Assembly (NCBI GenBank): GCA_017561025.1
Contig: JAFZDU010000093.1
Location: forward strand, 1 to 39,091
Source of the DNA: Bacteroidales bacterium
GTDB taxonomy: Bacteria > Bacteroidota > Bacteroidia > Bacteroidales > F082
Reading direction: 5' to 3'
Length of the DNA stretch: 39,091 nt
The notes beneath the pieces were generated by a model. That model saw nothing but the letters and a program-made list of their open reading frames with translations, did no database searches and was not told the DNA's origin. Of this stretch, positions 1 through 39,091 are shown piece by piece; the stretch's first letter is position 1; the number at the start of each line of letters is the position of its first letter. A program made the translations under genes and the position numbers.

Positions 1-42
1 GCTCCCAAAGCAGGTGCGCTAGCCGGACTGCGCTATGCCCCG
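1..42 (-). tRNA. tRNA-Pro (TGG), 3' part cut off by the window edge
   Basis: On the minus strand the 5' acceptor strand CGGGGCA begins at 42, followed by the D arm and the anticodon arm CTGCT-TTGGGA-GC, giving anticodon TGG. The variable loop, T arm and 3' acceptor strand lie outside the window. It follows tRNA-Ser by about ten bases on the same strand, so the two are probably one transcript. Confidence 0.85.
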
Positions 43-52
43 ATAATCGCGG

Positions 53-140
53 CGGAGAAGGGGGGATTCGAACCCCCGGTAGCCTTTGGGACTACGACAG
101 TTTAGCAAACTGTTGGTTTCAGCCACTCACCCACCTCTCC
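53..140 (-). tRNA. tRNA-Ser (GCT)
   Basis: Minus-strand cloverleaf. Acceptor GGAGAGG (140-134) pairs with CTTCTCC (60-54) with one G-T wobble. The anticodon stem is ACAGT/ACTGT with loop TTGCTAA, so the anticodon is GCT and reads AGC/AGT. There is a long class II variable arm, and the T arm is GGGGG-TTCGAAT-CCCCC. CCA is not encoded, as is usual in Bacteroidota. Confidence 0.95.
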
Positions 141-162
141 GTGTTCCGTGGTTTTGCGAGTG

Positions 163-192
163 CAAAGGTACATCTTTTTTTTATATATCCAA
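163..192 (-). promoter_or_regulatory. Promoter of the tRNA-Ser/tRNA-Pro unit
   Basis: Read on the minus strand, a Bacteroidota -7 box TACCTTTG lies at 170-163 and a TTG at 192-190 sits exactly 19 bases upstream. This matches the known TTTG / TAnnTTTG architecture of the Bacteroides primary sigma factor. The -7 box lies about 22 bases before the tRNA-Ser 5' end. Confidence 0.7.
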
Positions 193-250
193 CACTTTTT
201 AAAAAAAAAATTATTTTTTTTATTTTTTCTCATATTTTAACATTAATAAA

Positions 251-258
251 TAACTTTG
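251..258 (+). promoter_or_regulatory. Putative -7 box of the alkaline phosphatase gene
   Basis: TAACTTTG fits TAnnTTTG and lies 17 bases before the ATG at 276, giving a very short leader. I see no clear TTTG box at the expected upstream spacing, so the call rests on the -7 element alone. Confidence 0.45.
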
Positions 259-275
259 TAGATAAATATTTCATT

Positions 276-1349
276 ATGAAAAAACACTTGTATTTATTAG
301 CATTATCAATCGTAACATCCTTATTATTAACATCTTGCAATAATAACAATATTTCAAATTCAACAGACAAGCCTCAAAACGTCATACTATTAATTGGCGA
401 TGGAATGAGTACTACTCAGATATGTTCTGCTATGTTAGCAATGGATAAAAACACCATTTTTGAGCAATTTTCCGTCTCAGGATTAGTAAAAACACGCTCA
501 AAATCTCACAAAATTACCGATTCTGCCGCAGGAGGCACTGCAATAGCCACCGGACACAAAACAAATAACGGCATGATTGGAATGAATTCAGACAGCATTC
601 CTGTGCCAAGTATTCTAGAAATTCTCTCAGACCAAGGCTTGAAAACAGGTGTAATCGCTACATCTTATATCACACATGCCACTCCTGCTTCTTTCGTGGC
701 AAAGAATATCAACAGAAATAAATATGAAGAAATCGCAAATGACTTCGCAAATTGTGAAAAAGTAGATTTATTAATAGGTGGAGGAAGAAAGCACTTCAAC
801 AAACGTAGCGATAGCCTCAATTTAATAGAAAAAATGCAAAACAACGGATGGCATTATTACGACACATTAATTAATATAGACAGTAATCTTGAAAAGATAT
901 TTATCCTTGCAGACGAAAACCACCTTCCTGCATATCCACAAAGAGGCAACTTCTTACCTGAAGCCACATCTCTCGCACTAAAGAATCTGGAAAACAAAAA
1001 CGGTTTCTTCCTTATGGTTGAAGGCTCGCAAATTGACTTCGCATGCCATAATAACGACTCTACATATTTGGTGAATGAAATGATCGATTTCGACAACACC
1101 ATCAAGGTGGCTCTAGATTATGCCAAAGTAAATAAAAACACACTTGTCATTGTCACAGCAGACCATGAAACAGGAGGTCTCAGCATTGTAGATCCAGAAG
1201 GACGATACACAAAGACCGACCTCCATTTTTCAACTGGCAGCCACTCCCCGCTCCTAGTTCCAATCTTCGCTTTTGGCCCTGGAGCAAATAATTTCACAGG
1301 AATTATGGATAATACCGATATTATGAAAAAAATCATTAGTATAATGTAA
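276..1349 (+). CDS. Alkaline phosphatase, PhoA family, lipoprotein
   Basis: A 357-residue alkaline phosphatase that hydrolyses phosphate monoesters outside the cytoplasm. The frame is open from 141, but the ATG at 276 is preferred because it starts a lipoprotein signal peptide (basic KK, hydrophobic core, lipobox LLLTSC with Cys21) and lies just after a promoter box. Metal-site and active-site motifs in order are IGDGMS (Asp42), TDSAAGGTA (nucleophile Ser83 in the DSAA context), VEGSQID and TADHETGG (ligands DH and E), and a C-terminal HS. The family assignment is firm. The Cys21 lipobox predicts a membrane-anchored periplasmic or surface lipoprotein. It stands alone between divergent tRNA genes and the RRM gene, and no Pho-box-like site was recognised. 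The 133 bases downstream hold no further gene, only the RRM promoter region. Confidence 0.9.
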   Translation: MKKHLYLLALSIVTSLLLTSCNNNNISNSTDKPQNVILLIGDGMSTTQICSAMLAMDKNTIFEQFSVSGLVKTRSKSHKITDSAAGGTAIATGHKTNNGMIGMNSDSIPVPSILEILSDQGLKTGVIATSYITHATPASFVAKNINRNKYEEIANDFANCEKVDLLIGGGRKHFNKRSDSLNLIEKMQNNGWHYYDTLINIDSNLEKIFILADENHLPAYPQRGNFLPEATSLALKNLENKNGFFLMVEGSQIDFACHNNDSTYLVNEMIDFDNTIKVALDYAKVNKNTLVIVTADHETGGLSIVDPEGRYTKTDLHFSTGSHSPLLVPIFAFGPGANNFTGIMDNTDIMKKIISIM

Positions 1350-1403
1350 TAAAACTGGCAAAATATTTTAAAGATAACATTTCATCAATTGAAATAATAT
1401 TTG

Positions 1404-1411
1404 TACTTTTG
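1404..1411 (+). promoter_or_regulatory. Putative -7 box of the RRM gene
   Basis: TACTTTTG matches TAnnTTTG and lies 71 bases upstream of the RRM start at 1483. The upstream TTG at 1389-1391 is too close to be a normal partner box, so only the -7 element is supported. The leader between is AT-rich and has no Shine-Dalgarno sequence. Confidence 0.45.
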
Positions 1412-1482
1412 CAATACAAAGTTATTATAGAGATTTTATTTCAACGGATTAGTTTTTACAATTAGAGAATGTTATTTTTATC

Positions 1483-1743
1483 ATGAAGATTTTTGTTGCG
1501 AAGTTGGGATTTTACACCAAGGCTGATGATTTGGTTGCACTTTTTAGCAAATTCGGTAAAGTTGATTCTGCAAAAGTAATTATGGACAGAGACACCAATC
1601 GTTCCAAATGTTATGGATTTGTTGAGATGCCTAACGATGCTGAGGCATACGCTGCTATCGTCGAACTTGATGATTGTATCTTTCAAGGTAGTACAATTGA
1701 CGTAAAAAAATCAAAATTAGGACAAGTCACTTACACAATATAA
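1483..1743 (+). CDS. Small RNA-binding protein with one RRM domain
   Basis: An 86-residue protein made almost entirely of one RNA recognition motif. RNP2 is KIFVAKL (residues 2-8) and RNP1 is KCYGFVEM (42-49), which carries the conserved aromatic and glycine residues; FSKFGKV marks the loop after helix 1. Single-RRM proteins of this size are common in Bacteroidota, where Hfq is often absent, and Rbp proteins in Bacteroides have been linked to global control of mRNA, including polysaccharide loci. RNA binding is well supported by the motifs, but the targets are unknown. The tail after the RRM is short and lacks the glycine-rich extension seen in cyanobacterial relatives. It is monocistronic, with tRNA-Arg about 100 bases downstream behind its own promoter. 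Confidence 0.9.
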   Translation: MKIFVAKLGFYTKADDLVALFSKFGKVDSAKVIMDRDTNRSKCYGFVEMPNDAEAYAAIVELDDCIFQGSTIDVKKSKLGQVTYTI

Positions 1744-1799
1744 CAGCTTATCGTTTGATTTATAAGCAAATAAACATTTTAAAAAAAATATCATTTTTT

Positions 1800-1831
1800 T
1801 TGTGTTTGTTTAAATAAAAATTGTATCTTTG
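1800..1831 (+). promoter_or_regulatory. Promoter of tRNA-Arg
   Basis: The -7 box TATCTTTG is at 1824-1831. Upstream candidates are TTG at 1800-1802 (21-base spacing) and TTTG at 1805-1808 (15-base spacing). The tRNA begins 17 bases after the -7 box. Confidence 0.65.
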
Positions 1832-1847
1832 CAAACGCAAATGCGAT

Positions 1848-1921
1848 GGTTCGGTAGCTCAGCTGGATAGAGCAACAGCCTTCTAAGCTGTGGGTCTTGG
1901 GTTCGAATCCCAACCGGATCA
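1848..1921 (+). tRNA. tRNA-Arg (TCT)
   Basis: Acceptor GGTTCGG pairs with CCGGATC (two wobbles), discriminator A at 1921. The D arm is GCTC/GAGC, the anticodon stem ACAGC/GCTGT has loop CTTCTAA (anticodon TCT, reads AGA), and the T arm is TTGGG-TTCGAAT-CCCAA. No encoded CCA. Confidence 0.95.
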
Positions 1922-1933
1922 CAAAATTAAATG

Positions 1934-1962
1934 AGACTGGCTTAACTAAGTCAGTCTTTTTG
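1934..1962 (+). terminator. Intrinsic terminator of tRNA-Arg
   Basis: AGACTGGCTTA (1934-1944) pairs with TAAGTCAGTCT (1947-1957) over 11 positions with one G-T pair and a two-base loop, and is followed at once by a T run. It lies 13 bases after the tRNA and about 20 bases before pncB, so pncB must be initiated inside or beyond it, or by read-through. Confidence 0.8.
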
Positions 1963-1982
1963 TTTATAAAACATTCATTGAT

Positions 1983-3449
1983 ATGGATTTGAATATTTCT
2001 TATTGCTCAGATAAGTACCAATACACTATGGGAAAGTCTTTCTACGAAAGTGGAATGAAGGACAAGCGTGCTGTTTTCAACCTCTTCTACAGAAAAGCAC
2101 CTGACACAAACAACTGGGCAGTCGTGAGCGGAATCACAGAAGTCTTGGAAGTAATAAAAGGCCTCAACTGCGGAGATGAGAGTTTCTTCGAGAAATTCCT
2201 TCCTGGCGACGACTACAAAGAAGTGCGTCAATATTTCGCCAATATGAAATTCACCGGCAACGTCTATGCTATGCGCGAGGGCGAAATCGCTTTCCCTACA
2301 CAGCCGATAATAACCATAGAAGCTCCTATCATTGAAGGACAGGTTCTTGAGACTCCACTCCTATCAATCATGAACCACCAGATGGCAGTCGCGACAAAAG
2401 CATCTCGAGTGACAAGAAGCACAACAAAACCTGTCAGCGAATTCGGCAGCCGTCGCGCTCATGGTCCTTGGGCAGCCATCTACGGAGGCAAAGCGGCTCT
2501 CATCGGAGGTTGCGCCAACAGTTCCAATATAGTATCAGGAATGAAATTCGGTTTCCCTTCCGTCGGAACAATGGCACACAGCTACGTCACAGCATTCGGA
2601 TGCAGCATCAAAGGCGAATTCACAGCTTTCGACACTTATATTAAGACACATAAATCAGAAGCACTCATATTATTAATAGACACCTACGACACTTTGAGAT
2701 GCGGCGTCAAAAACGCCATCAAGGCATTCAAAGAAAACGGCATCGATGACAGTTATCCTTACGGATACGGCATCAGACTCGACAGCGGCGACTTGACATA
2801 CCTCTCTGTAAAATGTAGAGAAATGCTCGACGAAGCAGGACTTAAAAACTGCAAGATATTCGCCACTAACGCATTAGATGAATATCTTATCACAGAGTTG
2901 GAACGTCAAGGATGCCAGGTAGATTCATACGGCGTTGGTGACGCCATCGCGACAAGCAAGCACAACCCTTGTTTTGGCAATGTATTCAAACTCGTTCAAA
3001 TCGATGATATGCCTGTGTTGAAACGCTCAGAAGAGACAACGAAACTCATCAACCCTGGTTTCCAAATCACCTACAGAATCATCCAAAACGGAAGATTCAA
3101 AGTAGACATCACCTGTCTCCGCGGCGACGAAACATCGAAGAAAATCGAGGCAGGAAAGACAATCACCGTACGCGACGAACGCGACAGATTCAAATCCATG
3201 ACATTTGAAGAAGGCAAATATGAGTTCCGCGCTTTACAACAACAGATAGTAAAAGACGGCGAGATCACATATCAAGATAGAACGATACAAGAGAAACAAG
3301 CATATTACAAAGACAACCTTGCGCATCTCGACGACTCACAAAAGCGTCTCATCAACCCACATTATTATAAATGTGACATCTCAAACGCGCTTTATGACTT
3401 AAAGAACAAGTTAATCGACAATTTGGTCAAGGAAATAGAGGAACTTTGA
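1983..3449 (+). CDS. pncB: Nicotinate phosphoribosyltransferase
   Basis: A 488-residue enzyme of NAD salvage that joins nicotinate and PRPP, with ATP hydrolysis, to give nicotinate mononucleotide in the cytosol. Recognisable family segments are the N-terminal YCSDKYQYTMGKSFY, FNLFYRKAP, the histidine-containing GSRRAHGPWAAIYGG block (the phosphorylated histidine region of the family), GMKFGFPSVGTMAHS, the phosphate-binding GIRLDSGDLTYLS, and SYGVGDAIATS. The length fits the longer, two-domain form of the family. The first ATG after the tRNA terminator starts directly with the conserved family N-terminus, so the start is secure. It has no operon partner. Codons are enriched in C-ending forms compared with neighbours, which suggests good expression. 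A long imperfect hairpin with a T-rich tail follows the stop. Confidence 0.92.
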   Translation: MDLNISYCSDKYQYTMGKSFYESGMKDKRAVFNLFYRKAPDTNNWAVVSGITEVLEVIKGLNCGDESFFEKFLPGDDYKEVRQYFANMKFTGNVYAMREGEIAFPTQPIITIEAPIIEGQVLETPLLSIMNHQMAVATKASRVTRSTTKPVSEFGSRRAHGPWAAIYGGKAALIGGCANSSNIVSGMKFGFPSVGTMAHSYVTAFGCSIKGEFTAFDTYIKTHKSEALILLIDTYDTLRCGVKNAIKAFKENGIDDSYPYGYGIRLDSGDLTYLSVKCREMLDEAGLKNCKIFATNALDEYLITELERQGCQVDSYGVGDAIATSKHNPCFGNVFKLVQIDDMPVLKRSEETTKLINPGFQITYRIIQNGRFKVDITCLRGDETSKKIEAGKTITVRDERDRFKSMTFEEGKYEFRALQQQIVKDGEITYQDRTIQEKQAYYKDNLAHLDDSQKRLINPHYYKCDISNALYDLKNKLIDNLVKEIEEL

Positions 3450-3471
3450 TTAGAAACTCAAAATTTCAGAA

Positions 3472-3547
3472 CCTCAAAATCTCAGAATCTCAGAACTTCA
3501 AAATTTTTGAGATTTTGAGATTTTCAGTTTCTGAGGTTTTATTTTTA
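3472..3547 (+). terminator. Long imperfect hairpin after pncB
   Basis: The left arm, starting AACCTCAAAATCTCAGAA, can fold back on the right arm, ending in TTTCAGTTTCTGAGGTTTT, which is followed by a T-rich tail (TATTTTTATA). The arms are built from CTCAAAAT / CTCAGAAT-like short repeats, so the stem is imperfect but long. It probably ends the pncB transcript. Confidence 0.55.
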
Positions 3548-3617
3548 TAATAGCGGGGCTGCGTTAGGGATTGGAGCGGCATCCTTTGCGAGATAATGGG
3601 GTTTGGGATTCGGGAAC

Positions 3618-3659
3618 GGGAATTTGGGAGCGGGGAGCGGGAATTTGGGAGCGGGGAAA
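3618..3659 (+). repeat. G-rich 21-bp tandem repeat, two copies
   Basis: Two consecutive 21-bp units begin with GGGAATTTGGGAGCGGGG (3618-3638 and 3639-3659) and differ only in the last two bases. A related partial unit precedes them. The stretch is strikingly G-rich in an AT-rich intergenic region and could form G-quadruplex-like structures. No credible gene covers it. Confidence 0.75.
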
Positions 3660-3723
3660 ATTTAAGCGGAGCAAAGATAGAGCGGAAAGCCCGACGGCTT
3701 TGCCGGAACGCCCAAAGAAAAGA

Positions 3724-3795
3724 CACCGAGACACCAAGTCACCAAGTCACCAAGTCACCGAGTCACCAAGTCACTGAGATACCGAGATGCTGAGG
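3724..3795 (+). repeat. 8-bp tandem repeat, nine units
   Basis: Nine units of eight bases with consensus CACCAAGT. Units 2, 3, 4 and 6 are exact; the outer units decay (CACCGAGA, CACTGAGA, TACCGAGA, TGCTGAGG). Frames cross it because it lacks stops, but the period is not a multiple of three and the encoded peptides look meaningless, so I treat it as non-coding. Confidence 0.85.
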
Positions 3796-3844
3796 GGAAT
3801 AGTTTTTAAAAAACTTCAAAATTTCAAAATCTCAGAAGTTCAAA

Positions 3845-3900
3845 AGTTCAAAGTTCAGAGTTCAGAGTTCAGAGCTCAAAGCTCAAAGCTCAAAGTTCAT
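3845..3900 (+). repeat. 7-bp tandem repeat, eight units
   Basis: Eight consecutive 7-bp units: AGTTCAA, then AGTTCAG three times, AGCTCAA three times, and a final AGTTCAT. The blockwise homogenisation of variants indicates local duplication. It ends 12 bases before a palindrome in the rubrerythrin promoter region. Confidence 0.85.
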
Positions 3901-3911
3901 TATTGACAAAA

Positions 3912-3927
3912 TCGATATTGTTATCGA
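3912..3927 (+). promoter_or_regulatory. Candidate operator upstream of rubrerythrin
   Basis: TCGATA (3912-3917) and TATCGA (3922-3927) form a perfect 6-bp inverted repeat around four bases, ending ten bases before the TTTG box. Position and symmetry suit a dimeric regulator. A redox regulator such as OxyR or PerR would make sense for rubrerythrin, but I do not see a defined consensus for either. Confidence 0.35.
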
Positions 3928-3936
3928 AAATATCTG

Positions 3937-3968
3937 TTTGACGAGTGTTTCTTTTCGTTATATTTTTG
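3937..3968 (+). promoter_or_regulatory. Promoter of rubrerythrin
   Basis: TTTG at 3937-3940, a 20-base spacer and TATTTTTG at 3961-3968 give a full Bacteroidota promoter. The leader to the ATG at 4103 is about 128 bases and very A-rich, a feature associated with efficient translation in this phylum. Confidence 0.7.
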
Positions 3969-4102
3969 CAGCGTAAAACAAAACAAAAAGTAAAAACAAA
4001 GATCAGAAAAAAAACAGAAAAAAATTAGTCCGATAAAACAAAAAGACTATATATTTGTTGAGTAAATAAACTAATACACGAACTTAAAAAAAACATTGAA
4101 TC

Positions 4103-4678
4103 ATGAAAAGCGTAAAAGGCACACAAACAGAAAAAAATCTTTTGAAATCATTTGCAGGCGAATCACAAGCACGCTCACGTTATAAATTCTTCGCATCACA
4201 AGCACGTAAAGACGGTTACGAACAAATCGCAGCTATCTTCGAAGAAACAGCAGAACAAGAAAAAGAACACGCAAAACGTTTCTTCAAATTCTTAGAAGGC
4301 GGCATGGTTGAAATCACAGCATGTTATCCAGCTGGCGTCATCGGCACAACAATGGAAAACTTACGCGCTGCTGCAGAAGGCGAAAACGAAGAATGGGTTG
4401 AGCTCTATCCAGAATTCGCACGTATCGCTGACGAAGAAGGTTTCCCAGCAATCGCAACAGCATGGAGAAAGATCTCTGAGGTTGAAGCTTTCCACGAACA
4501 ACGCTACCGCCAATTGTTATCTCGCGTTGAAGCTGGTCAAGTATTTGAACGTGAAGAAGAAATCGAATGGCAATGCCGTAACTGCGGTTATGTACACAAA
4601 GGCAAATCAGCTCCTAAAGCATGTCCAGCATGCGTACATCCACAGGCTTTCTTCGAACCAAAAAAAGACAATTATTGA
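4103..4678 (+). CDS. rbr: Rubrerythrin
   Basis: A 191-residue non-haem iron peroxidase that reduces hydrogen peroxide in the cytoplasm of anaerobes. The N-terminal ferritin-like four-helix domain supplies the diiron ligands, including Glu20 in FAGESQARSRY, the first ExxH (Glu53-His56 in EQEKEHAKRF) and the second in VEAFHEQRY. The C-terminal rubredoxin domain shows CRNCGYVH and CPACVHPQ, two CxxC pairs for the Fe(S-Cys)4 centre. Length and order match classical rubrerythrin. Codon use is strongly biased (GAA, GCA, CGT), as in highly expressed genes. It is monocistronic with a strong promoter, a candidate operator upstream and an intrinsic terminator downstream. Catalase- or SOD-type genes are not present nearby. 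Confidence 0.95.
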   Translation: MKSVKGTQTEKNLLKSFAGESQARSRYKFFASQARKDGYEQIAAIFEETAEQEKEHAKRFFKFLEGGMVEITACYPAGVIGTTMENLRAAAEGENEEWVELYPEFARIADEEGFPAIATAWRKISEVEAFHEQRYRQLLSRVEAGQVFEREEEIEWQCRNCGYVHKGKSAPKACPACVHPQAFFEPKKDNY

Positions 4679-4686
4679 TTTGGAGT

Positions 4687-4721
4687 AAAGGCTAAAGGCT
4701 AAGGGCTAAAGACTAAAGGCT
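4687..4721 (+). repeat. 7-bp tandem repeat, five units
   Basis: AAAGGCT, AAAGGCT, AAGGGCT, AAAGACT, AAAGGCT, starting nine bases after the rubrerythrin stop. The next 110 bases are low-complexity DNA rich in ACTAACT-like words and hold no gene. Confidence 0.85.
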
Positions 4722-4831
4722 ACAAATTACTACACTAACTATAACAACTATTTATTGACTAACAACTTAGACTACTGATACTAACTAATTACACTAACTT
4801 AACTAAGGCACTGAATAGTCAATATAACAAC

Positions 4832-4864
4832 AAGAGTCGAGAAAATCTCGACTCTTTATTTTTT
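4832..4864 (+). terminator. Intrinsic terminator of rubrerythrin
   Basis: AAGAGTCGAGA (4832-4842) and TCTCGACTCTT (4846-4856) form a perfect 11-bp stem with an AAA loop, followed by TATTTTTT. It lies about 150 bases after the stop, so the tandem repeats are transcribed. The same hairpin may help end the minus-strand surface operon. Confidence 0.85.
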
Positions 4865-4876
4865 AATACCTTTTTA

Positions 4877-5116
4877 TCATTTCTCATTCTTCATCTTATA
4901 AAGAACGCCCAAGGCTGTCAGTATAACCAATCCGTTGCCTAATGGAACAGACTGGTCGTTTGTATTGCCATGTGATGAAGGAAGGTTTGGTGCGCCTCCC
5001 ATCCAAGTGGTGTTTCTTTCTTCTGTATTAGAATAATTGAAGAATCCGTCACTCTGCGCATCGGCATTCATCATGAAGCCTAGTACAAATATTGCTGTTA
5101 TTATATACTTTTTCAT
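4877..5116 (-). CDS. Small secreted protein with a C-terminal hydrophobic anchor-like segment
   Basis: A 79-residue protein with a signal peptide (KK, hydrophobic core, cleavage near NADA/QSD). The mature part is short and polar. The C-terminus has a PLGNG motif, a hydrophobic run (LVILTALGVLY) and a basic tail (KMKNEK). That tripartite layout resembles protein-sorting tails, and I recall similar short PLGxG tails in other Bacteroidales secreted proteins, but I cannot assign a named family. It starts nine bases after the stop of the upstream 777-residue type IX cargo gene on the same strand, so it is probably the last gene of that operon. Function is unknown; it may be an accessory or anchoring factor for the surface proteins. 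Confidence 0.65.
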   Translation of the reverse strand: MKKYIITAIFVLGFMMNADAQSDGFFNYSNTEERNTTWMGGAPNLPSSHGNTNDQSVPLGNGLVILTALGVLYKMKNEK

Positions 5117-5125
5117 ATCTGCTTA

Positions 5126-7459
5126 TTATCTGTTAACTACAAACTTTTGAGTTTTGACGCCTTTGTCATCTGTTTTTTGAATAACATATGTGCCAGCATT
5201 GAAGCCTTCTATTGAAATATGATCCATAGCATCTGTGCAGTTAGTTTCATAAACGCAACGACCCATTACATCATAGATGTTTATCGCAGCATCGCCATTG
5301 ATGTCATTTACGATCAACGCTGCATTGTTGACATAAACGAAATTCTGCACTGAGTCCGGTGTTGTACCAATGCTTGTAGTGATAATGAAACGTTCCGCTG
5401 CATCCTTTGATCCTGCCATAAATGAATACTCTTTTTCTAAAAGCATATTAACACTTACGCCTGTTGCCTTATCTAAGAGATAAAGATTTTCAAACTCGCC
5501 TTGGATATCGAATGTCAATGTATATGCACCCATTTCTTTAGCTTCAAAATAAACTGGTATCTCTGTAACATCCTTACTATAGTTATAGATACCGTAGCTA
5601 TATTTATTGTCATTGACATACAACAATGCTACACCTTTGTTAAAGTTTTCCATTTTCTGGAATCCGCTGTTCTCATTTTCACCGAAACGGATGATGAGGT
5701 TATCGCTGCCATTCTTGCCTGATGAAACGATATTGACATAGCTGTCTTCTTTAAGGTTTCTTGTTATTGCTTTTGAAATCGTCACCTCGTTCTTTTGACC
5801 TTCGACAGATTTTACCATAAAGCCCTCGCCTGTTCTGATAAAGCCATCTGTGTAATATTTGTAACTGCCGTCTTTGCCATCTACCATAGCATAGCCGTCA
5901 TAGACGCCCACTACACTAACATTAGCGTTCCAGTCAATATCAAATGGATATGGGTTGCCTAAAAGACTGAAGTTAGCCAGATTGTTGTCTGATGAATAGG
6001 CATTAGCTTTCATTGTATATGAAGGTTCATTATTAAGGTTGCCTTTGAAATCTGACACTGACTCTGACTGATATGAAACGAGATATCCTCTGCCGCTTTC
6101 GAAAGCACTATCTTCCAAAACAACAACATCTTTAAATTCAACATTGTCAATATTCAATTGTGCAGAGCCAAACTCTTCAACATAATGATAGAATGCAAGA
6201 TATACACTTTCTCCTTTATATGCACTCAAGTCAATTGTAAATGTTTCTGCTTCTTGATTTGTCAATGAATAATCTCCAATCTCTATATCAAAATCAGCCG
6301 CATTATCATTTGACTTTTTAGACAACAACACTTTAAATGTTTCTGGAATTTCATCATATTCACCCCATGCATCAAAAGTTAAGATTGTTTTTTCTGTAAT
6401 TGTAAATTGTGGTGACACCAGATAATTTTTTGCCAAGACATCCTCTTCTGTATCTCCATCAAAAGAAACAGAATACACATTTTTTCTAGTTTTATATTCC
6501 CAATTCTTGCCATCTTTGTCAGCATCAATTTTTGTCCAACCTGCATTAAAAGGATTTGTAGAAAAACTATATGTATTCGTTGTAAGCTTCTTCAAATTCA
6601 CCCATTGGTATTCTTTTGTACCGTCATACATATAAAGATCGTAGTCTCCGTTTGCAGGAACGAAGTCGGTAACATTAGCATTAGCCACCGGTGATGCCAC
6701 GAACTGCCAACCGCTCATATCTTCTTCACCCCAAGAGTTTTCTGGTGTCTCAATATTGTTCTTGAATGTAGCAGCTACATTATCACTGTTTTGGAATATC
6801 TGTCCGCCTTCTTCAAGTACTAAAGCATCGACATCTGTATTTGTCAAAGTACCAATGACTGTCAAGATACCACCTTCTGCTATTGTAAGTGACTTGCCTT
6901 CGTTAACAACAAGATTGTTTACTTCGATGTCACCGCCTTCTGCTATTGTGACATCAGCATCTATAATAACATCCTCTGTATCTGTTGGAACAGTGCTTTC
7001 ATCCCATACAGCATCTTCATCGAATGTATATGGAGGTATTTCGAAGAATATTTCAAAAGGATTGTCTGTGCTACCGATAGTCTTGTTAACCTCATAAACG
7101 ACTGTATTGTCTGTGACATAGTTCAAGACTTCTTGCTTTTCATGGTCATACACCTTAAATGTAATAACATCACCGTTATTGCCATAGATTGTGATATAAG
7201 CCATATATCTGTCTATATTTGATTCTTCTACAATTATATGTTGCAATCTTTTACTACCAACCAAAGTTTCACCGCAAAATGCTCCTAGCTCAATGTTTGT
7301 TCCTCTTTGTTCTACATTGTCTATTTTAACAACTGCAATAACACCCATATTGGTCTCCTGATTTGTATCAGGTTTCCAATAATTCTCATTGGTTTCCTGC
7401 CCATAAGAAAATCGACATAACAATGTCAACAATGTTAAAAATAATAAACTTCTTTTCAT
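5126..7459 (-). CDS. Type IX-secreted surface protein with a cleaved-adhesin-like domain
   Basis: A 777-residue exported protein. A signal peptide (MKRSLLFLTLL, cleavage near SYG/QET) is followed by a domain of about 100 residues with the signature ELGAFCGE, GSKRL and ITIYG, which also occurs in the neighbouring giant protein. Next is a stretch rich in Val/Ile with DVIIDADVTI-like repeats. A domain resembling the cleaved-adhesin (jelly-roll) family of gingipain-type proteins follows, with WEYKTRKN, YLVSPQFTI, LTFDAWGEY and AQLNIDNVEF. The last 75 residues form a type IX secretion C-terminal domain ending NIYDVMG, FNAGTYVIQK, QKFVVNR, which directs export through the Por system and surface attachment. 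It lies 65 bases downstream of the giant leucine-rich protein and 9 bases upstream of the small secreted protein. Ligand is unknown. Confidence 0.8.
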   Translation of the reverse strand: MKRSLLFLTLLTLLCRFSYGQETNENYWKPDTNQETNMGVIAVVKIDNVEQRGTNIELGAFCGETLVGSKRLQHIIVEESNIDRYMAYITIYGNNGDVITFKVYDHEKQEVLNYVTDNTVVYEVNKTIGSTDNPFEIFFEIPPYTFDEDAVWDESTVPTDTEDVIIDADVTIAEGGDIEVNNLVVNEGKSLTIAEGGILTVIGTLTNTDVDALVLEEGGQIFQNSDNVAATFKNNIETPENSWGEEDMSGWQFVASPVANANVTDFVPANGDYDLYMYDGTKEYQWVNLKKLTTNTYSFSTNPFNAGWTKIDADKDGKNWEYKTRKNVYSVSFDGDTEEDVLAKNYLVSPQFTITEKTILTFDAWGEYDEIPETFKVLLSKKSNDNAADFDIEIGDYSLTNQEAETFTIDLSAYKGESVYLAFYHYVEEFGSAQLNIDNVEFKDVVVLEDSAFESGRGYLVSYQSESVSDFKGNLNNEPSYTMKANAYSSDNNLANFSLLGNPYPFDIDWNANVSVVGVYDGYAMVDGKDGSYKYYTDGFIRTGEGFMVKSVEGQKNEVTISKAITRNLKEDSYVNIVSSGKNGSDNLIIRFGENENSGFQKMENFNKGVALLYVNDNKYSYGIYNYSKDVTEIPVYFEAKEMGAYTLTFDIQGEFENLYLLDKATGVSVNMLLEKEYSFMAGSKDAAERFIITTSIGTTPDSVQNFVYVNNAALIVNDINGDAAINIYDVMGRCVYETNCTDAMDHISIEGFNAGTYVIQKTDDKGVKTQKFVVNR

Positions 7460-7481
7460 TTTAATTTTTTGTTTGTGTTTA

Positions 7482-7510
7482 GAGCTGTGAGCTATAAAAA
7501 CTCACAGCTC
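7482..7510 (-). other. Perfect intercistronic hairpin
   Basis: GAGCTGTGAG (7482-7491) and CTCACAGCTC (7501-7510) form a perfect 10-bp stem in the gap between the two large surface genes. There is no T run on the minus strand after it, so it is less likely a full terminator than an mRNA processing or stability element, or a partial terminator that lowers downstream expression. Confidence 0.6.
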
Positions 7511-7524
7511 ATGTTAACACTTAT

Positions 7525-10500
7525 TTATTTTACTACTATTCTATAATTTCCAACTTTTCCGTCTTCAATTGCTCTTATCATGTAAACTCCAGAATTTAGC
7601 ATTCCGTTTATTCTGCTTACATTTTCATATTCAGCAATCTTAACGCCCAATGCATTGTAAACCTCTACTCTTTCACATTCTCTGCCGAGATTTATTTCTG
7701 TATTGATGTTTGATGGATTTGGATAGATATTGATTCCGTAAAGTTCATTTTCATCAACATTCAATGCGCCCATTGTCAATAAGACTGGTTCATCCAATGT
7801 TCCTAATGTTGCGTTTGTCTGATACAATATCTCTGTTGTGATATCATATACTTCATCAGATGCAGCTTTGTAGCATTTCAACACAACGTTTTCTTCTTTT
7901 GTTCCATAAACTGTAAGGAAGACAAATGTCTCGTTGAGTTCTTCAATATAGATAGCCTTTGCACTGCCGCGGCATTCACCGTCTACGAATGCGCCTACTT
8001 CATAGTCTGCTGTCATTCCTTCTACCTTAGCGATGACGCTCATGTTTGTTGGATATTTACCCATATCTACTGACCAGTGGTTTTCTGCTACTGATCTGTC
8101 TTGATTTGGGAATGGCATTGCTCCATCTGCTGCTGGGAATCTGAATGTAAACTCTTCGCCTGAGAGGTTCTGGTACATATAACCTTGTCCTGGCTCTAAG
8201 ACTTGGAGTGCACCCAACCAGCCGCTGCCTTCATAATATTGTGAGAAGCCAGCCTGTGACTTGAAGTATTCTCCGTGTTTTGCATCTATGCCTTCCAATG
8301 CCTTGTTGATTGGCATTGTCATCTTGACCGGATAACCTATCCAGTTCCAGTTGTTCTTAACTGTTATAGGATATTTCTCGGCATTGACTGCTGGACCTGT
8401 AATAAGCATATTTGCAGCATTGTTCATCTCTATCATATACATCTTTTCTGTAGATGCTTCTGTCAATGCACCTAACCATTGTGAGTGTTCGTAGGTGATG
8501 AATCCTACCTGGTCTTTGATTTGTTTTGCATTGTTACCGAGAGCTTCCTTGATCATATCGAGACCTTCTTCGCCATCAATATTGAGGTATGTTGAGTACC
8601 AGTTCCAGCCTTTCACGAGACTTCTTTCGTGTGCGACATCGTAATTAGCCACGAAATTATATTCTGTATTGTCTTCTACAACGAAGGTATAGTATGAATC
8701 TGTTGTAACGACATCTTCATTCAATGTCCAGCTGTTGAATACGAAACCGAAGTTATCATAAGCTTGGATGCTGACAGTCTCGCCAGGCACATAATAACCT
8801 GCTCCGTACAATGTACCTGCACCTTCTATATTGCATGTAAGTGTAACTGGAATCTTAGATATGAAGTTGATTACATGAGGCTCGTCATAGTTACCAACTG
8901 TACCATTATTTATATAGCTTATTGTCTGATATGTCATATAATCCATTTCTCTGCCGCTTGTATGATCATAGAGCTTGAATGAAATTTCATCATCATTTTC
9001 ACCATAGACAGTGAGCAAATACACGAGTTTATCAACTGCACTTATATATTGAAGTCTTGCACTGCCACGGAGTTCTCCATTGCAGAATGCACCGAGTTCT
9101 ATGTTCAAGTTATTTGCTGGCACATTTTCAATTTGAATATCAGCTGTGACTGACATATTGTATTGAGAAATACCTGGGTTTGGTGTCCAATGGTTACTTG
9201 TTTGGAAGTTAGCGACAAGATTTCTGTCTGCTTCTGCAACGAATGTATATTCTGCATCTGCTGAGACAAATTTGCCGTCTTCACTCCAGTAAGCGAATGT
9301 GCTGTTACCCTCAACCCAATGATGGTTGCCGTTTTCATCCCAATAACCACTACCACTTTCTCTTGCTATTACTTTCACTGTTACTGTCTCACCATCGAAG
9401 TATACGCCAGCACCCTCTATGTAAGCCACATGATCCAAGTTGACTGTTGCTGTGATTTCATGCTGTACGATTTCAGAAACTATAGTATAGTTATTCCATG
9501 GAGATACAGCTTGATAAGCTTCCACTGAATTGTAAGGCACGCCTATTCTCATATTTTCAGGACAGCCGTTGAATGCTGAATCATCTGTTTCTGGGACAGT
9601 CTCTGCATGAGATTCTATCATTGTCAAGTTAGAGCAATCTGCGAAAGTCTCGAAACCTACATAGTTTACGCCGCTTGGGATTTCGATATATGACAATGTT
9701 CTACAATCTTTGAATGCACAGTCTGCTATGACTTCCAACTGAGAATCTTCAGCAAATGCTACAGTATCTAAAGAACCACAATTTTGGAATGCGAAATTTC
9801 TGATATTGACGAGAGAACTTGGCAACTCAACTTTCACCAAACTGCCACAAGACTTGAATGCTGAGTTTTCTATGTTTGTAACACCTTCTGGAATTGATAT
9901 GTTTTTAATACGTGTACCCTCAAATAAGTTCTTGCTTATTGATTTAAGCTGTGAATTTTCTTCAAATACAATGTTTTCAAAATTCCAACAAGAAGAAAAA
10001 GCAGCTTCACCTATCTCTGTAACGCCACTTGGAATTATCATACTTGTTAAAGCATTTGAATTTACGAAAGCTTTTTTACCTATTTTTGTTACAGTACTTG
10101 GGATTTCAACATTTGCCAAATTCCAGCACCAACCCAAAGCTCCATCACCTATTGTTTCAAGTTTAGAATTTTCTCCAAATATTATAGTTCTTAAATTACC
10201 ACATTCTGCAAAAGCACGATGTGCTATACTAATAAGCTGAGAATTATCATCTATTGTGACTTTTATCAAATTATCACAATCATCAAAAGCACCATCATTT
10301 ATATTAACTACACTGCTAGGAATTCTAATAGATACTATGGCACCACAATGGCTAAAAGCATTATTCCCTATAGTAACGACAGTATTAGGAATAGTAACTT
10401 TTTCCATGTTGCTACAACCATAAAAAGTACGCTCTTCAATCTCTGCAATACCATTGGGAATTTCTACGCTTATCAAACTTGAACAATTCTCAAAAGCATT

Positions 10501-13130
10501 AGAACCGATAGATGTAACAGAGCTTGGAATTTCTACGCTTGTCAAACTTGAACAATTCTCAAAAGCATTAGAACCGATAGATGTAACAGAGCTTGGAATT
10601 TCTACACTTGTTAAACTTGAACAATTATAAAAAGCATAAGAACCGATAGATGTAACACCCAACTCTACGCCATTTATTTCAACTGTAGCTGGAATTGTCA
10701 CAGCTATTGGAGTTGAAGGTTGTGTGCAGCCTGTTACTCTGCATTCAAAGTCTTCCATTGCTGTAAACTTCAATGAATAGCCTTCTTCATAATCTACAAC
10801 AAACTCTTCCCCTACAAAATATGGATAGATTTTTGTTACATTATACGACCTCCAAGGAGCCGTTGCTTTATATGCCTCTATTGAAGATTCTGGAACTTGG
10901 ATATTTTTTATTATATCTGAACCAGGAAACATGTTCACGTTAGTATCATCCCATACACCCAACACTGGTCCTGGCACATTCTCGGCATAACACCTTATAT
11001 AGTTCAAATTTGAACATTGAGCAAAAGCATATTCTCCAATGGAAGTAACATTACTTGGTATTTCAATGCTTGTTAAATTTGAACAAGATTCAAAAGCAAA
11101 AACATTGATTGTTGTTACACTACTTGGAATTTCTACGCTTGTTAAACTTGAACAATATCTAAAAGCATCAGCACTGATAGATGTAACACCAAGCTCTACG
11201 CCATTTATTTCAACTGTAGCTGGAATTGTTACCGCTGTTGGAGTTGAAGGCTTTGTGCTACATGTTACACTACATTCAAAGTTTTCCATAGCTGTAAACT
11301 TCAATGAATAGCCTTCTTCATAATCTATAACAACTTCCTCTCCTACGAAATATGGATATATCTTTGTTACATTGTACCACATCCAAGGCTCTGCTGCTTT
11401 ATATGCTTCTATAGATTCTTCTGGAACTTGGATGTTAACAATGTTTGTATTATTAAATCCACTTATTTCTGGAACTTCCTTAGCATAACTTCTTATAATT
11501 TTTATATTCCAGCTTTCACTAAATGCCCAATCGTCTATTTTTACAACTTTACTTGGTATATCGATACTTGTCAATTTATCACAATGAGCGAATACTCCAT
11601 TTCTGAATTCTGTAAGCTGTGAATCTTCCCCAAATATAACCTTTTCTAAACTTGAACAACTATTGAAAGCATAAGAACCGATAGTTGTAACAGAGCTTGG
11701 AATTTCAATGCTTGTTAAAGCCTTACAATTATTAAATGCATAATCTCCAATTGCTGTAAGCTGTGAACCATCTCCGAATGTTACGCTTGCCAAATCATGA
11801 CATTCACTAAAAGCATCATAAGGAATTTCTGTAACAGCTGCTGGAATATCTATACTTGTCAAATATTCACAAGCATAAAATACTCTTTCTTCTAATTTGG
11901 CAACACTAACTTCTACGCCATTTATTTCAACTGTAGCTGGAATTGTCACAGCTGTTGGAGATGAAGGCTTTGTGCTGCATGTTACTCTGCATTCTATTGG
12001 GTCAACACTTGTAATAGCAAATTGTAAAGAATAGCCTTCATAATCTACAATTGCGTAATCACCAATTTTTAGTGTCTCTATTGTATATGTTCCATTATTA
12101 TTTGCTTTACATCCATATCCATAGGCACACCATTTTGCAACATCCATTGTAAATGTTCCGCCAGTGATATTAAGATTGTCATCAAGACCTTCACTTACTT
12201 CTATATTACCGCTAATTGTTCCTGTTGTGTTTACATTTACAACTGGAGCTTCGTAATTCATAAATTTGCAGACATCAAATGCGAAAGCTTTTTCTCCGTC
12301 ATTATTAGCTGTAATATTTGTGTTACCAATAATATTTACTTCTCCTGAATTATTTGACAATACGTATGAATCCTGATCTTTGAAAGAATATTTATCCAGA
12401 TTTGTTCCGTCAAGACTCATGTTTTCCAAAGTAAGATTTGCATAGTTCTGAATAAGGATGTAGAAATTATCCTTATAATCATCAGCCACCTTCAAGCTAC
12501 CGTTTCTAAGAACAACATTATTTCCTTGAAGTATTTGCAAACCATTGGATGTCTTATTTCCAGAACCAACACCTTCTGTGAAAGAATAAGTGTGGCCCCC
12601 AAAGTCTATGGTAATATCTTTGTCAATGATAAAGCCTTTGTCTTCAACATCTGCCAAAAGCATAATAGCAGAACCGGCTTCTGCTGCCTCAACTGCATCT
12701 GCCAAAGATGTATCAATACCTACAAGTGTACTTGGCACTTGAAATTCATAAGTTGCATTACTATCAGTGCATGTACCTTGAGCAACATTGAGAAGTTCTA
12801 TTACATTTTCCAATGCAACGGTAAATCCTGTTTCATTATGATCTCGACCGCTCGCATTGTATGTAACTTTAACATAAGCTCCCTTTGGAATAAACAATGT
12901 TTCTGTTACATTATGACCATTTTCAAATGTAAGTTGTACTGACTCGTCATTGTATTCAACTAACAGATAGTTTCCGTTCCAGCCGTCACCATAGCTGTCT
13001 GTCAGAGTGAAAATTACATTACATAAATTTTCTGTTGGTTCTTCTAGTTGTTCCTGTGCATTAACGGCATAGGGGGGGGGGTAAACAAACCGAATAAGCA
13101 CATAATTGTTAAAAGTAAATGCTTTCTCAT
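7525..13130 (-). CDS. Giant BspA-like leucine-rich repeat surface protein, type IX secreted, out of frame at a poly-C tract
   Basis: About 1,867 residues if intact. The ATG at 13130 begins a good signal peptide (MRKHLLLTIMCLFGLF), but ten C residues (coding sense, 13081-13072) shift the frame, and in this sequence the signal peptide runs into a stop about 12 codons after the tract. The downstream frame (AVNAQEQLEEP) is open to 7525. Eight or eleven C would join them. In order: an NLCNVIFTLTD domain, a beta-helix-like region, many 23-residue BspA/LRR_5 repeats (IPSSVTSIGSNAF, CSSLTSVEIP), an InlB-B-like repeat (NSTFAYWSEDG), two copies of the ELGAF/GSAR/TVYG domain also seen in the next gene, two WNWYSTYL/WNWIGYP-type repeats, and a type IX C-terminal domain (NIYPNPSN, YNALGVKIAEY). 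It is likely an adhesin and the first gene of a three-gene operon. A sequencing error in the homopolymer is the alternative to true phase variation. Confidence 0.85.
10462..10668 (-). repeat. 69-bp tandem repeats encoding identical LRR units
   Basis: Three consecutive 69-bp units, exactly 23 codons each. The first two are nearly identical at the DNA level and the third is slightly diverged. Such DNA-level identity points to recent unit duplication within the leucine-rich region. A larger duplication, beginning YNVTKIYPYFVGEE in the protein, recurs around 10,670-10,880 and 11,190-11,390. Confidence 0.85.
13072..13081 (-). repeat. Homopolymer of ten C (coding sense) in the signal-peptide region
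   Basis: Ten consecutive G on the plus strand, which is exceptional in AT-rich DNA. The tract sits at codons 17-20 of the giant surface protein and decides whether signal peptide and body share a frame. By length and position it is a classical slipped-strand mispairing site. Confidence 0.9.
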
Positions 13131-13371
13131 AATTTTTTAAATTTTAATGGTTAATATTTATATTACAAATTATATACGTAACACTCAAAAATCTTACAGC
13201 CAAAACGTAAACAATAAATAATCAACAAATTACCCTAGTAAAAAAAGCATAAAATAGAATAGCTTAACGCGTATTTGTTTTTATAGTAGATTTCGCAAAT
13301 ATATTGTTTTTGTTAACATTTACAAACAAAAAAATGGATGTTTTTTTCTGTCCACGAATCTACACGAATCT
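13131..13371. other. Intergenic region upstream of the giant surface gene
   Basis: About 240 bases of AT-rich DNA with no open frame of note. On the minus strand a weak promoter-like match (TTTTTG, then TATAATTTG) occurs about 40-70 bases before the ATG at 13130, but it does not fit TAnnTTTG exactly. Near 13,350-13,370 the word CACGAATCT occurs twice, 10 bases apart. Confidence 0.5.
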
Positions 13372-13401
13372 GCACTAAAATTTTTCGTGTCTTTTTAGTG
13401 C
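13372..13401 (-). terminator. Hairpin downstream of aroC
   Basis: GCACTAAAA (13372-13380) and TTTTAGTGC (13393-13401) form a perfect 9-bp stem, 19 bases after the aroC stop on the minus strand. The A/T base of the stem could serve either direction. A classical T run on the minus strand is missing, so termination is probable but not certain. Confidence 0.55.
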
Positions 13402-13419
13402 GGTTTAGTCGGGTTTGAT

Positions 13420-14418
13420 TTAGCGGATGAAATCTACAAGTGCTATTGCTGTCATTGCCTCTACTACTGGAAGCACTCGTGGGACAACGCAGACGTCATG
13501 GCGTCCTGTAATGTCATAAACGACTTCATCACCATTGACATTCACGGTCTTCTGCGCTTGCATTATTGTCGGTATTGGTTTGAATGCCACATTGAAATAA
13601 ATCTTCTCTCCATTCGAGATGCCGCCTTGTATCCCGCCAGAGTAATTTGTCCTCGTTCTTATCTTGCCGTCTATATTAATAAAGGTGTCATTACATTCTG
13701 AGCCGCGCATAGCTGCAGCATGGAAACCTTCTCCATATTCAAAACCTTTTACAGCATTGATGCTAAACATCGCCTGCGCCAATACCGCCTGCAGTTTTCT
13801 GAAATGCGGTTCGCCGACTCCGACAGGCATATTGTCGATTTCAACTCGCACCACAGCTCCGACAGTATCATTCTCCATCTTCACCTTATTTAATATGGCG
13901 ACAATCTCTTCTGCTGAAAAAGCATCGCTTCTCTCCTCGCCTATCTGAGTGACAAAGGATCGTATCTCGACATCATGTTGTTGCAGTATCTGTTTGGCGA
14001 TGGCGCCCGCGACTACGCATGGCAGCAATGTTCTCGCCGAGCCTCTGCCGCCGCCTCTATAATCGCGGATGCCGTATTTCTGCTGATAGGTGAAATCGGC
14101 ATGCGACGGACGATATATATCCTTAATATTTTCGTAATCCGAGGATCTGGCATCTTCGTTTCTCACCATAAACGCTATCGGCGTTCCCAAAGTCCTGCCT
14201 TCAAATATACCAGAAAGAAAAACCACCTTATCGGATTCTTTTCTCTGCGACATTGCGGAGTTAGTTCCTGTCTTTCTTCTTTGCAGTTCTTCCTCTATCA
14301 TGTTAAAATCTATTAACAATCCTGAAGGACAACCGTCAATAACGCCGCCTATAGCTTCGCCGTGCGATTCGCCGAAGGTTGTCAAAGTGAAATTATTACC
14401 AAAAGTATTTGCGCCCAT
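13420..14418 (-). CDS. aroC: Chorismate synthase
   Basis: A 332-residue enzyme catalysing the last shikimate-pathway step, the FMNH2-dependent conversion of 5-enolpyruvylshikimate-3-phosphate to chorismate. Family signatures are NTFGNNFTLTTFGESHG at the N-terminus, LQRRKTGTNSAMSQRKESD, RPSHADFTYQQKYGIRDYRGGGRGSARTL (given here only in pieces: RPSHADFTY, GIRDYRGGGRGSA), GGIQGGISNGE and GRHDVCVVPR near the C-terminus. The start is fixed because MGANTFG is the family N-terminus. An intrinsic-terminator-like hairpin with eight U lies only about five bases before the ATG, an odd arrangement that suggests attenuation or read-through from the DUF349 gene. No other aromatic-biosynthesis gene is nearby. 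Confidence 0.95.
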   Translation of the reverse strand: MGANTFGNNFTLTTFGESHGEAIGGVIDGCPSGLLIDFNMIEEELQRRKTGTNSAMSQRKESDKVVFLSGIFEGRTLGTPIAFMVRNEDARSSDYENIKDIYRPSHADFTYQQKYGIRDYRGGGRGSARTLLPCVVAGAIAKQILQQHDVEIRSFVTQIGEERSDAFSAEEIVAILNKVKMENDTVGAVVRVEIDNMPVGVGEPHFRKLQAVLAQAMFSINAVKGFEYGEGFHAAAMRGSECNDTFINIDGKIRTRTNYSGGIQGGISNGEKIYFNVAFKPIPTIMQAQKTVNVNGDEVVYDITGRHDVCVVPRVLPVVEAMTAIALVDFIR

Positions 14419-14422
14419 ATTC

Positions 14423-14456
14423 TAAAAAAAAGAGCTGCACAGTCCGTACAGCTCTT
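14423..14456 (-). terminator. Terminator or attenuator between the DUF349 gene and aroC
   Basis: On the minus strand AAGAGCTGTAC pairs with GTGCAGCTCTT (one G-T pair) around a five-base loop and is followed by eight T. It lies 12 bases after the DUF349 stop at 14468 and its T run ends about five bases before the aroC ATG, leaving no room for a separate aroC promoter after it. Confidence 0.75.
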
Positions 14457-14467
14457 CAAATAATTAT

Positions 14468-16390
14468 TTACTGCTCGTTGAGGATTTTCAATTTTGCTTC
14501 CAAGACTTTAACGTCGTTCTTTGCTCTGTTGATCTTCTTTTCATACTCAGCTCTCATGATTTCTGATTGCTTGCTGCCAGAGAAGAAACCGATGTTATTT
14601 TCCAAAACGCTAATCTCTTCGCGTAATTTTGTAATCTTGTTTGTCAAGATGTTACGTTCTTTTCTTACTTTATCGCGTGATTCTGGATCGTCTTTCATAC
14701 CTTCGACCATATTGCGATATTGTGCTGTTGAGATTTCGTTTTCGTTAAGCTTCATCTTGTCGAACAAAGCGTCGATAGATTTGCGATATTCATCTTGTGT
14801 AGCGTCTTTATATTTCATTGGAACGTAACCGATAGCCATCCATTCTCTTTGGAATGCCTTGATTGCTTCCATGTTTTCTGAGCGTTCTTTCTTGATTTCG
14901 TAAGCTTTGATACGTTCAAGAAGTTCTCTCTTAAGTCTGAGGTTTTCTTCTTCAACACCTTTGATGCCGCTGAAGTGTTCTGACTTGCTTGTGAAGAACG
15001 CGTCGCATGCTGAACGGAAGCGTTTCCATATTTTGTCTGAATGACGTTTTGGCACTGGACCGATCTTCTTCCATTCTTCTTGTAATTTCTTGATGCGATC
15101 TGTAGCTTTTTTCCATTCTTTGCTGTCAGCAAGAGCTTCAGCTTCAACACACAATTGTAATTTTCTATTATAGTTTTCCAATTGTTGTTCTTTCAATCTG
15201 CTGAAGAATTCTTTCTTGTTGCTGAAGAAAGCATCCATAGAACCTTTGAAGCGAGCCCAAATTTCGTCGTTGAGTTTCTTTTGAGCTGGACCTATAGTTT
15301 TCCAAATCTTGAAGAGTTCGTTGACGTCATTTGATTTCTTTTGCCATGCACCTATGCTGTTGATGCTGTCGTTGAGGAGTTCTTCTATCTTTTCACAGAT
15401 AGCAGCCTTTGCATCATAGTTGCCTTGTTGTTCTTCTTGGATCTTTGAATAATGTTCACGACGTACTTGGTTGATCTTATCTGTAGTGTTTTTGAAACGT
15501 TCCCAGATTTCGTCTTTCTTTTCTTGTGGAACTGGACCTATTTCTTTCCACTCGTCATGATATTTCTGTAAGAGTTTGAAAGCCTTTGTAACTGATTTTT
15601 CAAGAAGGAGTTCTTCTGTCTTTTCACACAATTCAATCTTTGCTTCCAAGTTTTTCTTAAGATCTAAATCACGTAATTCACGGTTGATCTTAACTTTATC
15701 GTAGAATTTTTCTACCAAGAAATGATAGTTGTTCCATAAGTTTGTGATTTCTGTAGCTGGAACTTGACCTATCTCTTTCCATCTATCTTGAAGATTACGG
15801 AACTCATCGTATGTCTTCTTCAATGTCTCTTCTGAATTGATGAGCTGCTTAAGTTCTTCAAGGATAGCGCTCTTTTGTTGAAGGTTGACAACTTTTTGTT
15901 CTTCAAGAGCTTCATTATATTTCAACTTGTTGTTTCTGAAGATTCCGAAAGCGGCTTTAAAACGAATTTCCAAAGGATCTTCTACATGTTCGTAGCTTTC
16001 TGCATCGCCACCATCCAAGATAAATTGTTCCATTTCCTTATCTCTTTCTTCTTTGCAAATTCTCAAGAAGTTAGATTTCAAAGCAACAACTTTATCTTTT
16101 ATCTTAACAACGTCCGCATCCTGTACTGTCTCTTCCAAGATTTCTATTAACTCCAATTTGTTACAGTTAGAGAAATCATAGTCAGTCTCAACTTCTTCAT
16201 TTTCATCATCGTCATCTGTCATTATATCGAGATTAACCAATTCCTCTTCAACGTTTTCAACTACTTCATTTGGTAAAACCTGTTCAATAACTTGTTCATC
16301 ATCTGTCACTTTAACTTCAATTTCGACAGCATTAGGCAAAATGTTAGGCTGTATAAGCTTCACAATTTCATTACGTTCGTTAGCGTTCAT
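14468..16390 (-). CDS. DUF349 repeat, coiled-coil protein
   Basis: A 640-residue cytoplasmic protein. The first about 95 residues are acidic and Val/Glu-rich, with a run of DDDDENEE. From about residue 100 to 560 there are five or so copies of the DUF349 unit, each with a W-K-x-I-G-P-V-P core (RWKEIGQVPAT, EWKEIGPVPQE, IWKTIGPAQKK, EWKKIGPVPKR, EWMAIGYVPMK) and a following RF or FR helix. The last about 90 residues are charged coiled coil. DUF349 proteins are typical of Bacteroidota; their biochemical role is not established to my knowledge. Glu and Lys content and repeated helices suggest an elongated structural or scaffolding protein. It is transcribed from its own TATCTTTG promoter and ends in a strong hairpin before aroC. 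Confidence 0.85.
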   Translation of the reverse strand: MNANERNEIVKLIQPNILPNAVEIEVKVTDDEQVIEQVLPNEVVENVEEELVNLDIMTDDDDENEEVETDYDFSNCNKLELIEILEETVQDADVVKIKDKVVALKSNFLRICKEERDKEMEQFILDGGDAESYEHVEDPLEIRFKAAFGIFRNNKLKYNEALEEQKVVNLQQKSAILEELKQLINSEETLKKTYDEFRNLQDRWKEIGQVPATEITNLWNNYHFLVEKFYDKVKINRELRDLDLKKNLEAKIELCEKTEELLLEKSVTKAFKLLQKYHDEWKEIGPVPQEKKDEIWERFKNTTDKINQVRREHYSKIQEEQQGNYDAKAAICEKIEELLNDSINSIGAWQKKSNDVNELFKIWKTIGPAQKKLNDEIWARFKGSMDAFFSNKKEFFSRLKEQQLENYNRKLQLCVEAEALADSKEWKKATDRIKKLQEEWKKIGPVPKRHSDKIWKRFRSACDAFFTSKSEHFSGIKGVEEENLRLKRELLERIKAYEIKKERSENMEAIKAFQREWMAIGYVPMKYKDATQDEYRKSIDALFDKMKLNENEISTAQYRNMVEGMKDDPESRDKVRKERNILTNKITKLREEISVLENNIGFFSGSKQSEIMRAEYEKKINRAKNDVKVLEAKLKILNEQ

Positions 16391-16488
16391 ATTTTAATAA
16401 TTTTAATTCTCCATCTCTTGCGAGATTTCGATTGGGGTTGATACTCATAAGAATGCGAAGACGAATCTCACATTCTCTTAATTTTCTG

Positions 16489-16496
16489 CAAAGATA
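16489..16496 (-). promoter_or_regulatory. -7 box of the DUF349 gene
   Basis: TATCTTTG on the minus strand, about 99 bases upstream of the ATG at 16390. The partner box is unclear. The leader includes a small hairpin (ATCTC-GCAA-GAGAT). Confidence 0.6.
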
Positions 16497-16610
16497 AAAA
16501 TAATTTGACGCGAAAATTAAAAAAAATACAAAAAACTATGTTAACGAAATCGGTTCTAAATGTTGGGCAAAAATCATTGTAAAGCTTAGGTTTCAGAAAC
16601 GAAAAAGTTG

Positions 16611-16618
16611 TAAATTTG
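16611..16618 (+). promoter_or_regulatory. -7 box of the cell-wall recycling cluster
   Basis: TAAATTTG fits TAnnTTTG and lies 21 bases before the ATG at 16640. It would drive the kinase-RapZ fusion, the MurU-like gene and the AddB-like gene, which overlap one another. Confidence 0.55.
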
Positions 16619-16639
16619 TAGTCGGTCAATATTATCCCA

Positions 16640-18100
16640 ATGAAAAACAAACAGGAAATAAAAGAAAACATCATCAAGCTGATGAATAACGATTTATCTG
16701 AAAAAATCGTTGACATCAAGATGCTGCCAGCCTCTGGCTCTTCTCGTGTATACTATAGAATACAAACTGAAGACAAAACATATATAGCTACATATAATTC
16801 CAACATTGAAGAAAACATAGCTTTTCTTGTTTTTTCAAAACATTTCTCCAAAGCCAATCTTCCTGTACCTGAGATAGTTTCAGTAAATGACGAAAAAGAT
16901 TGCTACATACAGTCTGACTTAGGAGACACATCATTATTCAACTACGTACAGAATTGCGTAAAAAACAATTTATACGATAATGCGACAATTGAATTATACA
17001 AGCAGTCTATCAGTAATCTTGTTGATTTTCAAATCAAAGGAAATAAAGACCTGGATTATTCCGTGGCATTTCCTGCGCCTTCATTCAACAGGAATTCAGT
17101 AATTGACGACCTAAACTATTTCAAATATTATTTCTTGAAAGTCAATGATGAAATCAACTTTAACGAAAGCAGGTTAAACACCGACTTTCAAAACATCGCT
17201 GATTTCATAATGGAAGCGCCTGCCGACTTTTTCATGTACAGAGACTTCCAGTCAAGGAATATAATGATCAAAGATAATAAGACATATTTCATTGACTACC
17301 AAGGTGGAAGGAAAGGACCGCTTCAATACGACATAATCTCATTATTATATCAGGTAAAAGCACAACTGCCAAACGCCTTAAGACTTGAACTCCTTGATCA
17401 TTACAAAAATGAATTGAGCAAGTATGTTAATACCGAAGAAATAAGTTTTGACAAATACTACAACGCCTTCATCTTATTAAGATTATTGCAAGTACTTGGA
17501 GCATACGGATTTAGAGGATTTATCCAGAAGAAGCAACACTTCATCGAAAGCATTCCTTTTGCATTGAACGAACTGATAGCATTGAAAGACAGCCTCCACT
17601 TCCCATTTGAAACGAATGAACTGACAAACATCTTAAATCAAATTGAAAAGATATTGCCTAAATATCAGCCTGCTGAAAACGAGAAACTAACAGTCGTTGT
17701 AAATAGCTTCTCTTTCAAGAACGGCGGCATTCCTGAAGACAGAAGCGGCAATGGCGGCGGCTTCGTATTCGACTGCAGAGCCTTGCCCAACCCAGGCCGT
17801 TATGAAGAATATAAAAAACTGACAGGACAGGATTCTGAGGTACAAGACTATCTGAATCAATATCCTGAAGTACATCATTTCATCGAATTAACGCAGTCTA
17901 TTGTATCACAATCTGTTGACAACTATCTAGAAAGAAACTTCAAGAATTTATTTGTCAACTTCGGATGTACAGGCGGACAACATCGCTCAGTTTTCTTTGC
18001 AGAAACAACAGCCAAGGCATTACATCAAAAATACCCTCATATCAAAGTGGTTTTAAATCACTTAGTACAAAACAAATATTATGTTTATGAAAACAAGTGA
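16640..18100 (+). CDS. AmgK-like sugar kinase fused to a RapZ C-terminal domain
   Basis: A 486-residue fusion. Residues about 1-340 form an aminoglycoside-phosphotransferase-fold kinase. MYRDFQSRNIM carries the catalytic Asp and Asn, FIDYQGGRKGPLQYD the metal-binding Asp, and this block closely resembles AmgK, the anomeric MurNAc/GlcNAc kinase. Residues about 350-486 form a RapZ C-terminal domain, with VVVNSFSFKNG, GGFVFDCRALPNPGR and the FGCTGGQHRSVFFAE motif. RapZ in enterobacteria senses glucosamine-6-phosphate and controls its synthesis; only its C-terminal domain is present here. The next gene, overlapping by 20 bases, is MurU-like, so a role in peptidoglycan sugar recycling through UDP-MurNAc is a good inference: kinase makes the 1-phosphate, nucleotidyltransferase makes the UDP-sugar, and the RapZ domain may sense a sugar phosphate. 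Kinase substrate has not been shown. Confidence 0.85.
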   Translation: MKNKQEIKENIIKLMNNDLSEKIVDIKMLPASGSSRVYYRIQTEDKTYIATYNSNIEENIAFLVFSKHFSKANLPVPEIVSVNDEKDCYIQSDLGDTSLFNYVQNCVKNNLYDNATIELYKQSISNLVDFQIKGNKDLDYSVAFPAPSFNRNSVIDDLNYFKYYFLKVNDEINFNESRLNTDFQNIADFIMEAPADFFMYRDFQSRNIMIKDNKTYFIDYQGGRKGPLQYDIISLLYQVKAQLPNALRLELLDHYKNELSKYVNTEEISFDKYYNAFILLRLLQVLGAYGFRGFIQKKQHFIESIPFALNELIALKDSLHFPFETNELTNILNQIEKILPKYQPAENEKLTVVVNSFSFKNGGIPEDRSGNGGGFVFDCRALPNPGRYEEYKKLTGQDSEVQDYLNQYPEVHHFIELTQSIVSQSVDNYLERNFKNLFVNFGCTGGQHRSVFFAETTAKALHQKYPHIKVVLNHLVQNKYYVYENK

Positions 18101-18830
18101 TAAAAGAACCGCATTTATTCTAGCAGCTGGTCTTGGAACAAGACTTAAAGAATTGACATCAGACAAACCCAAAGCATTGGTTGAGTTAAACCAAAAACCT
18201 TTGTTAGAGATTGTAATTGACAATCTTATATCTCAGAATTTCAATCATTTTGTCATAAACATACATCATTACGGAGAAAAAATACTGGATTATTTCAAGA
18301 CTAAAAAATATGAAAATGTCAGTATTGAAATTTCCGATGAAAGAGATTCATTGCTTGACACTGGAGGTGCGATTCTTAAAGCACTACCCTACTTCAAAGA
18401 CAGCGAAGCAGTTCTAATTCATAACGTTGACATCATCACAGACATTGACTTTCAATCTGTTTATAACGATTTTACAAACTCTGATGATGCAGCATGGCTT
18501 CTTACTCAAGAACGCAACAACAAAAGAAAGATCGTATTTAACGAGAACGACAATTACGTTGGAAGAATGAATCTCGAAACCAATCAATATGATGGAGATA
18601 AAGAATTCAATGATGATTTCAAGCTATTATCTTTCAGCGGATTACATTTCATCAAACCGGAATATTTTTACGACTTCGAATTAAAGAAATGCTACGTCTT
18701 TGATTTATATAAAGAAATCAGCAGAAACAACAACGTAAGATCAAAATTCATTCAGCCAAACTATTGGTTTGATTTAGGAACACAAGAACAATTAAAGGAG
18801 GCAGCAACATGGCTTTTATCACAGAAATAG
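18081..18830 (+). CDS. NTP-transferase, MurU-like sugar-1-phosphate nucleotidyltransferase
   Basis: A 249-residue cytosolic protein with the nucleotidyltransferase signature AFILAAGLGTRLKEL, DKPKALVEL (substrate lysine region), LLDTGGAILKAL and a metal-site HNVDIITD. It is the size of MurU, which transfers UMP to MurNAc-1-phosphate. The context, directly after an AmgK-like kinase, supports that activity over other sugar nucleotidyltransferases. Two starts are possible, ATG at 18081 or 18087, and both overlap the previous gene, which implies translational coupling. The 3' end overlaps the AddB-like gene by 22 bases. Confidence 0.8.
   Translation: MFMKTSDKRTAFILAAGLGTRLKELTSDKPKALVELNQKPLLEIVIDNLISQNFNHFVINIHHYGEKILDYFKTKKYENVSIEISDERDSLLDTGGAILKALPYFKDSEAVLIHNVDIITDIDFQSVYNDFTNSDDAAWLLTQERNNKRKIVFNENDNYVGRMNLETNQYDGDKEFNDDFKLLSFSGLHFIKPEYFYDFELKKCYVFDLYKEISRNNNVRSKFIQPNYWFDLGTQEQLKEAATWLLSQK
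18794..18801 (+). promoter_or_regulatory. Shine-Dalgarno-like sequence before the AddB-like gene
   Basis: AAAGGAGG ends seven bases before the ATG at 18809. Such a strong match is unusual in Bacteroidota. It lies inside the MurU-like coding sequence, where it encodes Lys-Glu, so chance is possible, but the spacing is ideal and supports this start. Confidence 0.5.
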
Positions 18831-21646
18831 CGAATTACATCAAAGGTAATTATGATCTCTCAAAAGAATCACTAACGATCATATTCCCAAACAAGCGTGC
18901 AGCCTTGAAGTTGAGGATGGAACTGATGAAAAGCGACTATAAAAAAAATGTATGGTTGCCTCAAATCCTTTCCATTCAAGAAGCGATGTGTTCTTGGAGC
19001 GGCTTACAACTACTTGACAATATTGACATTATATTTGAACTCATCAAAATTGTCAACAATGCTGGTAAGATATCTTCAAATGACATTTACGGACTAGCTT
19101 CCCAGATGTTAAAAGATTTTGACGAAATAGATCAATATGCAGTAAATGCCAAAAACTTATTCCAAAACACAAAAGACGCTAAAGAAATAGATCTTCAATT
19201 TTTAAATGAGAACTATAATATCGACAAAAAATATATTGAATTTTTCTCATCATTAAACGGCTATTACGAAGCATTAAGAAAAGTTCTGCTAGAAAACAAC
19301 TGCGGTTATTATGGATTGATTTCCAGATACCTATACGAATTAGACCAAGAAAGACTTCAAGAAATCATTGGCAACAGAAAGATTATCTTTGCTGGTTTCA
19401 ACGCCATGACAAAAACTGAAGAAGGCATAATCGTAAGACTTATCCAGAATGAGAATGCTACTCTTATTTGGGATCTGGACGAATACTATTTCAAAGACAG
19501 CAAACAGGAAGCCGGCGTATTCGCAAGAGAATTCTTCGAAAGAAACAAAAACATCCAGTCTATAAAACCTAATTTTTTAGGCAAGAAACTCGTTGATGAT
19601 TCAAAAAAAATAGATATCATAGGAGCGTCTGGCGCTGTAATTCAAACAAATGCTCTACAACTTGAATTACATAGAGAAACTCAAAACAAAGAAGATGACG
19701 AAGATAAAGTCATCGTTTTGTCCGATGAATCAATGCTTATACCTGTGTTAAACTGCATTCCAGATAAGTTTGACAAAATGCAGGTAACAATGGGATTCCC
19801 TTATTCCAAAACAACACTCAACCAGTTCTTACAGCATCTATTTGTCTTTCAGAAAAATATAAGTACCAACAAAGGAATATATTTCTGGTCACTCTCTAGA
19901 TTATTAAATTCCGAACTAATCAAAATAATTTTCACGGAAAACGAATTAAAACGTTTATTCCGATGGAAAAACGAATATATAAAGAAATCAGCTTATTACA
20001 TCAATATTGAAGACTATAAAAGCTTAGAAGAACTCTCCGACATTTATAACTTCTTATGTGTCATATCAAAGAAATGGAGCAGCACATTCGACTGCATCGC
20101 TTCAATAAAAGAACTTTTGAAGTTAATTTATGGCAAAGTCAAAAGTCATGACACCACACATTTTATAACAAACCAAATCAGCATTGCCGGAAGAATCATC
20201 AATAAGATTGACAAGCTTCTGAACAAGTATGAGCAGATAATACAAATATCTGACATTGAGAACCTTTACAGACAATCATCATCAGAAATGACGATAAATC
20301 TAAAAGGCGCTCATGGCGGTCTGCAGATAATGGGTTTATTGGAAACCAGAAATCTGGACTTCAAAACAGTTCACATTCTAAGCGTCAACGAAGGCATTCT
20401 CCCTCAATCTAAAAATGCAAACAGTCTGATTCCTTTTGATTTAAGGAGACACTACGGACTACCTACATATAATAATAAGCAAGCAGTTTATGCCTACCAC
20501 TTCTATCGCTTATTGCAAAACGCTGAAAACATCAAGATTTACTACAACACACTAGCCGACGGCATGGGCGAAGGTGAAGCCAGCAGGTTTATCAAGCAGA
20601 TATTACATGAAATGCCGTCTAAGAATCCTAATGTCAAGATAAGTGAAAAAATCTACAAATCACCTATCAACAGCAACCAGGATGTCAAAGAGTTACAAGC
20701 AATCAAAACCGATGAAGTATATGAGAAAATCATAAGAAAACTTTCATTCGTATCTGATGACAAGATATCAGGATTATCTCCGACATCAATTTCATGCTAC
20801 TTGAACTGTCCTTTAAAATTCTATTTGCAATACATAGAAAAAATAAAGGACGAGACACCTAATGAATTGATACAAAGCAATATTATCGGAACTATCATTC
20901 ATGCCACATTGGAAAATCTTTATACTCATTTCGGCAATGATGAAGTCACATTAGAGAGATACCAAGAGATTTACGAAAAACACTTCGAAGAGTCTTTGAA
21001 GAAAGCATTGGCAGATAACAACTTCCCTAACGGTCTGCCTAATACTGGATTCAACTACTTAAGCTCCAAGATGATGGACAAGATGATCAATAATTTCATA
21101 AATCAGGAAATTAAGTTCTTGAAGGAAAATAAAAGCATGAAAGTTATTGGTCTTGAAGAAGAACTACGTTGCAGCATTGATATTCCAGAATACGACATAA
21201 AAGTCAATCTGTTAGGCAATGCCGACAGAATAGACCAAGTTGGCAGCACAATCAGAATCATCGATTACAAAAGCGGTGCAGTCAAAGACAGTGACGTCGT
21301 AATCAAAAAAGATGTCAAAGAACTCAAAGATATCAGCGACAAGTCGTTACAACTTTTGATTTACAAGTACTTATACAAGAAATCAAATATGCATGTTGAT
21401 GCAGAAAACATCGCACCTGGAATCATCGGTTTAAGAAAGATCAGCAAAGGCGTGTTTTCATTATCAAACAACAGCGAACATTTCAATGATGAAAATCTAA
21501 TAACATATTGCGAGTCAATGTTTTCAGATTTATTCAAAGAAATATTAAACAGAGACATTCCTTTCAAGCAAACCGAAGATGAAAAAAAATGCAGCAATTG
21601 CAGTTTCGTCGACATTTGCAAAAGAAATCCTAAAAAGTACTTCTAA
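18809..21646 (+). CDS. AddB-like PD-(D/E)XK nuclease / inactivated helicase subunit
   Basis: A 945-residue protein of the Bacteroidota AddB-like type, expected to work with an AddA-type helicase in double-strand break end resection. The N-terminal part has ESLTIIFPNKRAALKLR, the degenerate Walker-A-like start of AddB family helicase domains. The helicase-like core includes LKGAHGGLQIMGLLETR and FKTVHILSVNEGILPQ. The C-terminal third is the nuclease: LSPTSISCYLNCPLKFYL, the metal-binding NADRID and the catalytic IDYKSG. A cysteine set (Cys in YLNCPLKFY plus CSNCSFVDIC at the end) matches the 4Fe-4S cluster of AddB nucleases. It is co-transcribed with the recycling genes by overlap, although no functional link is evident. 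Its 3' end overlaps the convergent phosphatase gene by 17 bases. An AddA partner is not in the window. Confidence 0.8.
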   Translation: MAFITEIANYIKGNYDLSKESLTIIFPNKRAALKLRMELMKSDYKKNVWLPQILSIQEAMCSWSGLQLLDNIDIIFELIKIVNNAGKISSNDIYGLASQMLKDFDEIDQYAVNAKNLFQNTKDAKEIDLQFLNENYNIDKKYIEFFSSLNGYYEALRKVLLENNCGYYGLISRYLYELDQERLQEIIGNRKIIFAGFNAMTKTEEGIIVRLIQNENATLIWDLDEYYFKDSKQEAGVFAREFFERNKNIQSIKPNFLGKKLVDDSKKIDIIGASGAVIQTNALQLELHRETQNKEDDEDKVIVLSDESMLIPVLNCIPDKFDKMQVTMGFPYSKTTLNQFLQHLFVFQKNISTNKGIYFWSLSRLLNSELIKIIFTENELKRLFRWKNEYIKKSAYYINIEDYKSLEELSDIYNFLCVISKKWSSTFDCIASIKELLKLIYGKVKSHDTTHFITNQISIAGRIINKIDKLLNKYEQIIQISDIENLYRQSSSEMTINLKGAHGGLQIMGLLETRNLDFKTVHILSVNEGILPQSKNANSLIPFDLRRHYGLPTYNNKQAVYAYHFYRLLQNAENIKIYYNTLADGMGEGEASRFIKQILHEMPSKNPNVKISEKIYKSPINSNQDVKELQAIKTDEVYEKIIRKLSFVSDDKISGLSPTSISCYLNCPLKFYLQYIEKIKDETPNELIQSNIIGTIIHATLENLYTHFGNDEVTLERYQEIYEKHFEESLKKALADNNFPNGLPNTGFNYLSSKMMDKMINNFINQEIKFLKENKSMKVIGLEEELRCSIDIPEYDIKVNLLGNADRIDQVGSTIRIIDYKSGAVKDSDVVIKKDVKELKDISDKSLQLLIYKYLYKKSNMHVDAENIAPGIIGLRKISKGVFSLSNNSEHFNDENLITYCESMFSDLFKEILNRDIPFKQTEDEKKCSNCSFVDICKRNPKKYF

Positions 21647-22679
21647 GATCAATATAGACAGGAAGATGATCACTATATCCTCCCTGATATTTGGGTCCGA
21701 TATAAGTTCTGAATAACTTCTTGCCACCATACGTTTCATCATCTACGAATAAAAAATCAGGATGAAATATGGTGGCAGATTTATTTATATAACGCAATGA
21801 TTTTGAATCATTATACAAACTATTGCTAATAATAATCTGATCAAAAATCTGCCATCTATATTGATGTTTCAACGTACCTTCAAAGCCAAGGTCATCAGCA
21901 TTGACGAAAAGATTTACCAAAGTATCTTCAACATGACGTCGTTCAGGAGGTTTTGCCTTTAGAACATTCAGCATACTGTTATCCAGAGGCGTATCATTAA
22001 AATCACCCATAATCACAATCTTAGGAATACAGTCGCTGGCCCTTATCAAGGAGTCGACTTTGTCTTTTAATATATACGCCGCCATTTCCCTGAGATGAAT
22101 CGTCTCTTTCTCGCCTCCATAACGTGAAGGCCAGTGATTTACAAAACAATGCAAGGTATCGCTCTGTCTATCATAAAACTTAGCATACAATATATCTCTA
22201 GTCTTAAAACGCTTATTATCAGGATTCCGGATTTTGATCACCTCACTACTTATAAGTTGCAGCTTATCAATAGAATATGCTATTGCAACATCTATCCCTC
22301 TCCTATCGTCACCTTCATAATGGATGACGCGATAATTATGACGTTTCAATGGCGTCTCCTGAAACAACATTGTCGTGACGAAAGTATTTTCTACTTCACA
22401 CATTCCTAAAACAGACAAAGGATCACCTTCTGAAAGCGCCAAAATTGTCTTATAAATATTGTTTCTCTTTTTATAAAAGCGTGACAATGTCCAATGCTGA
22501 GAACCATCTTCCGTATATTCATTATACATCCGTGTTGAATCCACGAATGGATCGAAGAAATTCTCCATATTCCAAAAGGCAATCCTTAATGTATTTTCAT
22601 TTTGAGAATACAATACATTAAATGTAACACACTGAAATACAAGTGCAAATAAAGTTAAATATAAAGATTTGCTTTTCAT
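21630..22679 (-). CDS. Secreted endonuclease/exonuclease/phosphatase family protein
   Basis: A 349-residue protein of the EEP fold. The frame is open ten codons further, but Met at 22679 starts a normal signal peptide (MKSKSLYLTLFALVFQ, cleavage near YSQ/NEN) and is preferred. Motifs are IAFWNMENFFDP (Asn and metal site), LGMCEVEN (catalytic Glu), NHWPSRYGG, IVIMGDFNDTPLD (GDFND) and GGYSDHLPVYIDL (SDH). These cover the complete EEP active site. Substrate could be extracellular DNA, RNA or a phosphoester; the family does not decide. It is convergent with the AddB-like gene and divergent from the thioredoxin gene, with overlapping promoter regions in between. Confidence 0.85.
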   Translation of the reverse strand: MKSKSLYLTLFALVFQCVTFNVLYSQNENTLRIAFWNMENFFDPFVDSTRMYNEYTEDGSQHWTLSRFYKKRNNIYKTILALSEGDPLSVLGMCEVENTFVTTMLFQETPLKRHNYRVIHYEGDDRRGIDVAIAYSIDKLQLISSEVIKIRNPDNKRFKTRDILYAKFYDRQSDTLHCFVNHWPSRYGGEKETIHLREMAAYILKDKVDSLIRASDCIPKIVIMGDFNDTPLDNSMLNVLKAKPPERRHVEDTLVNLFVNADDLGFEGTLKHQYRWQIFDQIIISNSLYNDSKSLRYINKSATIFHPDFLFVDDETYGGKKLFRTYIGPKYQGGYSDHLPVYIDLRSTF

Positions 22680-22706
22680 ATAAAGTTTCAATTTTGGTTT
22701 CTGCGA

Positions 22707-22714
22707 CAAAAGTA
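22707..22714 (-). promoter_or_regulatory. -7 box of the EEP gene
   Basis: TACTTTTG on the minus strand, 28 bases before the ATG at 22679. It is back to back with the promoter of the divergent thioredoxin gene. Confidence 0.55.
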
Positions 22715-22724
22715 TATATTATTT

Positions 22725-22755
22725 TTTGATAAAAAAAATATTCTGAGTATCTTTG
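22725..22755 (+). promoter_or_regulatory. Promoter of the thioredoxin-mnmE unit
   Basis: TTTG at 22725-22728, a 19-base spacer and TATCTTTG at 22748-22755. The start codon at 22780 follows 24 bases later. Confidence 0.75.
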
Positions 22756-22779
22756 TTGGCTTTTTAACATAAATTAACT

Positions 22780-24015
22780 ATGAAGTCCGTATTTTTTAAG
22801 ATTTCATGCATATTTTTTTTAACAATTCTGCCATTAAGACTACTCTCGCAGGTTATCATCGATGTCAAAATAAATGACATCAATGATACCGTATTATACC
22901 TCGTAAAATATAAAAGCGACAAAACACAAATCATAATAGACTCAAGTTCAATATCTTCAGACAAGAAAACCTTTAAAAACCATCAAAAATACGACGAAGG
23001 CATTTACATCTTGGCCGACAGCAAACAAAATCCACTTTTTGAAATATTGATAGGCAAAGACCAAAAGTTTTCGATATATGTTGAAGATCTTATGGAACTG
23101 AATAGTTATAAAGTAAAAGGCAGCAAAGAAACATCCGATTATTTTAAAATTCATTCCAGGACATTCCTCGATAAGCTACACATCAAAGCTTTAGAAAATG
23201 AAATGGAATATTTCCCAGACAATGCAAAAAAAATAGATTCCATCAAAAGAGAACTTTATGAATATCAGGAATCTATGTTAAGTAAAGACAAATCTTCTTT
23301 TTTGAACACATATATCAAATTCATTGAAGAATCACCAACAAACCAATATTTTGACCTGCCACTCTGTGACACTCGCATCTTGAATTCACGACTTTTAAAA
23401 AATAAACTTGACGTTTATTTCAATAATTACATGTCAGATCAGAATGCCGAGGCCATTTGTCAAAACATCGACAATCTGATTTCAAAAACAAATGACTGTC
23501 ATACCGTTAGAGATTATATACTTTGGTATTTATATTCAAAGTATTTCAACAACGATTTGATTTATATCCATTTAAGCGATAATTATTTTTCAAGACTGGA
23601 AATCAACAATTTAACGCAAAACATCAGAAATGAGATTGTCAAGAGAGCCGATGTTTTAAGGAACATTACTATTGGCAGCATCTCTCCTACTTTCACATAT
23701 ACCAATGATGAAGGCAATAAAATTGATTTATCAGAAATAAATGCCAAAAACATCGTTTTATTCTTCTACAAGCCTGATTGTCAGAAATGTATAAGAGAAA
23801 AACGTATTTTAGGACTAATTAAGAACAGACAAAAAGATTTAACTATTTTATATATAAACATAAGCGAAGACAATTATTCTAATGTAAGTCAAGATATTAT
23901 AAATCAATACGATATTGCGACCACTCCTACCATATATGTGTTAGATAACGACAAAAGGATAATTGCAAAGAATATTAAAGCAGAAGAAATTGAGTTTCAT
24001 ATAATTAAAAGATAA
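22780..24015 (+). CDS. TlpA-like thioredoxin-fold protein, exported
   Basis: A 411-residue envelope protein. A signal peptide (CIFFLTILPLRLLSQ) is followed by a beta-rich N-terminal part resembling DUF4369 (KINDINDTVLYLVKY, FEILIGKDQKFSIYVED), a helical middle section resembling DUF5106 (FDLPLCDTRILNSRLL) and a C-terminal thioredoxin-like domain with FYKPDCQKCIREK. The CxxC (Cys-Gln-Lys-Cys) is intact, and TTPTIYVLD supplies the cis-proline loop. This domain order is typical of Bacteroidota periplasmic oxidoreductases, which probably reduce or isomerise disulfides. It is followed by mnmE after only four bases, an apparently unrelated partner. Confidence 0.8.
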   Translation: MKSVFFKISCIFFLTILPLRLLSQVIIDVKINDINDTVLYLVKYKSDKTQIIIDSSSISSDKKTFKNHQKYDEGIYILADSKQNPLFEILIGKDQKFSIYVEDLMELNSYKVKGSKETSDYFKIHSRTFLDKLHIKALENEMEYFPDNAKKIDSIKRELYEYQESMLSKDKSSFLNTYIKFIEESPTNQYFDLPLCDTRILNSRLLKNKLDVYFNNYMSDQNAEAICQNIDNLISKTNDCHTVRDYILWYLYSKYFNNDLIYIHLSDNYFSRLEINNLTQNIRNEIVKRADVLRNITIGSISPTFTYTNDEGNKIDLSEINAKNIVLFFYKPDCQKCIREKRILGLIKNRQKDLTILYINISEDNYSNVSQDIINQYDIATTPTIYVLDNDKRIIAKNIKAEEIEFHIIKR

Positions 24016-24019
24016 AGAT

Positions 24020-25525
24020 ATGAGTTTTTTGAAGAACGACACCATTTGTGCCATAGCGACGGCATCAGGAACAGCAGCAGTTTCAATGATCAGAATGTCA
24101 GGAAAAGACAGCCATAAGATTGCGCTTTCGAGATTTATCAGAAAGAAAGAATTGACACTTGATACTATTGTCGCGAACAAAATGTATTATGGCGAAATAA
24201 CAGATTTAGACGGCAAAATCATTGACGATGTGATGCTTACGTTCTTCAAGGCACCACATTCATACACTGGCGAAGACTCAGCAGAGATAGTATGCCACGG
24301 TTCTCCTTTCATTCAAAACAAGATATTGGAGATACTGATTCAGAGCGGCGCACGTCTGGCAGAAGCCGGCGAATACACCATGAGAGCGTTCGTCAACAAC
24401 AAGATGGACCTCACCCAGGCAGAAGCTGTCGCCGACCTCATCTCATCACAAAATGAGGCAGAACACCGTGTAGCGATGAACCAGCTCAAGGGCGGTTTCT
24501 CAAAAGAGCTTCAAGTATTGAGAAGCAAGCTCTTAGACCTCACATCTTTGATGGAACTAGAACTAGACTTCAGCGAAGAAGACGTAGAATTCGCTGACAG
24601 AACCAAGCTCAACAACTTAATTGAAGAGGCCTCAACTCATATCAACAAACTCACTGATTCTTTTAGACTTGGCAACACTATAAAAAGAGGTACGCCTGTC
24701 GCAATCGTCGGTGACGCCAACGCCGGCAAGAGCACACTGCTCAACGCCCTGCTCGGTGAGGAAAGAGCTATCGTTTCAGATATCGCAGGCACCACACGCG
24801 ACACCATTGAAGAAACACTGAATATCGGAGGAAAGACATTCCGATTCATCGACACTGCCGGCATCAGAGAGACAGAAGACACCATCGAAAAAATCGGTAT
24901 CGAACGCGCTTTCAAGAAGATATCAGAAGCCGACATCATATTAGGACTCCTCGACTTAAACCAAAGCTCTGACACATATTTCAAATCAGCAAGATTTATA
25001 ATTAACAACGTCAACTTATTAAAACAAAAGCTGATACTGATATTCAACAAAGTCGATTTGAATAATGAGGCGATGTTGATTGATACCAAATTGATCATAA
25101 ATAACCTACGTACTTCTATCGAGAAAAACATAGAAAGAAATGGTGGCAACATGATCGACGAATACAAATACAGCGTTACTGGACAAGACTGCCACGACAT
25201 CCGTAACCTCATCAAATACGACTTCATTTCAGCAAAGAACGACGAACATATTGAGAAGTTAAAGAAAGACATCGCATTCTACGGAAGAGACTTGGTCGTT
25301 GGCGAAAACGAAGTGTTAGTCACCAACTTACGCCATTACGAAGCCTTGGTAAAAGCATCCGAGTCGTTGGTCAAGGTTAAGGAAGGATTAGATTTTGGCA
25401 TCTCCACTGAGTTTGTTGCACAAGATTTAAAAGAAGTCTTATATTATTTAGGCAGCATCACCGGTGAGATCAGCAGTAGCGACGTGCTTAATTCTATATT
25501 CGGCCGCTTTTGCATCGGTAAATGA
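24020..25525 (+). CDS. mnmE: tRNA modification GTPase MnmE
   Basis: A 501-residue GTPase that with MnmG makes the 5-carboxymethylaminomethyl group on wobble uridine 34 of certain tRNAs. The N-terminal folate-binding domain has DTICAIATASGTAAVSMIR and the HGSP and AGEYTMRAF blocks. The G domain, inserted in the helical domain, shows GDANAGKSTLLN (G1), GTTRDTIEE (G2), DTAGIRETED (G3) and NKVD (G4). The C-terminal end, FGRFCIGK, has the invariant cysteine of active MnmE. The family proline in the P-loop is Ala-Asn here, a tolerated change. Four bases separate it from the upstream thioredoxin gene, so they share a transcript. The mid-part is richer in GC than its neighbours, as often for conserved genes. 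Confidence 0.95.
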   Translation: MSFLKNDTICAIATASGTAAVSMIRMSGKDSHKIALSRFIRKKELTLDTIVANKMYYGEITDLDGKIIDDVMLTFFKAPHSYTGEDSAEIVCHGSPFIQNKILEILIQSGARLAEAGEYTMRAFVNNKMDLTQAEAVADLISSQNEAEHRVAMNQLKGGFSKELQVLRSKLLDLTSLMELELDFSEEDVEFADRTKLNNLIEEASTHINKLTDSFRLGNTIKRGTPVAIVGDANAGKSTLLNALLGEERAIVSDIAGTTRDTIEETLNIGGKTFRFIDTAGIRETEDTIEKIGIERAFKKISEADIILGLLDLNQSSDTYFKSARFIINNVNLLKQKLILIFNKVDLNNEAMLIDTKLIINNLRTSIEKNIERNGGNMIDEYKYSVTGQDCHDIRNLIKYDFISAKNDEHIEKLKKDIAFYGRDLVVGENEVLVTNLRHYEALVKASESLVKVKEGLDFGISTEFVAQDLKEVLYYLGSITGEISSSDVLNSIFGRFCIGK

Positions 25526-25583
25526 TTGATAATCAGTATATTATATTTATCACTATATTTAAATTATATCCTTTGACATAATT

Positions 25584-26627
25584 ATGAGAAATCTATTCTT
25601 TCTCCTATTTTTAATAACAAGCTCATTTACGTTTGCACAAAATGTTGACTTAAGTTCCGTTGATGAATTTTTCAAAATAACATATAAATTAAAAAATGGA
25701 GAAGAAATCAGTGATAATGACTGGAATAATTTTGAAAAATCAAAAGCTTACGCCATATTTACAAATAAATATATTATTGATATTGCAAAGTTATCTATAC
25801 GAAATGTATTTGGCAGTTGTAACATAAATATTGATAATAGTAATAATTTATTAAAAACATTAGTTTTAGCAAACTATGAAGAAATAAACTATAATTACTC
25901 TTCACTAAAGACATTTCGTGATAATTATGATTTTGAATCGCTGATTTATAATGCTAAATCAAGACTACAATCTTTTTTGATGTGCGAATTGGATTCTTCT
26001 GTAGAATGGAAACCAGTGTATTTTTTATTCTTAAGCAAAGATGGACAAGATAGAGATTCAGCCATCGTAATTGATTTAAATTTGATTTATAAAATGACTG
26101 AAGAGGAAAGAATCAATTTTCTTGCTCATGAGTTCTTCCATGTATACAGGGCACATTTTGAGCATCACGAATTCAATTATGCAAATGACATCAACTTTGT
26201 AATTGATATGATAGCGAATGAGGGGATAGCTGACCAAATCGACAAATATATGGGCTATGACCAATATTTTTCGAATTTTGGTAAATCTAAAGAACTTGCC
26301 AGCGAATTCAAACAGTTATACAATAACGCTCCAAAAGATATTGAATATTTACAGACAACAATCGCTCAATATGCAGCAAATCAGATAGACAAGGATACAT
26401 GCATTGACAGACTCATTGGCATTTACAAATACAACGGTCATGCCCTTGGCTTTTATATCTCCAATCAAATCATCAAAGCCGGATTAAGAGATGAAATGAT
26501 AAAAGAATTTCATAATCCCTATGAATTTTTCAGATTATATAGCTTGACTCTACCTAAGGATGAAAAGTCTTCATTAAACGATGATTTTCTCCTTTTCTTA
26601 AAAGCCGAAACAGAGCTATATTATTAA
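25584..26627 (+). CDS. Secreted putative zinc protease, DUF5700-like
   Basis: A 347-residue protein with a signal peptide (MRNLFFLLFLITSSFTFA/QNV). The HExxH motif is in NFLAHEFFHVYRAHF, and a downstream NEGIADQID supplies a plausible third ligand Glu, which gives a gluzincin-like arrangement. The overall pattern matches Bacteroidota proteins named as DUF5700 putative Zn-dependent proteases, though I cannot confirm the family by search. The Lys/Asn-rich, AT-rich composition is like the left block. It is probably exported to the periplasm or surface. It is the last gene of the left block; mobile-element DNA begins about 100 bases after it. Confidence 0.65.
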   Translation: MRNLFFLLFLITSSFTFAQNVDLSSVDEFFKITYKLKNGEEISDNDWNNFEKSKAYAIFTNKYIIDIAKLSIRNVFGSCNINIDNSNNLLKTLVLANYEEINYNYSSLKTFRDNYDFESLIYNAKSRLQSFLMCELDSSVEWKPVYFLFLSKDGQDRDSAIVIDLNLIYKMTEEERINFLAHEFFHVYRAHFEHHEFNYANDINFVIDMIANEGIADQIDKYMGYDQYFSNFGKSKELASEFKQLYNNAPKDIEYLQTTIAQYAANQIDKDTCIDRLIGIYKYNGHALGFYISNQIIKAGLRDEMIKEFHNPYEFFRLYSLTLPKDEKSSLNDDFLLFLKAETELYY

Positions 26628-26728
26628 GTGCAAAATTCAACAAGATATGTTCACTAACTTTTGTCAGACATAAAATCGGCTATCTGCCATCGATGATTAT
26701 TTAAAACACTATTCAATGATATACAATC

Positions 26729-26761
26729 AATGGCGACCGCTTATTGCGAGTAGTCGCCATT
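26729..26761 (-). terminator. Hairpin at the end of the mob genes
   Basis: AATGGCGAC (26729-26737) and GTCGCCATT (26753-26761) pair perfectly, with an inner CGC/GCG. It lies 12 bases after the stop of the broken mob gene on the minus strand. No T run follows, so it may be a factor-dependent terminator or an element-end structure. The preceding 100 bases (26,628-26,728) hold nothing I recognise. Confidence 0.5.
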
Positions 26762-26773
26762 GCTATTGGACTA

Positions 26774-27503
26774 CTATTTCACTTTCGTCTGCTGTTGTTT
26801 ATCCTTAATAGATTTCGCTTTGCTCTCTTGCTCCTTGGCGGCTTGCTCTTTCAATCGTGCTTGCTCGGCAAGGGCGGCTTGTTTGCGGACAGCCTCTTCG
26901 TAGGTTTCCACATCTTCACGCATCTGCTCAATCTTTTGGTTATCACGGTTGAGTTCAAAGATGTCCTCCAATGTGGCTATTTGCTCAGCCGATGCGTCGC
27001 CTTTCATTTTGATGTAGCGGTATTTGAGGTCGTTGTCAATGCGATCTTGGTTGGGCTTCTATGATATTATTATCCAAGTAAATAGTCCCCAAAATCAAAG
27101 CCGTTTCTATCACAATAGTCCAACAGACAAATGGCGTTTCGAAGCCTATCCTATGATGCTTGAAATTGTGAACACCATCCTCAATGCTTGTTTTGAGTCT
27201 TTGAACCAATGTCTTGGTTTCTTCAACTGATTCTTGAAGTTTTCCCGATGGCTGTGAATTACCAATAACTGCTCTTACATCTTTTACTCTGCGATGTATC
27301 ATTTCTACATCACCGGGTATAAGAGCGACAACCTTTTGTAAGTCGCTTTCTGCCTGTTCTCGATGTTTGTTGCCATTCTCGATTAACTCCTTAATAGGTG
27401 TCAAATCTACATTGGCACTTACTGTTTGTTCTGTTCGTTGGCTTTTGCTGATGGTCAGCAACTCTTCCAACATTGCGATGATGATTGAATTATTTTCCTG
27501 CAT
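26774..27503 (-). pseudogene. Frameshifted mobilization accessory gene
   Basis: Two minus-strand pieces of one gene. The N-terminal piece (27503-27036) begins MQENNSIIIAMLEELL, is rich in coiled coil and has a membrane segment near its end (FVCWTIVIETALILGTIYLD). The C-terminal piece (to 26774) is charged coiled coil, with EDIFELNRDNQKIEQM and AALAEQARLKEQAAKE. Between them, at about 27,045-27,060, the correct frame switches: the next frame reads PNQDRIDNDLKYRYIKMKG, the expected continuation in intact relatives of Bacteroides conjugative and mobilizable elements. A single indel therefore breaks it. It follows the relaxase by 18 bases. The protein is expected to be an inner-membrane accessory of mobilization, but its exact function is not known to me. 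Confidence 0.75.
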
Positions 27504-27521
27504 ATTATTCTGTTTTAGTGG

Positions 27522-28460
27522 TTAATGATTATAGTTTGAATCCTCTGGTCTCTTTTTCTTAGGCTTCTGTTGCATCAAACGGCGGAAATCTGCCTCTTCC
27601 TGACTATCCACATCAGGCGAAGAAGTGAAGTCCAACAAGCCTAATGAACCATTGATAAGATCCGATTCTTTATTCTCGAAATGGCTTATTTGCATATCGC
27701 TCGGCTTATATTGTCGCTGATATTCCGCTTGATTGTAACTATTCAGCGCCTTATCAATCTTTGAATAACTGAAACTGCGGTCTATCTTCGAGCCGTTAAA
27801 GTGGTAGCCATTCTTGGTAAAGATGATACCTTGCACCTCATTGCTATTGCCCTTATACTTAAAGCGGACATCTATTCCTTCGGCTTTCAAGCGCTTCAGC
27901 AGTGTAGTCCAATCCGAGCATCGTGCAACTTCCCGTTTGAGAACTTGGTATATCTCGTAACGAGTTTTGTCAGGCTCTTTCAGTCGGTGCGTTTTTACTT
28001 GTTCCTTGCCATTTGCGAAGTATAGTCCGTATTTGCGTGTCAGCTCCTTGCAGATGCGTTCACTGCGGTAACGGTCATTCCTGTCGCTGATGGTTCTGCC
28101 GTTATTATCTACTCGATTAAAGGCAATATGAACGTGTGGATGCTCCTTGTCATAGTGCCGTCCGATGATGTATTGCGTATCACGAATACCCATTTTCTCC
28201 ATATATTCTCTGCTTATCTGTATCATAAGTTCGTCTGTTAAGCGTGGTAAATCCTGCATTGAGAAGCTTAGTGAGATATGTCCGATGAACTTATCTACTC
28301 GTGGGTTAAGCCTCGATTGAGCAATGAAACTTTTGGTTATCGTGCTGTTATCATTGAACAATACACCTTGACAATCTATAAGCGTGGCTTGCTTCTTCTT
28401 GTCGAGGATATAATCTACAATTCCTTTGGCTCCAGAGCCTTTCACAATCTTGGCCATCAT
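27522..28460 (-). CDS. Relaxase / mobilization nuclease (MobB type)
   Basis: A 312-residue relaxase that nicks oriT and covalently carries the strand to the recipient. The ATG at 28460 overlaps the stop of the upstream gene (ATGA), the usual coupling, so the longer open frame is not used. Motif I is the N-terminal MAKIVKGSGAKGIVDYIL with the candidate nucleophile Tyr. Motif II is GHISLSFSMQD, and motif III is the histidine triad in GRHYDKEHPHVHIAFNRVD (HxxxxHPHVH). The C-terminal part is charged and shorter than in some relatives. It matches the relaxase of Bacteroides mobilizable and conjugative transposons. All catalytic motifs look intact, even though the downstream mob gene is broken. Confidence 0.88.
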   Translation of the reverse strand: MMAKIVKGSGAKGIVDYILDKKKQATLIDCQGVLFNDNSTITKSFIAQSRLNPRVDKFIGHISLSFSMQDLPRLTDELMIQISREYMEKMGIRDTQYIIGRHYDKEHPHVHIAFNRVDNNGRTISDRNDRYRSERICKELTRKYGLYFANGKEQVKTHRLKEPDKTRYEIYQVLKREVARCSDWTTLLKRLKAEGIDVRFKYKGNSNEVQGIIFTKNGYHFNGSKIDRSFSYSKIDKALNSYNQAEYQRQYKPSDMQISHFENKESDLINGSLGLLDFTSSPDVDSQEEADFRRLMQQKPKKKRPEDSNYNH

Positions 28461-28822
28461 AGGCTGATATGGTCTATAATGTTTTCCAATGAAAGTAGCA
28501 GATGTTGGCATTGCCCATAGTGCAGCCTTACGCCTTCGCGATGAGCCTTGCGTGTAAGCTGATTGAGATTGTTTGCCATACCGCATAGTTTACGGATATA
28601 GTCCGCTTGTTCGGTGGTAAGGCGTGCCTTGATATGGCAATCACGGATAGCCATTCTCACAATCTCACTTGCCGAGACTCCGGCGTTCTTGGCTTTGAGT
28701 TTCATAGCATAGTACTCTTCGGTTGCCATCTTTACCGTTATGCGGTACTTGCGTTTCTCGGACAACTTCTTCGTGGGTCGTCCTCCCTTGTTGGGTGTCT
28801 TGTTATTGATACTTCGTTTCAT
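28457..28822 (-). CDS. Mobilization accessory protein (MobC/MobA type)
   Basis: A 121-residue basic DNA-binding protein of the relaxosome. Met at 28822 is chosen because the open frame upstream runs through the oriT-like repeats and its residues look random. The N-terminus is basic (NKGGRPTKKLSEKRKYR), followed by a ribbon-helix-helix-like segment (RITVKMATEEYYAMKLKA, AGVSASEIVRMAI) and the MobC core (GMANNLNQLTRKAHREG, where NLNQL is the family hallmark). It helps the relaxase to melt or bend oriT. It is coupled to the relaxase by a four-base overlap. In Bacteroides elements this gene is often named mobA. Confidence 0.85.
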   Translation of the reverse strand: MKRSINNKTPNKGGRPTKKLSEKRKYRITVKMATEEYYAMKLKAKNAGVSASEIVRMAIRDCHIKARLTTEQADYIRKLCGMANNLNQLTRKAHREGVRLHYGQCQHLLLSLENIIDHISL

Positions 28823-28904
28823 ACGATTACTCTTTTTTGAAATGATACATACATTGTTTACTTGATAGACCAACGGGATGTCTTCTTCTGCGACCTTCGG
28901 GAGT

Positions 28905-28988
28905 GGAAGCAAGTGGTTTTGGTCTGCCCAAAACATAAACTTGCTTCCCTACTAACTGAAGGTCAATCAATTTTGAGTGCCTCAAAAT
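28905..28988. other. Candidate oriT: nested inverted repeats upstream of the mob genes
   Basis: GGAAGCAAGT (28905-28914) pairs with ACTTGCTTCC (28939-28948), and inside it GTTTTGG (28916-28922) pairs with CCAAAAC (28928-28934), giving a long nested stem-loop. Twenty bases on, ATTTTGAG (28970-28977) and CTCAAAAT (28981-28988) form a second perfect hairpin. All lie directly upstream of the relaxosome genes, the usual location of oriT. The nic position cannot be told from the sequence. Confidence 0.6.
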
Positions 28989-29031
28989 GAAATACCGTTG
29001 GAATTGTTCTTAAATAGAATGGATTAAGAGG

Positions 29032-29481
29032 TTACATTCCTTTCCAATGCTCGAAATCTTCTGAATAGAGTTCGATGTGATGGCTAACGATGTTCTCCAA
29101 CAATCCCGACATACTCATTCTGTCCTCACCGATTTTACAGGCGAACTTATCAAGCATCTTTCGCAATTTACCGCTGATGAATACCGGCTTGAGGTCTTCA
29201 ATCTTGTAAGGTCGCATAAAGGTGTTGCGATACTCCTCCAATGAGAGTTTGCGTTGCGTGTTGCTTACTCTGCGTTGGATGGTCGGAGTCGGTGGTTGTT
29301 GCTCAACTACATTGGTAGACGGAACTTCATCTGTCACCTCTGCAACGGAAGAGACTGCTTCCGTTTGGGCTTGTTTTGCTACTGACGGTAGAGGCTCTGG
29401 CAGAATGTCGTCAATGGATGATCCTACGGATTCCATTGTTTGCAAATTCTCCATATCTGAGCTATTACCCTTATCACTCAT
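29032..29481 (-). CDS. DUF3408 protein of conjugative/mobilizable elements
   Basis: A 149-residue protein. The first about 90 residues are low-complexity, rich in Ser, Glu, Pro and Val, and probably disordered. The C-terminal part is a DUF3408 domain: LSLEEYRNTFMRPYKIEDLKPVF is the hallmark (quoted here as YRNTFMRPYKIED), followed by SGKLRKMLDKFACKIGEDRMSMSGLLENIVSHH (key words SMSGLLENI, HHIELYSEDFEHW). These proteins are encoded near parA and mob genes in CTnDOT-like elements and resemble ribbon-helix-helix DNA binders. A role in transfer-region DNA binding is inferred from context. It lies upstream of the oriT-like repeats on the same strand as the mob genes. Confidence 0.8.
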   Translation of the reverse strand: MSDKGNSSDMENLQTMESVGSSIDDILPEPLPSVAKQAQTEAVSSVAEVTDEVPSTNVVEQQPPTPTIQRRVSNTQRKLSLEEYRNTFMRPYKIEDLKPVFISGKLRKMLDKFACKIGEDRMSMSGLLENIVSHHIELYSEDFEHWKGM

Positions 29482-29560
29482 GTAAAAAAGACCTTGTAGT
29501 CATTTGGTCGATAATTTCTTGACACTGTTCTTGTGTCAACTCAACTTGTTTTTTCTTCAT
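29474..29560 (-). CDS. Possible 28-residue leader peptide before the DUF3408 gene
   Basis: The ATG at 29560 opens a short frame (MKKKQVELTQEQCQEI, ending SFLHE) whose stop overlaps the first codons of the DUF3408 gene. The overlap suggests translational coupling, and the composition is credible for a small protein. It could also be the remnant of a larger gene. I have no family for it. Confidence 0.35.
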   Translation of the reverse strand: MKKKQVELTQEQCQEIIDQMTTRSFLHE

Positions 29561-30305
29561 ACTTATCACTTTTTGAATGTTCAACAATATGGTCTTTGTG
29601 CACAATCTTGACCGATTATCTGCTGCAAAGAAAATGTGCATACAATTCTACCACAACTAATTAGGCCTATGTAGGCAATTATGAATTGCATTGCATTTAG
29701 GGGTGATTTATAAGCAGTGCCGACTGCATAATTCTTCCCAAGTTGAACGGATAATTATGAATTAGGGCGAAATGTTTATTTGAAGAAATTAAGGACTTAA
29801 ATCAGATAGCGGATAGAAGGACTACCGAGACATCGGGAGTTGGTCTATCCGCTATACTGCTATTATTGAATTAGTGACTTTCTGTTTCGGCTGTTCGGGT
29901 CACGAGTTTGACAGACGGATAAGAATCGGTCTGACAAACGACAATGAGCGGAAAAGATCCGAGACGGATAATCGCTTGAGGATATTCTTATATAATATTG
30001 GTTACAATGTTATGTATGCTTATGAATGTATCATCATATACATCTAAAAATGCCACGAACTGTGCCACATACTGCAACAGGCTCACCGTATGATTGAGGT
30101 GTGATAACTTATCTATTACTTCGCACCAACAAAACGAAATTGCTATGAGGAAAGAGCCTATTTCGATGACTGATTATCGTGCCTGTGATGAAACGATATG
30201 ACAAGGAATGACACCTATTGTTAGTGCCATTGAAGTATAAAAATATCCTCCTTATTTAGCAGTGCGAAACAAGAAAACAAGTGAAATAATATAAAACAAA
30301 AGCGT
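29561..30305. other. Non-coding region with inverted repeats and CGGATA words
   Basis: No convincing gene is present in 745 bases between the minus-strand mob/DUF3408 side and the plus-strand helix-turn-helix genes. It contains a perfect 12-bp inverted repeat (29806-29817 with 29844-29855), an 11-bp inverted repeat with one mismatch (29906-29916 with 29929-29939), the word AATTATGAATT twice (near 29,680 and 29,752) and CGGATA at 29748, 29810, 29916 and 29965, with its complement at 29846. This looks like a control region where element-encoded DNA-binding proteins act. Confidence 0.55.
29806..29855. repeat. Perfect 12-bp inverted repeat
   Basis: ATAGCGGATAGA (29806-29817) and TCTATCCGCTAT (29844-29855) are exact complements around a 26-base spacer. 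This is the strongest dyad in the element's non-coding region, with no T run beside it. It suits a protein-binding or cruciform site better than a terminator. Confidence 0.75.
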
Positions 30306-30619
30306 ATGGATTTAATCATTTTTGAGAGAAAGGCATTCGAGGAATTTGCCACGAAGATTGAGCAGTTCATTCTGCGAGTATCAAATTCACCCGTTGTCAA
30401 GAACGGGAAGAAAAGACAAACAATTGGCTCGACCATCAGGATGTTTGTCAGCGATTGAAGATAAGCAAGCGTACATTGCAGACCTTGCGTGATAATGGTA
30501 CACTTGCCTATACCAATATCGGCAACCGGACTTACTATCTGCCCGAAGATGTGGATAGCATTATTACGAAGGTAGAGGACAAGCGAAAAGAAGCCAAATG
30601 GAAAGGGCGAGAAATCTAA
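30306..30619 (+). pseudogene. Frameshifted helix-turn-helix (excisionase-like) gene
   Basis: The ATG at 30306 starts MDLIIFERKAFEEF and reads to a stop at 30458. From about 30,421 the next frame continues the gene as NWLDHQDVCQRLKISKRTLQTLRDNG and on to GNRTYYLPEDVDSIITKV (pieces quoted: DVCQRLKISKRTL, LPEDVDSIITK), ending at 30619. Loss of one A in the AAACAAT stretch explains the break. The second half is the MerR/excisionase-like HTH_17 domain, so the broken protein would lack DNA binding. Intact relatives occur as a pair with the next gene in Bacteroides mobile elements and act as element regulators or excision factors. Confidence 0.8.
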
Positions 30620-30649
30620 TCAATGTATAACAATAAAACCATTTGAACT

Positions 30650-30961
30650 ATGTATCAGGAGATGCGAACTAAAGACGATGCGTGGATGCAGTCCATTCAC
30701 GAGAGTATCGACCAACTAACGGATATTCTCGATAGTATGCCAAAAGATGGGACAATCTTACAAAACGATGATGAGTATCTATGCGACAAGGAGGTAGCAT
30801 ATATGCTTAAAGTCAGCCGAAGAACATTAAGCGAATACCGAAGCAATGGAACATTGTCTTACTATGTACTTGGTGGTAAAGTTCTGTATAAGCGAAGTGA
30901 GATTGAGCAAGCATTGAAACGGGAGTACAACGGCAAGCACCTGATGAATAACAGCGGATAA
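30650..30961 (+). CDS. Helix-turn-helix domain protein of mobile elements
   Basis: A 103-residue DNA-binding protein. The N-terminal half is helical and acidic (WMQSIHESIDQLTDILD). The C-terminal half is an HTH_17 / excisionase-like winged helix: YLCDKEVAYMLKVSRRTLSEY holds the recognition helix (key part EVAYMLKVSRRTL), followed by SNGTLSYYVLGGKVLYKRSEIE, the wing (key part GGKVLYKRSEI). It follows the broken paralogue by 30 bases. Such tandem pairs are common in CTnDOT- and NBU-type elements, where they regulate excision or transfer. This copy appears intact. Confidence 0.8.
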   Translation: MYQEMRTKDDAWMQSIHESIDQLTDILDSMPKDGTILQNDDEYLCDKEVAYMLKVSRRTLSEYRSNGTLSYYVLGGKVLYKRSEIEQALKREYNGKHLMNNSG

Positions 30962-31000
30962 ATCCCTTCTATATTTGAGTCAGGCTCGAATATACTCTGC

Positions 31001-31063
31001 GCTCGCTTTGAAAAACATTCAAGCAAGCTTGATGTTCCTCGCTCGCTTGTGCTATATTTTTGG
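31001..31063 (+). promoter_or_regulatory. Conserved promoter module, copy 1
   Basis: About 63 bases: a CTCGC word, GAAAAACATTCAAGCAAG, the palindrome CAAGCAAGCTTG, then CTCGCTCGCTTG and a TATATTTTTG -7-like end. A clearly related module occurs at 37,422-37,490 before the DUF1573 gene. Layout and -7 ending suggest a promoter with a conserved upstream region. Its target here would be the doubtful small frame at 31122. Confidence 0.5.
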
Positions 31064-31121
31064 AGGGAGCGAAATTTACCGCTTGCCCTATATTCATCTA
31101 CTGCAAAATAATAGCGCCCCT

Positions 31122-31388
31122 ATGGATAGAAACGAGAACAGCATACAAAAGGGTTATCAATGTAAGAACCCGTTTGCTTTTGCGAAATTGCTACCGCTCA
31201 ATATAGCCTGCAAGCAACCTCTATGTTCGCTTAACCGCAATTTTGTATGCTGTCTGTTTATCTTCTACATTTTCGTCAGTCGCTTATTTCCGTTGCCGTC
31301 TGCATTTCTGAGTACAGACATTGAAAGGGGAAAGGTTTTCGGGGTGAATACTCTCCGTAGGAGGAAGATTCTGCCCGAAATGGCTTGA
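31122..31388 (+). CDS. Doubtful small open frame downstream of the HTH gene
   Basis: An 88-residue frame starting MDRNENSIQKGYQ, with a hydrophobic stretch (NFVCCLFIFYIFVS) near the middle and a basic end. It has the conserved promoter module about 60 bases upstream, which is its only support. No family is recognised and its composition (many Cys, Phe, Leu) is not convincing. It may be non-coding DNA belonging to the repeat-linked region that follows. Confidence 0.25.
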   Translation: MDRNENSIQKGYQCKNPFAFAKLLPLNIACKQPLCSLNRNFVCCLFIFYIFVSRLFPLPSAFLSTDIERGKVFGVNTLRRRKILPEMA

Positions 31389-31418
31389 CGCTTGACCTTT
31401 CAACTTTCAAGGTCTGAT

Positions 31419-31635
31419 GTACTACCTTCGCAGACAAACAAAAGAAAGGGGCGAATGACGGAATCGGTAAACTTCATATATCGCAGATTGATGATAGACC
31501 AAATTCAATTATTACCCTGCAATAATGAAAAATGCACCACCTTTTTGCTCGTTCATAAAAAAGTTGTATCTTTGTGTATCAGGAGTTATCCCAATGGTGC
31601 AAAACAATAAAGAACTCTGAAATAGGAACGGTTGC
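31419..31635 (+). repeat. 217-bp direct repeat, upstream copy (promoter intact)
   Basis: This copy and that at 34690-34906 are the same length with no gaps and differ at about 15 positions (about 93% identity by my hand alignment). It begins GTACTACCTTCGCAGAC and ends GAAATAGGAACGGTTGC. It lies directly upstream of the ATPase-HNH cassette. Weaker similarity extends about 50 bases further upstream in both copies (GAAGATT-CCCGA words). A frame of about 55 codons is open in both copies but shows no protein-like feature. Confidence 0.9.
31544..31574 (+). promoter_or_regulatory. Promoter inside the upstream repeat, facing the defence cassette
   Basis: TTTG at 31544-31547, exactly 19 bases, TATCTTTG at 31567-31574: a consensus Bacteroidota promoter. 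It lies about 220 bases before the ATPase start at 31797 and is the best promoter for the cassette. The equivalent positions in the downstream repeat read TTTA and TGTCTTTG. Confidence 0.8.
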
Positions 31636-31796
31636 AGTGTGTGTATACTTTGAATGTGTGCTTACCGGTTTACAGATTTTTCCAACCTGCTTATCCTAGA
31701 TAAGCAAGGGTACTTCGGAATGTAATTTTGAAATATAATAAATCAGAATTCAATAGAAGTAAAACGGGTATTTGTGGATTTATAATTTATAAACTT

Positions 31797-33734
31797 ATGG
31801 CTATTACACGTGAACAACGCTTAGAAATATATAAATCAATTAATGCGTTAGGTAGTATCTGGGGACAATCTGGAATGATTAGCAAGGTGCAATTTCTGAA
31901 TAGAATCTGGGAATTGCGACTAATGTCATCTTCTGATCCTCGATTCAAGACTGCAGCAGAAGATGCAAAAAAACATCTTATAGATAATGATGATTGGGAT
32001 GACAATTATGTATTTCTTGACCGATTCAAACTACTTGATTGTAGTGAAGAAGAATTTCTCAAATTTATTAATGTTGTCATCAGTCCAGAAGTAAGAGTTG
32101 ATGAGAATGAAATAGAAAAATACATCTCTGTCATAGAATCTTTATTACCAAAAAAATATGAGATAATTGAAACGAGAGACAAAAATGGGAAATTATCTCA
32201 TTCCGTCCTAATGACAAAAAAATATAATGGTGAAGAAGAACAATATCCAATCGGAGTGAATCCAAATGATATACAATTTTTTACAAACATAGTACCCACA
32301 AAATATCCAGCTTTTCAAATTAGAACTAATAATTGGGATGATTTCGGGTATAAAACAAGTTCAGAATTATATTATTGGTATGAAAACGCCCAATATAAGT
32401 TTATTGGTAGACTAAAAATTCTCAATTCAGAAGAAGAGAATACGAGTAAGATACTGCCCCAATCGTTCATGTCATTAGGTGCTACTTTCTGCAGTTTAGG
32501 GCAAAGTGAACACTATTACATAAGACTAAAGCAATTATTTCCTAACAGATATCAATCTGTATTGTACGCATTAAAAGATACTGCCTGGTTTTCTGAAATT
32601 CAGTATCGTTTTGAAAATCATCAAGGATTTAAGAGATCTCTTTTAAGGGATGGAGCTACAGATGCGCTTTTATCTAGCGCCAGACGCAAAGTTGAGAGAG
32701 GAGAAGATGAATCATGGAATTTTATGTTCAAGACTAAAGTCCCATATTCCGAACAACCAATTGAAATTCAATTTGAATTTGGTGATCTTGAAGATGAGGA
32801 CAATCCCTATCGTATAAAAGCCTTGATTGGCGCCAATGGATCGGGAAAGACTTCTATTATGAAGGCTCTTGTGGAAAGTCTTATTCGCAACGAAGGCAGT
32901 TTTACCCCATCTCATCCTGTTTTTTCAAAAGTAATAGCTATCTCATTTAGCATTTTTGATACTTTTATATCCCTTAGAGGAAAGTCTGTTCTTACTTATA
33001 CGTACTGCGGACTTCATGATAAAGAAAATACAGTTATGTCTGTAGAGGATCGTGAAGCTCGTTTAAGAGAGTCATTGATTTGGATTAATGGCGGTGATGA
33101 AGGAAAAGTATTCGGCAAAACACAACTAATCAAACGATTTTGCAATGGTCTTGAAGTTGTCTTTCCCAAGGATTGGGTTGATTCTGTCTGGACAGATGAC
33201 GGTTTAGCTATAAGTGCAATCTTAGAGAAGTCTCGGACTATGAGTACTGGAGAAGCAATGATTCTTAATCTTATTGCTTCTTTGTACGCAAATATACGAC
33301 AGAACTCTCTTATTGTATTTGATGAAATGGAAGTACATCTTCATCCAAAAGCAATTCGTCAAATGATGTCACTTCTATTCAAAATTACAAAGGAGTTCAA
33401 TTCTGCTTGCATATTAGCAACTCATTCTTCTATTGTAGTCCAAGAGTTATTAGCCGACAATGTCATAATTATTGATAAACTTCAGGATGGAATCCCTGAA
33501 CTACGTATTCTTAATCATGAATCGTTAGCTGAAAACCTTTCTGTGATAAGTGATGAAATCTTTGGAGAGGCATCTATTTCTCCACATTATAAGACTTTTA
33601 TCCGAACAAAGGCTCAGGAGTCAGATACTTTAGAGGCGTTACTTCAACAACTCTCTTCACGAAATCTACCGCCAAGTTTAGCTCTCTATATGCAGGCTCG
33701 TTACGAATTTGAAAATAAAAGAAACAATGATTAA
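31797..33734 (+). CDS. Defence-type AAA/ABC ATPase with AbiJ-NTD3-like N-terminus (PtuA-like)
   Basis: A 645-residue ATPase, read from the ATG at 31797; a TTG at 31728 would add 23 residues of poor quality. Residues about 29-100 (FLNRIWELRL, SSDPRFKTAAED, NDDWDDNYVF, EEFLKFINVVISPEVR) resemble AbiJ N-terminal domain 3, a module shared by many abortive-infection proteins. Residues about 170-300 (RTNNWDDFGYKT, FCSLGQSEHYY) are a linker domain I have seen before similar defence ATPases but cannot name. The ATPase has Walker A GANGSGKTS (345-353), signature MSTGE (482-486), Walker B LIVFDE (505-510) and the switch His543 in ATHSS. Its stop overlaps the HNH gene by eight bases. ATPase plus HNH is the Septu (PtuA-PtuB) layout, so anti-phage defence is inferred. 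Confidence 0.8.
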   Translation: MAITREQRLEIYKSINALGSIWGQSGMISKVQFLNRIWELRLMSSSDPRFKTAAEDAKKHLIDNDDWDDNYVFLDRFKLLDCSEEEFLKFINVVISPEVRVDENEIEKYISVIESLLPKKYEIIETRDKNGKLSHSVLMTKKYNGEEEQYPIGVNPNDIQFFTNIVPTKYPAFQIRTNNWDDFGYKTSSELYYWYENAQYKFIGRLKILNSEEENTSKILPQSFMSLGATFCSLGQSEHYYIRLKQLFPNRYQSVLYALKDTAWFSEIQYRFENHQGFKRSLLRDGATDALLSSARRKVERGEDESWNFMFKTKVPYSEQPIEIQFEFGDLEDEDNPYRIKALIGANGSGKTSIMKALVESLIRNEGSFTPSHPVFSKVIAISFSIFDTFISLRGKSVLTYTYCGLHDKENTVMSVEDREARLRESLIWINGGDEGKVFGKTQLIKRFCNGLEVVFPKDWVDSVWTDDGLAISAILEKSRTMSTGEAMILNLIASLYANIRQNSLIVFDEMEVHLHPKAIRQMMSLLFKITKEFNSACILATHSSIVVQELLADNVIIIDKLQDGIPELRILNHESLAENLSVISDEIFGEASISPHYKTFIRTKAQESDTLEALLQQLSSRNLPPSLALYMQARYEFENKRNND

Positions 33735-34581
33735 GTATCCCTTATATCAATTCTCCATTAATGGTGAGACTCCATTTGATGTGTATAAAACTGCGGCACA
33801 TGGAGATGCTATTCTTGATGCTATTGAAATACAGATGGAGAATTGTTATAATGATTATGAAAATGCGGTCAATAGTGCTTCTGTTCACAATCTGAGCTCT
33901 CATGGTTTTGTCGACCCAGAAAAGGAACATTTAAAAAAACTATATAAAAGCGATTGTGATATAGCAAAAAAAATACGACTGCATCATAGCACATTTACAA
34001 GTACTACAAAAAGAGTTTATAACAACAAATGTCCTTATTGTACATTGTCTGAGCCTAATACAATAGAACATATTCTTCCAAAAGAAAAATATCCGGAATT
34101 TGCAGTTCATTTATATAATCTAATTCCATGTTGCTCTAAATGTAATAGACATAAGAGTGAAGCTGTCAGTGATCAATATGGGTTACCCTATACCATAAAC
34201 TTTTACTATCATGACCCGGAATATTGTCAATTTTTGGAGGTCGATTGTATTATTGACTATAAAGGATTCCCATCATTCAAATATAAACTTACTTTTCCTC
34301 AAGGTGTAGATCCAACATTGACAGCTATAATAACCAATCATTTTAACAGACTTCATCTGATTGAACGATATAATGAGGAAGTTTTAATGAGTTATACAGT
34401 AACTGAATCAACGATAAAATCTGCATGTGGAGGGAAAACTTTAAATGATGCATTACAATACCTCAAAAACTATCTATCCATTATAAAAAACGATTATGGA
34501 TTGAACCACCATTATGTTGCTATGATAAGATGTATGATCGATTCGCCAATATATCATGCCTATTTGCAATCAATATTGTAA
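33727..34581 (+). CDS. HNH endonuclease partner (PtuB-like)
   Basis: A 284-residue protein. The ATG at 33727 overlaps the ATPase stop (ATGATTAA) and is preferred to an in-frame start 18 bases upstream. The HNH region is residues about 101-143: KCPYC (Cys102, Cys105), EHILPK (His115 as general base), NLIPCCSKCNRHK (Asn131, a Cys pair to Cys139, Asn140, Lys143). The CxxC pairs would bind structural zinc and His115 the catalytic metal. About 100 residues before and 140 after match no family I know. In Septu, PtuB is the nuclease and PtuA controls it by ATP binding; the same division of labour is inferred. The cassette is AT-rich relative to the mob genes, which suggests separate acquisition. Confidence 0.8.
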   Translation: MIKYPLYQFSINGETPFDVYKTAAHGDAILDAIEIQMENCYNDYENAVNSASVHNLSSHGFVDPEKEHLKKLYKSDCDIAKKIRLHHSTFTSTTKRVYNNKCPYCTLSEPNTIEHILPKEKYPEFAVHLYNLIPCCSKCNRHKSEAVSDQYGLPYTINFYYHDPEYCQFLEVDCIIDYKGFPSFKYKLTFPQGVDPTLTAIITNHFNRLHLIERYNEEVLMSYTVTESTIKSACGGKTLNDALQYLKNYLSIIKNDYGLNHHYVAMIRCMIDSPIYHAYLQSIL

Positions 34582-34689
34582 ATACGTTAATGCTCTCCTC
34601 TTAAGAAAATTATTAGAGGCTTATTGTTTTAAAAAGAAGATTTTACCCGATATAGTTTGCTACCTAATCATAAACTTTCACCCAAGTCT
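34582..34689. other. Short spacer between the HNH gene and the downstream repeat
   Basis: 108 bases with no gene. The last 55 bases share words with the region upstream of the other repeat (AAGAAGATTTTACCCGA here against AGGAAGATTCTGCCCGA near 31,366), so the duplicated segment once extended further than the 217-bp conserved core. Confidence 0.55.
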
Positions 34690-34906
34690 GTACTACCTTC
34701 GCAGACGAGCAAAAGAAAGGGGCGAATGACGGAATCGGTAAACTTCATATATCGCAGATTGATGATAGACCAAATTCAAATATTACCCCGTAATAATGAA
34801 AAATGCACCGTCTTTTTACTCGTTCATAAAAAAGTTGTGTCTTTGTGCATCAAGAGTTATCACATTGGTGCAAAACAATAAAGGACCCTGAAATAGGAAC
34901 GGTTGC
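34690..34906 (+). repeat. 217-bp direct repeat, downstream copy (promoter decayed)
   Basis: Same orientation and length as the copy at 31419-31635. The TTTG box is TTTA (34815-34818) and the -7 box is TGTCTTTG (34838-34845), so both promoter boxes carry disabling substitutions in otherwise well-conserved DNA. The distance between copy starts is 3,271 bp and spans the whole ATPase-HNH cassette. Beyond 34,906 the similarity stops abruptly. Confidence 0.9.
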
Positions 34907-35022
34907 CATCTCGTTACCCAATTTCAATGCAACCCGAATAACCGTTTAATTCTAAGATAATTGCAGATTCTTAATTTTTTATAAAAAAAGTTGCTGTAGG
35001 AGATATTTACTGCATTTATGAA

Positions 35023-35052
35023 TTGAATGTAAGAATATATAGATTATCTTCG
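35023..35052 (+). promoter_or_regulatory. Promoter of the RelA/SpoT-family gene
   Basis: TTG at 35023-35025, 19-base spacer, TATCTTCG at 35045-35052, a one-base variant of TATCTTTG. It lies 26 bases before the ATG at 35078. It implies that the gene has its own promoter and does not depend on the repeat just upstream. The DNA from 34,907 to 35,022 has no recognisable feature. Confidence 0.55.
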
Positions 35053-35077
35053 CAGTCGGGACGAAAAACAGAGAAAT

Positions 35078-37285
35078 ATGGAGAACTACGGCATAACACT
35101 AAGCTCACAGGAACGCGATGAGATACTGCTTCTCAACCGCAAACTAAGGACAAACATCGAAGGACGACTACCCTCTAAGGACTACCATTTTGTAAAGGAG
35201 AGTATAACAAGAACCATCAATGATGGAGGAATAAGACGCGATGGTTTCGGCTTCTTCCCCGTCATATTGGATATGCAGACTGCATATATCGTCGGGCAGG
35301 AGATTGGACTGCACCGCGACATAATACAGAGCATAATGCTCAACCGCAGCCTACAGCACGGCACAATAACCCTCGACGAAGTAAAAGAGAAACTGGGAGA
35401 GAGCGTTGCAAATATGCTCAACAACCTCTACCAGATACACTCGCTGTATGCAAAGAACTCCACCATAGAGAGCGAGAATTTCCGCAACCTACTGCTCTCT
35501 TTTGCCAACGATATGCGCATAATACTCATAATGATTGCAAGCCGTCTGGTACTTATGCGCCGTCTGTTCGACTCCGAAGACATCGAAGGACGCAAGCGCG
35601 TATCGGCAGAAGTATCCAAGCTCTATATTCCGTTGGCACACAAACTGGGATTCTACAAGCTGAAATCGGAGATGGAAGACCTTGCCCTGCGGTACACCGA
35701 GAGCGACGTTTATGCCACACTGAGCCGCAAGCTCGAGGAGACTGCCGCTTCGCGCGAGGATTATATGAAATCCTTCATACACCCCATTGAGACAGCACTG
35801 CGCAAGAATCCACATATAAAATACCACATCAAGGGACGCACAAAATCCATAAACTCAATATGGCAGAAGATGAAAAAGCAACGACTGCCCTTTGAGAATA
35901 TATACGACCTTTTTGCCATACGAATAATAATAGACTGCCCACCGCACGAGGAGAAGAGCCTCTGCTGGCAAGTATACTCAATAGTGACAGATATGTACAC
36001 GCCCAACCCCAACCGTCTGCGCGACTGGCTCTCTGTTCCCAAGAGCAACGGATACGAGTCTTTGCACACAACAGTCATCGGCCCCGAGGGACGATGGGTG
36101 GAAGTGCAGATACGTACCGAGAGAATGGACGCAATAGCCGAGCACGGTCTTGCAGCCCACTGGCGTTACAAAGGAATAAAAAGCGAGAAAGGACTCGACA
36201 ACCTGCTGGCATCTATCCGTGACACGATAGAGAACCTGAGCGAAGAGGAGGTAAACGAAAACAAATTCAAGATGGAGCTCTACAAAGACGAGATTTTTGT
36301 CTTTACACCCAAAGGCGACCTCTACCGCCTTGCCAAAGGAGCAACCATACTCGACTTTGCCTTCAGCATACACACAGGCCTCGGCTGCAAGTGCACCGGC
36401 GCCCTCGTCAACGGACGCAACGTGCCGATACGCCACACACTCAACAACGGCGACCAGGTGGAGATTATCACCTCGAACAGCCAGACACCCAAACAGGCGT
36501 GGCTCAACATTGCACAAACCGGACGCGCACGCACCAAGATACGCCAGGCACTGAAAGACCTCACAGCCCGCCAGGCCGATATTGCCCGCGAGATGCTCAT
36601 ACGCAAGTTCAAGAACCACAAGATCGAGTATGACGAGGCAATTATGGACCAGCTCATACGCAAGATGGGCTACAAGCGGCTGAGCGACTTTTACCAGCGC
36701 GTAGCCGAGGGAGGCATAGACGTTGCCGAGATATACAAGCGCTACAACAGCATAATAAACCCCGAGAGCAGCGAGAGCACGCACAGTGCCCAAGACTTTA
36801 CCCTTGTGCCCGACAAAGAGCGATTCGGTGGCAACGACGTACTTGTGATTGAGCGTAACCTAAAAGGCGTAGACTACAAGCTCTCAAAATGCTGCGCCCC
36901 CATCTTCGGCGACGAGATATTCGGCTTTGTAACCATAAACGGCGGAATATCTATTCACCGCAAGGATTGCTGCAACGCACGACAACTGCGCGAACGCTAC
37001 CCCTACCGTGTGATAGACGCACGCTGGAGCGACACCGTCACAGCCAAAGGAATGTACGAGGTTACACTGCGCATAGTGGGACACGACGACATTGGCATCG
37101 TAAACAACATCACATCGCTCATAACACAAGAGAAAGACGTCACAATGCGCGGAATAAACATCGAGTCGCACGACACGCTATTCTCGGGCACACTCACACT
37201 GATGGTGAGCGAAAACTCCAAGCTCAAGAAGCTGATGACAAAAATAGAAGCGATAAAAGGAGTGAAACAGGTGACACGCATATAA
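35078..37285 (+). CDS. relA: RelA/SpoT-family (p)ppGpp synthetase
   Basis: A 735-residue long RSH protein controlling the stringent response. The N-terminal HD hydrolase region (about 40-190) is degenerate: I do not see the HD metal motif at its expected place, where GLHRDIIQSIMLNRSLQHG stands, so it is probably synthetase-only (RelA type). The synthetase domain (about 235-370) has IKGRTKSINSIWQKM, YDLFAIRIII, KSNGYESLHTTV and VEVQIRTERMDAIAEHGLAAHW (as EVQIRTERMDAIAEHG). The TGS domain (about 405-465) shows FVFTPKGDLYRLAKGATILDF. The zinc-finger-like segment (SIHRKDCCNARQL) and a C-terminal ACT domain (VTLRIVGHDDIGIVNNI) follow. GC is clearly higher than in the left block, with heavy use of ATA for Ile and CGC for Arg. 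It belongs to the right-hand background, not to the mobile element. Confidence 0.92.
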   Translation: MENYGITLSSQERDEILLLNRKLRTNIEGRLPSKDYHFVKESITRTINDGGIRRDGFGFFPVILDMQTAYIVGQEIGLHRDIIQSIMLNRSLQHGTITLDEVKEKLGESVANMLNNLYQIHSLYAKNSTIESENFRNLLLSFANDMRIILIMIASRLVLMRRLFDSEDIEGRKRVSAEVSKLYIPLAHKLGFYKLKSEMEDLALRYTESDVYATLSRKLEETAASREDYMKSFIHPIETALRKNPHIKYHIKGRTKSINSIWQKMKKQRLPFENIYDLFAIRIIIDCPPHEEKSLCWQVYSIVTDMYTPNPNRLRDWLSVPKSNGYESLHTTVIGPEGRWVEVQIRTERMDAIAEHGLAAHWRYKGIKSEKGLDNLLASIRDTIENLSEEEVNENKFKMELYKDEIFVFTPKGDLYRLAKGATILDFAFSIHTGLGCKCTGALVNGRNVPIRHTLNNGDQVEIITSNSQTPKQAWLNIAQTGRARTKIRQALKDLTARQADIAREMLIRKFKNHKIEYDEAIMDQLIRKMGYKRLSDFYQRVAEGGIDVAEIYKRYNSIINPESSESTHSAQDFTLVPDKERFGGNDVLVIERNLKGVDYKLSKCCAPIFGDEIFGFVTINGGISIHRKDCCNARQLRERYPYRVIDARWSDTVTAKGMYEVTLRIVGHDDIGIVNNITSLITQEKDVTMRGINIESHDTLFSGTLTLMVSENSKLKKLMTKIEAIKGVKQVTRI

Positions 37286-37421
37286 GAACCGGGAAAAGGC
37301 CAACCACATACAATGAAGATATTGAAGTATTATGAAGAATAGGCGGCCCGACATAAAAAAAAAACAAACGGGACTTTTTTACAGCGCCAACCCTTTCACC
37401 ATATTCAATAAAATCAAAGAT

Positions 37422-37489
37422 ATTCTGCACTCGCGGTGAAAAATATTCAAGCAAGTTTGATATTTCTCGCTCGTTTGCTACTATCTTTG
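37422..37489 (+). promoter_or_regulatory. Conserved promoter module, copy 2
   Basis: TCTGCACTCGCGG, GAAAAATATTCAAGCAAG, TTTGATATTTCTCGCTCG, then TATCTTTG at 37482-37489, with TTTG at 37456-37459. It is about 80% identical over some 55 bases to the module at 31001. It ends 33 bases before the DUF1573 start. The DNA from 37,286 to 37,421 holds only a nine-codon frame and a weak CCCG/CGGG hairpin followed by six T, possibly the relA terminator. Confidence 0.6.
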
Positions 37490-37522
37490 CAAAATGAAAC
37501 GGCATATAAAAAATAACGACAA

Positions 37523-37951
37523 ATGAAAGTGACAAAATACCTTCTCGCACTAATGGCAGCGATAGCGATGCTGCCCGCATCGGCACAAAAGGCACAGCCC
37601 GAGATAACATTCGAGCGCACTACCATAAACCTTGGCACATTCCCCGCCGAAGAGGCAATAAAGATTTGCCATTTCGTGTTCACGAACACCGGCAACGCCG
37701 ACCTCTACATACACCAGGCATTCGCATCGTGCGGCTGCACCGCAGTACAGACGCCCGAGGGAGCAATCAAGCCCGGAGCAAGCGACACGATAACAATAAG
37801 ATACGACGGACGCAGAAAGGCTCCCGGAAAGATGCGCAAAAGCGTCACGATACACAACAACTCGCAGAACGAAATGATAAAACTGTATATCACCGGAAAA
37901 ATGCTCCCCATAAAAGAACAACAGGTAGAAGAAATTGTTGTAGAGGAATAA
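37523..37951 (+). CDS. DUF1573 secreted protein
   Basis: A 142-residue exported protein. The signal peptide (MKVTKYLLALMAAIAML, cleavage near ASA/QKA) is followed by a single DUF1573 beta-sandwich of about 100 residues: ITFERTTINLGTFPAEEA, FVFTNTGNADLYI, ASCGCTAV and SVTIHNNSQNEM. The ASCGCT cysteine pair is the family hallmark. DUF1573 is an immunoglobulin-like fold related to ASH domains and is very common in Bacteroidota secreted proteins; its function is unknown. The acidic tail (QQVEEIVVEE) is unusual. Composition matches relA, not the left block. Confidence 0.88.
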   Translation: MKVTKYLLALMAAIAMLPASAQKAQPEITFERTTINLGTFPAEEAIKICHFVFTNTGNADLYIHQAFASCGCTAVQTPEGAIKPGASDTITIRYDGRRKAPGKMRKSVTIHNNSQNEMIKLYITGKMLPIKEQQVEEIVVEE

Positions 37952-38057
37952 GACATTTCCAGTTTCAGAAGAAAGAGTTTCTGAAACAAATTATAAAACA
38001 ACAGACATTGGTGCAAATATTTTTCAATTTGTCAACACAGATGGAAAAATAATGTAT

Positions 38058-38065
38058 TATCTTTG
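38058..38065 (+). promoter_or_regulatory. -7 box of tRNA-Gly
   Basis: TATCTTTG, 11 bases before the tRNA 5' end. The upstream TTTG at 38028-38031 is 26 bases away, longer than usual. Confidence 0.55.
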
Positions 38066-38075
38066 CACCATAATT

Positions 38076-38148
38076 GCGGTAGTAGCTCAGTTGGTAGAGC
38101 ATTGGCTTCCCAAGCCAAGGGTCGCGGGTTCGAGCCCCGTTTACCGCT
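38076..38148 (+). tRNA. tRNA-Gly (CCC)
   Basis: Acceptor GCGGTAG pairs with TTACCGC (one wobble), discriminator T at 38148. The anticodon stem TTGGC/GCCAA has loop TTCCCAA, so the anticodon is CCC (reads GGG). The T arm is GCGGG-TTCGAGC-CCCGT with one G-T pair. No encoded CCA. Its 3' end is duplicated 80 bp downstream. Confidence 0.93.
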
Positions 38149-38151
38149 CAA
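38123..38151 (+). repeat. tRNA-Gly 3' end, first copy of a 29-bp direct repeat (att-like)
   Basis: The last 26 bases of the tRNA gene plus three bases (CGCGGGTTCGAGCCCCGT and on to CTCA) recur exactly at 38203-38231. Integrative elements that use tRNA genes leave this signature. Confidence 0.75.
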
Positions 38152-38202
38152 TTGCGTGCGAGAACCTGCGACCCATCAATAAGGAAAGGCGATGTGAAGC
38201 AG

Positions 38203-38231
38203 CGCGGGTTCGAGCCCCGTTTACCGCTCAA
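38203..38231 (+). repeat. tRNA-Gly 3' end, second copy of the 29-bp direct repeat (att-like)
   Basis: Exact copy of 38123-38151 without the 5' part of a tRNA, so it is not a tRNA gene. The 51 bases between the copies hold no gene. Phage-type coding sequence starts right after this copy, as expected at the edge of an integrated element. Confidence 0.75.
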
Positions 38232-39091
38232 AAATGCAACCGCATCAATATCTTTGCAAAAGTATACTGAGGCTGTCAAGGCTAAGCAGGAGAAGGTTGA
38301 CCCCATCGAGGCGCTGGAGCTTAACGATGAGATTGCTTTATGGGAGGGTGTGAAAGGTATCCTCGCGGAGCGTAACGGTGCTGCTGCTCCTGTGACTGCG
38401 GCTGCTGCTCCTGTTGCTGAGAATGAGATGCAGCCCGTGGAGGGTGTTGCGCAACCTGTTGAGGGCGCACAGCCGACAAGCGCAGGAAGCATTGAAAGCA
38501 GTAGCAGACAGAGCGAAATAGGCGGAACTCCGTCATTACTCGATGTAGTTAGAACCCTATATTCAAAGGGTAAGGAGGTTGCATCAAAACTATTTCAGCG
38601 TTCTTTCTTTGATGTCGCACAGACACCGAAGTTTATGCAGGAACTCGGTTCGCGTGGCGATAAGTTTAGCATCAAGTATGGAGTTATAGCCCGTCATCTT
38701 GGTAAAGATAGTTCACACACACTCACAGAAAGAGATTGGGAACAACTGCCGCAGGCATTACAAAATCCATTTGCAATATCCAAACTGACCGATAAGGAAG
38801 ACTCTTATCGCATTTACACTACTCTCCAAACAGAGAGCGGTGAATTTGTTGTTGTCGGAGCTGATGTAAAGAATGCAGGTCGCGAGATTGAAGTAAACGC
38901 TATTTCTACTGTGTTTGGGCGTAGAAACAATGCTAATCTACCCAAAAACGGGTTCAGTAGAAATTTACTGTGGATAACAATTCTTTCAACCACCTTCCCG
39001 GTGTTATTTTACGGCTATTCTCTCGTTGTAGTATTTTCTTCTGCTTTCTTTTTTTGCGAAAAAAAGAAACAAAAAACCTTGCACAAAAGAA
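38230..39091 (+). CDS. Fragment of a phage-type protein with a MuF-C/PBECR-like domain, partial at both ends
   Basis: An open frame of about 287 codons with no credible start, running off the window. It begins inside the att-like repeat. The first section is helical (KYTEAVKAKQEKVDPIEALE, key part VDPIEALELNDEIALWEG), followed by an Ala/Pro/Val/Glu linker and then a folded domain: QELGSRGDKFSIKYGV, ARHLGKDSSHTLTERDW, NPFAISKLTDKEDSYRIYT, EFVVVGADVKNAGREIEV. The pattern resembles the MuF C-terminal or PBECR-type toxin-like domains found at the ends of large proteins of gut prophages and conjugative elements. After about 38,945 (NANLPKN) the sequence becomes hydrophobic and unlike that family, so the gene is probably broken there. 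It is best viewed as a 5'-truncated remnant; toxin activity is not established. Confidence 0.5.
39045..39069. other. Perfect A/T hairpin at the window end
   Basis: TTTCTTTTTTT (39045-39055) and AAAAAAAGAAA (39059-39069) pair perfectly around GCG. It may be a terminator in either direction or an insertion-element end. The window stops 22 bases later. Confidence 0.55.

Follow-up and report, generated by a model that had tools for sequence, protein, structure and literature searches.

An ATPase-HNH gene pair between two direct repeats

The window, a stretch of 39,091 nucleotides of Bacteroidales DNA (contig JAFZDU010000093.1), contains an ATPase gene and an HNH nuclease gene, enclosed by two direct repeats, R1 and R2 (Table 1). 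The repeats are 218 nt each, start 3271 nt apart and are 93% identical without gaps, 12 of the 15 mismatches being transitions; the first-pass annotation had rightly described them as gap-free, of equal length and about 93% identical, although it put their length at 217 nt. BLAST aligns R1 with R2 at an E of 5e-94 and a gapped match extends leftward, reaching 87% over 275 columns in total, so that a chance origin is excluded. The genes, said to sit exactly between the repeats, do lie inside the bracket, but with spacers of 161 nt (R1 to ATPase start) and 107 nt (HNH stop to R2); nor is it correct that nothing else is found there, since a decayed second palindrome gives a weak model match.

Table 1. 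Features of the locus, in window coordinates.
Feature	Position	Strand	Remarks
Left border zone	25526-26790		DUF5700 peptidase gene 25584-26627; without integrase gene
First stretch homologous to A-type relatives	26791-27029		85-91% DNA identity, four loci
MobA/VirD2-like relaxase gene	27522-28586	-	PF03432, E 6.5e-40
MobC/NikA-like mobilization gene	28457-28936	-	Pfam
DUF3408 gene, mobilization region	29032-29481	-	Pfam
HTH_17 gene	30650-30961	+	Pfam
Imperfect palindrome, ~190 nt	31273-31461	+	Covarying stems; core match of model R1 31308-31435, 122.9 bits
R1, direct repeat copy 1	31418-31635	+	Palindrome 3' arm and part of element right end
Promoter, Bacteroidetes-type, TTTG-N19-TATCTTTG	31544-31574	+	Towards cassette; intact in R1
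ATPase gene, AbiJ_NTD3 + AAA_21	31797-33734	+	Best model PDC-M01A; ATG at 31797
HNH nuclease gene	33727-34581	+	Best model PDC-M01B
Decayed second palindrome	34599-34706	+	Model match 16.7 bits, E 0.031
R2, direct repeat copy 2	34689-34906	+	Promoter pattern (34815-34845 by position) lost
Terminal part of B-type right end	34907-34989	+	Contiguous with repeat in six relatives
RelA/SpoT-family gene	35078-37285	+	Chromosomal neighbour on right

The two genes overlap by 8 nt, as previously noted, and the motifs claimed for their products are present: Walker A GANGSGKT, STGE, LIVFDE and ATHS in the ATPase, two CxxC and EH in the HNH protein. PDC-M01 is the best match of both proteins, encoded by two overlapping genes, over most of their length: in PADLOC, PDC-M01A (PDLC04240) covers residues 4-631 of the 645 of the ATPase (E 4.1e-107, 357 bits) and PDC-M01B (PDLC04266) residues 30-276 of the 284 of the HNH protein (E 6.6e-44, 149 bits). 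Comparison of gene content revealed no difference between PDC-M01 and the window pair, which is unusual in its mobile-element setting. Septu, named for comparison in the first-pass annotation, likewise joins an ATPase (PtuA) to an HNH nuclease (PtuB), and its models do match, but with lower scores (E 2.6e-55, 186 bits and E 8.7e-12, 43 bits, respectively), and the window ATPase differs in its N-terminal AbiJ_NTD3 domain. What stands is a candidate defence system, with the far higher scoring PDC-M01 as its best model; among solved structures matched by sequence, none has a molecule named Septu. Judging from their families, the two proteins may form a sensor/nuclease complex acting against invading DNA.

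The host element and its palindrome

The pair probably resides in a Bacteroidales mobilizable element, itself probably non-autonomous, which ends upstream of relA. Relaxase, MobC/NikA and DUF3408 genes mark the element as mobilizable; a Pfam scan of 26 ORFs of the window detected no integrase family, and 22 reference integrases gave, against the window, a best E of 0.10 over 51 residues (27087-27239). In the A-type relatives L118 and L119 an integrase gene lies left of the mob/HTH region, next to the matching segment. A related contig in the same MAG stays syntenic with the window as far as the 3' end of mnmE (25523), and on the other side the element junction falls just before the relA upstream region. 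The idea that adjacent mnmE and relA represent the empty site was rejected: at five loci from other families, relA had no mnmE next to it.

A family of Bacteroidales mobilizable elements has in common a right end that includes the repeat and lies family-wide at varying insertion sites, whereas a left end was looked for and not found; six B-type relatives are continuous through the breakpoint, without cargo. The search across Bacteroidales suggested in the first-pass annotation retrieved the 218-nt repeat in other genomes, so it is not private to the window. Counting the other loci where the match reaches the promoter box (those interrupted earlier, such as L003, L049 and L070, were left out), 29 of 30 are contiguous through the repeat into the shared element end, which rules out a private repeat or a transposon end; the remaining one carries a retron in the slot. 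Cargo bracketed by the exact 218-nt repeat was found at no locus other than the window. The promoter, called by the Bacteroidetes consensus, has its pattern conserved in 33 of the 34 aligned rows, R2 being the sole row without it. Scans of viral contigs with the repeat and right-end patterns gave no matches, while GTACTACCTTCGCAGAC gave 4 and a hairpin pattern 14.

The palindrome left of the repeat, rather than the 218-nt repeat, is the conserved landmark. The palindrome overlaps R1, which holds its 3' arm, and has 60 pairs, with 94.6% of cells paired. Pairs changed on both sides number 27, against 16.1 +/- 2.2 in shuffles, and covariation is 0.317, against at most 0.097 in slid versions; the 117 G-U versus 18 A-C cells point to the + strand as the folding strand and to a single-strand fold. 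The region of the second palindrome (34590-34720) folds no better than its own shuffles. An intrinsic terminator was discarded as a candidate, no T run being seen, by reading, after the 3' arm, and Rfam (4227 families) returned no match at E up to 1 for window positions 29000-36000. Homologous palindromes were detected in 35 of 393 Bacteroidales genomes, and two further subtypes of the palindrome, searched for in plasmids, matched only OY726017. No palindrome lies near the relatives of the ATPase in three other genomes (L125-L127) and one plasmid (L164). In the literature searched, at the level of titles and abstract openings, we found no earlier description of this palindrome, or of the slot beside it.

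A slot for varying cargo

Related elements follow a common order, mob genes and/or HTH gene, palindrome, then right end or integrase module, and cargo, where present, lies to the right of the palindrome. This slot is usually empty, and otherwise contains AIPR/AbiU, NACHT, Schlafen-type, retron III-A, HNH or unassigned genes. The integrase module lies within 300 nt in 30 of the 43 palindromes with an integrase to their right, the other 13 showing a larger gap. Five slots whose palindromes are 95-99% identical hold AIPR/AbiU, HNH_5 (below cut-off), an IS with PNP/HAD, NACHT and Schlafen-AlbA genes, and a single genome, G378, has three insertions with different cargo in each (L138, L139, L213). 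The window cassette begins 174 nt right of its palindrome; at other loci cargo starts directly at the palindrome edge.

Cargo is followed by a second palindrome in only four integrase- or end-associated loci: the window, L041, L195 and L206. L041, a human-gut contig, has the only other bracketed cargo resembling the window genes, a second ATPase-HNH pair between two direct palindrome copies, whose proteins are 33% and 22% identical to those of the window. The bracketed cargo of L195 and L206, like the cargo beside the L197 palindrome, matched no Pfam or PADLOC family.

As a pattern in the compared genomes, a slot for varying, often defence, cargo to the right of the palindrome is supported. 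The cassette slot originally attributed to the repeats is retained in part: relatives hold different, often defence, cargo at the site beside the repeat, but the repeat itself is part of the right end of a mobile element. If the slot is confirmed, a single short conserved landmark would give general access to the defence systems that Bacteroidales mobile elements carry; the cargo beside it includes retron, NACHT, AIPR and ATPase-HNH genes as well as the unmatched genes of L195, L197 and L206. It would also pose a testable question on the role that a ~190-nt covarying palindrome plays in gut-bacterial mobile elements, and on its possible part in directing the exchange of immune genes among them.

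A folded single strand may be a feature common to the palindrome and to the single-strand origin of ICEBs1. Like the palindrome, that origin (PMC4595007) is a non-coding element in an integrative element. PMC7366714 names one sRNA of a Bacteroides conjugative transposon, RteR (90 nt). A fixed element position with varying defence cargo is common to the window slot and to defence hotspots of other mobile elements, such as those in P2-like phages and in P4-like satellites (PMC9122126) and Tn7-like cargo (PMC8649781). The window slot, in contrast, belongs to Bacteroidales mobilizable/conjugative elements, and its edge is a conserved ~190-nt covarying palindrome, sometimes on both sides of the cargo.

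Origin of the bracket

On balance, we favour with moderate confidence a PDC-M01 (Septu-like) cassette in an accessory slot of an integrase-less mobilizable element, which arrived by recombination between ends of the family. The cassette would have come together with the palindrome-plus-right-end segment of another family element, by homologous recombination between conserved, repeated element ends, so that two copies, not identical to each other, came to enclose the cargo; the first would have retained an outward promoter, placed for transcription of the cassette, while the second is apparently decaying.

The R1-R2 identity (93.1%) compares with 92.2-94.9% among five full-length B-type relatives; over the common 158 nt it is 94.3%, against a family median of 92.4%, and L098 is closer to R1 and R2 (94.9 and 95.6%) than they are to each other. 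Bracketing mates are mutual best matches in only one of seven pairs: being mostly closer to copies elsewhere, bracketing copies look like joints between elements rather than recent duplications, and identity levels and palindrome best matches disfavour a recent duplication of R1/R2 as well. Homologous direct repeats do bracket another ATPase-HNH pair. The earlier idea of the repeats as the exchange unit is, for present-day exchange through R1 and R2, only conjectural: their divergence is about that seen between copies of separate genomes, and R2 has decayed. Neither a circle, nor an excision, nor a single-repeat allele of this locus was seen.

It is possible, if rather unlikely, that two elements whose right ends were of one type came to lie side by side: the left element would have kept mob genes and R1, the right one only cargo and its right end (R2), after deletions had taken away the last ~80 nt of the first end as well as the second element's left end. 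R1 does lack the terminal 83 nt which come after R2, the R1/R2 divergence is about that of ends from separate elements, and the three insertions of G378 are in keeping with such an accretion; against it, positions 31636-31796 match none of the 22 reference integrases, the B-type left end was looked for and not found for comparison, and the break that removed an intact first end would have to fall precisely on the shared GGTTGC boundary.

Integron cassettes carry attC sites, imperfect palindromes at the cargo border, with a tyrosine recombinase nearby. The window family likewise has a palindrome at the cargo border and, in relatives, a recombinase nearby, and we regard as improbable an exchange in which element tyrosine recombinases act on the palindrome as a folded single-strand site, cargo plus palindrome being the moving cassette. 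The single-strand fold, the second palindrome after cargo at four loci, cargo that, by reading, starts no more than a few nt from the outer stem at several loci, and one or two recombinase genes adjoining many palindrome copies would agree with it. The slot, however, is mostly empty or single-cargo (on the integrase side, 30 of 43 slots hold nothing and most others are unbracketed), no multi-cassette array was seen beside an integrase, palindromes also occur away from reference integrases, beside other operons, and no crossover position emerged. Equally doubtful is the broader proposal of a widespread palindromic element of Bacteroidales mobile elements acting as a folded single-strand site for the exchange of whole defence modules, a cassette system analogous to integrons but separate from them; bracketed cassettes of this kind would number at least four, the window included.

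A single duplication of the element end in situ, followed by an unrelated event that placed the cassette between the copies, appears very improbable. R1 is the nearest relative of R2 over the full 218 nt (93.1%, next 91.3%), the two are weak sisters in both trees (support 0.83-0.85) and show fewer differences over the first 91 nt than beyond, non-significantly after permutation (0.11), so that an old duplication with later conversion is conceivable; GGTAAACTTCATATATCGC, moreover, is common to both and absent from the other rows among those listed. Yet the R1 palindrome shares 98.4% identity with a palindrome of another genome and 78% with that of R2, and the sequence left of R2 is only ~75% identical to R1 and relatives over 89 columns, including 32 nt of the repeat. 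Misjoining of a mixed MAG at a repeated mobile-element end is hardly credible: two versions of the region do occur in the same MAG, and contigs of other MAGs often start or stop at the repeat, but the same architecture is found in an independent contig, itself unverified, and a misjoin in R1 would change only the left side, the R1-cassette-R2 bracket staying as it is.

Repeats and gene pair

The ATPase and HNH nuclease genes (the cassette) overlap and both lie between two direct repeats, R1 and R2, as the first-pass annotation had described; the repeats are about 93% identical, as it had said, but measure 218 nt rather than 217 (15 mismatches; BLAST E 5e-94; spacing 3271 nt). The ATPase contains AbiJ_NTD3 and AAA_21 domains (Pfam), and its partner matches Pfam HNH with 24.1 bits (cut-off 21.4). 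The PtuA and PtuB models of Septu, a system named in the first-pass annotation, match the ATPase and the HNH protein respectively, but the top PADLOC assignment is PDC-M01 (PDC-M01A, E 4.1e-107 vs 2.6e-55 for PtuA; PDC-M01B, 6.6e-44 vs 8.7e-12 for PtuB), which marks the pair, on sequence grounds, as a candidate PDC-M01 system related to Septu. The cassette leader contains a perfect 8-bp inverted repeat, TGCTTATC-CTA-GATAAGCA.

R1 and R2 are 93.1% identical, and the five full-length relatives sharing the window's right end (B type) are 92.2-94.9% identical pairwise; a sixth, truncated relative (L091) stands at 82-85%, gaps counted as differences. Identity to the five is 90.8-93.6% for R1 and 89.9-91.3% for R2, so that over 218 nt the closest counterpart of R2 is R1. 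Over the common 158 nt, R1-R2 identity is 94.3% (all-pairs median 92.4%), L098 is closer to R1 and to R2 than these are to each other, and trees place R1 and R2 as weak sisters. In 33 of 34 alignment rows, three loci being counted twice and four of the 38 rows omitted as lacking the segment, the repeat keeps its Bacteroidetes-type promoter, and R2 alone has lost it; R1 would thus be positioned to transcribe the cassette.

Features and their coordinates (in the window unless a locus is named)
Feature	Position	Remark
Stretch bearing on the apparent mixing of the MAG	13420-25525	13442-25523 syntenic with contig C72 (L232), stopping at the mnmE 3' end
Imperfect palindrome	31273-31461	left of R1 and overlapping it
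R1	31418-31635
Inverted repeat in leader	31688-31706
ATPase gene	31797-33734
HNH gene	33727-34581
R2	34689-34906
B-type continuation	after R2, to about 34989	absent after R1
relA-family gene	35078-37285
Inverted palindrome pairs	L143, 5623/8200; L153, 455/4876; L159, 3166/7655	integrase genes between
Five palindromes (L210-L212)	G378:C1, 2433972-2478017	about 44 kb

The repeat as an element right end

Of 148 other genomes from the genus and order, seven matched the repeat, and only in pieces of 24-57 nt; in one of these (G052, locus L003) a longer query revealed a related palindrome. In an even sample of 393 genomes of the order, which we infer to be Bacteroidales from the named records that match, 18 had matches (own genome included), several over 130-300 nt. 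Across the genome collection, 27 stretches fit a 20-base pattern; the repeat also has a match in a single Phocaeicola plasmid record. These 27, with L043, L045 and L048, make up 30 distinct loci outside the window in which the match reaches the promoter box, L046, L047, L040 and the window copies being dropped as duplicates and loci breaking earlier left out. Of the 30, 29 continue unbroken into an element right end, of A type in 23 and B type in six; one, L092, is interrupted. In the B type, the repeat is followed by CATCTCGTTACC... up to a T6/A6 junction. By reading, many A-type elements (e.g. L046, L078, L087) stop a few bases short of host sequences of the kind TTATnTTTG, which resemble the -7 box of Bacteroidetes promoters, with the element's outward promoter just inside the end.

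Upstream, three of the four longer A-type loci (L117, L118, L120) show 87-94% DNA identity to the window's mob and HTH region, while the fourth, L119, matches at 84%, only from 29032 on. A tyrosine integrase lies further left in L118 (E 2e-17) and L119 (E 5e-19); none was found in the examined stretch of L117 and L120, which stops at the contig end, and the best integrase match in the window has E 0.10. The Phocaeicola massiliensis record OY726017.1 (L043), 35 kb long and described as a plasmid, has the element end in an A-type copy, along with the HTH gene, homology to the DUF3408 region and a gene resembling integrases.

The window's MAG looks mixed: it holds further mnmE copies at 90% (C72) and 53% (C40) and a second chorismate synthase at 80% (C72). 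The relA-family protein finds its best matches in other families of the order (E 5e-80, 45%), those in same-genus genomes being weaker (best E 8e-52, 39%).

The palindrome and its cargo slot

A palindrome core model, built from 18 sequences, gave 56 matches at E up to 1e-5, spread over 35 of the 393 genomes with the own genome counted; Rfam gave none for the palindrome. In an alignment of 22 selected copies, on which the structure was also predicted, 60 pairs have 94.6% of cells paired, and both sides changed in 27 pairs, a figure reached by none of 500 shuffles; pairing collapses once the alignment is slid. G-U cells outnumber A-C (117 vs 18), which makes the + strand the folding strand. As single-stranded DNA the window palindrome folds (z -5.5), unlike the R2 region (z 0.4); the window's second palindrome scores just 16.7 bits. 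A low-scoring subfamily (L207, L209, L215-L220), most members sharing a TATCCGACATTTTTTT leader, has no reference-like integrase on the right within the examined stretch.

The slot right of the palindrome was scanned in 78 of 80 model matches (omitted: L160, which is truncated, and in L137 a second match of 20 bits), or 76 palindromes after removal of exact duplicates, a non-random sample. A reference-like integrase gene lies within 8 kb on the right in 43, its module at most 300 nt away in 30 and further in 13. Three of the latter were not counted as clear cargo (L221, a gap without ORF; the second copy in L206; L223, two small ORFs), leaving ten.

Cargo at palindromes
Locus	Cargo
L137	AIPR/AbiU
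L138	HNH_5 protein, below Pfam cut-off
L139	transposase and PNP/HAD protein; integrase 6.4 kb away
L140	NACHT protein
L213	Schlafen-AlbA/HATPase protein
L195, L197, L206	small proteins, no Pfam or PADLOC match
L204	HTH protein
L041	second PDC-M01 pair
L092 (window-type element; contig shared with L121)	retron III-A RT and PRTase-CE protein, between palindrome and right end

Five slots in three genomes, with palindromes 95-99% identical, hold five different cargos; slot cargo is defence in part only. The earlier idea of a cassette slot holds for the palindrome neighbourhood, with its varied cargo; an active exchange through the 218-nt repeat itself stays conjectural. No palindrome match accompanies the ATPase relatives at L125-L127 and L164, which counts against a tie between gene pair and palindrome. 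No description of slot or palindrome appeared in the titles and abstract openings surveyed, which took in few subscription journals and no preprints. Left of the palindrome (L136, L135, L147), defence-like genes also occur, namely an ATPase of the AbiLi type (PDLC02335, E 2e-67) as well as C5 methyltransferases.

Origin of the bracketed cargo

Cargo is flanked by a direct pair of palindromes in the window, L041, L195 and L206, each time with an integrase or right end adjacent; in L211, L212 and L225 such pairs stand in tandem elsewhere, as weaker matches. In L041, a contig from the human gut (GenBank MT835661) whose label reads phage and 'unverified', 325-nt repeats, 86% identical, surround an ATPase and an HNH protein, 33% (E 1.6e-104) and 22% (E 1.4e-17) identical to those of the window and both assigned to PDC-M01 by PADLOC.

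Mates are mutually best matches in only one of seven pairs (L212), and the first palindrome of the window shares 98.4% identity with a copy from another genome vs 78% with its partner; joining of different elements hence fits better than target duplication. Homologous recombination between repeated element ends is the explanation we favour, as somewhat the likelier course. Accretion of two elements ranks second and appears rather unlikely, and an integron-like process, the bold alternative, is improbable.

Palindromes also occur as inverted pairs. The five of L210-L212 adjoin relaxase-like and methylase-helicase genes, and what we take to be a topoisomerase-like gene, as if edging modules of a large conjugative element.
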